Source of the DNA: Naganishia liquefaciens
Lineage: Eukaryota > Basidiomycota > Tremellomycetes > Filobasidiales > Filobasidiaceae
Reading direction: 5' to 3'
DNA length: 64,000 bases
Assembly (NCBI GenBank): GCA_013423385.1
Contig: BLZA01000002.1
Coordinates: forward strand, 393,669-457,668
Of the stretch, positions 1 through 64,000 are shown piece after piece. A program made the translations under genes and the position numbers. Each line of letters begins with the position of its first letter. Positions within the stretch are counted from its first letter, which is position 1. The notes beneath the pieces are model-generated. The model had not been told where the DNA came from, made no database searches, and saw only the letters and a program-made list of their open reading frames with translations.

Positions 1-125
1 TGAAAAAAGGAGCTGCCAGTCGATCCTTCAGGTGAAGGTTGAAGCTGGAAGATATGGGAATAATTGCAGTCTTGCAAATAAGGTAAATGGAATAACACAA
101 GTGAGCTAAATGGGGAAGTAGATGA

Positions 126-180
126 AGTGAATCAAGTGAATCAAGTGAATCAATTCACTAAGTGAATGAAGTGAATTCAG
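126..180. repeat. 9-bp tandem repeat followed by palindromic motif
   Basis: Three perfect head-to-tail copies of AGTGAATCA occupy 126-152. They run into an imperfect palindrome built from the same bases (ATTCACTAAGTGAAT). The rest of 1-511 shows no gene I can support. Function unknown. Confidence 0.8.
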
Positions 181-511
181 TGAGGGAGGTGAGAAGAGAT
201 TGAATCGATTGACCAAAGTATTCAGTGTCTGTGGAGTGTAAGGGATGGAGGCAATATCGTCACAGCCGGGTAAAGCTAGTCAATTTATAGTTAGCTTGTG
301 TACTTGTGCCTTCCGGCTTCAATTGCGACTTTGGCGCTGCGAAGGAGCCCGCAAGGTTGTAGTAGGACTTTTCAATGGGCAATATAGAGATAAAGTGCAA
401 GCTATTGGACGGATCCTCGTCGGCTGCAGAGAGGAATCTCATACTCTCAGATCGATGGCAAATATAGAGAGTCTTACGGTTGCCTCTATTCTAGGGGGTT
501 GACTTGGAGTT

Positions 512-1120
512 CTAAAGGCATGAGGCGACCTCCGCACTTTTGTCGGAGACCGAGATAGATTGCGGTCGAGCGTAAATGAGCGGCAACACATGAGTAGTGT
601 ACCACGCTCGAACCTCTTGATTCTTCGTACCTAGATGAACAATCTGCTTGCACACGTCGCACAGTGTGTTAATCGATGTACCTTGGCTGGTCAAGCCATG
701 ATAGAATCCGAGGGGAGCTATCAAGGAAAGAACTTTGTGCCCGGTCACTGAGGAAGTCGCCCTGCTCGGTTCTCCAAGCGCCCACAAATCTGCGTCGGCG
801 AGAACGATGAGTTGCTCGCCAAAACATGGATAGTTATCGCAGTCGTAGAAAAGTGTCCGAAAGTATCTCGGTCTCCGGGGCGCCGGTAATGAAAACATCT
901 CGCATCTCAACGCTAGTTCCAGAAAGGGATCAGTATCCCAAAGGACAATTCGCGCGAGGAGGGTCTGAAAGCACGCGCTCCGAGCTTCTCCTGCTTCTTT
1001 GAAGATACCAACTCTCTTGCTGTTTTCTCTTCCCACGAGCTTCCTTTCAGTTTCAGGGACATCCTTGCACATGGGTAAGGGAGATCTCAAGGAAACGCAA
1101 GCCAGGGTAGAACTGCACAC
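512..1120 (-). CDS. possible hypothetical protein (202 codons)
   Basis: An uninterrupted 202-codon frame lies between AT-rich flanks, just left of the tRNA-Ile gene. I recognise no domain. The middle (residues about 60-200) has the mixed composition of a real globular protein, with a CxxC pair in the motif TLCDVCKQIVHLG. The first 40 residues look less convincing, so the true gene could start later or have an upstream intron. There is no transmembrane segment or signal peptide. It could be a single-exon orphan gene or a fortuitous frame, and I cannot tell which from sequence alone. Confidence 0.3.
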   Translation of the reverse strand: MCSSTLACVSLRSPLPMCKDVPETERKLVGRENSKRVGIFKEAGEARSACFQTLLARIVLWDTDPFLELALRCEMFSLPAPRRPRYFRTLFYDCDNYPCFGEQLIVLADADLWALGEPSRATSSVTGHKVLSLIAPLGFYHGLTSQGTSINTLCDVCKQIVHLGTKNQEVRAWYTTHVLPLIYARPQSISVSDKSAEVASCL

Positions 1121-1174
1121 CGAGCTAATTTACATAACGCACACAATCAAAATGAAAAATAATAAGGTCAATAA

Positions 1175-1263
1175 GGTCGGTTAGCTTAGTCGGTAGAGCA
1201 TACGCCTAATATCCTCTCGGATGGTACAGCGTAAGGTCAGCGGTTCGATCCCGCTATTGATCA
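1175..1263 (+). tRNA. tRNA-Ile (anticodon AAT) with a 16-nt intron
   Basis: A cloverleaf can be drawn directly. The acceptor stem is GGTCGGT with ATTGATC, the D arm starts TAGC, and the anticodon stem is TACGC with GCGTA. The loop is CTAATA, giving anticodon AAT (read as IAU, isoleucine). The variable loop is AGGTC and the T arm AGCGG-TTCGATC-CCGCT. An intron at about 1212-1227 sits at the canonical position after base 37. A T-run directly downstream (1264-1270) is a plausible RNA polymerase III terminator. Several G-U pairs occur in the acceptor stem, but the A and B box sequences are good. About 300 bp to the right (1264-1565) shows nothing convincing. Confidence 0.85.
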
Positions 1264-1565
1264 TCTTTTTATCTGCGACGCTGCCGTTTTTCTTTTTTTT
1301 GTGTTTTTTTCTATTTTCTTTGGAAACACCATGGGTTTCTCAAGTGTCATAGTAAAGAGATCATCTTGCCCACATCGGTCTCATTCATGGTTTGTGCTCA
1401 AGCGATTCCTGCACCTCCGGTTGACGCCTCAGTATGACGCGAGCTGGGAATGTATGTTAGTTTCTGTTGTCGCTCGGGATCGTCCTCTGCAACTGATTTC
1501 GAAATTTACTGATCTGGTTGACATCTTTCGCAGAGCAGAGTCATCGAAATGTCATTATTCCATGA

Positions 1566-4500
1566 TCACATCGTAAGAGGTAAATCAGTTGTGAAATGTC
1601 GAGCAGGATATAAGAATAATTGCTCCAAGATGTCGAGTTCGGGATCCTCGAGAAAACCTCCGAGCTGGTGTGAAAAGGGCGTCTCCTCAAGTTCAAGTCC
1701 CGGCCTATAGGTCGGAGGAGGCATGCAGTGTGTCCGATTCGAGAACCGCTCTGGCGCATCAAGCTGGCCCAGTCCAGTCCCGTACTTCTTATCTTCCCTC
1801 TTTGCGCGATCATTAGTCAACGACCCTTCACTCTCATAATAGGATATCATGCTTACCGTAAGCGCAGATTCAATAATTCTTCTGAATTTCCGTGATGCTC
1901 CGTCCTCGACATCCTGCACATACCGTTTCGGGCTCGTAGACTCACGTGATCCCGACGCCTGTCGATCAACAGCGCGCTTATTCATGTCTGTGTCTATCCA
2001 AGAAGATAAGCCTGGTGTGCGAATCACAGGATCGAAAACTACCTAGCAATCCTTCAAGCAGTTCTGCCACGCTTTTGATTTCTGCAGACTTTTGTCTTCT
2101 ATGGGATTGGGTTTCAGCACCGTCTCGCTCCTACTGCTAATGGCGACATACCGGAGCGAATGAGTGCCATTCCGTAGCAGGATCTCTAAATCTTTGGCTT
2201 GAGATCGTGGTGTGTAGATAAGAATGAGCAGGGCAACAATTGCCGCGGTCAATACGCCGTGAACAAACGGCCTTCAGACTAGCGCTTCAGTGTCATGTGC
2301 GTCTCACGAACTGCAAGAGTACTTACCACCATCGATTCGGCAAACCTTGCAGAGTGTACAAAGTCGGATCGTGCTCCAAAAGCCATCGCGAACCGCGCGC
2401 CGCCCCTTCTTGGCAGACTGCAAACTTTCTCTCGGGTGCCGCAATCAGCCACACTTATGGGTTTGGGTTGAATGCTCGAGAGGCTTACTTCGAACGCAGA
2501 GCGGACGCAAGACACAATCTATGGAGTCTCAGCAATGCCGAGTAGCCGTTACACTTGATTGCTCGACTCTCTGCGGCAAGTCGAGCTACGTCTTGCGCGT
2601 TCGTCTCAAGAGACAGTTCGTGACCAATATGAGGTGATTCTGTTTTGTAATACGGAGGTAAGGCGTCTACAACGCTCATATACGCCTCGTGCGTGCTGAA
2701 CTCCGTGTCAACCGCGAAAAGCAAACAGAAACGGGTCTCTGACTCACTTTTCCATGATTTCCTCGGTTAAGTGACCGTTATTCATGTTCACAGCGCTTAT
2801 GAATCGCTTCAAAGGTTGTAGAAATTTCAAGCGGGAACATATATACGACATATCCTATGACAAAGGTACAGCGCTCAGCAGGTAGGTAATGGTTCCTTAG
2901 CAGAAGGCTTACGGTATGCTTATCAGCTCGTGCGTTTGCCATGACCCTAAAGCTTCCTTCTCCGATATTTTCGTCGTTAACATTCGCCGGGAAGGCGCAG
3001 GTAACGGCGAATGTTTCCACGAAGCTGAGATAGTCGTGTTCGACACTTGCATTCAGGTCCAACTCGAGCTGACCGCGAGTTGTCGATTCGTCTCCACAGC
3101 AAGAGACTGGAAGAGCTTACGAGGAGCCACCATACTCGACGACCTGTCTCCCTCTGCACTAAAGATGCCTTCCACTTGCCACTGAATTGATTCTGAATCT
3201 GCTCTGTTTCCGTGTCCATGGCTAGCTCAGGTCCGAGTCTATGTAAGCCCATGCATTGAGCGATCTGCTCAAGATGTTCACCGAGTGCATTTATTGTGTA
3301 TATCTCCTGACCTACTTTCATCGCGCTTCCAAGCATACTGTAGTGAGTATCGGAGCGACCAGTAGCAGACCAATATGGGCCGATGATTCTGGGAAGGAGA
3401 GAAAGGTTAGTATTTGACGAACAGTCGCTGAGCCTCCGTGTCCGGCTTACATGAAGGCTTGAAGGGTCTCCAGACGATGGTGTCTGCCCCAGTCGCCCTT
3501 CATGAGAGCCATCTCAAAAAGATCGCTCCAAGCTTCCGTCATTGTAGCGCGTTGAGCTTCATTGAATCCTATTCGCGTTAGGTCCTCTTTGTCCATAAGA
3601 TATAGAGTGGTACACATGATCGCGCAATAGGTGGGCAGGAATAGGGTGTGCTCTATGTCAAGAGGATTCAATTGCATCCCGTTGTGCGCAGAGTAGTGTC
3701 TCCACTGTCTTTCCAGCGTTGGTGCGTGAAAGCAGCGTATGCTGGACGAGATGTATGTCAGCTGGTTGGCTAGTTCCTGTCCTTCAATCAATCCGACATA
3801 CAGCCAGGCATATCTGATAGGGCATCTGGTCAGCCTCACAGTCTCTCAGAAGCTCAAGTTGAGCTGTACGTGACTTACTCTCGAAGCTGTCGTTTCAGAT
3901 CCCAAGTCAGACGTAAGCAGGCGAACGCGCGGAAGGGTTGCGGTGACTTACAAAGTGTTCCAGCAAGTAGTCAGCCAAATCTTGCAATGGGAGCGATTCC
4001 AAGCCTGGAATAACGATATAGTGCGGATCTTTCCTCTGAGTGACGAACGTCGAATTGTCTTGACGAGGATCTGCGTAGGAGCCGATCAGCAGTTCCGATA
4101 CGGTATGTTCACGACTCTGCTCACCCGCTGCATTGCGCAGACCATCTAGTCTTGTATTTGAATCCCTACTGAGCGCGATATCTTCCAGCGCTAGCGCAGC
4201 CTGATTGTCCCCCAAAGAGGGAGCCCTGCTGAATGCTTGTCTCGCTTTCGCTGTATGCTCTTCCGCAGAAGATTGCTCTGGCGTCGTGCCATCCGACTTG
4301 TCACTGTCAAGATATGGGGAAGCCGTATATCGCCGCGATTTGCGCATCTTTGATATCAGCCGCTCGAGGTCCTCCACTCGTCTGTGCAACGACCGTTCGT
4401 CGCCGCGTGCAGAAGAGGCATTCCTGCGAAAGTCGCTGAGCCGATGTCGGAAGGGCTGTAACGATACAACGCTCACCGAGGAATCCGGTCATCCGTCCTC

Positions 4501-4747
4501 TTTCGATATTCTTGGCAGGAGCGCGGTTCCTTTCTCGCTACACAAGCAGAGCATGGCGTCTGTCTTCCTCCCGAGGTTTGGTCAAAATCAGTGACTGTAC
4601 GAGGCAGCGAGATATCAGTCATTCACCTGTCACACTGAAAACGAAGGCAACAATTCAGTTCATCAGCCAGCCTCAAATCGAAAGTGACATACCTTCGTCT
4701 TCCTCCGGCGACATTCTAGGCAATTCCGGCGCGATGGAGCTCAGCAT
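1566..4747 (-). CDS. fungal-specific transcription factor (Zn2Cys6/MHR type), multi-exon
   Basis: A regulator of the fungal Zn-cluster family, spread over about ten exons. The N-terminus (start at 4747) leads into a Cys-containing segment, RQTPCSACVARKEPRSCQ, which matches the second half of a Zn2Cys6 binuclear cluster. A coiled-coil linker follows (RRVEDLERLISKMRK). The large middle homology region includes the signature RRVWWLLV near 3110-3150 and the LLRLHR segment near 2500. The C-terminal tail (1566-2020) is polar and could be an activation domain. Good splice signals exist, for example GTATGT...CATAG near 2150-2100. The first half of the zinc cluster (CxxCx6C) is not apparent in my exon model, so either a small exon is missed or the DNA-binding domain is degenerate. 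Target genes are unknown. The neighbouring P450 at 5522-7824 is a candidate. Confidence 0.75.
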
Positions 4748-5521
4748 TCCGACCGATAGTAAAGCGCCTTAGCATGCGGTAATTACCAGAACAGCTTTGT
4801 ACAGGACGATTGCGCTTGATTCCTGTCGTTGATTTTGGAGCGTTCGCAATGGATGACACAAGCGATCCCTGCAAAATACAGATGATGCGGTTGAGTGTGA
4901 GTGCTGATCGCGCGTATGTTCACCTCACTACCCACACTAACGGTGCTGTCCATCGTTGGCCAAAAGAACTTGCGACACAGTCGTGGCGAGAACGCAAATT
5001 TGTGACCTAACGTTCCAAAGGGCCCAAAGATATGCTACGCTGTCAAGATACCCATGGCTCGTGGTCCATGAGATGGCTCTGCGACGTCTCGCAAGTCAAT
5101 GTAGCAACATAATCCAGAATGCCGCCGTTCAGATTAACCTACAGCACGCCTACCCCACTATTTGACTCCGCTTCCCCGCTTTCCCACGTGGCAAATGTCG
5201 CGTCCGACTACTCCTCGGACCGACTGCCGTTTGGATTCACTCGTTACAGGCTTCTGTAGGCTGCAACGCATGACCTTTTACGCATGGACAGTGCATAGTG
5301 CATGATAAACAGACCTGCCTTCGTAGACACGTCGAGCAGGGGCCGATGGCGTGCGTTGTCCAGCGGGTCATGGTATCCATGAATACGACCTTCACATGCA
5401 TGGGAAGACTCCCCAAAGCTTCTAGCATTCTACAGCATGTAAGTGACGTGCCTGCTCCAATGAGGTCATGGTGCGTGAATATCGCCAGACTACTGGAGCT
5501 GTGAGAACCTTGTCATGTGCC
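4748..5521. other. intergenic region, transcription factor to P450
   Basis: A 774-bp gap between two minus-strand genes. It should hold the promoter of the transcription factor and the 3' end of the P450 gene. I see no gene, repeat or RNA structure in it. Confidence 0.5.
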
Positions 5522-7824
5522 CTACAAATCTCCCATACTGAGCACATCTGCAAAATTCGCCATCTCTTGCTGGTATTCTTGCTCAATGATCGCCCGTCGC
5601 TTTTCATCTCGCAGAATGAGCATAAAAGGCAAATCTTTGCCTCGAGTACCAGGCATGATTCCATGGAACCCTGAATCTGTCGGATTGGTAGATTGTTACC
5701 CATGCCGCGGTACGGAAAGGCAAGCGGACTTACCTTGTGCGAGAGGAAGTACCGCTCCTGGCTTTGGCTTGATGTCAAATGCCCAGAGCAGCCGCGAAAA
5801 CCCAATGAAGAAGCTTCGTTCGGCAACATGGTATCCCGGACAGATTCTTCTGCCAGCGCCGAATGCAAAGTGGTCCCGCATTGTCGGGTCTGCGAGGTTA
5901 ATGGACTCCTGGGACTACAACTTTCCATCAGCTCTCGTCCCGACTCGGGGGCAAGGAACCTACACTTCGCTCATCTCCCTCGTACCTCTCCGGAAGAAAG
6001 CTATCGGGGTGCTTGTGCCGTTTCTCATCGTGATGGATAGCCCAGGCATTGAGATGCAAGAAGGCGCCTTTCGGGATCTGGATGCCCTTGTATTCGAGGT
6101 CTTGCTTGGTGACATGTGGATGTCCGAGAGCCACGGGAGGTCTCCACTGGAAAGACGGAGAGAAAGATGAGTGGCACGATAGCATTGTTGAGTAGTTACC
6201 CACCCTCCAGACTTCCTTCATGATACAACGCAGGTAAGGCGTGTCGACCAGATCCTCCCATACCGGCAAGCGATCCCCGACCGCGGCATCTTGGTAGCAA
6301 AAGCCGTTAGCCAGCCGTTCAGATACCGCAATTTGGACATACCTAGCTCCTTCTGAGCCTTTACCTGTACTTCGGGATATTCCAGCATGGCTTCCAGAAA
6401 TGCCCACATGGTCATCATCGACTGCGCGACAAGTCAGGTAAAGACAGGAACAGCCTTGTCAGACAGACTCACTGTATCGGCCGCAGCACCAATCAACTCT
6501 AGGTTGATGTACGCCGCTTCGTCTTCGCTATCGAGCCCCCCGAGTTTCGGGTCTTGAAGCAGCCGGGCAAGTGTACAGTAAGGAAGGACCGTTCCCTTGG
6601 CGATGGCTTGCTTGCAGCGCTAGGTATGATAGAATTAAGAATTCGTACTGAGAGGTCCGGTGTTGGACACGAGACTGACCTCCATTCGCTCACGACACCA
6701 TGCCATGTCTCTCTCATGTGCCTTCTTGCCAGCTCGAGCCCAAGGCTTGAACGCTATCGGCAACTTTTCGAGAATGGGAAACGTCTCGACGATCTTTGCG
6801 CCCGGAAGTGTGCCTTTAATGCTCTCGAAGACGCTCCCTATAAAAGTCAATCAGCCAATGACCAAGGAAAGGTTGCGAAACGCACAGAAGATGTAGTCGA
6901 TGCTCGGCGAATCTTCCATGTTGATCTTAATAAGCTAGCATTAGCACTCTGCTATCATTTTTCCACTCAAGGACTCACTGGGAAACCGAAAGTCTGCAAC
7001 GCAAAGAGCGAGTACTGATACCGCTTCAATTTGAGCCAAACATTCTGCTCGGGACCGTTGGCTAGGGGATCATTGATGACGGCGTGTAGGAAACGAGCGG
7101 TTTCAAAATTGTTCAAGCTATCGGAAAGGCTTCGGTCAACGTGTCGAGTCTGCGGTACGTTTCATCTCACGGTAGAGCGGAATCGGCCATGGCAGGCGAA
7201 GTCACCATGGCGTTGATGAATTTGCGTTGACTCTGTCTAAAGTTGAGCGACACGCCGAACTTGAAGATGGGCCGGCTCACCTTCCATCTCGGATGGGAAC
7301 CAGACAATAAGAGCACATTCTGCTGATTGCACACGTATCTGCCAAGTTGTCAGTCACCGCATAGCAGACATTGCCTCACAGCAGACAGTGCCTCACTCGT
7401 TAGAATAGATCCAACGGGGACGATCGGATGACACAGAACTGTGCTTGTCCATGATCTCCTTGACGGCTTTGTCTTCGTTGATAAAGTATTGCTATGAGAA
7501 GTTTCAGTAACCGAGACAACCAATGGGCAGCTCGAGACTCACATCGATCGTCCCCGCGCTGACTTTGACGACAGGGCCATACTGCTTCGCCCATGACTGC
7601 ATTTGAAGGTGCATTCGGTCCGCACCTGCTGCTTTAATGATATCCGGCAAGTTGCCGACAATTGGCCATCCGGGAGGACTAGGCGCCCAACGAAGGCCAT
7701 TTTTGGGCTTCTTGGAGCTCGATCTGAGGTGTAAGGCGATGCAAAGCACGATCAAACAAATGAAGACCGTCAAGGGAGATATCGAGGTGTCGATGAATGA
7801 ATTGAGGGAACTGGAGAGGGGCAT
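5522..7824 (-). CDS. cytochrome P450 monooxygenase, multi-exon
   Basis: A membrane-anchored heme-thiolate monooxygenase. The start at 7824 gives an N-terminal membrane helix (residues about 15-33, rich in Leu/Ile/Val) followed by the proline hinge PPGWPIVGNLP. Further exons supply an I-helix segment IGAAADT, the K-helix ExxR (KEVWR), a PERYEGD motif and the heme-binding loop FAFGAGRRICPG with the ligand Cys near 5845. The final exon ends with an acidic/hydrophobic tail and a stop at 5522. Most introns are about 50-60 bp, and the order matches class E P450s of basidiomycetes similar to the O-methylsterigmatocystin-oxidoreductase-like group. All landmark motifs are present, so the gene looks functional. 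The substrate cannot be inferred. No other metabolic enzyme lies next to it. Confidence 0.88.
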
Positions 7825-8751
7825 CGTGTCAGCACGATCTTCTTTGGCCGTGAGAGTTGCTCACTTTGTGGAATGGGCAATGGGAACGTCGACCTGCACA
7901 TGCTATATACGCTCGTCCTGTCGTATGCCTGAAATCAGTAAGGCTGGAATCGGAACAAGCTGGTGATACCGACCGATGCGGAGCAATGGTTTGCAAGCAG
8001 AGAAGCCAAAATGCGGGGCAGGCTGAAGATAGCCGTTCTCGGCCGGGACCACAAAGTAAACAACGGCGGGGCAGTCTCGTCACAATCGCCTATCTCCGTT
8101 TCGGGCGCAAGAGCCTACTAGAGCCATTCTATCCTGCATGCTAGGAAATGTGTTGTGCACTCTTAGTACAAGCGAACAGCATGACAGCGTATGATCGGAA
8201 GTATTGGGTCGACAGACTACTATTCGACATGGTTTACACGTCGCATGTCGACTGAGAGGTTCTTGGAGCGACGTCCTTCGCTGCTGAGTTACAGCCATCG
8301 GTCGTGGTAAATTAGGTTCTGCCTCTGCCTGCATACACTTTCATGCTCCCTGTCGTTGCATAGCCTTATGCTGTGCTGCATGGGCAAAAGCAATGCATCT
8401 TGCTGCTTAAGGACAAAAGGCGATGTCAGCGAGGGCAAATGGCAACGACAGCAACATCGCCACCGTTACTTGTGTTTCAGATATTTCAGGGGTATTCTAG
8501 AAAGGAGGTGTGTACAGCAAACTATTACCATGTCAAGCCGCACGAAAGAAAAAAAACATGCCTACGATTGTGCATCGGATATAAGTGGAAGTCAGCCGCG
8601 AATTCACCTTGCTAATCTAGACCATCATAGGAGTTCGATATCAAACATTTGGCATTACCTCTTTTGCGTGCAGACGTTAGAAACAGTTTCTGATCATCGA
8701 GATTGCAGGCAACCTGATTCTCCATTCTCAGAAGCCCCGAGAAAGCGCGAC
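7825..8751. other. intergenic region (P450 promoter side)
   Basis: About 0.9 kb between the divergently oriented P450 and the Ser-rich gene at 8752. An open frame continues upstream of 8752 to 8356, but its composition does not look coding. I identify no RNA gene or repeat. Confidence 0.45.
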
Positions 8752-9355
8752 ATGGAGAACGACAACGACAGCACAGGCGAATGCCTAGAGTGTGATATGC
8801 CCGAAACTCCTTCGGTGCTCCGATGGCTCTGGACCATTCACGGCGTATCCGATCCCTCGGCGCTCTCTTTGAACTCGAATAACTCTATTCCCAGTGGTCC
8901 TCAATCTGAAATCGGGGTGGAAGATAACGAAACGCTCAGTATGGGCTCCTGGTCGCACGGAGGGGGTCACGAGCCTTCGGTGACTCCGGGCTCTGAATCT
9001 GACGATGAAGCGACACATAGTATGGACGACACATAGTATGGACTCGTGGTCTCACGGAGGACGCCGCCATTCTTCTAAAAATGAATCCAATGAAGGGGAT
9101 GAGAACGCAACCATTAGCATGAGTTCGTCTTACTCTCACGGTCGCGGTTACAAAGGTCGATTGCACCGCTCGAGATCCGTCTCCATTTCTCGGCAAGATC
9201 TTTTCGCGTCACCCGCCGGACCACAGTTATCTCGTTCCTCGAAAAAGGGCGAGGCGGAGCAGAAAGATGCTGCTGTTGGATGTCAATCTCCTGAAATGCA
9301 GAGTACTTCGCGGCCTCCGCCGGGAATTGACAAACGCGAGCGTCTTTGGCAATGA
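8752..9355 (+). pseudogene. Ser/His/Gly-rich repeat protein broken by a 16-bp tandem duplication
   Basis: The frame starting at 8752 (MENDNDSTGE) encodes an acidic, Ser-rich protein. It reads through SMGSWSHGGG and stops at 9036 shortly after the next SMD. The 16-bp string CGACACATAGTATGGA occurs twice in direct tandem at 9011-9026 and 9027-9042. Ignoring one copy places the following frame (SWSHGGRRHSS, then SYSHGRGYKG, to a stop at 9355) in register. The original protein would thus have carried three related SMxSWSHGG-like units followed by an RS-type tail (RSRSVSISR). I recognise no family. It may be a nuclear, low-complexity protein. Two alternatives are an intron here, or an assembly error in the duplicated string. 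Confidence 0.5.
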
Positions 9356-9675
9356 TGTATTCAGCGGAGATGTAGGAAATGTTAGCTTACTACAGTGACT
9401 CCGCTGCGGAAAGCTTTGTTATCCATCATTCTAATTCTAATAGCACTTTCACATTCCAAGCGAGACGTGCTCTTGCGAGTTGCCTATATATAATGTGGAC
9501 TTGAAGGTGGATCATGAGCCGGGCAATGCTGTACCCGACAGCTCGTTATCGCAGCTCCTCAATTGGCAAGATGTCGAGGCTGCCAGAGTTGTTTGACACT
9601 TCAATCAACCTTACTCAATGCCAACGTCCAGTCTGTCTGCTTTTTACCAATGCTTTTGATCCAAAGTGGCATTCC

Positions 9676-10689
9676 TCAAACAACGTTGGCACCATCCTTG
9701 ACGATCGTCTCCATCACCTCGGTCGCGCCCCTCTCCTCGGCCTCGGCCACCACCTGCTCAGCAACAGCCTTGGCCTGCTCGTCCGTGAATCCGCCCGTCG
9801 ATCCGAACCCGCCGGCACCTCGAATGGTCGCATCCAGGTCCTTGGGGGGATCGAGAAGGATGATTCAGTAAGATAGGCGCGAAGGGAAGGGCAGAAAAGC
9901 TTACCTCGACTTCGAGGACTTCTGGTGTGAGGATCCGTTCGAGAATCAACTGGGCGATGCGGTCACCGACTTTAACTATGTAGCGGATTGAGCAAGTCAG
10001 CGATGGTTAGAAAGCAGCAAGGAGAGGAATTCAAAGGGCAGGGACGTCGGTCAGCTATCTGTGTTCAGAGACGTTCCCACAGGTGTGAGTATAGCAGACC
10101 AGGGGCGATGATGGTCCGCAAAGGTAAGCGTATCGCCAATTAATACCTTGACCTGGCCCCCTTTCTGTATATCATGGGCGCGCTTCACGGCGAAGAGAAT
10201 TGACTGCGAGATACCTTCCGGCATTCCCAAAGTCTTGCGGCTGCTATCACTTTCCGTTTCGTCCTTCTGACTCTGACACTTTCACGGCCCAAGCAAGAAA
10301 GTAGAGAGAAGGAACTCACCCTCCAGATCCTTTTCTCCCAAGTTAAACAGCAATACAAACACCTCTCCCCGGTAATCCGCATCTACGACTCCGGCACCGG
10401 TATGAATCCCAAACTTGCTAGCCAATCCACTTCTCGGCGCGACCCTTCCATACGTGCCAGCGGGCACGGCCATGCTCACACCGGTACTGACGAGCGCCTT
10501 GCCATTCGCTGGAACGACGGTAGCGACCGAGGCATAGAGGTCGTATCCTGCTGCCAAGGATGATCCACGGGTGGGGAGTTGAGCGGTCGGGGAAAGACGC
10601 TTGATGAGCAGGTTGGCGACGGGAGTCTGGTGGGACATTTTGGAGGGCTTTTCGGAGTCGAGGGGAGAGGCGGGACGCTTGAGAGTCAT
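9676..10689 (-). CDS. DUT1: deoxyuridine 5'-triphosphate nucleotidohydrolase (dUTPase)
   Basis: Hydrolyses dUTP to dUMP and pyrophosphate, keeping uracil out of DNA and supplying dUMP for thymidylate synthesis. It works as a homotrimer. All five family motifs are visible: 1 AAGYDLYAS, 2 APRSGLA, 3 [13 protein letters not shown], 4 [10 protein letters not shown] and 5 [10 protein letters not shown]. They lie in three exons, with an unusually long intron of about 345 bp (about 9975-10319) between motifs 3 and 4. The C-terminus extends about 35 residues past motif 5. I chose the ATG at 10689. The ATG at 10638 would give a shorter cytosolic/nuclear form, and an upstream in-frame ATG exists at 10767. 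The gene diverges from bS16m, with about 235 bp between starts. Intergenic 9356-9675 shows nothing else. Confidence 0.92.
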
Positions 10690-10924
10690 GGCAGGAATGG
10701 GCAAGACGGAGCGATTGTCATGAACAAGAAGCACAGGGACGAGGTTGAGGGTATGTCTACTGATCACGTGAACTTAGGTAATTCACGAAAACGCGATCGG
10801 GGAGACGGGCACGACAGTTTCACCTGCCACCTGCATCATGTTCGCATGTCCGAGGCAGTCCTTGCAGCGTTCTTAGCCATCTCGCATTCCCCCCTCTGTC
10901 CAGTCTGCTCTTCATTCACCCATC

Positions 10925-12058
10925 ATGGTCGTCAAGCTTCGTCTCGCGCGCCACGGCCGCAAAAACACACCGTTCTACCACCTCGTGAGCGCATTTAATC
11001 AAAGACTAACGCTTCACTATTTATGACAAGCTCTCTCGCTACAGGTCGCCATCAACGCCTCCAAGCGCCGCGACGCACAACCTCTAGAGAAACTTGGCGA
11101 ATACGACCCGATCCCGCGCCCACCACCGCCAAGCTCATCACTGGCATCGGCCATCGCGAATTCGTATCACCTGGCATCACGGGCCCCGAGTGCCGAGGAG
11201 TTGGCCGCGCAGAGGAGAGGGGAGAAGAAGATCATCTGGGATGTGGAGAGGATAAGGTATTGGCTCGGTGTGGGAGCGCAGCCGACGGAGAGCGTGGTCA
11301 AGCTGCTGGAAAGGGTGAGTTTTTTGGGGTATCCGGCTTTGTCGCGATCGGAAGCGAATGCGCAATCGTGCGGACATCATGGAACAAGAGTCGAAAGAAG
11401 CGCATGCAAGCAGGTCACTGTAGCCTGCGATGGAGTAACTGATGCAGGCTCAAGCTGCGTGCATCGCGTCGGTTGGAACCGGGTCGCAGGCACACTGGAC
11501 CAAGTTGCAGTGAAGCAGTTGCGGATCTCGCAGAATGGTGATGGAAAACGGGCTATGCGTTGGGATGGCCCAGTGTCCATCGGTGCAGCTGCGTGTGACG
11601 GAGTTCAGAGGTGAAGCGGATCTCGCCAGTCGGAATTCATCATGACGATTCAGGAATCTCTTCTCGTCTGAGACAGACAGGCGAGACTCGTGCTGGCGAC
11701 GATCCGTTCGCAGCGATTTGATGATGATCATCGTGAAAAGCGCAGTCAAAATTAGGAGGGAGCTAAGAGGATACCCCTTCACATCTTCCTACCGAGAGCT
11801 CTCGCAGTGGACAAACACTCGAAAATCTGATGGCGGTCCACCACTTTGCATGATCTCCGATCTCTTGCTGATTATGATCTTGTATTTCTTCTTTCTACCT
11901 ATCTATCATCCCTACGCCTTTTCATCCGCAATCTTCATACCGCTTCGCATTTGTTTCAGGCCGGCGTCCTCGAAGGCAACCACAAATGGAGAATATCGCA
12001 GGCCAGAAGGGGCAAGGGGAAGCCCAAGGATCAGAAAGAGGGTTCAGACGATGAGTAG
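10925..12058 (+). CDS. MRPS16: mitochondrial small-subunit ribosomal protein bS16m
   Basis: A structural protein of the mitochondrial ribosome small subunit. Exon 1 begins MVVKLRLARHGRKNTPFYHL, the hallmark start of bS16. Exon 2 (from about 11046) carries KLGEYDPIP and RIRYWLGVGAQPTESVVKLLER. After a 645-bp intron (11315-11959, against about 60 bp for intron 1), exon 3 gives GVLEGNHKW and a Lys-rich acidic tail, with a stop at 12058. A central insertion rich in Pro/Ser separates the two conserved parts. No separate presequence is visible, which is common in this family because the N-terminus itself is basic. The long intron contains open frames on both strands but nothing I recognise. Confidence 0.9.
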
Positions 12059-12452
12059 ACGTTACTTGTATGCCGGAATGGGCACCTGGAGGGGGGTGAG
12101 ACTTGTACGATATGAGCAGATGGGAAGAAAGATCAAAGAGAAACGCGTGTGGTTTCCAAAAGCGCGGTTTATGTGACCCCTTTGCGAGAGATCCGCCTCG
12201 ATAGATTTACAGCAAGTCCATTAACTCGCTATGACAGTCGCAATGGCATGACATTATCTGGCATGACATTATCTGCGGTACAACATTGTCAAAGCTGAGA
12301 ATCGATCTTTGAAAGGGCAAATTTGCCAACATGCCAACTCTAGCTGACATCCAATGATACCCTCGCCAAGATGCATGCTGTTCCCATACAAAAGGGCAAA
12401 TTCAGCGAGAAGTGGCTTGCTACCAAAAAGCCAGGGCTGATCAATGCGGCCC
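12059..12452. other. intergenic region, convergent gene ends
   Basis: About 390 bp between the bS16m stop and the 3' end of the minus-strand Cys-cluster gene. A short direct repeat (TGGCATGACATTATCTG, twice near 12240-12275) is the only pattern I note. Confidence 0.5.
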
Positions 12453-13049
12453 CTACTCGCGAGACGCTCGTAAGTGTGCATTCCGAACACGTAACCAGAA
12501 ACTTACTCTGTTTGGAATGCCTGTACACTTTACTCTTCGAATTCTGCACGCTGTACAACGCTGCAAGGGCTCTGGATATTCACAAGAAATCTTCTGGTCC
12601 ACGCATGTCTTACATGGTGTTCGGTCCGAAGCAGCGAACACGATACACTGGCCTTTTCGTCCTTCCGCCTGAGAACCCGGCTGATGCTCTTCCTCTTGAG
12701 CGCCTGCATTTTGAGCATTCAAGGCTTGGCCTTCCGTTTGAGAGCTCTGCATCTCATCGGATGCTGGCGGTTGGGTTTCTGGTTTGGAGGAGAGATGCCG
12801 AGCAGAATGAATGTCGTCATGTCTGGGAAAGGGTTCCTGGCACGAGGGGCTCCCCGATGTGTCAAGGGGATCAAAGTCACTTGAAGTCCACGTGCACGAC
12901 GAGAGCGCAAAATCTCCAGCAAGACCTGAGCTATGGCTTCCTGGATTAGCCGAGTCCGAGCTCTTTGGGGGCAGCGAGGTCGTACAATAAGCGCCCCTAC
13001 CCATATCGTTTATCGGCTTAGAAGGTGATGCGCAGAATAACTTGTCCAC
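12453..13049 (-). CDS. Cys-cluster protein, Zn2Cys6-like, orphan
   Basis: A 198-codon frame. The first 140 residues are Ser/Pro/Gln-rich and probably disordered. Near the C-terminus (from residue 146) the cysteine spacing is C-x2-C-x6-C-x8-C-x2-C-x6-C (CKTCVDQKISC, then CTACRIRRVKC). This resembles the six-cysteine pattern of fungal binuclear zinc clusters, but sits at the opposite end of the protein from usual. A GTAAGT at the codons after IPNR suggests a last intron, with the stop directly after the acceptor. The neighbour at 13984, transcribed away from it, carries two clusters of nearly identical spacing, so the two may be related regulators sharing a promoter region. The DNA-binding role is inferred, not shown. 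Confidence 0.5.
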   Translation of the reverse strand: MDKLFCASPSKPINDMGRGAYCTTSLPPKSSDSANPGSHSSGLAGDFALSSCTWTSSDFDPLDTSGSPSCQEPFPRHDDIHSARHLSSKPETQPPASDEMQSSQTEGQALNAQNAGAQEEEHQPGSQAEGRKGQCIVFAASDRTPCKTCVDQKISCEYPEPLQRCTACRIRRVKCTGIPNRVSFWLRVRNAHLRASRE

Positions 13050-13983
13050 GAGCAGATTAATCTATCCAATCGATCTGACTTGTAGATCAAATGGAATTCG
13101 TTGTATCGCCTGGCTGGAAAACGTGGATCTGGTTGAAACTTTTTATATGCCTGTCCGCAGGATTCAGTGCCTCAAGGGTAGTGAGTTGCGTGATATTGCT
13201 GTGTTTTTGCCCTACCTTTATCAGAACAGGAAGTTTTCGGGCATTCGTTGACGTCACGTTCACAGGATGCTCAATGAAGCTAAAGGATGGCGCAGTGCGC
13301 AGTCTTGTTAGAATATTATGCGTGCCCCAAGGCGGACCCTTGGGAGATCCCTAAGGACTACCAGATCCGTTATCACTGTACACAGTCGTCGCAATGCTTG
13401 GACAGCGTTGGTGTCAAAGCAGACATATGCGACCGAGGCACTTCCAACGCCAGGTATTATTTCACTTGGTTTTTCCCTTTCAATGTATCACTGGCATAAA
13501 TCCAGCTAGAGGCTGATCTTCTACAGAAGTGGGTATTCTCGAAGAGGGGCGAAAGTGTCAGCCAAGATGACTGCCAGTCTTCACCTAGATTCGACCGCGG
13601 CCGCGCTTGAGCTCGATCTTGCGATCCGCGATACGAATGGTACGATATGAAAACTTGACTCATGCTGTACAAAGCACTTGTGCACTTGCGTACTTTGAAA
13701 AGGAATCACAGCCATCAATTTCCTGACGAGCTATTTGCCAAGTGAGTAATTCTGCAAGAGTTTGATCTTGGCAAAGTTCGCTGTTCCTTTCAGCTGGGGC
13801 TCGTTCAAAGGAGCTTGAGGGGTTACGCTGTGCATCGAAAATTCGCAGGGCAGCCACTCGTCGTGGAATACTCATTATATGAGTATTCACAGAACGTGAC
13901 TTTACCTTCAGCCTCATCGCGCGGTGATCAAGCTTCACTCGCCCTCGCCGAAAGTTAAAAGCTTCGTCTGATATCTGCAAGAT
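13050..13983. other. shared upstream region of two Cys-cluster genes
   Basis: About 930 bp lie between the divergent genes at 12453-13049 and 13984-15729. I see no coding frame with convincing composition here. It probably contains both promoters. Confidence 0.45.
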
Positions 13984-15729
13984 ATGACCAATGATTTTGG
14001 TAACGGTAATCCTCAAGATCTAGACTTGTTCAACATTGAGGCTTCCCTGTATCCTCAGGACGAGTTCACTTTTCTGGAAGATCAGACAGTGACTGATGCA
14101 TCCAGCAAATCACGCGCTAGCCAAGCAAGCTTTGACTCTGCCCTTCCCTATTTCGCTTCTTTAAGCTCGTGGCCACAACGGACCGATAATGCCGATTCTC
14201 TAGACGAACCCCCAAAGTATTACGACTACAGAGCGTACGGGTTGCTCCCTGATTCTGCTCGAAATTCATCACAAAGCGTCGATGTCGAAACTTTAGGCAC
14301 GCCATCCAGTGGAACAATGCCCGGAGTCGCAGCGCCGCACTTTTGGGAAAGCTTTGGACAAACAGGACAAATGATGCAGCCCATGGGCTGGGTCTCAGAC
14401 GTGTCTCCTCACGAAACCGTGAGGACTATGGCCTCTCGAGGGAATGTCAGCGATGGGTCTTCAAATCCGTTCGGCAACGTGTCGGTTGGCGTCTCTGGGT
14501 ATTCTCAACCTCACCTTCCAAACGTCTACGGGACTCCGCAGCGGGAACCCTATTCACCTCACGAGCTATCAATTACTGGATATGCGGATAGCATTCCTGA
14601 GAATTCATCAGTGCCGTCAAACAACACTGGTCAGCCTTTGATGCAATACTCTACCTTGAACCAATACACAAATCGCCCAAGAGAAGAATTGACCCAAAGG
14701 GCTTGGCTTGCCGCAAGATATCAGCCAAAGGCAGTGTTCAAACCATACGGAAGAGGCATCAAGAATCCTTGTACGCGCTGTACAGAGAAGAAACTGGCTT
14801 GTGTAGAATTGCAGGTCAGGGAACCCGAAACGTGTTTGAATTGCAGTCTTGCACAAGAGGGCTGCAATAGGAAAGATATGACTGCCGATGGACGATCTCG
14901 GCTGCGCTCACGGAGAAGAGTCAGCCGGGTAGACACAACATCCATGGTGAGCGGCAGCCAAGTGAGCCAACCGACCGACATCAATCAATCGCTTCCTCGC
15001 AAGGATGGGTATGCGCCGTCAGCGTCTGGAGAGAATCAAACAATGTTTGCCGGGAACCCCAAGGTCATCCACCAAGCTGCACCTGTGGTGTTCCAAGTTT
15101 CTGAGTATACGTACCCGATGGTCTCGCCTCTTGACTGTCGCACACTCGGGGAACACCATCTTTTCAATTCTGACTATACCGTACCTGTTCCAGGGTTTTC
15201 TGCAAGTGAAATAATTCAAAAAGCTTCTACCGCCAATCAAGCGCCGAGCCAACAATATGGCGACTTGGTCGTGCCCGAGAGGACCGATAGTCAGCACCTA
15301 CAGTATTCGCAGCCATGTCAGATGTTCGGCTGGAGCTCTTTCAATAGCTCTCTCTTACCAACTGGTATTTCTGTTGGCAACGGATCAGATGTCATGGCAC
15401 CGTCTCCTGGGGGGACGGGCGACCCAAGCTCCTCCGGACCCAACGATAGCCTTAGTCGCCGCCTTGCCCTTCGCGCGCAACAAACGAAAAAAGGGCACTC
15501 GGTGGGTTTTGGAAGACCTCTCCAGCACCATTGCTCTCGTTGTGAGACACAGGGTCTAGTTTGTTTGACCACTGAGCCTTTTATCAAAGACACCTGCTTT
15601 GAATGTGACAAAGCCTCAGCTCTCTGCGATAGGGAAGAGAAGAAGCGACAACGCAAGAGAGACCGTGAGAGGGCAAAGTGGGCGAAGCACAAGCTAGAGA
15701 AGGCGGGACGGAAACGGGGGCCGGATTAA
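13984..15729 (+). CDS. protein with two six-cysteine (Zn2Cys6-like) clusters
   Basis: A single-exon, 581-residue frame. Residues 1-255 are Ser/Pro/Asn/Gln-rich with acidic stretches near the N-terminus (DLDLFNIEASLYPQDEF), resembling an activation region. Cluster 1 starts at residue 263 (CTRCTEKKLAC...CLNCSLAQEGC) and cluster 2 at residue 517 (CSRCETQGLVC...CFECDKASALC). Both have the spacing C-x2-C-x6-C-x10-C-x2-C-x6-C. The first is followed by RSRLRSRRR and the second by a strongly basic tail to the C-terminus (KKRQRKRDRER and onward). Classical fungal Zn clusters have one N-terminal copy with a 5-9 residue middle loop. Two copies, in the middle and at the end, are unusual. A role as a nuclear transcription regulator is likely, but its targets are unknown. 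Confidence 0.72.
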   Translation: MTNDFGNGNPQDLDLFNIEASLYPQDEFTFLEDQTVTDASSKSRASQASFDSALPYFASLSSWPQRTDNADSLDEPPKYYDYRAYGLLPDSARNSSQSVDVETLGTPSSGTMPGVAAPHFWESFGQTGQMMQPMGWVSDVSPHETVRTMASRGNVSDGSSNPFGNVSVGVSGYSQPHLPNVYGTPQREPYSPHELSITGYADSIPENSSVPSNNTGQPLMQYSTLNQYTNRPREELTQRAWLAARYQPKAVFKPYGRGIKNPCTRCTEKKLACVELQVREPETCLNCSLAQEGCNRKDMTADGRSRLRSRRRVSRVDTTSMVSGSQVSQPTDINQSLPRKDGYAPSASGENQTMFAGNPKVIHQAAPVVFQVSEYTYPMVSPLDCRTLGEHHLFNSDYTVPVPGFSASEIIQKASTANQAPSQQYGDLVVPERTDSQHLQYSQPCQMFGWSSFNSSLLPTGISVGNGSDVMAPSPGGTGDPSSSGPNDSLSRRLALRAQQTKKGHSVGFGRPLQHHCSRCETQGLVCLTTEPFIKDTCFECDKASALCDREEKKRQRKRDRERAKWAKHKLEKAGRKRGPD

Positions 15730-16080
15730 GCGATTCAAGAGAAGAGGCTTGAAAATACACTGTGAATCTTTTGGGCTTTGGATGATATGAACTGTACCAA
15801 GTGTTATTCCGTCACCTCTCCTTGTGGCAGATCATAAACGCCCATGGCGTCTGGAGACATTTGCAGCAGGTTCAAAGTGAGAGTTGAGCGCCGTGCGATC
15901 GGAAAGTGAATCGGTCGCCGTCCCGGTCTCATCGTCGCGCCAGAACATGACCAGAATGTACACAGTATGGAATCCGAGCGTACTCCCGGAACCTTGCGTT
16001 CTGTCTACAACCACATCGGACGGAACACTAACCCATCTATATCTCCTGCCTCGAGCTCCGCGAACATCCTAGAGCCCCCC
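15730..16080. other. intergenic region, convergent gene ends
   Basis: About 350 bp between two converging stop codons. No feature recognised. Confidence 0.5.
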
Positions 16081-18144
16081 TCACTTGCCCTCGCCACCGG
16101 CATCCGCATCGAGATCCACGGGCATCAACGGCCCGGGCGCATACGCATTCTTCTGCAGATGATCTTCCACCCATCGCAGGATCATCATCTGGCGCCGCAA
16201 CCAAGAAAGACACGAGTTTAGCGCTACGAAACGGCGGTGGGCAAGAGCAAGAGCGGGCACAGCGTACCTGTGGAACGGAATAGTATTTCCATGATGACCA
16301 GGGGAAGATGAGCTTTCGTAGCGGTGGCGGCTCGAGCTTTGTGGGATCCCGTTCCCACTGGGATGAGGGAATCAGCACCCGGAACGAGCGGCTGGGAGGT
16401 GGGGACCATACCTCTTCCCGAACACCAACGCAAAACGCCACGCGATCCGTAATAATCGCCTCAACTCCCATCCGCTTGCACCACACCATCTCCTCCCTCC
16501 CATTCACTGTCCACGCACACACGCGCTTTCCCTCGCGCTTGCATTCCTCCAAGAACCTCTGTCCCTCGGCGGACATGAGCATGGGAAACGCCATACTAAA
16601 TCCGTCGCATGCGCGCCAGAAGAAGCGGCGTGCGAGGGGAAACGAGATGCCGATGTGATAGCGCTTGCATGTAGGTAGGTGGCGGGCGGCGGGGAGGAGA
16701 AAAAGGGGGTGCCAGAGACCGAGGATGATACGCGGGGTGAGGTTTTGGTCGGCGTCTGGGTATGATCTGCGGGACGGGCAAAATAAGGCGAATGATGGCG
16801 CTTCAGGTGGGTATCGCAACGTACGCGATAATCTTGGCCATTTGTATGAACAATGTTTCCGGATCGTTTTGGATCTTGCAATCGATGTTCAATATCACAT
16901 GCCGGTTCTCTGGCTTGGAGAAACGCAGCCAATTAGCACGGCCAATACCCTGCACGCAGAGACCGCACGAAGGGGAAGCATACCTCCATGATCAACGCCA
17001 CGAGTTCCTCGAACCGCGGGATCGGCTGGACAGGCTGCTTTCGCGTTCGGACGTGTCTGGAGGAGGGGGTGTCACGGCATCAGCATTCACCTCAGCATTG
17101 TCTCCTTGCTCAATGAGAGAGGTGTGGCCCGGTCATAGAAGATTCTCGCGCGCTCGACGTCTTCTCGGCCGTTGTACGACGACCTCGGGGATCTTCGCTG
17201 CAGCGCCTCCTATCATCGCTTCACTCGACAAGAGAGGAATCCTCGCTCCGCTCGATAGGTTAGAGATTCTCGCTTTACTCGACGAGAAAGATATCGCTCG
17301 ACAAGCGAGGGATCCTCGCTTCGCTCAAAGTATTCTCGGCCTGCCGACGACGGCCTCGGCATTTCTTTGTCTGCGACGCCTCCCATCATCGCTTGGCTCG
17401 GCAAGACGGGTTTTCTCGCTTCGCTCGATAGGTGTTCTCGCTTCGCTCGATAGGTCTCTTCTCGCTTCGCTCGATAGGAGGTCTTCTCGCTTCGCTCGAT
17501 AGGAGGTCTCTTCTCGCTTCGCTCGATAGGAGGTCTCTTCTCGCTTCGCTCGATAGGAGGTCTCTTCTCGCTTCGCTCGATAGGAGGTCTTCTCGCTTCG
17601 CTCGAGGAGAGGTGTATTTTCGCGCGCCCTACGGCGCGCTCGGGAATCCTTGCCTGCGGCGCTGGTATCCTCGCTTCGCTCGGAACACTCTCGCTTCGCT
17701 CGAGGACTGCTCGCTCCGCTCGCCGCTCGCGCACACTCACTCAATCCCCCCTTCCCACTTCTGCTCCTTTATCCTTCCCCTCCCATCCGTCGTCCTATCC
17801 AACGTCGGATCATGAAACATCAACACCACGCCATCCGTCGTCGCGTGAACGTCTTCCCTGAGCATCAGTACCAAGCATCCCATAATCGGTGAGCCCGGAC
17901 TTACCGCTTTCGATCCCCTCGGCGCCTTCGAGGATGGCCGCACGGTAACTCGCCAATGTATTCTCTGGTAAATCCGCTACGGTCCCCCTCGATCAGCCTG
18001 CCCTTTATTCAAGCACAAGTTGGGGGACATACCAGACGCTCCACGATGTCCCCAGCATTGGATCCTTCCATCTACCCTTCCAGATGTGGGTCCACTTGAC
18101 GCATTCGGGGACGGCGCGTCTTCCGTGGGGTGCGGGGCGGACAT
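16081..18144 (-). CDS. glycerophosphodiester phosphodiesterase family protein (Pgc1-like)
   Basis: Hydrolyses glycerophosphodiester bonds. The closest functional relative is probably the yeast phosphatidylglycerol phospholipase C Pgc1. I could chain about eight exons with matching phases. Exon 1 from 18144 gives CWGHRGAS, exon 2 PENTLASYRAAILEGAEGIE, and exon 3 DVHATTDGVVLMFHDPTLDRT. These hold the catalytic His pair and the metal-binding Glu/Asp. Later exons give RTRKQPVQPIPRFEELV, PENRHVILNIDCKIQN, ILGLWHP, CAWTVNG and GVEAIITDR, and the stop is at 16081. A 684-bp intron (17057-17740) between exons 3 and 4 is filled with a minisatellite. No signal peptide is visible. There may be a C-terminal membrane association (KYYSV segment). 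Confidence 0.88.
17210..17720. repeat. minisatellite inside the glycerophosphodiesterase intron
   Basis: The core TCTCGCTTCGCTCGATAGG occurs about eight times between 17413 and 17607, most copies with spacers AGGTCT or AGGTCTCT, giving periods of about 25-28 bp. Shorter blocks of TCGCTTCGCTC are scattered through 17210-17720. On the minus (sense) strand it reads as GAGCGAAGCGAG repeats, open in more than one frame (translations rich in Arg/Glu/Ser/Lys). It lies wholly between the donor at 17740 and the acceptor at 17057. Confidence 0.9.
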
Positions 18145-18470
18145 GAATGATTCGGTGATCCTGTGCTTGAGTGCGGACAAGGCACTGTACGGGCGGATGT
18201 GGACGAGGATGAGGGGACGGCACAGGCCGAGTGTGTGTCTGCCGAGGAACGGAATGATGATGTGTGGTGGATTGATGGTTGACTGTCGGGTCGAGTGTTC
18301 CCTGCATTGTCTCGTTTGGCTGCTGGATGCATCGCCATCACTGCGCTCATATGACTCATCCTCCACTCTGTGCGATCTGCATCCGAAACACCATCGCCCT
18401 CGATAAAGAGGCGAATCACTCGCTCCATCGACGGGATCCACTGCAAACCGATACCATCCAACCACCTACC

Positions 18471-19551
18471 ATGCCCGCCCTCTGTCTCTCCTGCGCATCC
18501 ACCATCCATTCACACGATACGCACAAGACACCCTGCTGCACCGCACCGATCTGCGCGGCGTGTATCGCGCGCAATCCGAGGATCGTCGGGTGGGTGCCGT
18601 GTTTGCAATGTGGAGAAGGGGTTGGCGTCGTTGAAGCGTTGGCGAAGAATAGGAGAGGGAGAAGGGACGATGAGGAAGAGGAGGGGTTGCCGGCGTATGA
18701 GGATGTGGCGGGGATCGATGTTGGCGGGGATGACGACAACGACGACGACGAACCAGCACATCGAGGACAGGTGGCGGTGGCGTCCGAGGCGGACGCCCTT
18801 GCACAATATCACCAAATCCGCCGAGGCGAAACAATCCGTAGTATCGCATCCCACTACTCTATAGATGTACGTTCCCCGTCTTTCCCACTCGAATACAACC
18901 GCTGACTCTGCTCGCAAGCCCCACACCTTGATCAAACTCAACAATCTTCCGCATACGGCACTGACGACGCATCCGACCGTCATTCAAACGCGCAAGCAGC
19001 TGCGTTTGACCGCGGGCGATGCGGGGGAGGGGCTCACGAACGGATGGAAGGGCGTAGAGGAAGACGATCCCGCTCGCGCAGCGGAACGTCGTGCCAAGCG
19101 GTACGCCCACGGTTTTCCGGTTCTCTGCAAACTTTTCGGGCTAACGCTTTCGCCGGTTCAAAGATTCCAACTAATCACGAAAACATCCGACCCAGCCATC
19201 GCGAAAGCCTACCTCTGCCTCTCCGACGATGAACACCCTCTGTTGCGCGCTTCGTACGCGGATGACGGGGAGATCAAGGAGAAGTCCTCCGGTAGGAGTG
19301 TGGCGGGGATTACGCAGGAGGAGGCGGCGTTGCGGAGGTGGTTTGAGGATGAGGAGTGGGAGGCGCGGGTCGGGGAGGCGGCGGATGGGGTGGGCAAGGC
19401 GGAGGCGAAGGGGAAGGGGAAGGGGAAGGGAAAGGGGTGGTTGGGGGGCAAGGGAAAGGGAAAGGGCAAGAGTCAGGGCACTTGGGTCACGCGTGGGCCC
19501 GCGCCGAGGATGGGGCTGGGGATCGGGGAAAAGGGTGTGGGATGGTTATAG
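18471..19551 (+). CDS. LysM-domain protein with N-terminal Cys-rich finger
   Basis: The N-terminus (residues 1-50) has a zinc-finger-like Cys pattern: CLSC, then PCC, CAAC and CLQC. A Lys/Asp/Glu-rich linker follows. A LysM module begins at QIRRGETIRSIASHYSID and continues after an intron as LIKLNNLPHTAL. A further intron (about 19100-19165) leads to RFQLITKTSDPAIAKAYLCL, a conserved segment seen downstream of LysM in intracellular fungal proteins of this type. The C-terminus has a run of alternating Lys and Gly from a GGGAAA/GGGAAG simple repeat (about 19405-19470). There is no secretion signal, so it is probably intracellular rather than a chitin-binding effector. Precise function unknown. 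Confidence 0.75.
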
Positions 19552-20849
19552 GATCCGAGGAGACCGTCGTTTGGAATGAGAGTTTGCCGTTGTATCCTGT
19601 CAGTCTAGACGTCAGTCTTGCTTGTTGGATTCTGTCTTGCGGTGATGCCGACCAATATCCCCGGGTGCATCGTTCGTTTTGGAAGACGCGAGAGCCGACT
19701 CTTCGCTTTGACGTCATCCCGAGCGGACTCGCGGGTGGGATTGACGCTCACGGCTGAAGACTGTGTCCTTCATCGAGGTCGACGCCGACACTTTCAGCGG
19801 GGCTTGCGTCTTCCGCCTGACGAGACATCCTCGCGCAGTTTCCGCCGTTTGAATTGCGTCTCGTATTCTCGCCATCGTCTCTCGTACGGGTGATTTACTT
19901 GACCGACAGCCACACGAGGGGGACAAGCCAAGCGGGAAACGTTACATCGTGCGTCAGCGAGGCATCGGATGGCTCGCTTTCCGATGCGGACATGATCGAG
20001 GACCCGCCAACGACGGCGAATCCTTCAATTCCAGACTCATACTCGAAGCACCGTCTCACGTCTATCATAGGATGCACAGCACAGCGACGAGAACTTGGTT
20101 TGAAGCGGAAAGCAATCTGCCCGTTCATCCGTCTGGTGCATACGCCTGTTGAACGAGCATACTCATTTCGTCGTATCTTGGGCACGGGAGGATATAGGAT
20201 GAAGGGCGCCGCCATGCGAGGCGATCATGACATGCCACGCTGGTGCGGAACAGCGGCAGAAGAGACGGCTCGGACGGACATCCGGAGCAGGGTCGAGCCC
20301 AAAGTGGGAAAACGAACAAATCCCGATTTCCCTCGCTGCTTGGGGATTGCGGTCGCTCAACCTTTACGCACCGTCTAACGGCTGCCAACATCGTTCCCGA
20401 GGGGGAAGGGGGGGGGACACGAGCCCCGTGAGCATGCCCTACGCAGACGCCTGACGCGATTGTCCCGACCGAAATGTCGTTCCACGATGGCACGAAGAGA
20501 CTGCGTGCGAACGACTAATGGCTTCGTGCGTTGACGTTTGCACGCGCGGAAAGCCATGGCTTCTGGCTCGGGATCGCCGGGGCGGGAAACGCCCGTCATA
20601 GCGGTTCTGTAACCCGGAAAAGACCATTGCCGGACATGCATCCCGAGACCGGCGCTTCCCATTCCCCTCGGTCAGATCCGGCCACACAAAGTTGCCATTT
20701 CAATTGCATGTTCATTATCACATGTATCGCTCCGCGAATTCAACAAGCATAGCCAGCCGCGTGTCCTTTTGCATCTTGGTAGGTTATAGGTCGAGGTGAT
20801 TAGTGGGCTGTGTGCGCGCGAGAGAGGGGAGGGGTTTGAGTATGTAGAT
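19552..20849. other. long intergenic region without a supported gene
   Basis: 1.3 kb between the LysM gene and the 3' end of the ACP gene. Several overlapping frames of 60-170 codons occur on both strands. None has recognisable motifs, and the composition looks random for GC-rich DNA. Confidence 0.4.
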
Positions 20850-21660
20850 TCACGGGTCCGGGTTGAGGAGCGCACCTTCGGGGGTCTTGGCGATGTATTC
20901 GATGGCTGGCAAAGGCGAGACGTCAGCATCGGACCTCGCAAACGCCTTCTCGGAATCCTTCCCCGCCGATCGGAAACCCCGAATCTTTGGCTCGCTTCGC
21001 TTCGCACGGACTCACCCTGTCCAACACTGGTGATCGCATCGGCCTCCTCGTCCGGAATCTCAATGGCGAATTCCTCTTCGATCGCCATGACGACTTCGAC
21101 GGCGTCCAAGCTGTCGAGGCCGAGGTCCTTGGTGAAGGTTGCTTGCGGTGTCAGCTGCGAGGGATGAAGGGTGGGTTAGTGAGGTGTGTGCGAAAGGGTA
21201 TGTGTGGAAGGTGTAGGTGAGGAAGTAGTGCGCGATTTCGATTCGGCGGGTTCTTTGTTGGGCTTGGGTGATCGATTGCGGATGATTTGAACGACGGCGC
21301 TACGCTCGGCGGATAGCCCAGAGGCCATTTCCACCGCTCCCTCTCCGTTCAACCAAGACCGCATTCCCCCGCAACGCATTTCCTCCCAAGAATCCTCCCC
21401 CATTCACCTCGCCTCCCCCCCGAAAAATCCCCTCGAACCCCCGCTCCACTCACCTTTCCACCGTCCACCTTTTCAAACCCCTTCAGCACCTCCAACACCC
21501 GACTCGTAATCTGCTCCTTGTCCAGCCCGGCACTAGCGGCGTACCACCTCTGACCTTGGGCGGCGAACCTCTGCGCTACGAGGGCGGGACGCGCGGCCGG
21601 GGCGGCGACGGGGGTGGATCGGGCGATGGCTCGGAGGGCGGGGAGTGCTGATCGGAACAT
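20850..21660 (-). CDS. ACP1: mitochondrial acyl carrier protein
   Basis: Carries acyl chains on a 4'-phosphopantetheine arm for mitochondrial fatty-acid (lipoic acid precursor) synthesis. In fungi it is also a complex I and Fe-S assembly partner. Exon 1 (from 21660) encodes an Arg/Ala-rich mitochondrial targeting peptide ([17 protein letters not shown]) and the start of the fold ([20 protein letters not shown]). Exon 2 (21154-21016) has the attachment motif [19 protein letters not shown] with the modified Ser, then [11 protein letters not shown]. Exon 3 (20905-20850) gives [12 protein letters not shown] and the stop. Splice phases agree. A TG microsatellite lies immediately upstream of the start. 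Confidence 0.95.
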
Positions 21661-21668
21661 GGCGGTGC

Positions 21669-21722
21669 GAGTGTGTGTGTGTGTGTGGTGTGTGTGTGTG
21701 GTGTGTGTGTGTGTGTGTGTGT
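21669..21722. repeat. (TG)n microsatellite upstream of ACP gene
   Basis: About 54 bp of near-perfect TG repeats interrupted by two GG steps, within 10-60 bp upstream of the ACP start codon, so probably in its 5' UTR or core promoter. Confidence 0.9.
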
Positions 21723-21968
21723 GGGATAGGGTGGCAGTGCGGATAGGCAGGGTGGGTGGTGGATCGGGGGGACGCTGCTTATGCTCGTCCCCCCCCGTGC
21801 GCTTTGGCTGCGCTTCCCACGCTGGACGCGCTTAATAACAGCCGCACACGATCGGGGATTGAGACATTTCCCCCCTCCCCCGTGAATGGCATTTCATGGC
21901 ATGGCATGGCATGGCATTCCATTCGATGCATGGGTTAGTCCTCGACCCGTACATCCACACCCTCAACT

Positions 21969-23532
21969 ATGAAGCACGGAATCAAGCTCCGCAAACTCGG
22001 ACGCACATCGTCCCACCGTTCCGCACTGCTCCGGTACGCCCCCCCCGGCTCGCGTTTTCTGGATTTTACTTGTCTGACAGACGTCTGGTTGGGCGTGCCC
22101 CGTGCCCATCATGATAGAAACCTCGTGGCGGCGCTGCTGCATCATGAGCAGATTCAGACGACGGTGCCCAAGGCAAAAGAGGCTGCGCGAGTGGCGGAAA
22201 AGGTGGGTTTTATTTGGCGCGGCAGAACGGCAAAGGGAGGAGAAAAGCGGTGGAGGCCAGCGTTTCGTGGATGGGAGGGGATGGTCTTGGGAAGGACACT
22301 GTTCGAGGCTTTGGTCGGCCAGGATAACAACGGAGAGGCGTAATGTTGATGAGCGAGTGGCGGTCGCGAAGCGCGCCGTCCATCCATCCGTGACGCAAAC
22401 GTCGCAGGGAACTACAAATCTCAAACGGATTTCTGCTCTACACCACATCGCACGGCCTCGCCGCCGGATGACACCTCTTTTCGACCTGGCTCGGCATTCC
22501 AAAGGCCCCATCACCGTGGCCGAAACACAGGGCATTCCTCGCACTCGCACCCTGCGCCCCGTATCAACTGGTTGACCGTCTCCCCCTTCCTCCCCCCCCC
22601 CCCCCCTATCGACAGATGATCACCCTCGGCAAAAAGGGCACCGAAACGGCCAAACGCTCGGCACAGGCAATGCTCATGGTACGCTTTTTCCCTTGGCGCG
22701 AGCGCGGCCCCGGACGCCTACTGACCTGACTCCCCGCCCTCCGCGCGCGTACACAGCCAGCACACCACTATGGCGTCTCGTCCACGCCGCTTCCGCAGAT
22801 GCCCATCTCTCCCTCGTCGGGCGCTTCCTCCTCGACGAGCAGCAGCAGCGGGGACAGCACGAGTCTCTTGCCGAAACTGTTTGGCACGCTCGCGCAGCGG
22901 TATGCGTCCCGCCCCGGGGGTTATACCCGCGTGATCAAGTACGGACGCAGGCCCGGGGATAACGCCGAGCAGTGTTTGCTGAGCCTTGTGGATGCCGAGC
23001 GGGATGTCAAGGCGGAGATGACGGCGCGTGCCGTGGGAAGGGAAGTGGTGGAGAGGGTGGTGGGTAGTGGGAAGGGGGTGGAAGGCTTGGTGGAGGGTGT
23101 GAGGGATGGGTTGCGCGCGGGGCAGGGGTTGAGTGAGCGGACGTGGAGAGAGGTGGAAAAAGTGGTCAGGTTTAGGACGCCGCGCGAGGTCGAGGCGTTT
23201 GAGGGGACGGCGATGCGGTATGCGGTGGGTCATTTTCGGGGTTTTAGGGGAGTAGGCGTTCGTGCTGACGAACCCCCGGGGCGCAGAACGAGCTCTGGGC
23301 AATGCCAATCGCCGCCAAGAACGCACGCACGGCGCTCGACTCACGATCGATATCCAAGAATCGAACCCCGCCATCGAGCGCCAACGCCACCAAGCCGACG
23401 ACGCTTGCGCGTGCGGGTACGCGTGCGCCCGGGTCGAGCGTTGCCGGGACGGGGCTGGGCATTGCGAGGGGATTGTTGGGCGCGCGCGGGGCGGGGGCGG
23501 GTGCGGGTGCGGGGCCGAGGGCTGTTGTATAG
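21969..23532 (+). CDS. MRPL8: mitochondrial large-subunit ribosomal protein bL17m
   Basis: A structural component of the mitochondrial large ribosomal subunit. Exon 1 begins [22 protein letters not shown], the diagnostic bL17 start. Exon 2 gives [21 protein letters not shown] and exon 3 (from 22616) [19 protein letters not shown]. Then come [12 protein letters not shown] and [20 protein letters not shown]. The family pattern [17 protein letters not shown] is intact. Intron 2 is long (22203-22615) and ends in a poly-C tract before the acceptor. A C-terminal extension of roughly 170 residues beyond the L17 fold, rich in Ala/Gly/Arg/Thr near the end, is longer than in bacteria but common in fungi. 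The last splice junction near 23240-23286 is uncertain. The stop is at 23530-23532. Confidence 0.9.
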
Positions 23533-23723
23533 ATAGAGATGGGCAGATGGATGGAATCGCGCGGCGACATGACGTCGATTCGAGCGCGGGCGGAAGCAAA
23601 AAGGGGAGGGATCGTCAGGCCGTCGTCGCGTTTCAGCAGAGTACAGCAAGAGGGAATGAGCAATGTCGTGAATGCGGGGTGATCTACATTGGATCCACTC
23701 GAGTGACGCCCACGACGCCCACC

Positions 23724-26700
23724 ATGGCTGACCCCGAAGAACGCGTGTCGCTCATGACGACCCATTCCGTCCTCCCTGAACCGGTACGTCCAGGTCCGGG
23801 CGGTTTGACGTTCGAGTCCTGACGTTTGACCGCGTAGGATACCATGACGAGTACGGCCAGCGTTCTTGATGCGCCACACGGGTACTCATTTCCTTTGGAT
23901 CGGTAGAGATCGTCAAGCGGATAAGGGTCATGACGTACAAGCTTCTTCCCGTTGAAGGTGAGCGGTATTTGCCTTTCGTCTCCCGTGCCCCTTCTTTGAC
24001 GCAGCCCGTTCATCCCGCCCCAGTGGAAGCCGACGCACTGACGGACCCGACGTCGTCCATCATCACCCCAAAAGTCATCCAGGCGTATTCGCGATGCGGC
24101 GGGGACTTTGCCGAGGCTGTGCCGTTTTGCCTGTTGCGCGCGAAAGCGACGTTTTTGAGGGACGCGAATCGGAATCGTGAGTAGCAAGCCCGGGCGGGGG
24201 GGGGGGGGGTTGTCGATCTCAAACGGGTCTCACGTTCGCGGTGTGTGTGTGTTTACGTAGCGGCCGATTATGATGAAAACTTGTGTCGATGTGAGTCGCG
24301 CTCGAAACGGGGCGGGTTTCCCTCTTTGCAAGCGGCCGGCGGCCAATCTGATCCCATTCACTCTCACCAGCGATCGCATGCGAGACTCTTGCACGGCGGA
24401 TCGTGCACAACACTCGGGTCGATCGGCTCGAGAGCGTCATGAGTACGCGATACAGGTACCGCGAAGAGGACGGCGATATTTCTTCCCCCGTTTCCGCGTA
24501 AGGTCGCGCCGCGAGTCCTCATCCTCGTTCCAACACACGACTGACCATCCTCGGCCCATCCAGCCTCGAAACTGCCGTCGACCAGGACGCCATCATCTTT
24601 CTCTCCTCGTCCGAGGCGCAGCACGTTATCAATAGTCTCTGGCGCGGCGACTGGGTACAGGATTATCAGGAGAACGATCAGATTGATTATTTGCCGTACA
24701 ACAAGCAAGACAGCAAGAGTTTCTGGGATCACTTGAATCCCCATCGGCTGGCCGTCCCGAGGTATCAGAATGTACGTCTCCCCCCCTCCGCCCCCCCGCC
24801 CCCGCCTTGAAACCGGCGGGTCGACTGAACAAACGCATTCTCGCGGCGGATCCGCCAGATGTTTTCAATCGTCGTCTGGTGTTTCTTCCTCTTCATCTAC
24901 TCGCAGGCCGTACAGACGCCGCTCGAGAACCAGCCGGCGCAGCGGCTCGATCCGCTCGAGGTCGTGCTCTATGTGCTCGCGTTTAGTTTCTTCATTGATG
25001 GTGCGTCCCCCGGGAGGGTCTCGTGGGGCAAGGTGGTTGCGATCGCTTACGTTTCCGGAGCGGGTTTCCAGGAATCAATCGAGTAGGTCGCCTTCCACCC
25101 CCCGTCGTCGTCGGAAGTGTAAAGCTTTCCCGCTGAGAACCTTGCGGACAGAGCTGGAAGGCACTTCGACTCACCACCAAGCCCCTCTCGGCGCTCAACT
25201 TTTGGACATTCGGTATGTCCTCTGCCTCTGGACCGATTCACCCGGGGTTCCTGACCGGCCCTTTCATCGTCCCTGCCAGTCAACTTTACCATTCACGGCC
25301 TACTGTTGACCGCGCTCGGGTTCAGGATCGCCAGTCTGTTCTTGAAAGACGACAAGTATGCCGATCAGCTGCATTTGAAGAGTTATCAGTTTTTGAGTTG
25401 TGTGGCGCCGTTGATTTGGATGAGTGGGTGGTTCTTGTTGCTCCTTTGGCGCTGCAAGGTCGGTAGCTGATATGGCTTGCGCGTAGAGCTGATTACGGTG
25501 TTTGATGGTAGGTCTGCTGGCTCGCGGCAAGGCAGGACACGTCTCATGCGTTGATGTGTAGGATTCAAAATCATCGGTGTCATGCAGATTGTCGTGTTCA
25601 GGTAGGTCGTGTCTGCCTCGAGATAATGCGATCACGCTGACGGTACTTTGATACCTAGAATGCTGTGCGTGTGCCAAGGCACGTTGGACTGCGCTCGTGG
25701 CTGACTTGGTGATCCAGTCGAGATTCGGCAATCTTCTTCATCCTGTGAGTCGGCTCGTCACTCGCCGGGTCTGACATCCGATTGACCCTCTAGACAGGCT
25801 GGCCATCATGGGCGCCGGCTTTGCGCAAGCGCTTTTCGCGCTCGATGCTGCCGATGGCTCGGTGAACGCTGGTTCGCTCGTATGGAACGGCTTGCTGCAG
25901 GCTCTTCTCGGGTATGTCTTGCTCGAGTAGGCTAGAGCCTCCAATTGATGTGGGTCATCTCCCCACAGCTCGCCAGACTTTGATACACCCAGCGAGCGAT
26001 GTAAGTCTACCATGCCGTGTCTACTGTATTTACGTCTGATTCGCAACCTCTCTTACAGTCGGATATCGTGAGTCGAACCAGCGGATCCAGCAATGATGAG
26101 CCGCTCATGAGTATCCCTTAGCCTTTGGACTGATCATCTACTAGTACGAAGCTCGGGCTCTGATAAAACGCATCGGCTAAATCGCGATTTGCCCCTCCCA
26201 GCGGATGGAGCATTCTTACAATCATCATCTTGCTCAACGTCTTGATTGCCTTGTTTGGCTCTTCCTATTCAAACGTGAGTCAACGCGCTTTCTAACATGA
26301 ACCCAGCTCTGACGAATTGGCCAGGTCGAGGAAAATGCGACCGACCAGTACATGGCGTACTATGCATACAAGACAGTAAGTTTCCGCCCGCAGAAACCCG
26401 TTCAAAGTTGACTTGTGATTCCCTTCAGATCAGCATGAGTTAGTGACGGGCGACAGAGTCGAGACCGTCATCCTAATCGCTTGTCGTCTTCTAGTCCGAG
26501 GCCCCGATACCTATGTATATCCTGCGCCTTTGAACCTCGTCGAGATTGTGATTGCTCCCTTGGAGTAAGCCGTTTACCGCCATGCGCCTTACCCAAGCTG
26601 ACCCGGACACCCCATGCAGATACGTGCTCCCGCACCGCGCCTGGGACCGGCTCAACATATTCCTGATGGGAACTTTCCTCTTTATCCCACTTACCTTGAT

Positions 26701-27047
26701 TGCTCTCTTTGAGTCGACGCTAAACACCAGCACTCATCAAAGATTCAAACAGTACTTTTCGGGCGAAGTCGTCGACGACGAGGACGATCCTCAGCTGCAG
26801 GACCCAGAAACCAACGGCGAGGAAGGGCAGATTTGCACAGAAAAGTTTGCGGATTTGATAAAGGCATTCCCCGAGTAAGAGCGACGGAGTACACCGACAG
26901 ATGGCTTGCTCATTCGAGTGCCATGACTTTAGCACCGGAGTTTCGTCGTCCACTGCGCTTGCGCAAGAAGTGGAAAAGCTGCAGAAGCAGGTCGCAGAGC
27001 TGAAGGAGGTACTGGAGAGGAATGGAAAGGGCGGAAAGGGCTTGTAA
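23724..27047 (+). CDS. YVC1: vacuolar TRP-type cation channel Yvc1-like
   Basis: A predicted vacuolar-membrane, Ca2+-releasing cation channel of the fungal TRPY group. About 15 short exons encode an N-terminal cytosolic domain (SIITPKVIQAYSRCGGDFAE, IIFLSSSEAQHVINSLWRGDW) and then membrane helices. These include MFSIVVWCFFLFIYS, LEVVLYVLAFSFFID and, near 26220-26270, the pore-lining helix ILTIIILLNVLIALFGSSYS. A C-terminal helix WDRLNIFLMGTFLFIPLTLI follows. A stop seen at 26878 lies inside a 58-bp intron. Splicing to 26935 adds a Leu-heptad coiled coil (ALAQEVEKLQKQVAELKEVL) ending at 27047. Assignment rests on the conserved segments and topology. Exact small-exon boundaries in the first third are uncertain. 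Confidence 0.85.
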
Positions 27048-27260
27048 ATAATACATTTGTGAATCTTTGCGCAAGGCGAATTCTTGTAGGTGAAATGGCT
27101 AGATGCGTCTCCTGGAATATAATCACAACATACACGCGTGATAATACCGACTTGTTGATCGTCGGCATCTAGTACAAGTGCGAACGATGTGTCAGGACTC
27201 TGGCCGATCCACGTCGCCAATCCGCCCCTATGCTCGCTCTCTCTCCATTTTCCCATTCCC

Positions 27261-28205
27261 TTATCTCCTGGCAAATGGAATTCGGAACCCGCTCAACAAT
27301 GCCCTCGCCTGATCCTGCGCTCCCTTGCCCTTGCAGTTGGTGAGGAACTGAATGTGGAACCCGTGCAGCCGCGGGTACGCATCCAGGTTGACTTCAATCT
27401 GCGGGAACAGCGCCATGTCGGAAGCTTGCAGACCAAAGGAAACAACACCACCCGTGGCAGATGGCGAGATCGAGGACGCCGATGCCAGCGGCAGAGTAAT
27501 ACCGGGGAATTCCCGGATTCGCGGAAAGACGAAATCGACGAGGGACTGGATAAAGTCGTACATGGCTTGACCCTTGAGTTCGACTTTGACGGCGACGGGC
27601 ATGCCCGCACGGAGCTTGAATGCGGCGGCACCTTTGCGAGAAGCGAGTACTTGAACACCGGTCGATCCCTTGCGGCCGCCACCTTGCTGTGTCTCCCCTG
27701 ATATTTGTCGAAGTGCCATGATGGCGGACAAGAGTGCTGGCTTGTTGCCGATGGATTCCTTGACCATGGTGTGCAGGATGATGGACTCCAGTTTGGGAAT
27801 CGTCGATGGTCCGACTGCGCGGGCTGACGGTCTCACCGGTCGATTGCCTCGAGGTGCCGGTGCAGGACGATTCGCTTCGTATGGTGTAGGTATGTGAGAT
27901 GCGTCGTGTGTGGAGACTGGCGATGACTTGTGGCCCATGGCGAGATTGTGGTCGTACGTCATATACATGAGGTCCTCTGCGAGCGTGTTGTGATAGTGAT
28001 CATGATATCTTGACGGGTGAGTGGGCCCGAGTTCAATGTGCGGCACGGTGAACGGCTCCTGGGGAGTCGAGACCTCTTGTGACTTTGCGGCTTTCGTTGA
28101 CTTGAATCGACTTGCGGACAGACCCGAGACCGCCGCCGGACGGTGCGCGCCGCCGAGAATCTGCCGTGTGAGGCTTTTGGTGATTGTGAATGGGAAAATG
28201 CTCAT
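27261..28205 (-). CDS. MRPL7: mitochondrial large-subunit ribosomal protein uL5m
   Basis: A single-exon 314-residue protein. The first 35 residues are basic and hydroxylated ([19 protein letters not shown]), as in mitochondrial presequences. The uL5 fold spans about residues 135-314: [52 protein letters not shown] and [10 protein letters not shown]. The C-terminal domain contains [20 protein letters not shown]. Length and layout match fungal MRPL7. Its 3' end converges with the YVC1 gene about 210 bp away. An 88-codon minus-strand frame just upstream (28258-28524) is not convincing. Confidence 0.93.
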
Positions 28206-28638
28206 GGTGGATGGAGCTTACAAGTGAACGGCGAGCTAGTCTGTGTGACATCGTAGTCTAGGTTGCAAGTCGAGAAAACGCTGGGTCGCGCACGACGGAG
28301 GAAGCAGCAATCGACGAAATCTCGGGCAGGTGAAACACGGAGCTTAGCGATGGCATGTCCGCATCGGCAGTGCTCCTTGCCCCTCCGCGTTTGGCTGTCA
28401 GGCCCTCGGGAGCGCAGGCTTCGCCTCGATTTGGGGCTTCAGGCAGCTCCTCGGGCAAACGCAACTTGGCCCAGATGGCAGGGTCGATCCGACGAATAGA
28501 CCAATAGCTTCTTTTCTTCCGCAAATTCTTCGCTGCAACATATGCCTATATACAACCTATACAACTTTTACTGAACCCACAACGGCGGAATGCAACCCAG
28601 CTACACGTCCGCCGCCCCAACATTTATATCGGGCCATC

Positions 28639-30425
28639 TTACAGCGTTACCAAGCACTTGTGGGCTCTCGGCGTGATCAAGAAGAAATTCTCAAATTCCA
28701 TATCGGCGACCGTCGTCTGCGGCGAGACCTGCGCCGCGGGATGAGCCTTGAAAAATGTCATGGTGCCGAGGGCGATCTCGAATCTCGCCAGATGGATGCC
28801 GAGACATACTATAGCGGGGCGTGCGTCAATGCGACTCCAACACTGAGGAGGACAGAAGACTCACCTCGCGTGCCGCCGCCAAAAGGCATGAATGCGTCTT
28901 TCATCTTCTGGGTTGGCGACAGCCAGCGTTCGGGGTTGAAACTAGAAGAGATCAACGTACGGCTCTGTGTGCGCCAAATAGGTCGAGCTCACCTTTGGGG
29001 TTCCGGAAAGATGTCGCCGTTCCGGTGCAAGGAATACGCCTGAGTCGCGACGACCGTGTTCTCGGGTATGAAATACCCATCGAGCAAACGCCCACCTGCG
29101 GGCGTCGACCTGGGCAGGCCGCCCGGCGCGGCACCATACAGTCGCAGCGTTTCTTGAATCACCGCCTGAAGATATGGAAGCTCCTCTGCGTCCGCCGTAC
29201 CAAAAGCTTCACCGTGGACTTCTTGTTCGATTTCTCGCAAAAGCTTGTCTTTGACCCTTGGGTTCCGCAAGACCGCCCAGATCAGATACGTCAGCGTGAC
29301 CGAGGTCGTGTCCGTGCCCGCGATGATCAAGTTTTGCGCCTCGCGGGCAATCGTCGAGTCGTCGAGCGCGCCCTCGGCCATGTTGGTGAATAGCGTCTTT
29401 CGACATCCTCCCTTGCGTTCCATGGAGCGGTACTGAGCGATTGCTCGTTCGCCGTAGATCTCGAGTCTGCGGAAGGCGCCTACGGCGTTGCGGAGTGCGG
29501 GAATGGGCATGTATTGCGCAATGTTGAAGATCAGGGGAAAGTCTGCGCGAAGTCCCGACAGGATGAATGTCTTGAGGAGATCCTTGGTATATTGCGAGGG
29601 CTAAAGCGACGAATGAGCTGGAAGATGACGGAAGGGAGGGCCGAGGGGAAGCGCTCACCTGACCGGTCTCTAGAGCATGGAAACCTTCTCCGAATCCAAG
29701 TTCAGCAATGACATCCGTCGTCATATAGGTCCACCACTCGAGCACATCCGCCACGCCGCCATTCCGGGCTGCCATCTGGGTCATACCGTTGACCGCCATT
29801 TCTGCCTTTTCCTTCAACATTTCTTCCCATTCCAGAATCCCGCCTTTGGAGAACGGCTGGGAAAAGAGTTTGCGCCTGGTCGCGTGTGTCTTGGGATCGC
29901 GTTGCGAGAAGAGGCCGGCCTCGCTCGGTTCCTCGCCCGAGATGATGGGATACCATGGGGATTTGACGAAACCCGAGCCGATTCTGTGGATCTCTTTGAC
30001 CGAGGCGAGGTCGTTGACGGCCACTTCGTTTGGCGAGATGCGGACGATGGGGCCTGATGAAGGGTCGTTAGCGGTGCTGGATCAGGTGGTGTCATGTGCT
30101 TGTGGACTTGCCGTAGCGTTGATGCAGTGCATCCACGTAGTATATCCTTCGTCCCTTCAAGGTTTGGATCTTGAGCGGCCAGTCGGTGAAACGGTTCAGC
30201 AACGGGCCGGGCACTCTGGCCAACGGCGAAAAGAAGCCGGCAGAGATTGCCTGAGCCAATGTTGGGCATTTCAATATGCTGCAGAGCAAGGTGCGAGACA
30301 GTATGACTCACTTGAGCGAGTTGCCATGATATGTATCCCAGAACCAGGGCGCCGAGCAGCCAGTACGAGGACAGCTCTTTCGTGAGATTGGGCCAGGCGA
30401 TGGTACTGGACTGCAGCACCGGCAT
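28639..30425 (-). CDS. cytochrome P450 monooxygenase, part of a putative small cluster
   Basis: A membrane-bound heme monooxygenase. The start at 30425 gives an N-terminal hydrophobic helix (YWLLGALVLGYISW). Then follow ARVPGPLLNRFTDWP, the I-helix motif AGTDTTSVTLTYLIW, the K-helix ETLR, GYFIPENTVV, FNPERWLSP and the heme loop FMPFGGGTR-x-CLG, with an intron between the Arg and Cys codons. The last exon ends at 28639. All landmarks are intact, so it is probably active. It diverges from the acetoacetate-decarboxylase-like gene across about 640 bp. With the cupin gene beyond, this forms a three-gene metabolic group. Substrate unknown. Confidence 0.88.
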
Positions 30426-31066
30426 GTTGGCAGTCGAGTGCTTTGGGTGGTCATACATTCAGTTCTCGACAACACGACAAGTGCTATTATATCGCTGCAC
30501 GGGATAGAGTCAGGATCCAAGGTGTAGTAGCGGTGGGGAATAGCACTGCTCACCTCATGAATAAAAGTCATCAGGTGCGGGGTCCGGGGCGCGGGGCTCG
30601 GTGGGGACCGGTGAGGAGGACAGCACACTCCTCCATTCGTTGTGAACCCTGCTCCCGACCGCTGAGACCACGCCTGGTGCAGTAGACTGCTTTCCAGGGC
30701 GTTCCGGTGTGCCCAGCTGGAAGGGTGCCTCGCCTCGGTCATGCCGCCGAGCGAACCCGCTCAACCCGGCTACGCTCGCTGGGTGTTGGGCTGTTGGTTA
30801 AATCCTGAAACTCCGCGCGCCCTTCGGCTTGCTCCGTGCCGGCAGAGTCGAGACAAAGGAGACAAACAAGGAGACCGAGACCGAGAGGTGTCTTGTCTTG
30901 ATCTTTCCTCGAAATACAGCCGCTCAGATGAGGGGTGCCATGGTCGTCCGGTCCAACACTGGCTCTCAGCTGGGAACATTCGTCCAACGGTGCATCAAGG
31001 AGCTCGCGCACGCCAATCGGCAACGTTCAGCGTCCACGCTTCCACCAGCCAACCTCGAATTCCGGC
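30426..31066. promoter_or_regulatory. divergent promoter region, P450 and decarboxylase-like gene
   Basis: 641 bp between divergent start codons. No gene is supported here. A shared bidirectional promoter is inferred from the arrangement only. Confidence 0.4.
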
Positions 31067-32394
31067 ATGTTTGAAGACACTGGACTCTATCATCGACAAC
31101 CCGTTGGGTTTGGCCCGGCTTCGGGTCCAAGGCGAGTATCCATGCGTCATCCATCGCGTCGTGCTGTTAACGGATCGTGCCATCCTGCACAGACAAGGTC
31201 CTGATGGGAAGCGATTCACAACATGGGGGGAATCTGAGGTCCATTTGACGAGTATGTTTGACCCTGCATTCCTCGTGACTCTCGTACTGATTCACCAATC
31301 CAGGCATCGTGTACGACTGCGAACGCGCATCTCTCCAAGCCCTTCTACCGACCGGATACGAAATCGATACAGAGATCTCGCAACCGACCGTCTTGTTCGA
31401 GGCGATGAATCTGCGCAACTTGCCCTGGCTTGCCGGTCGAGGTACGTTCATACGGGCTCGGCCGGAATTGGGAAGGACCTGACGCCAAGCTCGGACAGGG
31501 TACAACACGTTTGGCGTGTATGCCAATGATGTTGTCTGCAAGAATAGCAAAGAACCCGTCAAGGCCTCGTACCTTCTCGTCTTGTTTGAAAACTGTTGCG
31601 ACCCCATCATCACGGGACGGGAGGAGCTGGGCTTTCCGTGCGTGCGGAGAAAAGAGTCTGCAGTCGTGCGATGAGTCTGATTTCTCTGCCATACACAGCA
31701 AGGTTTGGGCTGAATTGCCTGACCCGATCACCGAGGATGGCAAGCTCATCCACACCGCTGTCAGTGGGCTACCGGCAAACGTCTGTTGACTCGATACTGA
31801 TCGCCGTGCTTCTTCAGTCCTGGCTTGGAACGGAATTCATCAAGTGAGCAGATTGAGGCGTTGCATCTCGAACGTGCCTGACCTCGCATACTCAAGACTA
31901 TCCGTGCCAAACATCGAGGAACGTCCCATAGAGGAATCCCCCTCGATGTTCAAGAGGCCCTATACCATGCGTACGTTCCGACCGCGCGAACAGCGTCGGG
32001 TTGTTGCTTACCAGTCAGCGCTACGACAGCGACCGTTGAAGGTCTTCTTCACCATCGATACGTACCGTCCGTTGGCGAGCCAGGCAAACATGATGCCTCG
32101 TATCCGATATTCGTGCCCGGGGCCGGAGACCGCAAGCCGCCGTGAGCTTACACCTTCCAGGACGTCGTTGAAGAGGACACTGACACATACCATAGTATCA
32201 CTCGGTTCGCGACGATGAGCGAATCCACTGTTCAAGACTGTCGTCTGGAGATTACACGGCATCCGTGGGAGCGATTGCCGACCATTGGGAATATCGTGGA
32301 TGGGCTGGCAAATTTACAGTTGGGCAAAGTGCGGGAGTTTGCGCATCAGACTATTGCCGGGGCGGGCGACGTGGCGGGTACGAGGAGAATCTAA
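31067..32394 (+). CDS. acetoacetate decarboxylase (ADC) superfamily protein
   Basis: The start at 31067 gives MFEDTGLYHRQPVGFGPASGPR, the typical opening of fungal ADC-like proteins. Spliced exons continue with SIVYDCERASLQALLPTGYEID, LAGRGYNTFGVYANDVVC and LLVLFENCCDPIITGREELGFPKVWAELPDPI. Next come SWLGTEFIKLSVPNIEE and HHRYVPSVGEPGKHDASYPIFVPG, and the stop is at 32392-32394. The GREELG-pKxxAE block is the family signature. Several members of this superfamily are decarboxylases or cyclases of small acids, and others have unknown chemistry. I did not confirm the catalytic Lys of true acetoacetate decarboxylase. Context with a P450 and a cupin suggests secondary or catabolic metabolism. Confidence 0.82.
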
Positions 32395-32445
32395 GCGGTG
32401 TATACGTGCAGAGGACAATCTGAGCGGTGTATACGTGCAGATATT
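32388..32445. repeat. 29-bp tandem duplication over the decarboxylase stop codon
   Basis: Two adjacent 29-bp units (32388-32416 and 32417-32445) both contain GCGGTGTATACGTGCAGA. They differ at the position that makes the stop: AATCTAAGC in the first and AATCTGAGC in the second. Confidence 0.8.
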
Positions 32446-32602
32446 CTGTTGCATCGTGGGACTCCAGTTGGCCAAGCTGTAGGAGACGGCCGCGCACAAT
32501 GATCATTCCTTTGGAACACTTGTCCCGCAAAAAGTAGCAATGCATCTTCTACTCCTGTTATACAACTCGCGGCTCTTCGATACGTATACGGCCGTCGTCT
32601 TC

Positions 32603-33255
32603 TTACATGTTGCCTTCCAAAGTCTTGCCGTCGATCTTGACGGGCTCCGATGCAATCAGGATGAACATCATTCGAGCCCACTTGTCAGTCTTGTTCCACC
32701 ATTGATGGATGCTGCATTCCGGCGAATCAGCCATGCGACGTGCGCATCGGACAAGTGACTCACGTTCCCCGCTGAACCACAACGTCTGACTGCGTCATCT
32801 TCCTGATCTCCCCGTTGTCCAGCTCCATCTCCAGATCACCAAAGATCACCACGCCATAGTCGAGAGATACCGTTCGATGCATCGGCGAGTAGGTCTTTGG
32901 CGGGAAATCGACGAATCGGCAGACGATACCGTCTTTGCTTGCGAGCGTTGACGAGTTCTTGGTGTAAGCCTTGTCTTCGGTGTCTTGAATGGGCACGGGG
33001 AAGCCTTGAGTTGTCCATGGAACCTAGAGGACACGATCAGACAAAGACAAACAGCATCCGGCAGCGGACAAGACTCACATGGAAAATGGCGCATTCCTCC
33101 TCGGACTTGTAAAAACTCGTGCTTGGGATCTCGCCCTCCAGCCAAAAAGTAGCGTCTCCCTTGTCGTTGTGCGTGGTCACCAGTCTTCGTGGATGAGCAG
33201 GCGCAGTGTGCATCTTGCTGTCCTGAGGGATCTCGGCCGAGGGTGGAGGAGCCAT
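32603..33255 (-). CDS. cupin-domain protein
   Basis: A small single-cupin beta-barrel protein, about 180 residues in three exons. Exon 1 (33255-33079) encodes RRLVTTHNDKGDATFWLEGEIP, typical of fungal cupin-2 proteins. Exon 2 has the cupin motif 1 region YSPMHRTVSLDYGVVIFGDLEMELDNGE and VVQRGT. Exon 3 has motif 2, IHQWWNKTDKWARMMFIL. Potential metal ligands are His in PMHRT, Glu in EMELD and His in IHQWW. Members act as isomerases, dioxygenase-like enzymes or tailoring enzymes in fungal pathways, often next to P450s. It converges with the ADC-like gene (about 210 bp between stops). Splice phases agree. Specific reaction unknown. Confidence 0.85.
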
Positions 33256-33658
33256 GGTGTCAAGTGGCGACGGAGAATGAAGGTATCGTTAATTGCAGGG
33301 CAGACGGTTGTCGGCGTTGCTCAAGCGAAGCGTCGGCCAGGTTGGGGGCTGCTTATATGAGCAAACCGCAAAGTGTAGGCCATGATGAGCGGACGCTGAT
33401 GCGGAGGCTTGCCGGATAGCTCGGCAGAGGAACGAGCGCCCGCGGCAGATTTCAAGTTACACCGGCAGGACATATGATCAGGCGAGACAACCACTGGCTC
33501 GGTCTCAGCGTCTGAAGCAGCACAAGCCGCACGAGAGTGCGCAGTGTACGTCTTACAGGGTCCGCCACCTCCTGACCCGCGGAAACATCGGATCAAGAGG
33601 AGCGATCGATGTCTGACGGCGCGGAAGAAATATTTTGAAACATAAACCAGATTTGTCT
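33256..33658. other. intergenic region, cupin promoter side
   Basis: About 400 bp upstream of the cupin start. No gene or repeat recognised. Confidence 0.5.
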
Positions 33659-33676
33659 TAAAACAGCATCAACAAG

Positions 33677-33779
33677 CCTGATTAGCACAGTGGTAGTGCG
33701 TGTCTTTCCTACTTCAATGGTTTCACAACCCATTGCGGGGACAAGGACAAGGTCGTGGGTTCGATCCCCACATTGGGTT
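33677..33779 (+). tRNA. tRNA-like gene, copy 1 (anticodon CCT, Arg, if intron-spliced)
   Basis: The D arm GCAC-AGTGGTA-GTGC, anticodon stem TGTCT/GGACA with loop starting TTCCTA (anticodon CCT), variable AGGTC, and a perfect T arm GTGGG-TTCGATC-CCCAC can all be drawn. The acceptor pairs GCCTGAT with ATTGGGT but needs G-U pairs at several positions, including the first. A roughly 30-nt intron follows base 37. The intron contains a 16-nt string almost complementary to the T-arm/acceptor 3' side, so an alternative hairpin competes with the cloverleaf. It could be a functional tRNA-Arg or a pseudo-tRNA. Confidence 0.45.
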
Positions 33780-33854
33780 GTCCTTTTTGCACTTCCGACA
33801 CCAGCAAACTGGGCCCTTCCAGGCTCAGAGTTCGTGTTAAAACAGCATCAACAA

Positions 33855-33957
33855 GCCTGATTAGCACAGTGGTAGTGCGTGTCTTTCCTACTTCAATGGT
33901 TTCACAACCCATTGCGGGGACAAGGACAAGGTCGTGGGTTCGATCCCCACATTGGGT
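33855..33957 (+). tRNA. tRNA-like gene, copy 2
   Basis: Essentially the same sequence as copy 1, in the second unit of the tandem duplication, with the same cloverleaf, intron and weak acceptor stem. Confidence 0.45.
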
Positions 33958-34528
33958 TGTCCTTTTTGCACTTCCGACACCAGCAAACTGGGCCCTTCCA
34001 GGCTCAGAGTTCGTGTAGACGGAGGTTTTTCTTTTTGTAACTTGAGAATAGGTTTCACGCATCGTTGATACGGATGGATTTGCAACCCAAGGGGCCTTAA
34101 AGCAAACCAAAATACATCATCCTGAAGAATATCAGGAAAGAACTATTGAAACGGAACTTTGTTAAAGCCTGGACCTGTTACTCACCTCGATCCCTTTACA
34201 CGTCACAAGTACAGAGCTCACTTGATATTATTCCGGTACTACACAGTTGGTATTTAATGCACACCTGTCTTAGCGACTATAAGCCTTGGTTGCTTGCTTG
34301 AATACTGATTGCAGAAGGTTAGCAATTCCTTGAATGAGTATCAAGGTATCGCAATGTCATGTATGGATACTTTCTCCCCCTCTTTCCCTTTTCCAGGCAA
34401 AGAAGAGTGAGATTTGCATGTCTTATATATCCACCGCGTTGGTGACGTTACAATTGTTCAGTCCCTGGACCGGTGTTGGTCCTCTCCTAATTCGCTCACT
34501 AATTTGTCCGAGATGTAGATTCACCCAT

Positions 34529-34645
34529 GCATCTGGACGTCTGGTCGTCTGGGTGCCCGGATGTCCAGATGGCTGGATGTCCGGACGTCTGGATGGCTGG
34601 ATGTCTGGATATCTATACGTCTGGATATCTGGATGCTTGGATGCC
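34529..34645. repeat. degenerate CTGGATGTC-type minisatellite
   Basis: About 117 bp of imperfect 8-10 bp units such as CTGGATGTC, CTGGACGTC and CTGGATATC in tandem. Confidence 0.85.
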
Positions 34646-35460
34646 TACAGGGGCACGTGAGTGAGTTCCAGAGTTGGTGATTACAATGCAAGTTAGGTTT
34701 TATCTACTTGCGGACTTGATCGTTGCCGGCGGTGACACGTCATTATGAGTGCCGCGAGAATGCCTTAGTCGTCTTGTTCACGTGACACTTGATCGTGCCA
34801 GTTGCGCGAGTGCTCGCAAATCGTCGACGTTTGAAGTCTTGCAGTTGTGTACTGACGTCACAGGTGGTGAAGCATGACATTTTGATTCCTATATTTTACA
34901 AGCTGTTGTTTTGTGTCGAACTCGCTATAATGGAAAACTCTGGTCGGATAACTGGTCAAAAGTACAATTGCACACTGTTTGATAACTAGAAATGTCGAGT
35001 TGGCGATTCCATAACAAACTTGACGCGCTGAACTTATAGCGCAGCGGATTCGATTACGATTTCCCTGTATCCATGCATATTGTGGGCTTCATGTAAAGCT
35101 CCTTAGTACGGGGCGCCAACTATCGGCCTTGTATGACTAAGCAATGACCGATTATGAGCTAAGTTGTCGCGGGCAAGAAGTCAATATCGCTATAGCGATA
35201 TTATTCCGCCGTTGTATGAGGGATCCAGCACTAACGATGTACTCTTATTACGTAGGCTAGGACTTAGAATACCTTAAGTGGAAGACGAGGGTAGCTAATC
35301 CTGAGAAAGTCTTGCACTCGAGGTAGCTTCGGAATTAAAGGTGAATCAAAGGGTGTATCGTAGAGCATGAGAGCTATTACAGATCTGAGAAGCCAGCTAT
35401 ATATACGCATCTTATGGAGCAGCAGGTCCCTTGACGAGCTGACCAAGGGACAATGCTCAC

Positions 35461-35610
35461 GGTACATTGTACTATGGTTGAATGCACCGTGGTGCAAATC
35501 ACTATGACACATTGTACTGTGGTCAAGTGTACTCGGTTCCAAGTACCTTGTGCATTGCACTATGGGCCAATGTACTAGGGTACAAAGTACTACGGTACAT
35601 TGTAATGCGG
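35461..35610. repeat. degenerate GTAC-rich repeat
   Basis: About 150 bp of irregular 14-18 bp units centred on variants of ACATTGTACTATGGT, with frequent GTAC and GGTAC strings, so parts are self-complementary. Confidence 0.75.
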
Positions 35611-36595
35611 TAGCCGGTGCGTCAAGCTGGAGTCACTGGGTCTAGGATCCAGCCATCAGATGCATCGGTAGTACCTTATGGTACAACTGAGTTCCAAGCC
35701 GTACACTACACTAGCAGTAGTTGTAGTCTCCTTACATCGGATGAATCCGGCTACTCTCGGAATATCGGAGAAACTGGCTCGTTCAACGATCTTCTACTTC
35801 GGTGTCAGAACTGAGACAATGACAAGTGCTAGAATGGAGCTACTGAAGGGTCCACATTAGCGGGGCTGAAGACAAGGGAACAGTGTTCGTGTGGTAATGT
35901 TACCTACGACTAGCGAGACTGGCAAGACGGGTTGTAAAGGCAAAGCAATGCTGAGCCAGTGACGCTTCTAGTTTGGATGGCAAAGCGTGATTCAATAGAA
36001 TGGATTTCTACAGTACAAGTGATTTGAGCTTCATTATATAGACGTCGGGATTGGTGGCAAACTGAAGTTTGCACAAGGGAGCCCTTGATCCTTTTGGTCG
36101 TAAACTGTCAATGCGAGAGCTGCAAAGGCTGCAAGTCGTGCACTGGCAAATCGGGCAGATTTGGCTAACTAGATAGAAGTCAGCTAGCTGCAGGGAGCCC
36201 AAGAACCCTGACGAGAAATGCATGTCACGGCAGAAGCTGCAAAGGCTGCAAGTTGTGCAATAACAGAATGGGCATAAACAGACTTAGCCTGGAATAGGGA
36301 GATTCGGGCACTTGATGGCTCGTTTACCCCCTGTCAGGCGGGGCTCGCTGGCGAGGCTCGCAATACGCGCGATGCGGGCGGCGGAAGCAACAGTGGCAGC
36401 CGCCGCGGAGCGAAACCTGACATTTAGTCTAGCAGCTGTGAGGTGAATGATGTCTACAGAGCAGCTCATCAGCTGAGCTCGTAAGCGATACAGGATAAGC
36501 TAGAGTTCAGCTGAATTACAAGTACAAGTCACAAGGAATTACAAGTGCAGAGCTAGCTAGAAAAGACCTTTTGTACTCGGTTTATCTTTTCAACT

Positions 36596-36748
36596 ACTGT
36601 ACAACAATTTGGTTATTCCATTCTTAATCCTCCTTTGTCTTGCTGGTCCTACTCGTTGTCTAAATGAGCGAACATCTCGAGCAGAGGGGCGAGAGGGGCG
36701 TGATGGCCTTCAGCAAGAGCTGAGCAGCAGCGTTAGTCCTCTTACACT
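36596..36748. repeat. direct repeat, copy A (about 153 bp)
   Basis: Starts ACTGTACAACAATTTGG and ends GTTAGTCCTCTTACACT. It matches 37143-37296 with scattered differences. The two copies bracket an old LTR fragment. Confidence 0.85.
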
Positions 36749-36890
36749 TCACCAGCTTTTGTGATCTCATTGTCTGTCTTGCCAAGGTTTCTCTACAGCT
36801 CTAGCATTCATTCGAAATGGCTGGCCGAAAGTCCAACATCAACTTGTCGACCGTGTGCCTCATGCGCAACAACTCAATGTTGGCGGCTTG

Positions 36891-37140
36891 TGTAGAGAGC
36901 GTGCTGATCCCAGGTGCGACGCGTTGGGAATCACTGCGACGGCGCTGGGGCTCGTCGCGCCGCGCTGACACTCACCCGAATGACTGTGTTTAGCCTTGTA
37001 ACTTTGACTGAACTACCTTTGCCTCTTAAAATAGCTATATAAGAAAAACAGATTCAGACTGACTTGTGATCTTGTAGTTGGAGGTGGCGAAATTAGATCT
37101 TATTGTTTGACGCGCAAGCTTAATACTTCGACTCAGGCTT
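36891..37140 (+). mobile_element. truncated, diverged LTR fragment
   Basis: Begins TGTAGAGAGCGTGCTGATCC like the LTRs of the complete element at 38724. It follows them for about 250 bp, with many substitutions and small indels, through the TATA-like region. It breaks off at CTCAGGCTT, about 220 bp short of the LTR end. An older relic of the same family. Confidence 0.85.
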
Positions 37141-37142
37141 TC

Positions 37143-37296
37143 CACTGTACAACAATTTGGTAATTCCATTCTCAATCCTCCTTTGTCCCGCTTATCCTAC
37201 TCGTTGTCCAAGTGCGCGAACATCTCAAGAAGAGTGGCGAGAGGGGCGTGCTGGCCTTCAGCAAGAGCTGAGCAGCAGCGTTAGTCCTCTTACACT
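37143..37296. repeat. direct repeat, copy B (about 154 bp)
   Basis: Second copy of 36596-36748, starting exactly where the LTR fragment stops. Confidence 0.85.
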
Positions 37297-37447
37297 GATC
37301 ATTCCCATCGACGATCGTAACTTGAGATAGCAAATCCTGTCTCAAGATGACCGCCGCGAAAAGGCACAACACACGGCGCAACGCAACGTGCGCAAGAGTT
37401 TCAACAAGTATGTAAAACGACGTATCGGGATTCTCGGCGCTTATCAC

Positions 37448-37600
37448 GGTGATCTCTGTTGCTTTTATGTCTTGAATGAGCCTTTAGCCAGCCTAATCTG
37501 TAACTATAACTGTCTCATCGATCCGATCAACTTTAACAACCTAGATGCATTTGGCCATTCCGTTCCGCGCTTGAGCAAAATACACTGGCGTCTAAAGCCT
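37448..37600. repeat. dispersed repeat copy 1 (downstream of Ulp1 remnant)
   Basis: About 150 bp sharing roughly three quarters of its bases with 53178-53328, including TGAGCCTTTAGC, CATCGATCC and CTAGATGCATTT. Each copy lies just beyond the 3' end of a minus-strand gene: the Ulp1 remnant here, the tyrosine recombinase there. Confidence 0.7.
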
Positions 37601-38060
37601 CGAAGCTCCCCTCTCTGCAAATCTAACACGCTTCTCTGCGATTTGCGCCCTGTAAGGGTATTGAGATGGCGGAAGGTCAATGATCCGTTGCTGCCGTTCG
37701 CTACGTCCACGACGCAAATCTTCTTCCCGCCAGGCTTGAGGATCAAAAGGTTCTCGCTGTCGTCCCCAGCGGAAGAAGCTCTTTAAGATTCCGCCATCAT
37801 CCTTCATCATGACTTCGGCAAAATGTAGAACAAAGATTCCGCAATCGTGCATGTTGGTCTGCTTCGGTGTATTGATGTAATGGAATAAAACCCTTTCCGA
37901 CATGGCAGGAACGTCATGGCCAATAGACTCTATGTTGGGGAAGACGAGGGATTTGTCTCGCTCCTAGACATCCTCTGCTTTTTGCAGCTGTTGGCCGACT
38001 ACAAGGCGTTGGATCAATTATCATGTTGTAAGGGGACTGTATTGAGGAAATGTTGCGATC
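37592..38060 (-). pseudogene. Ulp1-type (C48) cysteine protease, C-terminal remnant
   Basis: The frame at 37592-37903 contains TPKQTNMHDCGIFVLHFAE, the signature around the catalytic Cys of C48 SUMO-protease-like peptidases. The preceding codons (SLVFPNIESIGHDVPAMSERV) fit the same fold. The catalytic His and Asp regions upstream are not found intact: an in-frame stop lies just before this part and other frames are short. The C-terminal tail is Arg/Glu-rich. Such genes occur both as host SUMO proteases and inside fungal transposons. The repeat-rich surroundings favour a transposon relic. Confidence 0.6.
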
Positions 38061-38718
38061 GCGAGTTTGTCTCACGGATGCGAATGTAAGATTATCAGAT
38101 AAGACACAAGACAACTCTCCATTTTGGCTCGCGGTTTTCGAAGTGGGCCGTGTATTGCAAGACTGCTATTCTCTGTTGAATTCGGCCAATATTCTAACAA
38201 AGGCAGTAGCAGAAAAAAACCAGGCTGCTGAGTCACTCAACGTAACCTCGGCTTTGTTGGCCGCTAATGAGACAAGATATAGCCTGTTGAAAATGAAGGT
38301 CCAAGGCTCATCTGATCTGCATCAGTCACCGGCTTTTGGCCAAGAAGAAGGATTTTGTCTTCTCCAGGAGCAAGCTGAAGCTGACTATGCTTCCCCAACA
38401 AGATACATATCCCGACGTGTGGAAGAACGCCCCTCAGGACCCCCACTGATCTTTCATCTTGTGAGCGGGGCGATGTCTGTGCCAGATTCATGTGACACAG
38501 TCAAAGCAGATTAATGACCTTGACCGTGTCGATTACATCTCCGCGTCGGCTGTCTCCCTAGTACCCGATATGAAGACAAGATGACAGAATGCATTAATGT
38601 CAACCTCTGCGTCACCGCTGATTGCTATCAGAATACACCTATAAATCGAGTCGATAGCGGCTACATTTCGGCCAAGTATCTACGTTCCTACCGAAGAACC
38701 CTTCATCGCGAAGCTTAA

Positions 38719-38723
38719 GATTG
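38719..38723. repeat. target-site duplication, left (GATTG)
   Basis: GATTG directly precedes the left LTR and is repeated directly after the right LTR (47302-47306), the 5-bp signature of retroviral-type integration. Confidence 0.95.
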
Positions 38724-39196
38724 TGTAGAGAGCGTGCTGATCCCAGGTGCGACGCGCTGGGAATGACTGCGACGCGCTGATATTCACTGCGACGCGCTGG
38801 GGCTCGCCGCGGCGCGCTGATACTCACCCAAATGATTGTGTTAGCCCTTGTAACTTTGACTAGTATACCTTTGCCTCTTAAAATAGCTATATAAGAAAAA
38901 CAGATCCAGACTGACTTGTAATCTTATAGTTGCGGGAAAAAATTAGATCTTATTGTTTGACGCGCAAGTTCAATACTTTGACTCAGGCTTTGCAAACCTT
39001 ACGTCATCAGCATTGAAGCTCAAGCATAAGTTAGGCAGTTGCTAAGACAGGTGAGCATTACACAACCACTGCGTGGTCCCACTACTTGGCACGTTAGGAT
39101 CCGGCTTGTACTTGAACTTAGTCATTTGACTTGTCAGCTATCGATCAAAAGGTCGAGCTGCAGTCTGAACTGAGCGAGGACGGTTGGCCCTTAACA
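38724..39196 (+). repeat. 5' LTR (473 bp)
   Basis: TG...CA ends. The first 100 bp hold four imperfect tandem units of about 20 bp built on TGCGACGCGCTG (about 38746-38825), possibly enhancer repeats. A TATATAAG box near 38889-38896 fits a U3 promoter. No base differs from the 3' LTR by eye. Confidence 0.96.
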
Positions 39197-39230
39197 AATT
39201 GGGGCCCGGTCTGGGATTTTAGGATCACTC
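39197..39230 (+). promoter_or_regulatory. putative primer-binding region of the LTR element
   Basis: AATTGGGGCCCGGTCTGGG follows the left LTR directly, the expected place for minus-strand DNA priming. I could not match it confidently to a specific tRNA 3' end. Confidence 0.4.
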
Positions 39231-39380
39231 CTATACGCCTTGCCACCTAGACGTCCGTCGACGTCTTGCCTCTTCTAATTTCTGCCGCCACCTCAAAACC
39301 GCTGGACGCAGCGTCAGGTCATCTTATTGACCTGCATACTGACAATCAAAACTCTACAGACAGAGTTCGTGAATTCACAC

Positions 39381-39475
39381 GTGCCTAGCCACAACTCCGG
39401 TGCCTAGCCACAACTCCAGTGCCTAGTCATACCTCCAGTGCTTCGCCACACCTCTAGTGCCTCGCCACACCTTCA
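39381..39475. repeat. 19-bp tandem repeat in the retrotransposon leader
   Basis: Five imperfect units of GTGCCTAGCCACAACTCCA lie between the 5' LTR and the first gag codons. Confidence 0.85.
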
Positions 39476-39692
39476 ACCTCACTTCCCCCCAAGCGCTTAA
39501 GAAATCATCAGTCCTCCATCGGACACATCCTAGGACGAAGAGCGTAGCTCTCTTCGAATCAGCTAGCGTAGCGTAGCTTGATTCAGATCTGGTACAGATC
39601 AGTTGGTAAATCCAATCGCGGTAGCTTCGAACAAACCCGAACGTGGTACCCCAACACCAAAACAGTAAACCTCACTGTTCAATCCATAGTGT

Positions 39693-40607
39693 ATGGATCA
39701 AAGTCTTCAACAAGGACGCGACCAACCTTCACCGATACAAGTAGACAAGGTACCTGTTGAAGTAAACACTCAAACCGAAGAGCTCTCCATCTTCGTAACG
39801 CACACTGTCCAAGTCACAGTCACAACCTATGCCGATGGCTCTAAGAAACAGACCCGCTATCACCACACAAACGCCCGAGTCACCCTTGACGGAGACGATG
39901 TCACAGACTCATACCAGGAACCGATCTAACTCGCTTCCTTCTCTGTCCACACGAGACATGGTCAACCCTTTTCTCGAAAGGGACGAACGACCCGGCGCTC
40001 CACTACCTTCGACTCCAGTAGCTAGACACACCGAAGCCGGCCAAGCAGCTGATCGTGTTACTTATCAAGATGTCCATCGCAATACGGTACATCCTCTTCC
40101 GACCGATCCTCTGCACCACGTCGATGATCATCCAGAGACATCTATTGACACTCAACGAGGTCTCGAGAACCTGCTGGAACTCACCAACAGGATTCGCGAA
40201 TTGGAAGCGAATCTGCTTAAGATGCAAAAAGAGCGAGACAGGACTCAAGAGCCTTCGCAAACCCTTAACGCTGAATCTTATCGATCGCGAGGATTCCGAG
40301 AAGGGACATTCGCTTCCAACTCCACATACACAAACGAGCACCCCGAAGCAAGATCAAACCTTCGGATCTCCCGAAGTTCTACGGAAGAGATAACGAGGAC
40401 ATTGACGAATGGATCGAGAAAGTCTCGGCCATCTTCACCTACTCGGGAGCAAAAGATGTCGAACTACTTCGCATCCTGCCTCTCCTACTTCAGGGAAACG
40501 CTTCTGAATGGTTCACCACCCTCGGCGACGAAGGGCGAGCCAGTCTACTCACCTGGCCTGCCTGGAAAGCAGCGCTTAGGAACGGCTTCTATCTGCCCGA
40601 TCATGAG
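39693..40607 (+). CDS. gag: gag region of the LTR element, split over frames
   Basis: Coding-like sequence is spread over three segments. A frame from 39693 ends at a stop at 39929 (containing VQVTVTTYADGSKKQTRYHH). A second frame, open from 39829 to 40611, looks coding until about 40345 (a coiled-coil-like stretch, LLELTNRIRELEANLLKMQK). From about 40345 the capsid-like part continues in the frame of pol (PKFYGRDNEDIDEWIEKVS, then GNASEWFTTLGDEG). The shift at about 40345 corresponds to one base. Since the LTRs are identical, the breaks are recent, programmed, or sequence errors. Confidence 0.6.
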
Positions 40608-43600
40608 ATGACGAAGCGAATGCTCTGCCGCAATAGAGTTCTCAAAAAGACTGAGAGCTTTGGCGACTATTTTCAAGCACGGCGCGCTCTTCAGCGTTAC
40701 GTCTATCCATACGGGACTTCTCACAAGATCCTCATCAAAGACATCATGGAAGGTATTCCAGCACACCTCCATCCGATCATTCGAGCAAACAGCACGGAAG
40801 TTCGAAACATCGAAGACTTCCGTCGCGTTCTCATCGACCTTGAACCCGGTATCAGGGACGTGAAGGGCTTCGCCCCTCACACTAACCGAACGACTACACA
40901 CATGCGAAGTAGTCAGGTCAACAACGCCAGCACGTTGCACGCAAAGGACAACAGGACGAACTCTCAATCTCGGAGAGAAAACAAAGGGTCTCCTAAAACA
41001 CCATGCAGATGTGGTGCGATGCATTGGTACGCAGATTGTCCACACAAACGAAAGACAGCGGAAGTCAATCAAGCACAGAAAGCTCCGCCTGCTACCTTCC
41101 CCAACAACATTCCCATCGGGCAACAAGGAAAATGGAAACCTTGGAGCCACAATACGAAAGAAGCCAAGGCGACTGAGATTAACACGGTACAAGTGCAATC
41201 GCGAAGGAATCCTAAAAGGCAATCCAGAGCACGGATTCTCGATGCTCCGGCCACCAAGCCGACCGAGAATACTGATACCCTCGAGAAGACGAAACCGAGG
41301 ATCACTCCGACATTTGCTCTTGCCAGATTTGATGCGAAAGGGATATGTCACCCGATCTGCATCGACACAGGATCATCCATCTCCTGCATTGACGCCGACT
41401 ACGCTAGAAGGTATCTACCTGAGACCAAAGTTACTCCTACGTCAAATCTACGTCTTATGGGCGTCGGTACCAACATGACGTCGGGATCTTTAACAACAAC
41501 GCTCTCTTTCGTCACCACCAATCCCGAGAAGGACTATGAAGTGAGAGTCACTTTGTACATCGTACCTCGGCTCAACACCAAGATTCTACTAGGAAACGAT
41601 TACCTCGTTCCTCTGAACCCGACCATCAATTTCGAGGAAAATTGGATGAAATTCGCTGAGAACCCTCTCAGAATCATGATCACCAATCGTCGAGTCTCCC
41701 TGGAGCCGCAAGAAGCGCGGACAGCCCGAACTCGACAGGTATTCACGGTCCAGCCAGGACACCAGGCTACCATCCCTGTGCTCCTGTACCCCGAAGTCGA
41801 AGCTGAAATGTACTGCATCGAAGCTTCACAGCCTCTCAAGGACGTCTACGTCGCCCGATCGGTGGCCCATACAGACTCCAACAACCATTTCGCCATGGTA
41901 ACGAATTTTGGCAAAAACGCTGTCAAAATCCCCACAGGTACACTCCTTAGTGGATATGCGCCGGTCGAAGACGCCCTCGGCAAAATCGCCGACGTGAACA
42001 ATATCTGCTTGGCAGAAGAGCTCGACCCAACCTTCGAGGACGATATTAAAAGTCTCGATATCAACCCTGATCTCCGAGAAGATCAGAAGGAGGAATTTCG
42101 GAACGTGATTCGACGACAACACGCCGCTTTCGCGTACGGAACTCGCAAACTCGGCAGAACAGATCTGGCCGTCATGAAGATCGAGACAGGCAATGCTGCT
42201 CCGATCTCTCAACCTCCTTATCATGCGTCCCCTGCTGGAAGAAAGATAATCGATGAGACTCTTGCCGAGCTTATTGCCGAAGATGTGATCGAGGAATCTG
42301 ATTCCCCTTGGGCATCTCCAGCAATCTTAGTTCACCAGAAAGGGAAAGACCGGTTTTGTATCGACTTTCGCAAAGTCAACGAAGTCACTAAGGCCGATCA
42401 GTATCCAATTCCCCGAATAGATGACATCTTATCTCAATTCTCCGGCAAGACCTACTTCACTACCTTCGATGCTAACAAGGGATTCCACCAGATCGAGATC
42501 GACGTCAAAGATCGCGAGAAGACGGCCTTCCGAACACACCGAGGGTTACACCAATACAAACGCATGCCATTCGGTCTCAAGTCTGGACCTGGCATCTTCC
42601 AGCGCCTCCTGGATAAGATCCTTGGTCGCTACAAGTGGCAAATCGCCCTTGTCTACATTGACGATATCATAATCTACAGCAAGACATTCGAGGATCACAT
42701 TAGGGATGTCGAAACCATCCTCCGCCTAGTCGGAAAGTCAGGGATCACGCTTTCTCCAAAGAAGTGCCATCTGGGCTATCAATCTCTCACGGCACTAGGC
42801 CACACCATCAGCAACTTAGGCATCGGGACGGCTGACGGGACCGTCAGAGCCGTTACCGAATTTCCGAAGCCAACGAATAAAAAGGAGCTGCAGCGCTTCC
42901 TGGGACTTTGCGTCTACTACCGACGCTTTGTGAAAGACTTCTCGAAAATCGCACTTCCCCTCTACCGTCTGACCAAGGACGACGTCAAATATGTCTGGTC
43001 AGACGAATGTCAGCTCGCTTTCGAAAAGCTCAAAGAGAAGCTCACGACAGCTCCCACGCTGGCACACCCTGACTATGAACGCCCTTTCTTCCTCTACACC
43101 GATGCCTCAAACACGGGCTTAGGCGCAGTGCTAGCTCAGAACGACTTGGAGGGAAAGGAACATCCGATTGTTTACTTGTCTCGCACTCTTACACCAGCTG
43201 AGGCCAACTACACGATCACTGAGCTAGAGTGTCTCGCGATCGTCTGGTCCGTTCGCAAACTGCACGCTTACCTGGATGGCGTTAAGTTCACCTTGATCAC
43301 TGACCATTCCGCTCTACAATGGCTGTTCGACTTCAAAGGCAGCAATCGAAGACTCGTGAGATGGTCTATGGAGCTGCAGCCTTACCGAGAATGGATGACG
43401 ATCAAATACCGAGAAGGACGGGTACACCTAAACGCCGACCCGCTTTCTAGAGCACCTATCGCCGAGTGCAACTCCATCACCGTCATCGACACCCCACGGG
43501 ATTTTGTCGAATCTCTGATCGAAGGCTATCCAAACGATCCCTATTTTGGGAAGATCCTGCAGGCTCTCGACTCTCCTGTCCGACCAAGGGAGTACAACCG

Positions 43601-45065
43601 TTTTGGACTAAGCGTTGACCGTTTGATCACCTACGAGGACCCCTCGGATGATCATCTGAGGATTTGTGTGCCAGCGGGTACCGCCGACAGCAAACTCAGA
43701 CTCAACCTGCTTCACGACTTCCACGATTGTCCCATGTCGGGTCATCTTGGCATGACCCGTACTCACAATCTTCTGGCCTCTCATTACTACTGGCCTGGTC
43801 TCTCGAGAGATGTGAAGGATTACGTTAGGTCCTGCTCCATTTGTCAAAGGAACAAGACCAGTCCAAAAACGTACGGTCCTCACCAGCCTTTAGATGTACC
43901 TCCACAAAGATGGCACACGCTTACTATGGATTTCGCTGGACCTTTTGTCCCTTCTGGCGAAGGCAAGTGGGACATGGTAATGCTGATCATCGACAAGTTG
44001 ACCAAACGCTGCCATCTCGTACCTGCCAAGAGTACCGACACTGCCGCGAATACTGCCAGGAGATTCTTCAACTCCATCGTCCGCCTCCACGGACTCCCCT
44101 CCGTGATCATCTCGGACAGAGATGCCAAATTTACCTCTCACTTCTGGAGAACACTTTTCGAACGATACGGCACCAAGCTTGCCCTCTCAACCTCTTACCA
44201 TCCTCAAACTGACGGACAATCCGAGCGAATGGTTCGCACGGTCAAAGAAATGCTCCGTTCAGTCATCAATTACAAACAAGACGATTGGGTGGAAAAATTG
44301 TCTTCCATCGAGTTCGCGTATAACAACTCCGTACACCCATCCACAAGTATGACTCCTTTCGAGCTTGACTTGGGATACCATCCTAGAGGGATGCACTCTT
44401 TTCTGCCCGAAACCATGGTAGAAGTGCAGTCCACTACCGACTTCATCGAGAACATGAGATTCACTCAAACAGCTGCACAAGAGCATCTCGAAAAGACTCG
44501 CTTGCTGCAGGCTGAGCAAGTCAACAAGGGAAGACCTAAACCTACAACGTATTCCGTCGGAGATCTCGTCATGCTTAGCACGAGATACATCCAGCCACCC
44601 TTCATCAGGGGTACCGGAAGTAAGAAGCTCAAGGCAAAATACGTAGGACCGTTTCCCATCGTCCGCAAAATCAGCTCTACCTCATACGAGTTGGATCTGC
44701 CTGCAAATGTTTATGCTCATCCAGTGGTAAACTTGGAATACTTGAAGAAGTATCATCCCACACCAGAACGTTTCTCTGCGCGAGAAGCTCCTCCTCCACC
44801 TCCTATCGAAAGTGGAGAAGGCGAGGATCTGGAATATGAAGTTGATCACATCAAAGACCACCGCAAGTCGAAACAACATGGCATGCAATACCTCGTGTCG
44901 TGGCTGAATTATCCGCCCGAGGAAGACAGCTGGGAGCCTGCTGAAAACCTTACAGGAGCCCAAGACGCCATTCGCGAGTACTGGAAAAAAGAAGAGGGAC
45001 GCACTCCTCAGCCGCTTCCTCTCAACGCTCGTAGTGCACGACTGCAGGCGAGAAATGCCGCTTAA
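40608..45065 (+). CDS. pol: gag (C-terminal part)-pol polyprotein with chromodomain
   Basis: A 1485-codon frame. Residues 1-90 complete the gag domain. A zinc knuckle CRCGAMHWYADC lies near residue 133 and the aspartic protease motif CIDTGSS near 253. The reverse transcriptase has FDANKGFHQIEI and the catalytic YIDDIIIYS near 683. RNase H has LYTDAS, ITELECLAIV and ITDHSALQWL. Integrase has an HHCC zinc domain near 1036-1080 (GHLGMTRTHN, CSICQRNK) and a DDE core from MDFAGPF (about 1107), with ISDRDAKFTSHFW and YHPQTDGQSERM. The C-terminus carries a chromodomain (EYEVDHIKDHRKSKQHGMQY...SWLNYPPEEDSWEPAENL). The chromodomain places it in the chromovirus branch of Ty3/gypsy and suggests chromatin-directed integration. 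The frame is uninterrupted and all catalytic motifs are present. Confidence 0.96.
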   Translation: MTKRMLCRNRVLKKTESFGDYFQARRALQRYVYPYGTSHKILIKDIMEGIPAHLHPIIRANSTEVRNIEDFRRVLIDLEPGIRDVKGFAPHTNRTTTHMRSSQVNNASTLHAKDNRTNSQSRRENKGSPKTPCRCGAMHWYADCPHKRKTAEVNQAQKAPPATFPNNIPIGQQGKWKPWSHNTKEAKATEINTVQVQSRRNPKRQSRARILDAPATKPTENTDTLEKTKPRITPTFALARFDAKGICHPICIDTGSSISCIDADYARRYLPETKVTPTSNLRLMGVGTNMTSGSLTTTLSFVTTNPEKDYEVRVTLYIVPRLNTKILLGNDYLVPLNPTINFEENWMKFAENPLRIMITNRRVSLEPQEARTARTRQVFTVQPGHQATIPVLLYPEVEAEMYCIEASQPLKDVYVARSVAHTDSNNHFAMVTNFGKNAVKIPTGTLLSGYAPVEDALGKIADVNNICLAEELDPTFEDDIKSLDINPDLREDQKEEFRNVIRRQHAAFAYGTRKLGRTDLAVMKIETGNAAPISQPPYHASPAGRKIIDETLAELIAEDVIEESDSPWASPAILVHQKGKDRFCIDFRKVNEVTKADQYPIPRIDDILSQFSGKTYFTTFDANKGFHQIEIDVKDREKTAFRTHRGLHQYKRMPFGLKSGPGIFQRLLDKILGRYKWQIALVYIDDIIIYSKTFEDHIRDVETILRLVGKSGITLSPKKCHLGYQSLTALGHTISNLGIGTADGTVRAVTEFPKPTNKKELQRFLGLCVYYRRFVKDFSKIALPLYRLTKDDVKYVWSDECQLAFEKLKEKLTTAPTLAHPDYERPFFLYTDASNTGLGAVLAQNDLEGKEHPIVYLSRTLTPAEANYTITELECLAIVWSVRKLHAYLDGVKFTLITDHSALQWLFDFKGSNRRLVRWSMELQPYREWMTIKYREGRVHLNADPLSRAPIAECNSITVIDTPRDFVESLIEGYPNDPYFGKILQALDSPVRPREYNRFGLSVDRLITYEDPSDDHLRICVPAGTADSKLRLNLLHDFHDCPMSGHLGMTRTHNLLASHYYWPGLSRDVKDYVRSCSICQRNKTSPKTYGPHQPLDVPPQRWHTLTMDFAGPFVPSGEGKWDMVMLIIDKLTKRCHLVPAKSTDTAANTARRFFNSIVRLHGLPSVIISDRDAKFTSHFWRTLFERYGTKLALSTSYHPQTDGQSERMVRTVKEMLRSVINYKQDDWVEKLSSIEFAYNNSVHPSTSMTPFELDLGYHPRGMHSFLPETMVEVQSTTDFIENMRFTQTAAQEHLEKTRLLQAEQVNKGRPKPTTYSVGDLVMLSTRYIQPPFIRGTGSKKLKAKYVGPFPIVRKISSTSYELDLPANVYAHPVVNLEYLKKYHPTPERFSAREAPPPPPIESGEGEDLEYEVDHIKDHRKSKQHGMQYLVSWLNYPPEEDSWEPAENLTGAQDAIREYWKKEEGRTPQPLPLNARSARLQARNAA

Positions 45066-45504
45066 CCCTGCCTTACAGCTGACCTTGTGTTGATATCCAA
45101 CAAAGCACAAGAAGTCTTAGATCTAAGACACCAGATCCGCGAGTAACAAAGCTCTCAAGATCTTATCTTATCCTTATCATATCATCCCTAATAATGTCTC
45201 TGAGACATCAGCGCGCAGGGAGAATGTCCTTCAACCAATTCACAAAATAAACAGAGATTACATCATACCAAACGAGCCAGCTCTCGCCCGTTTTTTCAAC
45301 CTCGATCGCTTCTGTCTCACCGGTGAGATTCGAAGCAGCGAGACTCGAAACGTCGCACTCAGAAACACCGTCAGCAACCCCTCTTGAGCTGACGTATGGC
45401 TCGGAAACTGACAATGAGACGTCAGCAGCTTGGCTAGAGGCCTTATCTGGACCGCTGAATGATATAAGGCCTGCCGATTTCGGGAGGAATGACTGTGGGA
45501 TGCC

Positions 45505-46812
45505 GTGGAGAATGCACTATCAATTATTGTTCTGCCAAATCGCTTCCATATGCTGCAAGAAGCCCTTCGATTCTACCCATGGGATCACCTGGACGTCGTG
45601 AGAGTCCTACCCGAGTCGCACTGGTTCATACAGAAGTTTGCCTATCTCAGCCGCACACCCACTCGTGCCGAGCTGCTCAAGCCCACCGCGCCTTTCGGTC
45701 TGCTCCACGATGCAGATTACGACGAAGAGATGCAACTTCAAGCATTCCTGCAAAAACGAACAGCCCGCCGAGCGGCCCAGGAGGCCGAAAACGATGAAAT
45801 GATTGCCTTTCGTGGTCAGCCTGAAGAAGAAGGCCCTGCAGCCCATCACGAAGCAAAAATAGAGTCGGAAATTGCGCAAGAAGCGATTCGAACTCGCGCA
45901 GACGTGAACTATGTCGTCGCAGACGAAGAGCACAACCACTTCACCAAAGGATCTGTCAATGACTTTCAAGAACAACAGTCATCTGGTTGGGGAGCTGCGA
46001 GCGGTTCTCTCTACACGAACCAACAAGACAATCCGTCGGGCTGGAACGCCCAACCGGGCCAACATGTCGCCATGTCAGGCGACGCTCCACAAGACCTGCC
46101 CGAGTGCACCTCCTCTGAAACGCCTTTCGATCCAGCTGCGCCTTTCACAGCTGAGGAGGCTGCTGCCGCCCTCGCACATGCCGCTTATCTTAGGTCAGAA
46201 AGCGTACAGCGGTACGTCAACTCAACTGATAATGTCGGTCCCATGGACTTTTCCAACGACGCCACCGACCCAATTCCCGCTTCTCCTGCTCCCGATATTC
46301 CGAACCCACATGATGGAATATGCATGCCTTCCACGCCTGCAGAACTCGAACTATTGATACAACGCTTGCGTCACGAGTTGTTGCAAGAGTGGTTGGATGA
46401 CGAATTGGCAGATTTAGGCGTCCATGAGCGTGTACCCGTACACGATTTCGACATCGCTCGTATTAACGAAGCCGCTCGAGTCAATCAACGGGTGGGAAAC
46501 TTGCCCTTTATCACAAAGGACAATATCGTCCGGCACGACTGGTCGCGACGCGCCGATTGCATTTACACGATAGAATTTGCCGGCCGCCGAATTCACGGAC
46601 CTGCCGAGGAGCTTACTCATCAGGTCTCCGGACTTCGCCGCGCACTCTGGGAATACTGGGCCAGGCGTCCTCGCGTGCGCGTCGCAAATATTCGTGCCTA
46701 CATGCGCACTTACAACGCGTTCGATTATTATCGGGCTGTCATGTGGCACCATCTCCCCACTCACAAGTGGATCGCTTTGTGGATGGCTAGACGATCCTCG
46801 AGGCGAGGATAG
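45505..46812 (+). CDS. extra ORF (ORF3) between pol and the 3' LTR
   Basis: A 435-codon sense frame inside the retrotransposon, ending two bases before the purine tract. It is acidic and Ala/Glu-rich in the middle (about residues 80-290). The C-terminal 140 residues look globular (RHDWSRRADCIYTIEFAGRR, HQVSGLRRALWEYWARR). I see no signal peptide, membrane segment or similarity to gag, pol or envelope proteins. No ATG opens the frame at the very start. The upstream frame at 45323-45500 (SETDNETSAAWLEALSGPLN) seems to belong to the same protein, one frame apart, so a spliced or frameshifted start near 45495 is likely. Most fungal chromoviruses lack an ORF here. Confidence 0.65.
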   Translation: MENALSIIVLPNRFHMLQEALRFYPWDHLDVVRVLPESHWFIQKFAYLSRTPTRAELLKPTAPFGLLHDADYDEEMQLQAFLQKRTARRAAQEAENDEMIAFRGQPEEEGPAAHHEAKIESEIAQEAIRTRADVNYVVADEEHNHFTKGSVNDFQEQQSSGWGAASGSLYTNQQDNPSGWNAQPGQHVAMSGDAPQDLPECTSSETPFDPAAPFTAEEAAAALAHAAYLRSESVQRYVNSTDNVGPMDFSNDATDPIPASPAPDIPNPHDGICMPSTPAELELLIQRLRHELLQEWLDDELADLGVHERVPVHDFDIARINEAARVNQRVGNLPFITKDNIVRHDWSRRADCIYTIEFAGRRIHGPAEELTHQVSGLRRALWEYWARRPRVRVANIRAYMRTYNAFDYYRAVMWHHLPTHKWIALWMARRSSRRG

Positions 46813-46828
46813 ATAAGGGGGGAGGTAT
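46813..46828 (+). promoter_or_regulatory. polypurine tract of the LTR element
   Basis: ATAAGGGGGGAGGTAT lies directly before the right LTR, the expected plus-strand primer site. Confidence 0.85.
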
Positions 46829-47301
46829 TGTAGAGAGCGTGCTGATCCCAGGTGCGACGCGCTGGGAATGACTGCGACGCGCTGATATTCACTGCGACGC
46901 GCTGGGGCTCGCCGCGGCGCGCTGATACTCACCCAAATGATTGTGTTAGCCCTTGTAACTTTGACTAGTATACCTTTGCCTCTTAAAATAGCTATATAAG
47001 AAAAACAGATCCAGACTGACTTGTAATCTTATAGTTGCGGGAAAAAATTAGATCTTATTGTTTGACGCGCAAGTTCAATACTTTGACTCAGGCTTTGCAA
47101 ACCTTACGTCATCAGCATTGAAGCTCAAGCATAAGTTAGGCAGTTGCTAAGACAGGTGAGCATTACACAACCACTGCGTGGTCCCACTACTTGGCACGTT
47201 AGGATCCGGCTTGTACTTGAACTTAGTCATTTGACTTGTCAGCTATCGATCAAAAGGTCGAGCTGCAGTCTGAACTGAGCGAGGACGGTTGGCCCTTAAC
47301 A
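46829..47301 (+). repeat. 3' LTR (473 bp)
   Basis: Identical by eye to the 5' LTR at an offset of 8105 bp. It ends TTAACA and is followed by the target duplication GATTG (47302-47306). Confidence 0.96.
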
Positions 47302-47718
47302 GATTGCCTGCACCGTCGCCAGGGAGTGCTCCCCACTAACATCGTTGTGTGGGTAGCCCGCAAGCTGAATCCAGGGCTTGGGCATCTCCTAGAAGCAGGG
47401 TCAGCACGCGTCGGGGCAAGTTAAGCCATGACGACGTACCTCGTATTCCCGTATCAATCGCGAATGAGACATGGTATCGAGACGCACTTGTCTTGCCTGC
47501 GTCACAAGTGTCAGCTGTGTACACCGTCAAGAATGCAAATCATACGTAGAATTCTCTCCGCCTTCTTTCTGCCATCTCGCGCGCCTCTACCATGTCTGGA
47601 AGAGGAGCTTGACTAGAGTTTTCCGAAGTCGGCGGGCGGAGTGCGGCCGTTATCGGAGCCTGCACACTTATCAGCAACGCTGTCCGACACCATCGCCGGT
47701 TTGTAGAATTGTAGATGC

Positions 47719-49197
47719 TCACCGCTGATGGTTTGGGACGGTTAAATTGAGGTAAGCTCGAAAAGGCTGCTCTGAGTGGATCATACACCTCTCGGCGAGA
47801 CTGTTTGGAGTGGACGGGGGCCGTTGAATCGTTTCCTTCGGATTCGGCTCTTTGCTGCTGGGGATGATTTTGCGGCCAGCTCCTCCTTCCACTACCAGCA
47901 GATCACTTTGCAGCGTCCTCGGGTTCGTGGTGGTTCCTCGAGCTTCGGATCCCTTCTTCTGTTTGGAAATTGTAGCTTTGACAGCTGTCCTCCCCGCTGT
48001 TGGTGGGGCCTTGAAAGTTTCCGCCAACGGCTTTTCGCGGTTCGGCATCTTCTTTCTATTCCTCATTGAATCCGTCTTAAGCCCCGTTTGAGAGTCTTTC
48101 GCGCTGGCAGAAACGTGTGCCACCGATGCTGAGTCTGGACAGGCCGATCTGGGTACCGAAGCTACTGCGTCCACCATTTTCTCGGAAGTCTGCTTTTCTT
48201 GATATTCCGCGGACAGGGATGGAGACGCGGAGGAAAACGGGATCGCTTCCCGAGCAGGCTGTGACGTGGGACTTGATCGGGCTCGTGTCTCCGAACGGTG
48301 GCACTGTGGACACCGCCGAACCTATTAGCTTCGGGACACCGGCGGGAGCGTCGCCACAAATCTCCACAGTCAGGTTTGTGATGTTGAGATTCTCGAGAGT
48401 CGCAAACATTTCCGGGGACCCTTGTCGACAAGAGAGCTCGGAAGGAGGGGCTCGGGGGTCAGGAGAGCCAAGCGGGTGCACCTGATAGAATTGGGGAGCT
48501 TGATGAGCGTCCCATCAGATTTCATCACGCGTTAAATACTCGCCTTTTCGGAAACGACAAATCCTTCTAGGTCCGCCTGTCTGTCGGAAAATCCTTCTTC
48601 TAGGCCACCGTCTTGCCTCTGACCCAGGATTTTGCACTCTCTCGCTTGACTGGGGTCAGTATCAGGTGTCTTTCTCCCCTCTGGCGTGTCTTCTTTCCTG
48701 GTCACCGGTTTCGCGACAATCTCCTTTTCGACGCCAGGGTCTTTTTCGATGCTCGAGCTTTGATGTTGGGCGTCTGCATCATGTGCGGGGGACAATTTTG
48801 CGGCGGATGGGTCAGAAAAGTCGATCCGCGAGCAAGAAGAAGGCCCAGCCGTAGGTCTGCAGACTGCGTGGCAAAATTCCTGAGTGGATGGTTGCCTGGT
48901 ATCCTGACTGGAGATCTTGGAGCTCTGGTGAAGCTTCCGTTCGTTGAGCTCTCGCTGTTGTCGCAGTCCCATATGAGTACATCCCCCTTTGTTTCCCGTC
49001 GACGCGGTCGACATACCAGGCGGTCTTCTGCGAGCTGTAGAGCTTGCCGGTTTGCGATGGTGTCTCCCTCCGGAGTGTCTAACCGCGCCCGACACTCGTC
49101 GACTTGCCTTTGAGCGCGAACAGTCTTTTGACGCAAGTTCCTTGTCATTGATGAGATGGAGCCGAAGAGATGATGGAGATTGAAGCAGAATCAACAA
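47719..49197 (-). CDS. possible hypothetical low-complexity gene
   Basis: Overlapping minus-strand frames at 48532-49197 (or 48702-49148), 48077-48481 and 47719-48177 could be exons of one gene. The first part has a helical, charged segment (VRAQRQVDECRARLDTPEGD). The rest is Ser/Pro/Lys/Thr-rich (KPVTRKEDTPEGRKTPDTDP; TFKAPPTAGRTAVKATISKQ). I recognise no domain and could not establish splice phases. It could be a fast-evolving orphan or transposon-derived gene, or non-coding. Confidence 0.3.
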
Positions 49198-49299
49198 GAA
49201 TTGATGTAGCCACCATGATTAGCATCGACAGTCGCTGCCCGCCATCAACCGCGGAAGCAGATCAGGTACGACATTCTTCCTCTTTTGTTCAAACTGAGC

Positions 49300-50491
49300 A
49301 ACTGAGCAAACTGTCGTTAGCGGATCACTTGTCCCCAGAGGTTGTACAGAAACCATCACAGCCCTGAAGCCAAACAAGGGAGACAGCGCGACTGCCCTTG
49401 GGCTTTTAGAAACGACCACGAGCGCGACTGGTCAGCCCCCCCATCGATCGACAAGTTCTGCAGCGGGGACTGCAACACCTGCGTCCATGGCGACTGGATC
49501 ACTCTTCGGTCCTGATGGAAAGGTAGTACCTAAAGGACCGCGGAAACAACAAGTCAATCAGCGGATCGATCAGGAATCCGTAGGGACGCGAATCCCACCA
49601 GCAAGAAACCACCTTCAGTCATCAACACGTTCATCCGTCGCGGCTCAGCCTAGCATCGACAACAATCTGCGAGCGTTAACACAGCTCTCTGCTGCCGCCG
49701 AGCTCACGCAGACGGCTGAAAATACCTCCCCATCATTCCGAGTTTCCTCGACCTCGCGGCGGATCTCGCTTCCTCCGCAACGTCAAGTCTATCAGGCGTG
49801 GGCCCTCGAGAAAAGTTTGAGGAACAAGCCCCGGCCAAAGGTCCCTGAACATTCCCCTCGCGGTCCGAGTGAGGTGACTGCTGATGATCAGATAGGTAAG
49901 CCGGCTAATATCCCTGCTAAGATACTCGTATACTCATTGTCTGCTGTTACAGAGCTTCCACCAGCAGAAAGCGAGGCTTATGTTCCCGATACCGAGTCCC
50001 ATACCGCGCGGGATCGTTCGCTCGAGTCTGCAGTATCTAGCGGAGATATTCAAGGAAAAACGAATAACCAAGACGCGTTGGAAGACGGGGCAGCTGGGAT
50101 GAGGATGGATGACGTTGGGAAGACGAGCTCGGGTATGGCAGAAGAGTCAGAAGACCAAGGAGAAGAGGCGCCATCCGTCACAATGATAGCGGAGACCTTC
50201 GAGGCCACGGAATCTCTCGAAGCAGCGGTCGGAGACCCCGCACCTCTAACGCAAGATTCATCAGCAACCTCGTCACAGCCAGCTTCATCGTCAGCATCAT
50301 GGCGGTCTAGTCATCGGAATCGACCGCTTCCCCTCGGCAACAGACGGCAACGGCCTCGACCCCGACTTCGGGTTGAGTCCCATAACTCTGCGCCGGCCTC
50401 ACCCCCATCGACGCCTATCGCGCTCAACATCGCTGTCAACGCGACTCGAGGCCGCCGCCAAACGGCCAACAGAAGACAACCACGAGGTTAG
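49300..50491 (+). CDS. hypothetical Ser/Thr/Pro-rich protein
   Basis: The frame with a strong ATG at 49487 (MATGSLFGPDGKVVPKGPRK) runs to 50491. The same frame stays open upstream to about 49320, after a possible acceptor (TTAG at about 49317-49320), so an upstream exon is likely. The protein is disordered-looking throughout, with acidic stretches (EESEDQGEEAPS) and a basic C-terminus (RRQRPRPRLRVES; RGRRQTANRRQPRG). No domain recognised. The neighbouring minus-strand frame at 48532-49197 is similarly low-complexity and is transcribed away from it. Confidence 0.4.
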
Positions 50492-53177
50492 AGAGGGTAT
50501 GGTGTTATAGAGGAAGTGCATGTGGAAGGGGAAGGCTGGCGTGTCTTGCGAGAAATCGACCCCAACGAGTACATGGGCACACAACCGTTCTACAGATTGC
50601 AATAGAAATGTTTTCAGGCTGGTCGTTGACTCGTGCCTTGGCGATGTAATCATGCCCAAGATTTCTGGCATATATGGCATCGAATGGTGATGTGGAGAGG
50701 GCAGTTCCACTATCATTGTCATGGAGTCATCGACTCAGCGAAAAAGTAGGCTCATCTAAGCACAGGAGTTGTTTGACCGAGCAAGAGCAAACACTTGTGA
50801 CATTACAGAGGGTGACTATTACACAATTTGTTCTGACACGCGACCCGCTACAAGAGGTACCTGCCAGATTAAACGTGGATGCCGACCAGACAACCATGGA
50901 TACTACTACATCGGCATCCGAACCTAACCTTAAACCAGACGCAGTATAAGCTTCCCCTGTTCAAGCATCTGCAGACAATGCTTCGAAGCAACCGCCATCA
51001 TCGAGGTCGTCCTCATTTCCCGAGATTTCGATCCGCCTCAACATCTCCGCACCATCACCCAGCTGGGAGACTGCCTGGCGGAAGCATGCCGGCGGCAAAA
51101 TTGTCTATCCTTCCGTGGTTGCGGTTCTCAGAAGCTGTGCCCATCACATAGGCCAGCTCTACGGCCGGAATAAATGTAGACCAGCATATTTCTCCACTGA
51201 TTTATCGACATGATAGACACTGCTACATCAAGAATCGACGCATTACAATAGGTGGCCAACAGGTTCGCATGGATAAAAGTTCTCATTCGAGCACGCGGGT
51301 CCGTGTATCCAAGCTTCTCTGACCTGCATTGATTCGATGTCACCTTTTCCTGGTCCGAATCGGGCTCTCGTTACCGGAACCGCTGGACGACGGAACCGAT
51401 CAACAAAGCCCTTAACTAGCTCGTCAGTTACCAGGGGACATCCTCGTTAAGGGAACAGAGACGCCAAGGTTACCGCCAAGAAACATGAACGGCGTGAACA
51501 TCGCACTCGGACATGTTATCGGTTCCATTTGGGACACCGTCGCAGCGCTTGCTCGGGAAATCAAGTCAGGCGGCTCAGGAGAGACAGATGTAAAGCTGTC
51601 CATTTACGAGAACCGTGAACCATACAGATGTTTACAGGGTTGGTATATGCGTCCGTCATTGACAGACCCCACACCTTCGCTGAAATTGAGCGGTGCCAAA
51701 TGGACCAGGCGGGAAGTGACAAAGGGTTAAAGAGAGCAATACGGAAGATGAAAAAGGCATAGGAGACAGGGAAGGCCACGCAGGCGATAGAATAGCTGGT
51801 GCTCTGCACAGAACCTCACATCTGGTTGCCATGGGAAACCCTCCGGTTAAAAAGACTAACCACAGAACGATATGGCAAGTATTTGTCTTTCAAGTTTGTT
51901 GACGAAGACTCGAATTTTAGGATAGAAGTCTATTGGAAGTTGGAAGGATTCGTGATCCGCAAGAAAGAGATATAAGACGTGCAGACCAGCGATGACGCCC
52001 TCTCCGGCTGTCCCAACGGCGCTCTCGGCGGAAACAGCCTGGGCAGACAAGAGTTAATCGAATCGTGAGGCAACAAAGGCCATCACGACGCAATTCAGAA
52101 CTTGGCTTCCTGAATCTCTCCTTCTCCTGTCGCAAACGTATTCAAGTGTGTACTGCAAGCAGGGCCTCCCCAGGCCCTCAATCTGGTCTACACACAGAGA
52201 ACTCCTGAAGCAGACAATCCATCCAAGTCTTCAGCGGAATATCCTTGCCGGAACTTACAGCTCGCCACCCCTGTGCCCCTCTCCAGAGCGATCCGCATCT
52301 GCGATCCGAATGCAGCTCTCTGTTCCTTGCCCATTCCCCTCCAGCAAAGGCAGCGTCGATGACCGGGAATGATCCAAGATGGACATGGATCCTGGATGCA
52401 GTTCCCGGCCGGGGACTCCCGCCGGACCCTACCACTTTCTGCACACTCACCAAGCGATCCGAATGGGCGATTCGAATGCAGCTCAGTGAGTGTGCGATGA
52501 GAAACTTACCGCAGACCGCTGATACGATGCCTCTTGATGGGCTTGCGGACGGAAAGCGGTCGACGTGTCACCGCGCGGATCTATTGCGCCCAGACAGACA
52601 CCGCACTTTCCAACGATGGGCTGAGACCCCATTCCGCCGCGAAGGCGATACCGAGTTTGAGTTCGGACTGTCAGTTCTGTAAGCGGCCAACAAGCTTTCA
52701 AATTGGTCACCCTCTGAAAAAGCCGTCGATCAGAGTTTCAGCCCAATACGCTACCTATTGGCCGTTTCCTAGACGAATAAGTGGTCCTCGAAACACGCGA
52801 TTAATGAGGCCTCAAGCGTGGCTTCAAAGTGTCATGTCACGTGAGGCAGCTGTGCGGATGTGACGATGCTGTTACGTAGAGGAACGCTGGACGGATCCGG
52901 ATGATCTCGTGCGCAAGAAGTTGATGGCGCGGCTCGCGGACGATTCGTTGAAAATTTGGCACTCTCCAAGCTCTCGGGAAGGCACCGATGCGATTCGATG
53001 CTACAATCTGGAAAGGAGTTAGCACGTTGCTGTACAGCTATCGGTACCGCTTTCTCGGATTAAGTCACTCTCAGTCTCAAGATCTATCCACCGCTTTCCG
53101 TTGTCGAGATCTTGTTGAGTCTTTTCCGCCTTCTGTATCAGATAATGAGGTCATCTAGCTGGTCCTATACAGCCATT
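50492..53177. other. gene-free region
   Basis: About 2.7 kb with only short frames of unconvincing composition on both strands. I find no recognisable protein motif, RNA gene or tandem repeat. It probably consists of decayed mobile or subtelomeric DNA. Confidence 0.5.
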
Positions 53178-53328
53178 ACGGTGTCTGAGCTGCTTTTATT
53201 TCTGGATTGAGCCTTTAGCTGGCTACTTCTACAATTATCACATCGATCCAATCAGCTTTTACAAACTAGATGCATTTAGCCATTCCAAGTTTGAGCAACA
53301 TGCACTAGCGTCTCGAGCCTGGATCGCG
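53178..53328. repeat. dispersed repeat copy 2 (downstream of recombinase gene)
   Basis: Matches 37448-37600 with roughly one base in four different. It lies about 230 bp beyond the recombinase stop codon. Confidence 0.7.
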
Positions 53329-53554
53329 ATCGTGCGATACGACATACATTTCAACGAATGTACGATCAGACGTGTGTATTACATGAGTTAGAGTGATCAC
53401 AACATACCTGACGAATGTCGCAATCGAACAAGTGAGGAATCCGTCAGGGCTACAGAGAAACAAACATCGCCAATGATCGTCTATATACTCCCCCATCACC
53501 AAAAGGCCGCGTCAGCGTGTTGTTGTCCTTGAAACGTGATTGGTGAGAAACATC

Positions 53555-56500
53555 TAGGCCGATAGGTCGCTAATGGTAGCGGAAAGGGCAGATCCTTGCG
53601 ACAAGTCATCGAGGGATGCATCGCCGATGGACATTGGCGAAGACAACATGACTTCATCATCGGAAATAACGTCGAGCGGGTCTTCCAAGGTTGCGTCAAG
53701 CTCGGCTGATTCATCATGGGCAAAATGATCTCCCCAATTAAGGGCGGCCCGTTGAATGGTAATCTGGTCCTTGATGCTCGCCGCAACGAGTCGATAGTGG
53801 CACCTCGTAGAGCACTCTCCTCTATCTTGCGGTGTACGACTATAGCCGCCCTTGTGAATGGGTCCGCGATGTCGTACTCAAGGGCGCCGGCTATTTTGGC
53901 CATCCGCTGAGAAAGACGTGACGATTAACGAGTGTTTGCGACAAAAGGACAAACCTACCGCAGTCTTCACAACATTTTCGGGATCGTCCGCCTTGAAAAG
54001 TCCGTAATGGAAACGTTGTGGGATAAAGTCAACGTGATGTTTCGAGATGTGTCGAATGAGATGGGCTGGGGTTTCGTTCCCGAGGCACCGTACTTGAAAC
54101 CGTCACACCAGGGACACGTATAGACTGGTGAAAGCGAGGCATAATGCTCTTTCGGGGTGACCGATTTGAAGGCCAGCGGGAAAATGGGTCGAGGTCGGTC
54201 AGCTGGTAGCCGGGCCGTTTTCGTTAGATATCGCATGAGGCGGTTTTTGTTTGAGTGAAATTAGGTCCTTTGGTGGTGTTCCAACGCTTTTGAATTTGGA
54301 TACACGTAGGATCTATTCGCTACGCTGACCGTCTCTGCAAGGAAGAAGGGAAGAAAGGGCTCAGTAGGATGATCAGCCTGGCGCCGAAGGAACTACATAC
54401 CGTCACCATCACAAAGCTCACACCTGTAGCCTTGTTGATCGGGCAGATTACATAAACTAAGGAACCATACCAACTTTTCTGGAGCAAGCTCCGAGAAAGT
54501 CGAACGCAGCGATTGCCTGCCGAACACAGGGCCTGTAATGCAAAGCGGGACATGGGAACATGAGACTCTGAAGACTACTTCCCGGTATGAATATGAATAT
54601 ACCTCGAGCAAATTGTTTCCCGGGCCTTTCTTCGGGTTCCTCCAACATTTCGAGATGACTGTCCGACGGTAGCTCAGTCTGGCCCAGTATCCATTCTCTG
54701 GTCATCCCTTCGGGGAGTCCGCTCTCGCCAACTTCTTCATTTCCCTCGGCGAACTACTCATGGCGATTTGAATCAGTTCTGGATGGTATGGGGAAACGGA
54801 CACAAGCTGACCCACCTCTTCCAGCTGGCTGAGATCTTCTTCTTGTGCATCATCACCATGCCCTTCGTCGTCATCGTTCAGCTCCAAGACCTCTCCGAGA
54901 CGCACTGGAGGCTCGGCACAGCGAATGGTAACAGGCCGAGCGTTTGCGGCAAGGCTCAAATCCTTTTTTTCCGAGGCCTGGAGTTGATCCCTCTTAGTAA
55001 GTAGGCTTGCAACCCCAGATACGATCGGTTCAGCGCTCTCCAGTACTGTAAACGCCCGGCGGATGATTTCGCTGTGTGCAGGTGAGACTTGCGCCAGCTC
55101 TTCCTTGTTCTGGAGAACTGCTTCAATGGACAGCCTCTGGACTGCAGCATCCGTCTCCCGGTACCTTTCTTCCTTGATGAGTTGGCGGATCACTGACAGT
55201 CGGCGAGAGTATTCTTCTCGAGATAGTAAATATAGGTCAAGTCGCTGATCGCTTTTCAGCTGAAGTTGTCGAAACTGGTGTGCATGCGGTTAGAAATGAC
55301 AACAGGTGGCAATGTCTGCAGCTCACCTGTTTACTTCGTAGCCATTCATCAGAATCCAGGTTTAAAGGACCAAGCTGAAAGAAGGCGGAATTCAGTTATG
55401 TCCTGATAACGAGCCGATACCTGATAACTCACCCTTTTGGACGCCATCCAGTCGTCGGAGTTGTGTTCGTTACAGAATTTCAAGAGCCTGATATCTTCAG
55501 CCTGATATCTTCCTGGAGTACGAGTAGCTCGGGATCTGTTCGCACGGCTTGCGCCAATTGCTCGGTTGGTGACATCTTTGGCACCTCTATCTCAGAGAAA
55601 CCTTTAGTGTAATACCGAAGATTCGAGACTCGATACTGACTAGTCCTACTCGTATGCAGTTTCGTCGGATCTGATGGCTTCTCGGGCCGGATCTCATTGG
55701 TATACAACGCTGCAGCCAGGTTGAAGCTGTATTCGGATTGGTCGTAGACTGAAACGGCGGCGTCCGATCGAGGGGTGTGTCCTCAGTAAGGCTACATCGA
55801 AGCGGGGTCTCATATCAGTCGAGGTCGCATGTCTAGACACATATCTCAAGTGCTCACCCTTGCTTTGTTAACTCCAACGGCTTCGATCAGAGTCGTGGCT
55901 GTACCGCGACGAATGCAATACCAAGATATCGTTGCGCCGGGACGAACCATGTCGCATAGAGCCGCCATGGTCTTCAACTGTTCATTGAATAGATGTGCAT
56001 TGGCCGGCTTGTCTGAGATGCCTCCTCCTTGGGGTTTTCCGGCTCGAAAAACAGGTTCCTTGACTCGATGGTCCGGAATGGTAAGTTTCAGACGTGTATC
56101 GGACCATATTTCAGCTGGAGTCGCGTCTTCCCATACCTTAAGTCGGTGGAGGTGAGAGACGATCCAACATCCGAAATCCAGCATCATATTGCCGCGATTG
56201 CCGATGGTCTGGATGCTGTAGACGACTAGTTTCCCCTGTCCGGAGAGATAGCCCTTAAAGTCTCGAATGGAGACCTCGATATCGAATCCGACCATCTTCC
56301 CGTCGACGAACGCTCGCGTAATCTGAAGATCGCCAAGGGCGAGGTATGTGTTGTAATCGTTTGTTTGGAAGAGGGATGAGGGTCGGGCGCCAGAATAAAA
56401 AGTAAGGAGGACCGCCGCGCCGAATTGGACTCCCAGATGCGTCGATCTCATTGCATTGATCGCCTTGTCGACGACAAGACGACACTCTTGCTCGTACATC

Positions 56501-56890
56501 GTGACGCGCAGTTGCCGATGGGCGGGGAGTCCATACATGTGCTGTAGTGTACGACATTGCTGAAGCGAGTTCATCCTTCAAGAGTGAGCGAATGGTCCGA
56601 GATTAGGCTGCCGCAGAATGGACCCACCCTCAATAAGGCCTTGCGCAAGTCTTTGATCTCCGAGCTACTCAGGCCGACATGGCTGCACATCGAGATGAAA
56701 TCGACTACGATGTCCCGCAGCGACATGTACTGTATCGGAACACGCTGCTCCTTCGGAAGGTGTTTGTGTCGGTGGATGGAGACCCGGACTTTGTAGCATA
56801 TGTAGTGTCAAGACACTCTGGGTAAAGCAAACGGGTATGAGAGGCCGAAATCACGAGAGAGTAAGATATGGCTCACCTTCCAAGTGGGAT
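53555..56890 (-). pseudogene. tyrosine recombinase (DUF3435/Crypton-like) gene, decayed and 5'-truncated
   Basis: A many-exon gene whose core matches a tyrosine recombinase. The box I Arg is in FYSGARPSSL, the box II region is SWYCIRRGTATTL (Tyr where His is usual), then GHTPRSD and a candidate nucleophile Tyr in VYDQSEYSF. N-terminal exons encode IHRHKHLPKEQ and LRDIVVDFISMCSHVGLSS. The C-terminal part has finger-like segments (YRCELCDGD; YTCPWCDGF with HLIRHISKHH) and an acidic end (DEVMLSSPMSIGDASLDD), with a stop at 53555. A 14-bp tandem duplication (AGCCTGATATCTTC at 55485 and 55499) breaks the frame. Exon joins near 55850 and 53800 also look out of phase. The 5' end is lost at the TTAGGGG beginning at 56892. 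DUF3435-type recombinases move large DNA elements in ascomycetes (Starships), and Cryptons are related. Confidence 0.65.
55485..55512. repeat. 14-bp tandem duplication in the recombinase gene
   Basis: AGCCTGATATCTTC occurs twice in direct tandem. On the minus strand, ignoring one copy lets the frame run from LQEDIRL into LKFCNEHNSDDWMASKR, which then leads to a normal intron. With both copies a stop follows within a few codons. Confidence 0.85.
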
Positions 56891-56891
56891 C

Positions 56892-56898
56892 TTAGGGG
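56892..56898 (+). repeat. telomeric unit TTAGGGG at recombinase/retroelement junction
   Basis: A single TTAGGGG separates recombinase-gene sequence (GGGATC) from the 3' end of the first telomeric retrotransposon. Confidence 0.85.
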
Positions 56899-57503
56899 TG
56901 TATCAGATACCAACATTGAACTAACGTATACATTCAAAGACTATTCTACCAAGATCAAAAACTCCAATTCCTTCGGTATTCGCACCCATCCAAGTTCAAG
57001 ATTCTCCTCTCTCCTTTATCATCCGCCTACAGAGCGAACGATCTCGCACGTGCCTTCAATAGAATCAAAGACAGTTGTTGACACAAGGTCGAAAAGGCTG
57101 CAGGAGGCATCGTGTCGTGCCACAACTTCATCACCTACACCGTCCCCTTATCCATCATCCCTCCGACGGTAAAGACGAGGGGCATGAATGGAATGCCATT
57201 TCGAGGTAGTCGTCGGATCTTGTCATTGGCCTTGAAATCGAGAAACTTAGCGATCAAGGCGTAGCATCGTTCCGCCGGGTCTTCCGGAGTCAAGTTGGGA
57301 TGAATCCGGGTATTGACCGAATCTCGAGTGGACAGAGAGACTACCGTCACATCGTATTCGTGCCGTGCAATTCCAGATGTCGGGTTGCCGGTGACTTTCG
57401 ACGGGCTGTTCCGCCAATCAGCGGCTCAACAACTAACACCTAAAGGCCACACCTTGAATCTTGCTGAGGGCGGAGGCGATGGCTCGCTTCACCTGCTCAT
57501 GTC
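56899..57503 (-). mobile_element. telomeric non-LTR retrotransposon, element 1 (5'-truncated stub)
   Basis: About 605 bp. It keeps the 3' UTR (plus-strand start TGTATCAGATACC) and the last part of the ORF (VVSLSTRDSVNTR, RRLPRNGIPFMPLVFTVGG). Its frame stops early where element 2 has Glu (GTVEVMKLW): a GAG-to-TAG change. The 5' side ends abruptly in the HEQVKR codons against TTAGGGG. Nonfunctional copy of the same subfamily as element 2. Confidence 0.9.
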
Positions 57504-57524
57504 TTAGGGGTTAGGGGTTAGGGG
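57504..57524 (+). repeat. telomeric tract, three TTAGGGG units
   Basis: Three perfect 7-bp units between elements 1 and 2. Confidence 0.97.
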
Positions 57525-60099
57525 TGTATCAGATACCAGCATTGAACTAACGTATACATTCAAAGACTAATCTACCAAGAGCAAAAGTTCCTCCTCGTCG
57601 AGAACCGAAACTCATCACTGCTGAGGTATCTCCTCCTTTATCCGTCTACAGCACAAACGACCTTGCTCGAGCCTTCAGCAGAATCAGGGACAACTGCTGA
57701 CAAAGCGTCGAGAAGGCCGCGAGAGGCATCGTATCCTGCCACAACTTCATTACCTCTACGGTACCCTTGTCCATCATCCCTCCGACCGTGAACACAAGCG
57801 GGGTAAAGGGAATTCCGTTGCGAGGTAGTCGACGAATTTTGTCCTCCGCCTTCGAGTCGAGGAATTTGGCGATCAGAGCATAACATCGTGCTGCTGGATC
57901 CTCAGGGAGCAGATTGGGAGGGATTCTAGTGTTGACCGAATCATGTGTCGAAAGAGACACCACCGTGACGTCGTATTCGTGACGCGTCACACCTGACATC
58001 AGATTTCCGGTGATTCTGATGTCGTTCCGTCTAGCTGTTCCGCCAATCAGGGGCTCCACGACCACGGCCACACCCTGAATTTTGCTGAGGGCGGAGGCGA
58101 TCGCTCGCTTGACCTGTTCATGTCGGGCCGTACTCCATCTGTGTCGGTGTACACAAACTTCCGCGTGGCCGACTTCGAGGGTTTGCAGACCGCATTGGTT
58201 GCAGACTGCGCCGGGTCCCGGAATCAGGGTCTTGACATGTAAGCCGGTCGAGACTTGGAAGTCGGTAAGTTGCAATTGAGCGTGAAAAGGAACAATGGAC
58301 AGCCATCTCTTTCCCAAACCTGTAGCCGACTCTAGTACTGTTTTGATTTGTTGGTCGGTCAGTTTGAGAAAGAGTTGCTTTCGTGTTTCTTCGAACGCCT
58401 TGTTGCAACGCTCTCTTTGTCGAACAATGATAGGTTGTCCGTCATCATTGAATTCTTGATACAGTTCGGGGCCTGGGCCAAGCAAGGGTTCGAGCAACTG
58501 ATCCGCAACGTCTTGTGCCGCGCTGTAAGCCAAAGGACCACAGGTCTCATATGATAAGAGACCAAGGCCGCCTAATCTGACTGGCAGGGAATAGAGAATG
58601 TCGGTCGTTTGTGACTGGAACTCTGTGAGGTTGTCAGTATTGGCACCACGAATGAGGTTGGCGGTATCCCAGATTGATCGGTCTAAGCGTTTCCAGAGAT
58701 CTTCTAGTCCATCGCCAAGAAGGCACCTTTGAAGGTGTCGGAGTTCTTGTTGTAAGCACTGGCGCAGCAACAGCAGGCTGTGCTGATGAGGCAATCCTGC
58801 CAACCTCGTCATCTTCTCCTCGAGCTTGACGATCTTGGCCTCGAGGAACTTTCGTCGTGCCTCGGCCGAGCCAATGCAGGATCCCAAAATTTCCATCCCA
58901 GAAGATTTGATGTCCGCCAGCGTTACGATTGATGTCTTTGCGTGGTTCAGTTGTAATGAAACATTATCGGTGCTGAAGAAGTTGAAGATCTCTTGAAGGG
59001 TATCCGAGGACTTGCTGAGGACGTAGATATCGTCCAAATAGGCCAAGGCTACGGCGTCGTGTCCGAGGGCGGTGGTGAGCTCGTCCAGCATGGGCCGAAT
59101 TCCGACTGAGAAAAGCAAAGGGCCCAGGGGGTCGCCTTGTCGGACTCCTTGGCTTGACTGAATGACTTCGGGAGCATCTTCCAAACCACCGAAGACGAGA
59201 TCAGACGGCTCGTTGTAAGCCCATTTGGCGACCTTCCATAGTCCAGGGGCGTATTTGTTGATGGAGTCGGCCATTTCTCGCCGGCTGAGGGTGTTGAAGG
59301 CGTTTCGAAAGTCGAGCGACGCGACGTGGGTAAAATCCTCGTCGGAGATGGTACCGTCCATCGCCCGTTGTACCGCTCGAATTAAAGGTTCGACTCCGCT
59401 TCGAGTGCCCACCCCGAATTGGCAAGGGGATAGGCTGTCGGGTCGGAATGAGTGTCGGAGGATGGCCTTTGTGCACAGTCGGTAGATGAGTTCGCCAACT
59501 GCAATTGGGCGAACTCCGCCATCAGGTTTGTCCAACGCGATGAGCCGGGACGTGCAAAGAAAGCTACGTCCTGGAGCGGTTCCGGCCAAGAGCATGGTGA
59601 CCAAAGTGGTGAGCATTTTCTTGACCGGTTCCGATCGCATGGCGATTTTGAGAATAGGCACCGTCCATCCTGAGATGCCAGGGGCGGTGTCGTGTCGAAA
59701 CGACTGAAATGCCTTGACGATGTCTTCGGTCGAGGGCGGCATGTTGGCGAATTGAGGTCCAGCATTGTCGCCAAAGGGATTCTCTTCTCCTTGAGGGTGT
59801 TTATCTCTCAAGGACTCGAGCACTTCTGGTGTTTGCCCTGCGACTGCACCGTTGTCGTCGAGGATTCTTGAGGCGTTTCCAAGTCTACCCAATTCTACTT
59901 GGTGCTGAACGGAAGGAGCTTTCCTTTCCCCCCGGCGATTGAAGTCGGGGAGTTTGGGAAAGTCTATGTCCGGGTAGAGTCCGAGGCGGTAGATACTGTC
60001 GGAGGAAGCGCCCAGGCAGACTTTCGGGAGACATAAAAAGTCGAAAATCGCACGATCATTTGGGTTGGCGGAAAACTGTAAGGCCAACCTTTCGGCTGC
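57525..60099 (-). mobile_element. telomeric non-LTR retrotransposon, element 2 (5'-truncated, 2.6 kb)
   Basis: Begins at its 3' end with the same TGTATCAGATACC as element 1. It carries an ORF of about 813 codons open right up to the 5' junction, and ends against GGGG-TTAGGGG repeats. Compared with element 3 it lacks about 240 N-terminal codons, typical of incomplete reverse transcription. No poly(A) tail is visible at the 3' end. Confidence 0.92.
57646..60087 (-). CDS. reverse transcriptase with C-terminal restriction-like endonuclease (N-terminally truncated)
   Basis: An 813-codon frame. The RT palm includes RLIALDKPDGGVRPIAVGEL, VASLDFRNAFNTL, GVRQGDPLGPLLFS and the catalytic AYLDDIYVLS. 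A thumb/linker region follows. The C-terminal part has the zinc motif CNQCGLQTLEVGHAEVC and a restriction-enzyme-like nuclease region with RRNDIRI and EYDVTVVSL, as in the R2/CRE/NeSL/Cnl1-type elements that use target-primed reverse transcription. The first Met is simply the first after the truncation; the frame is open to the junction. The N-terminal DNA-binding zinc fingers of element 3 are missing, so the copy is probably inactive on its own. Confidence 0.92.
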   Translation of the reverse strand: MALQFSANPNDRAIFDFLCLPKVCLGASSDSIYRLGLYPDIDFPKLPDFNRRGERKAPSVQHQVELGRLGNASRILDDNGAVAGQTPEVLESLRDKHPQGEENPFGDNAGPQFANMPPSTEDIVKAFQSFRHDTAPGISGWTVPILKIAMRSEPVKKMLTTLVTMLLAGTAPGRSFLCTSRLIALDKPDGGVRPIAVGELIYRLCTKAILRHSFRPDSLSPCQFGVGTRSGVEPLIRAVQRAMDGTISDEDFTHVASLDFRNAFNTLSRREMADSINKYAPGLWKVAKWAYNEPSDLVFGGLEDAPEVIQSSQGVRQGDPLGPLLFSVGIRPMLDELTTALGHDAVALAYLDDIYVLSKSSDTLQEIFNFFSTDNVSLQLNHAKTSIVTLADIKSSGMEILGSCIGSAEARRKFLEAKIVKLEEKMTRLAGLPHQHSLLLLRQCLQQELRHLQRCLLGDGLEDLWKRLDRSIWDTANLIRGANTDNLTEFQSQTTDILYSLPVRLGGLGLLSYETCGPLAYSAAQDVADQLLEPLLGPGPELYQEFNDDGQPIIVRQRERCNKAFEETRKQLFLKLTDQQIKTVLESATGLGKRWLSIVPFHAQLQLTDFQVSTGLHVKTLIPGPGAVCNQCGLQTLEVGHAEVCVHRHRWSTARHEQVKRAIASALSKIQGVAVVVEPLIGGTARRNDIRITGNLMSGVTRHEYDVTVVSLSTHDSVNTRIPPNLLPEDPAARCYALIAKFLDSKAEDKIRRLPRNGIPFTPLVFTVGGMMDKGTVEVMKLWQDTMPLAAFSTLCQQLSLILLKARARSFVL

Positions 60100-60136
60100 G
60101 GGGTTAGGGGTTAGGGGTTAGGGGTTATGGGTTAGG
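60100..60136 (+). repeat. telomeric tract, degenerate TTAGGGG units
   Basis: GGGG, then three TTAGGGG, one TTATGGG and a partial TTAGG, directly followed by the 3' end of element 3 (TACTAGCATGAGG). Confidence 0.93.
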
Positions 60137-60276
60137 TACTAGCATGAGGAAATACATATACAATTGAGTAGTGAGTCTACGGAGTAATAACTAAGGAAGT
60201 ACGCCTTGACTTGAGAACCAGCTGGTCTACGCTTGCTATCATGACCTGTTATCAGGCACTTCGATCCCAGAGATCT

Positions 60277-63200
60277 TTACGCAACGAATGACTTTGCCCG
60301 CGCCCGTAGCAGGATAAGTGATAACTGTTGGCACATTGCCGAGAACGCTGAGGGCGGCAGTACTCCCTGCCACAACCTGAGACAAGCGACTGTACCTTTG
60401 TCCATGCATCCTCCCACGCTGAAGACCAGCGGGTCGAACGCCATCCTTCTCCTTCCTTCTGGCAATCGGTTTCGCTTGTTGGTCGCCGTTTGCTCCAAGA
60501 ATCGTCCAATAAGGGCGTGACCACGCTCCGCCGGGTTGGTGGGTAATAAGTTTGGCGGTAGGCGGGTCTCGACCGAGTCCCGGCTGTTCAACGAAACAAC
60601 GGTGACATCGTACTCGTGGCTGGCGAGACCGGAGGCTTCCGATCCGATCACTCGGATGTCGTTCCTTCGGTTTGTCTCACCGATATGAGGCTCGACTGTG
60701 ACAGTGGCTCCCTCGATTCTGCTGAGCGTGGATGCGATCGCTCTCTTGACCTGTTCGTGCCTCGCAATGTTCCATCGTTTGCGGTGCACGCACACGTCGG
60801 CGTGGCCGATCTCGTTGAGGGCATGGCACTGGGCACAAGCTGAATCTGAGCCAGGATGCAACGTCCGTGCGTGCAAGCCCGCGGAAACTTCAAAGTCGGT
60901 GAGCCGCAAGGATTGGTAGAACGGAACAACAAACAACCACTTCTTTCCCAAACCCGAGGCCGATTCGATGATTGTTTTGATTTGATGGCCGTCGAGTTCG
61001 CAAAGGAGGGTATTGCGCTGTTCTTCGAATACTTTGTTGCAGCGGATCCTTTGTGGCGCAATGGAGTCGGGTTCGTCCGGATTTGAGAGAGTCGGCGGTT
61101 GTGCCGGAGGGCCCAAAAGTGGGACAAGCAGATTGTCGGAGATGTCTCTGGCGGCTGAGAAAGCCAGAGGTGCACAGATCTGATGCGAAAGCAACCCGAG
61201 GCCTCCCAATCGCACTGGAAGTGCAAGAAGCTGATTGTCGAGTCGTGATGTGTCCACCCCAGGGATCTCTTTTGCGCTGCGCATTCGGAGAGCCGCGTCC
61301 CAAATAATTTGATCCAGTCGTTTCCACAGGTCTGTTAGATCATCGCTGATCAGACATCTCTGCAAATGTCGTAAGTCTTGCTGGAGGCGCTGCCTCAGTA
61401 AGAGTAGAGCATGCTGATGGGGCAATCCGACGAGTCGACCGATCTTGAGCTCGAGGTCTTGAATCTTGGTCTTGAGGAATTCCGATCTTGCTTCCTTCGG
61501 GCCGAGACATGTCCCGAGCATTTTGAGGCCGTTTGCCTTGATGTCCTCGATCGACGTCGTAAACGATTTGACGACGTTGAGCTTGAGCGAACACTCATTG
61601 GCTTCAAAGAACTCTTTGACATCGCTCAGGGTGTCAGCGGAGGTGCTGAGAATGTACACGTCGTCCAGATAGGCCATGACGATGCAATCCGGACCGAGAG
61701 CATTCGACAAGTTGTCGATGATGGGTCTCACTCCGATCGAGAAGAAAAGCGGACCCAAAGGATCTCCCTGTCGAACTCCTTGACTGGAGAGGATCACCTC
61801 GGGCGGCCCTTGAATACCTCCCAGAATGAGGTCCGAAGGGTTGTCGTATGCCCATTTGGCAAGACGATATAGGCCACCAGCGTGTCGCCGAATAGATGTA
61901 GCCAGGTCGCGCCGATCCAAGGTGTTGAAAGCGTTTGAGAAGTCGAGAGACGTCACATGAGTGAAGTCCTTCCCCTCGATGGATCCGTCGATGGCTCGTT
62001 GCACTGCTCGGATTAAGGGCTCGACGCCACCTCGAGTGCCCACCCCGAATTGAGAAGGCGATAAGCAGTCTGGCTTGAAGGAGCACCGCAGAATGGCCTT
62101 GGTGCAAAGTCGGTAGATGAGTTCTCCGACGGCGATAGGTCGGACTCCTCCGTCTGGTTTGTCGAGAGCGATGAGCCGGGAAGAGCAAAGGAAATTTCTT
62201 CCCGGAGCAGTACCGGCCAAAAGCATGCCAGCCAACATGGTGAGCATCTTTTTGACCGCGTCTGATCGCATGGCGACTTTAAGCAGGGGCACCGTCCACC
62301 CGGAGATTCCAGGAGCGGTGTCGTGCTTGAAGGTTCGAAAGGAATCCAAAAGCTGCTCTTGAGTAGGAGGCTTAGGAGTTCCTTGCCCGACCAAGCTGCC
62401 AAATGGGAAGAGGGGTCCCACTGGGTGCTTTTGTCGGAGTTCACGAACCGTGTCGAAAGAGGCGGAGGCAAAAGAATTCTCCTCTCCGAGTATTCGCGCC
62501 GCGTTTCCGAGTCGTCCCAGTTCCACTTGTTTCTCGGCAGATGGGTTGGAACGAAACGATTCACCGGATGGACGAGAGATTTGCGGAGCAGAGACGTCGG
62601 GGTACTTGGCCAGGCGGGCAGTACTTGCTGTACCCTGGCCTGGTGCGAGGCCCATCTTCGGCAAACACAAGAATTCGAAGATGGCCCTTTCTGAGGATGC
62701 ATCGGCCAAGAACCGATTCGCGACTCGTTCTGCTGCTTGAGCAAAGCTGGTGGTGATCGGAGGTGGCAAGGGACGATACGTTGTCGGTAAGGACGCCAAA
62801 GCGGTAAAGGCATTCTTCATTTCTTCGAATCCAAAGTTGGCTCGGAGTCGGCTTGGAAGACATTCGTCAGAAAGATCCGTTCCTACGTCCATTGGCGCAG
62901 GAGGTAGTAGGGCCGGTCCACCAGTCAGGACTTGCGTTTCGAAGAGAGGGGACGATGTTCGGCTAAAATCCCCGGGTGAAGGGTCGAGAGAAGCCGGATA
63001 GGGATCCTCCACCACATCCATTGACTGTTCGCTGTGCTCTCGCGGACGACGTAAACCTTGACCGAAGATCCGTGCATTCACGTCGTCATCGGAGTGCGAC
63101 AACACCCCAGTTGGACTATTCATTGGGGACGGCCTTCCGGGGCGTCGTGGCTGTCGTACTTCATTGGCTGTCGGTAGTCGAGACGCTGTTTGGTTCTGGA

Positions 63201-63462
63201 GAAATCGCTCAAGACCAACACAACCTGTCTTTCCTTGATGCTGTCGGAGCCCTTTCTTGCTGACTGCAGGTGCACCGCATTCACAGACCACAATACCGCT
63301 TGTATTGCCGATAAAGTCGTCTGGAGACCAGACCTTTTTTGGATGAGCCCTGCGAACGTGTTCCATGAGATCCCCATAAAACCGAGCAGCTCCTTCCCCG
63401 CCAGAGCATCCAGTGTCTGGGCAGATGCCGCCACCGGATCTTGGTCCTCTTGGTTCCGGCAT
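60277..63462 (-). CDS. non-LTR retrotransposon polyprotein: zinc fingers, reverse transcriptase, restriction-like endonuclease
   Basis: 1061 residues, intact. The N-terminus has a C2H2-like finger (CPDTGCSGG...HVRRAH, residues about 14-40) and a second Cys/His motif (CECGAPAVSKKGLRQHQGK), probably for target DNA binding. A Ser/Pro-rich linker leads to the RT core: LIALDKPDGGVRPIAVGEL, VTSLDFSNAFNTL, GVRQGDPLGPLFFS and the catalytic AYLDDVYILS near residue 595. The C-terminus has CAQCHALNEIGHADVC and a nuclease region with RRNDIRV and EYDVTVVSL. The layout (fingers-RT-zinc-RLE, one ORF) matches site-specific RLE-type elements such as Cnl1. Specificity for telomeric repeats is inferred from the flanks. 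Confidence 0.94.
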   Translation of the reverse strand: MPEPRGPRSGGGICPDTGCSGGEGAARFYGDLMEHVRRAHPKKVWSPDDFIGNTSGIVVCECGAPAVSKKGLRQHQGKTGCVGLERFLQNQTASRLPTANEVRQPRRPGRPSPMNSPTGVLSHSDDDVNARIFGQGLRRPREHSEQSMDVVEDPYPASLDPSPGDFSRTSSPLFETQVLTGGPALLPPAPMDVGTDLSDECLPSRLRANFGFEEMKNAFTALASLPTTYRPLPPPITTSFAQAAERVANRFLADASSERAIFEFLCLPKMGLAPGQGTASTARLAKYPDVSAPQISRPSGESFRSNPSAEKQVELGRLGNAARILGEENSFASASFDTVRELRQKHPVGPLFPFGSLVGQGTPKPPTQEQLLDSFRTFKHDTAPGISGWTVPLLKVAMRSDAVKKMLTMLAGMLLAGTAPGRNFLCSSRLIALDKPDGGVRPIAVGELIYRLCTKAILRCSFKPDCLSPSQFGVGTRGGVEPLIRAVQRAIDGSIEGKDFTHVTSLDFSNAFNTLDRRDLATSIRRHAGGLYRLAKWAYDNPSDLILGGIQGPPEVILSSQGVRQGDPLGPLFFSIGVRPIIDNLSNALGPDCIVMAYLDDVYILSTSADTLSDVKEFFEANECSLKLNVVKSFTTSIEDIKANGLKMLGTCLGPKEARSEFLKTKIQDLELKIGRLVGLPHQHALLLLRQRLQQDLRHLQRCLISDDLTDLWKRLDQIIWDAALRMRSAKEIPGVDTSRLDNQLLALPVRLGGLGLLSHQICAPLAFSAARDISDNLLVPLLGPPAQPPTLSNPDEPDSIAPQRIRCNKVFEEQRNTLLCELDGHQIKTIIESASGLGKKWLFVVPFYQSLRLTDFEVSAGLHARTLHPGSDSACAQCHALNEIGHADVCVHRKRWNIARHEQVKRAIASTLSRIEGATVTVEPHIGETNRRNDIRVIGSEASGLASHEYDVTVVSLNSRDSVETRLPPNLLPTNPAERGHALIGRFLEQTATNKRNRLPEGRRRMAFDPLVFSVGGCMDKGTVACLRLWQGVLPPSAFSAMCQQLSLILLRARAKSFVA

Positions 63463-63949
63463 GGCTCTCCCAATTTTCGCGTTTGAAGCGAACGGGACAA
63501 GAGCACCGATTTTCGCCTTGTTTTCTTTAAATCCGATCTTCGCCTTGTTTGCTTTTCACCTTTAAATCTGAATGACCCAACAGATATTGACACAACACAA
63601 CAATGGGTGCGGTCAAGGTTGAGGTTTTGTCATTGACGGAAGATCGAGTTCGGGAAAGGGAGAAAACAAAAATGATTGTAAGTAAACGATCTTCTGTCAT
63701 TGACAGAAGATGACTTACCCAACAGACAAAAGGATTTTAGTACCAACCCGATCTTCGCCTTGTTTGCTTTTCACCTATGCAGGCTGATAACACAGCGCAA
63801 GGTGACAGGAGAGCGATCAGCCAATGATCTTTTGTCATTGTCAAAAGAAACAAGCTCACCGAAGAATGACAAGATTAATTGATAAAGTCACACTTCTTTG
63901 TGCGAATGTTGTCTTTACCTTTAGAAGACTGATAAAAGTGAAAGAAGGA
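63463..63949 (-). promoter_or_regulatory. 5' UTR of element 3 with repeats and hairpins
   Basis: GATCTTCGCCTTGTTTGCTT occurs at about 63535 and 63751. Three related potential hairpins centred on TGTCATTGAC lie at about 63624-63643, 63688-63712 (ATCTTCTGTCA/TGACAGAAGAT, perfect) and 63826-63847. It is a candidate internal promoter or RNA-structure region. Confidence 0.65.
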
Positions 63950-63996
63950 GGGTTAGGGGGTTAGGGGTTAGGGGGTTAGGGGTTAGGGGTTAGGGG
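63950..63996 (+). repeat. telomeric tract, six TTAGGGG/TTAGGGGG units
   Basis: Units of 7 and 8 bp alternate. The G-rich strand points right, so the chromosome end lies to the right. Confidence 0.97.
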
Positions 63997-64000
63997 TGTA
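63997..64000 (-). mobile_element. first bases of a fourth retrotransposon copy
   Basis: The window ends TTAGGGG-TGTA, and TGTA equals the start of the 3' end (TGTATCAGATACC) of elements 1 and 2. Only four bases are visible, so this is a prediction about what follows. Confidence 0.55.

Follow-up and report, generated by a model that had tools for sequence, protein, structure and literature searches.

The telomere-array architecture itself has already been published for the fungal elements MoTeR (PMC7367193), FoTeR (PMC12857005) and CNL1 (PMC12810828), and the comparison below draws on parts of those reports. MoTeR1 and MoTeR2 of the ascomycete Pyricularia (Magnaporthe) oryzae combine a reverse transcriptase (RT) with a restriction-like endonuclease, lie in telomere repeats with the 5' end outward and form head-to-tail arrays with truncations capped by new telomeres and with internal relics, the tracts between copies being as short as half a unit or longer than 20 units (PMC7367193). 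In the same host, 19 of 24 de novo telomeres at a truncated rDNA end grew from telomere seeds of 1-4 nt. FoTeR of Fusarium oxysporum encodes an RT plus REL ORF of about 1150-1184 aa and occupies 20.0-95.5% of chromosome ends, with truncated copies outnumbering full ones, asymmetric junctions and 5' tandem repeats (PMC12857005). CNL1 of Cryptococcus neoformans, a Tremellomycete, belongs to the R2 superfamily and forms subtelomeric arrays with 5'-truncated copies, externally flanked by TAACCCCC-type repeats (PMC12810828).

The elements described here, from a window of 64,000 nucleotides (the whole stretch of DNA that was analysed) and from the remainder of the genome of the basidiomycete yeast Naganishia liquefaciens, resemble MoTeR, FoTeR and CNL1 in these respects and, judged by architecture, are of the same kind. 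Three features of telomere-specific elements with a restriction-like endonuclease are found: a long ORF with an RT and a C-terminal CCHC plus endonuclease motif, insertion into telomere repeats with the 5' end outward and a fixed 3' junction, and head-to-tail arrays with short tracts between the copies. The differences are in detail. In MoTeR it is the 5' end that bears TTCGGG(TTTGGG)n (PMC7367193), whereas variant repeats stand here at the 3' end of one family (B); the REL consensus is RHD...RAD in FoTeR (PMC12857005) but RHE...RND here; and whereas CNL1 also enters a reporter gene (PMC12810828), the 3' ends examined here adjoin telomere-type repeats, with the exception of one GGGGG-only relic. 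Drosophila HeT-A, TART and TAHRE operate where telomerase is absent, whereas a telomerase domain is present in this genome. SART and TRAS elements carry an apurinic-type endonuclease ahead of the RT, a type not matched by the C-terminal, R2-like motif found here, and they are therefore the weaker of the two parallels drawn in the original prediction. SART and TRAS also have two ORFs (PMC4700185).

Among the titles and opening lines of abstracts in the open-licence matches listed, no such elements were described in Filobasidiales. Filobasidium floriforme is reported to have no fewer than 19 chromosomes, with TTAGGGG as the telomere repeat, and 'retrotranspos' is absent from the main text of that report (PMC9210288).

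The array and its proteins

At positions 56892-64000 the window contains, as had been predicted, three minus-strand elements and four bases of a fourth, separated by TTAGGGG tracts of the sizes given in Table 1. The two-unit TTAGGGG motif (at most one mismatch) occurs 8 times in the window, against a mean of 0.02 in dinucleotide shuffles. The closing TGTA matches the first four bases of the 3' end with which elements 1 and 2 also begin; the contig stops at position 64000 (457668/457668, its right end), so nothing is assembled beyond it.

Table 1. Elements and telomere-repeat tracts of the array (window positions)
Feature	Position	Strand	Description
Junction of non-element DNA and element 1	56892..56898	+	single TTAGGGG, C before
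Element 1	56899..57503	-	family A, 605 bp, 5'-truncated remnant, 3' end at 56899
Tract	57504..57524	+	TTAGGGG x3 after C
Element 2	57525..60099	-	family A, 5'-truncated, RT and endonuclease frame open, 3' end at 57525
Tract	60100..60124	+	GGGG + TTAGGGG x3; element 3's own TTATGGGTTAGG comes next
Element 3	60125..63949	-	family B, 3' end bears TTATGGGTTAGG
Tract	63950..63996	+	GGG + six units, TTAGGGGG in two of six
Fourth element	63997..64000	-	TGTA, first four bases of its 3' end (family A)

An RT together with an endonuclease had been claimed for three elements and was found in two: element 1, the innermost, is a remnant without RT, in which nothing but a broken C-terminal piece of the endonuclease survives (protein match C1:450701-451081, with one TAG) and all three frames shown contain stops. 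The frame of element 2 (57646-60117, minus strand, 823 aa) reaches into the adjoining tract. Element 3 has one long ORF (60277-63555, minus strand, 1092 aa from stop to stop, first ATG codon at 63462); in the N-terminal part of the elements' ORF, Cys/His motifs look zinc-finger-like by eye. The 5'UTR of element 3 stops where another copy, C27_R, goes on, and since its 5' region is shorter than that of C27_R, there is room for a further upstream ORF.

Pfam identifies RVT_1 in the frames of elements 2 and 3 and, at E up to 1, no other domain. Both frames carry the endonuclease motif CCHC / RHE / E / RND / D, in element 3 as a C-terminal C-x2-C-x7-H-x3-C-x9-RHE ... E ... RND ... D and in element 2 with one extra residue before H, although RHE, RND and some spacings depart from the published consensus. 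An alignment of 20 sequences, which takes in the window's own two copies, shows no variation in the motif at C907, C910, H933, R964, D966 and D983, and conservation of at least 90% at H918, C922 and E955. The top seven Foldseek matches of the modelled protein (pLDDT 79.9) are R2 proteins, as are its best PDB sequence matches; R2 likewise has the RT followed by a C-terminal endonuclease, but its target is rDNA rather than TTAGGGG. In a second Foldseek comparison most rows span residues 245-900 only, and there LINE-1 ranks slightly above R2. R2 elements have an HDV-like 5' ribozyme; Rfam found none, either across the 10 kb around the array or at four loci with 5'UTR pieces, and listed three weak unrelated rows only. 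Relatives sought with a single protein and with the 20-sequence alignment included no match named MoTeR or CNL1, and in a tree of 72 proteins the only named members are from Filobasidium, Tilletia and Aureobasidium.

Many diverged copies retain long open frames, and diverged family A copies are under purifying selection, with omega of 0.046-0.107 across 19 pairs, values that are rough where dS is near or above 1; comparisons of A with B are mostly saturated.

Distribution over contig ends and the start of tracts

Genome-wide, all 39 protein matches have their midpoint no more than 12.9 kb from a contig end and their 3' end inward, and two or more 3' ends are stacked at 12 contig ends, in line with the predicted head-to-tail insertion into telomere repeats. 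An origin as a dispersed repeat was judged unlikely, as breakage there would not give a uniform 39/39 polarity. Elements are found at 34 of the 56 contig ends, which supports the expectation in so far as DNA at contig ends is widely made up of them; a tract or an element is present at 42, and 14 have neither. The 3' junctions mostly conform in both families: 42 of 44 in A and 6 of 6 in B lie close to a contig end and point outward. The 3' junction is nearly invariant, TTAGGGG|TGTATCAG in family A and TTAGGGG|TTATGGGTTAGGTAC in family B, while 5' truncations vary among copies, the 5' end facing the contig tip. The two off-pattern A junctions (C17:1165493, internal; C17:1613905, reversed and 16.6 kb from the end) and a family A cluster on C13, 6 kb in from the tip and including one copy with GGGGG alone before its 3' end, are read as relics. 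Of overlapping three-unit tract matches, 7/57 are internal or inward-pointing. The assembly ends inside arrays, and no end examined has its terminal tract assembled.

The 55 tracts begin either in a G run (33) or at TTAG (22). Before a G run the base is A in 16 cases, C in 9 and T in 8; before TTAG it is C in 20/21 to 21/22 (T once, A never), both at truncated elements (6/6) and at other DNA (15/16). No two of the 20-nt flanks are identical. Bounded tracts (41) have 1-8 units each, and 10 of the 55, the window's last among them, stop no more than 5 bases short of a contig tip. The start rule fits template-directed healing of broken ends followed by insertion into the new telomere, and the junctions between copies are an unusually clear mark of broken-end capping, a new detail relative to known elements: in contrast to the seeds of the MoTeR host (PMC7367193), TTAG starts here follow a C, which is no part of TTAGGGG.

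A telomerase gene is present, as judged from a telomerase (TERT) RNA-binding domain above the cut-off without stops (C2:542700-543093). The mixed telomerase/retrotransposon telomere originally proposed is supported in part, by elements at 34/56 ends together with this gene, but not as a novelty, given the precedents above; that the elements maintain telomeres would be a further, conjectural step. A genome search with CTTAGGGGTTAG, a pattern chosen after the C rule, did not identify the telomerase RNA: of 21 matches, 19 are terminal tracts, one is an internal relic and one (C3:1154209) lies in 551 bases whose longest frame, of 95 aa, runs off the piece. The reversed control also matches twice, so the C3 site is a chance-level lead and not evidence.

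Insertion, healing and alternative routes

We consider it probable that the two related families are site-specific, R2-like non-LTR retrotransposons of TTAGGGG, engaged in a cycle of insertion, breakage and healing. A nick made by the endonuclease behind GGGG on the G-rich strand, or else the 3' end that the overhang already has, would prime reverse transcription from the RNA 3' end (target-primed reverse transcription), so that the element's 3' end would come to lie inward. Arrays and subtelomeres may break at arbitrary points; telomerase would seal such breaks by adding fresh TTAGGGG, the next element would enter this new telomere, and repeated rounds would produce the alternating array.

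That array growth is mainly due to recombination between ends (break-induced replication), and that retrotransposition now contributes little, appears doubtful, albeit worth serious consideration: such recombination is reported for MoTeR arrays (PMC7367193) and near-identical pairs occur (e.g. C12_L and C6_L, 98.2% nucleotide identity), but with no identical flanks among 55, copied junctions are not the rule, and the many diverged copies with long open frames under selection likewise argue against it. Rather unlikely is an extension of ends without an internal nick, whereby the 3' overhang of a telomere that has become short receives a direct copy of the RNA, in the manner of HeT-A, and telomerase then caps the element's 5' end; this alternative concerns the priming step and is compatible with the R2-like assignment. 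The orientation of the elements, the short inner tracts and the 5'-truncated copies capped directly by repeats are as it would expect; however, a conserved endonuclease motif is needless for an end-extender, telomerase is present, and long inner tracts may be lost from the assembly, as the tracts that end at contig tips suggest. An artefact of collapsed or misjoined repeats is highly improbable, since, although the arrays lie at contig ends, where repeats break assemblies, the protein matches share one polarity, the tract flanks all differ and a near-identical protein (P0002, ENA) is encoded on another public contig (99% over 61% of the query).

Unlikely, too, is a more far-reaching reading in which telomerase and the element's own reverse transcriptase would alternate in renewing the ends. 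Telomerase would heal a break from a template with a G beside CCCCUAA, which would yield the C|TTAGGGG junction, and the element would be copied directly onto the healed telomere of 1-8 units, such that healing and retrotransposition would be coupled and the elements would be a functional component of the cap.

Under healing by telomerase, the C rule yields a sharp prediction, namely a telomerase RNA template with 5'-CCCCUAAG-3'. The range of fungal telomere-targeting elements is extended to Naganishia, a genus in which gene-targeting tools are reported for N. liquefaciens (PMC10684384), and one genome holds diverged, selectively maintained lineages of such elements. This yeast also makes it possible to test whether they act as parasites or belong to the cap.

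Array structure at the contig end

The last base of the window is also the last base of contig C1 (C1:393669-457668), and the array at this end consists of three non-LTR retrotransposons on the minus strand, one between each neighbouring pair of tracts, that is, runs of TTAGGGG units. The original prediction gave all three elements both reverse transcriptase (RT) and restriction-like endonuclease (RLE); this holds for elements 2 and 3, counted from the inner side (RVT_1 and a C-terminal RLE motif), but element 1, a 605-bp remnant, lacks RT. The GC content of elements 2 and 3 (0.53) equals that of the window. Short palindromes around GATCTTTTGTCATTGTCAAAAG recur in two 5'UTRs, those of element 3 and of C27_R, the copy at the right end of contig 27.

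The ORF adjoining the array has a sub-threshold DUF3435 match (E 0.093), through which we take it to be possibly a broken tyrosine-recombinase-like gene. Further inward, a Gypsy-type LTR element, whose ORF encodes gag, RT, RNase H, integrase and a chromodomain, is flanked on both sides by copies of one 20-bp tandem repeat, and a 179-bp unit in perfect tandem duplication contains, by eye, a tRNA-like sequence.

Features of the right end of contig C1, in window coordinates
Feature	Position	Strand	Basis or remark
Tandem duplication, 179-bp unit	33658-34016
Gypsy-type LTR element	38748-46932
ORF of Gypsy-type element	40275-45065
ORF adjoining array	55846-56577	-
TTAGGGG tract	56892-56898	+	sequence read
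TTAGGGG tract	57504-57524	+	sequence read
TTAGGGG tract	60100-60124	+	sequence read
Palindromes, 5'UTR of element 3	63640-63860
TTAGGGG tract	63950-63996	+	sequence read
TGTA, beginning of fourth element	63997-64000		runs to contig end

Occupancy of contig ends

The proposal that contig ends are widely built of such elements found support in a genome-wide search, which placed an element at 34 of 56 ends (33 from the main count, plus C13_L) and a tract or element at 42, leaving 14 with neither; the 56 take in one end reading N and both ends of contig 28, which looks mitochondrial from cox1-like frames recognised by eye. The 53 element 3' ends, counted without two odd contig 17 junctions, are spread over 33 contig ends and stacked, at least two per end, at 12; the right end of contig 22 is known solely through protein matches. 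All 39 tblastn candidates found with the element 3 frame were scored (the counts are lower bounds), and in 39/39 the midpoint lies no more than 12.9 kb from a contig end and the 3' end points inward. The 3' junction of family A (elements 1 and 2), TTAGGGGTGTATCAGATACCA, gave 44 matches with up to two mismatches, 42 of them near a contig end and outward, and the 3' end of family B (element 3) gave six, all at contig ends. Three exact TTAGGGG units yielded 57 overlapping matches (50 outward and within 15 kb of an end, 7 otherwise). Breakage at a dispersed repeat was judged an unlikely source of this pattern, since single polarity would not result. Among named species, a PRP17 fragment from contig 18 has its best matches in Naganishia friedmannii (73% over 93%) and N. 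vaughanmartiniae (86% over 55%). About 21 chromosomes would fit the 42 ends bearing a tract or element; for Filobasidium floriforme, telomeres of TTAGGGG and at least 19 chromosomes are reported (PMC9210288).

Among the exceptions, one family A remnant is internal, at C17:1165493, and another, at C17:1613905, is reversed. At C13:6100-7660, three short family A copies, one preceded at its 3' end by GGGGG only, lie 6 kb in from the tip, and an inward-pointing three-unit tract follows about 1.1 kb further in. At C17:1165440-1168520, deep in the contig, two tracts 3 kb apart face each other, and a short remnant of family A stands next to one of them; the pair could be the trace of an old fusion of two ends, a relic lying internally or a misjoin. 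Comparable relics are on record for MoTeR, a fungal telomere-targeted element (PMC7367193).

Relationship of the two families

Families A and B share about 60% protein identity and have unlike 3' UTRs. All six family B copies carry at the 3' end TTATGGGTTAGG, a degenerate telomere repeat within the element, which could help the RNA to anneal to its target. Over 393 nt, the family B 5'UTR in the window agrees at 89.8% with the 5'UTR of C27_R, a copy with an A-type protein. The coding parts agree less closely, and the sequence comparison thus suggests exchange between the families. The 5' region of another copy, C16_R, contains an 84-bp tandem repeat (x5.5). In 19 diverged family A pairs omega is 0.046-0.107, values that are rough at a dS of 0.97-2.86 but whose lowness indicates lineages long kept functional; three close pairs gave 0.14, 0.17 and 0.42. 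In a tree of 72 proteins both families sit among unnamed homologues, and P0002, a public protein from another contig, is 99% identical to element 3.

Tract starts and proposed end healing

Fifty-five tracts start in readable DNA, no two sharing a 20-nt flank, at arbitrary cut points in truncated element bodies and in ordinary subtelomeric repeats, other copies of which run on uninterrupted. Starts within the G-run (n=33) follow A in 16 cases, C in 9 and T in 8, whereas the 22 TTAG starts follow C in 21 and T in 1 (7.5e-9 in a binomial test with 0.36 as the local background; 3.0e-7 in a Fisher test of one class against the other), with C at 6/6 element flanks and 15/16 in other DNA. A genome-wide H-TTAGGGGTTAGGG scan returned C 20, T 1 and A 0, the C17 relic being among the C cases. 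At seven TTAG-start junctions (j1, j5, j7, j8, j16, j17, j26), those in which the best-listed alignment with another copy extends right up to the final base, reading by eye places the C in the older sequence, so that it was not added; and because C is absent from TTAGGGG, the rule is not telomere-seed microhomology. In P. oryzae, by contrast, 19/24 healing events at the rDNA end used telomere seeds of 1-4 nt (PMC7367193), while here the C lies outside the repeat.

The rule may be explained by pairing of the preceding C with a G beside the template of a putative telomerase RNA; TERT is encoded in the genome. Apart from one at an internal relic, the only internal CTTAGGGGTTAG, at C3:1154209-1154220, lies in 551 surrounding bases without a long open frame and is a possible template of that RNA, at chance level. 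The observed anatomy, polarity, nearly invariant 3' junctions and variable 5' ends, together with the start rule, are best explained by a mechanism in which an RLE nick would start target-primed reverse transcription into TTAGGGG and, between insertions, ends would break and be healed, presumably by telomerase. Unit counts in the 41 bounded tracts run from 1 to 8, but 10/55 tracts stop no more than five bases short of a contig tip, and long tracts may be lost. Short inner tracts are therefore no proof of insertion at short telomeres.

Arrays of telomere-targeted RLE elements are already on record for MoTeR (PMC7367193), FoTeR (PMC12857005) and CNL1 (PMC12810828); to these are added the start rule, the variant repeats at the family B 3' end and the occupancy of 34/56 contig ends in a Naganishia-related yeast.
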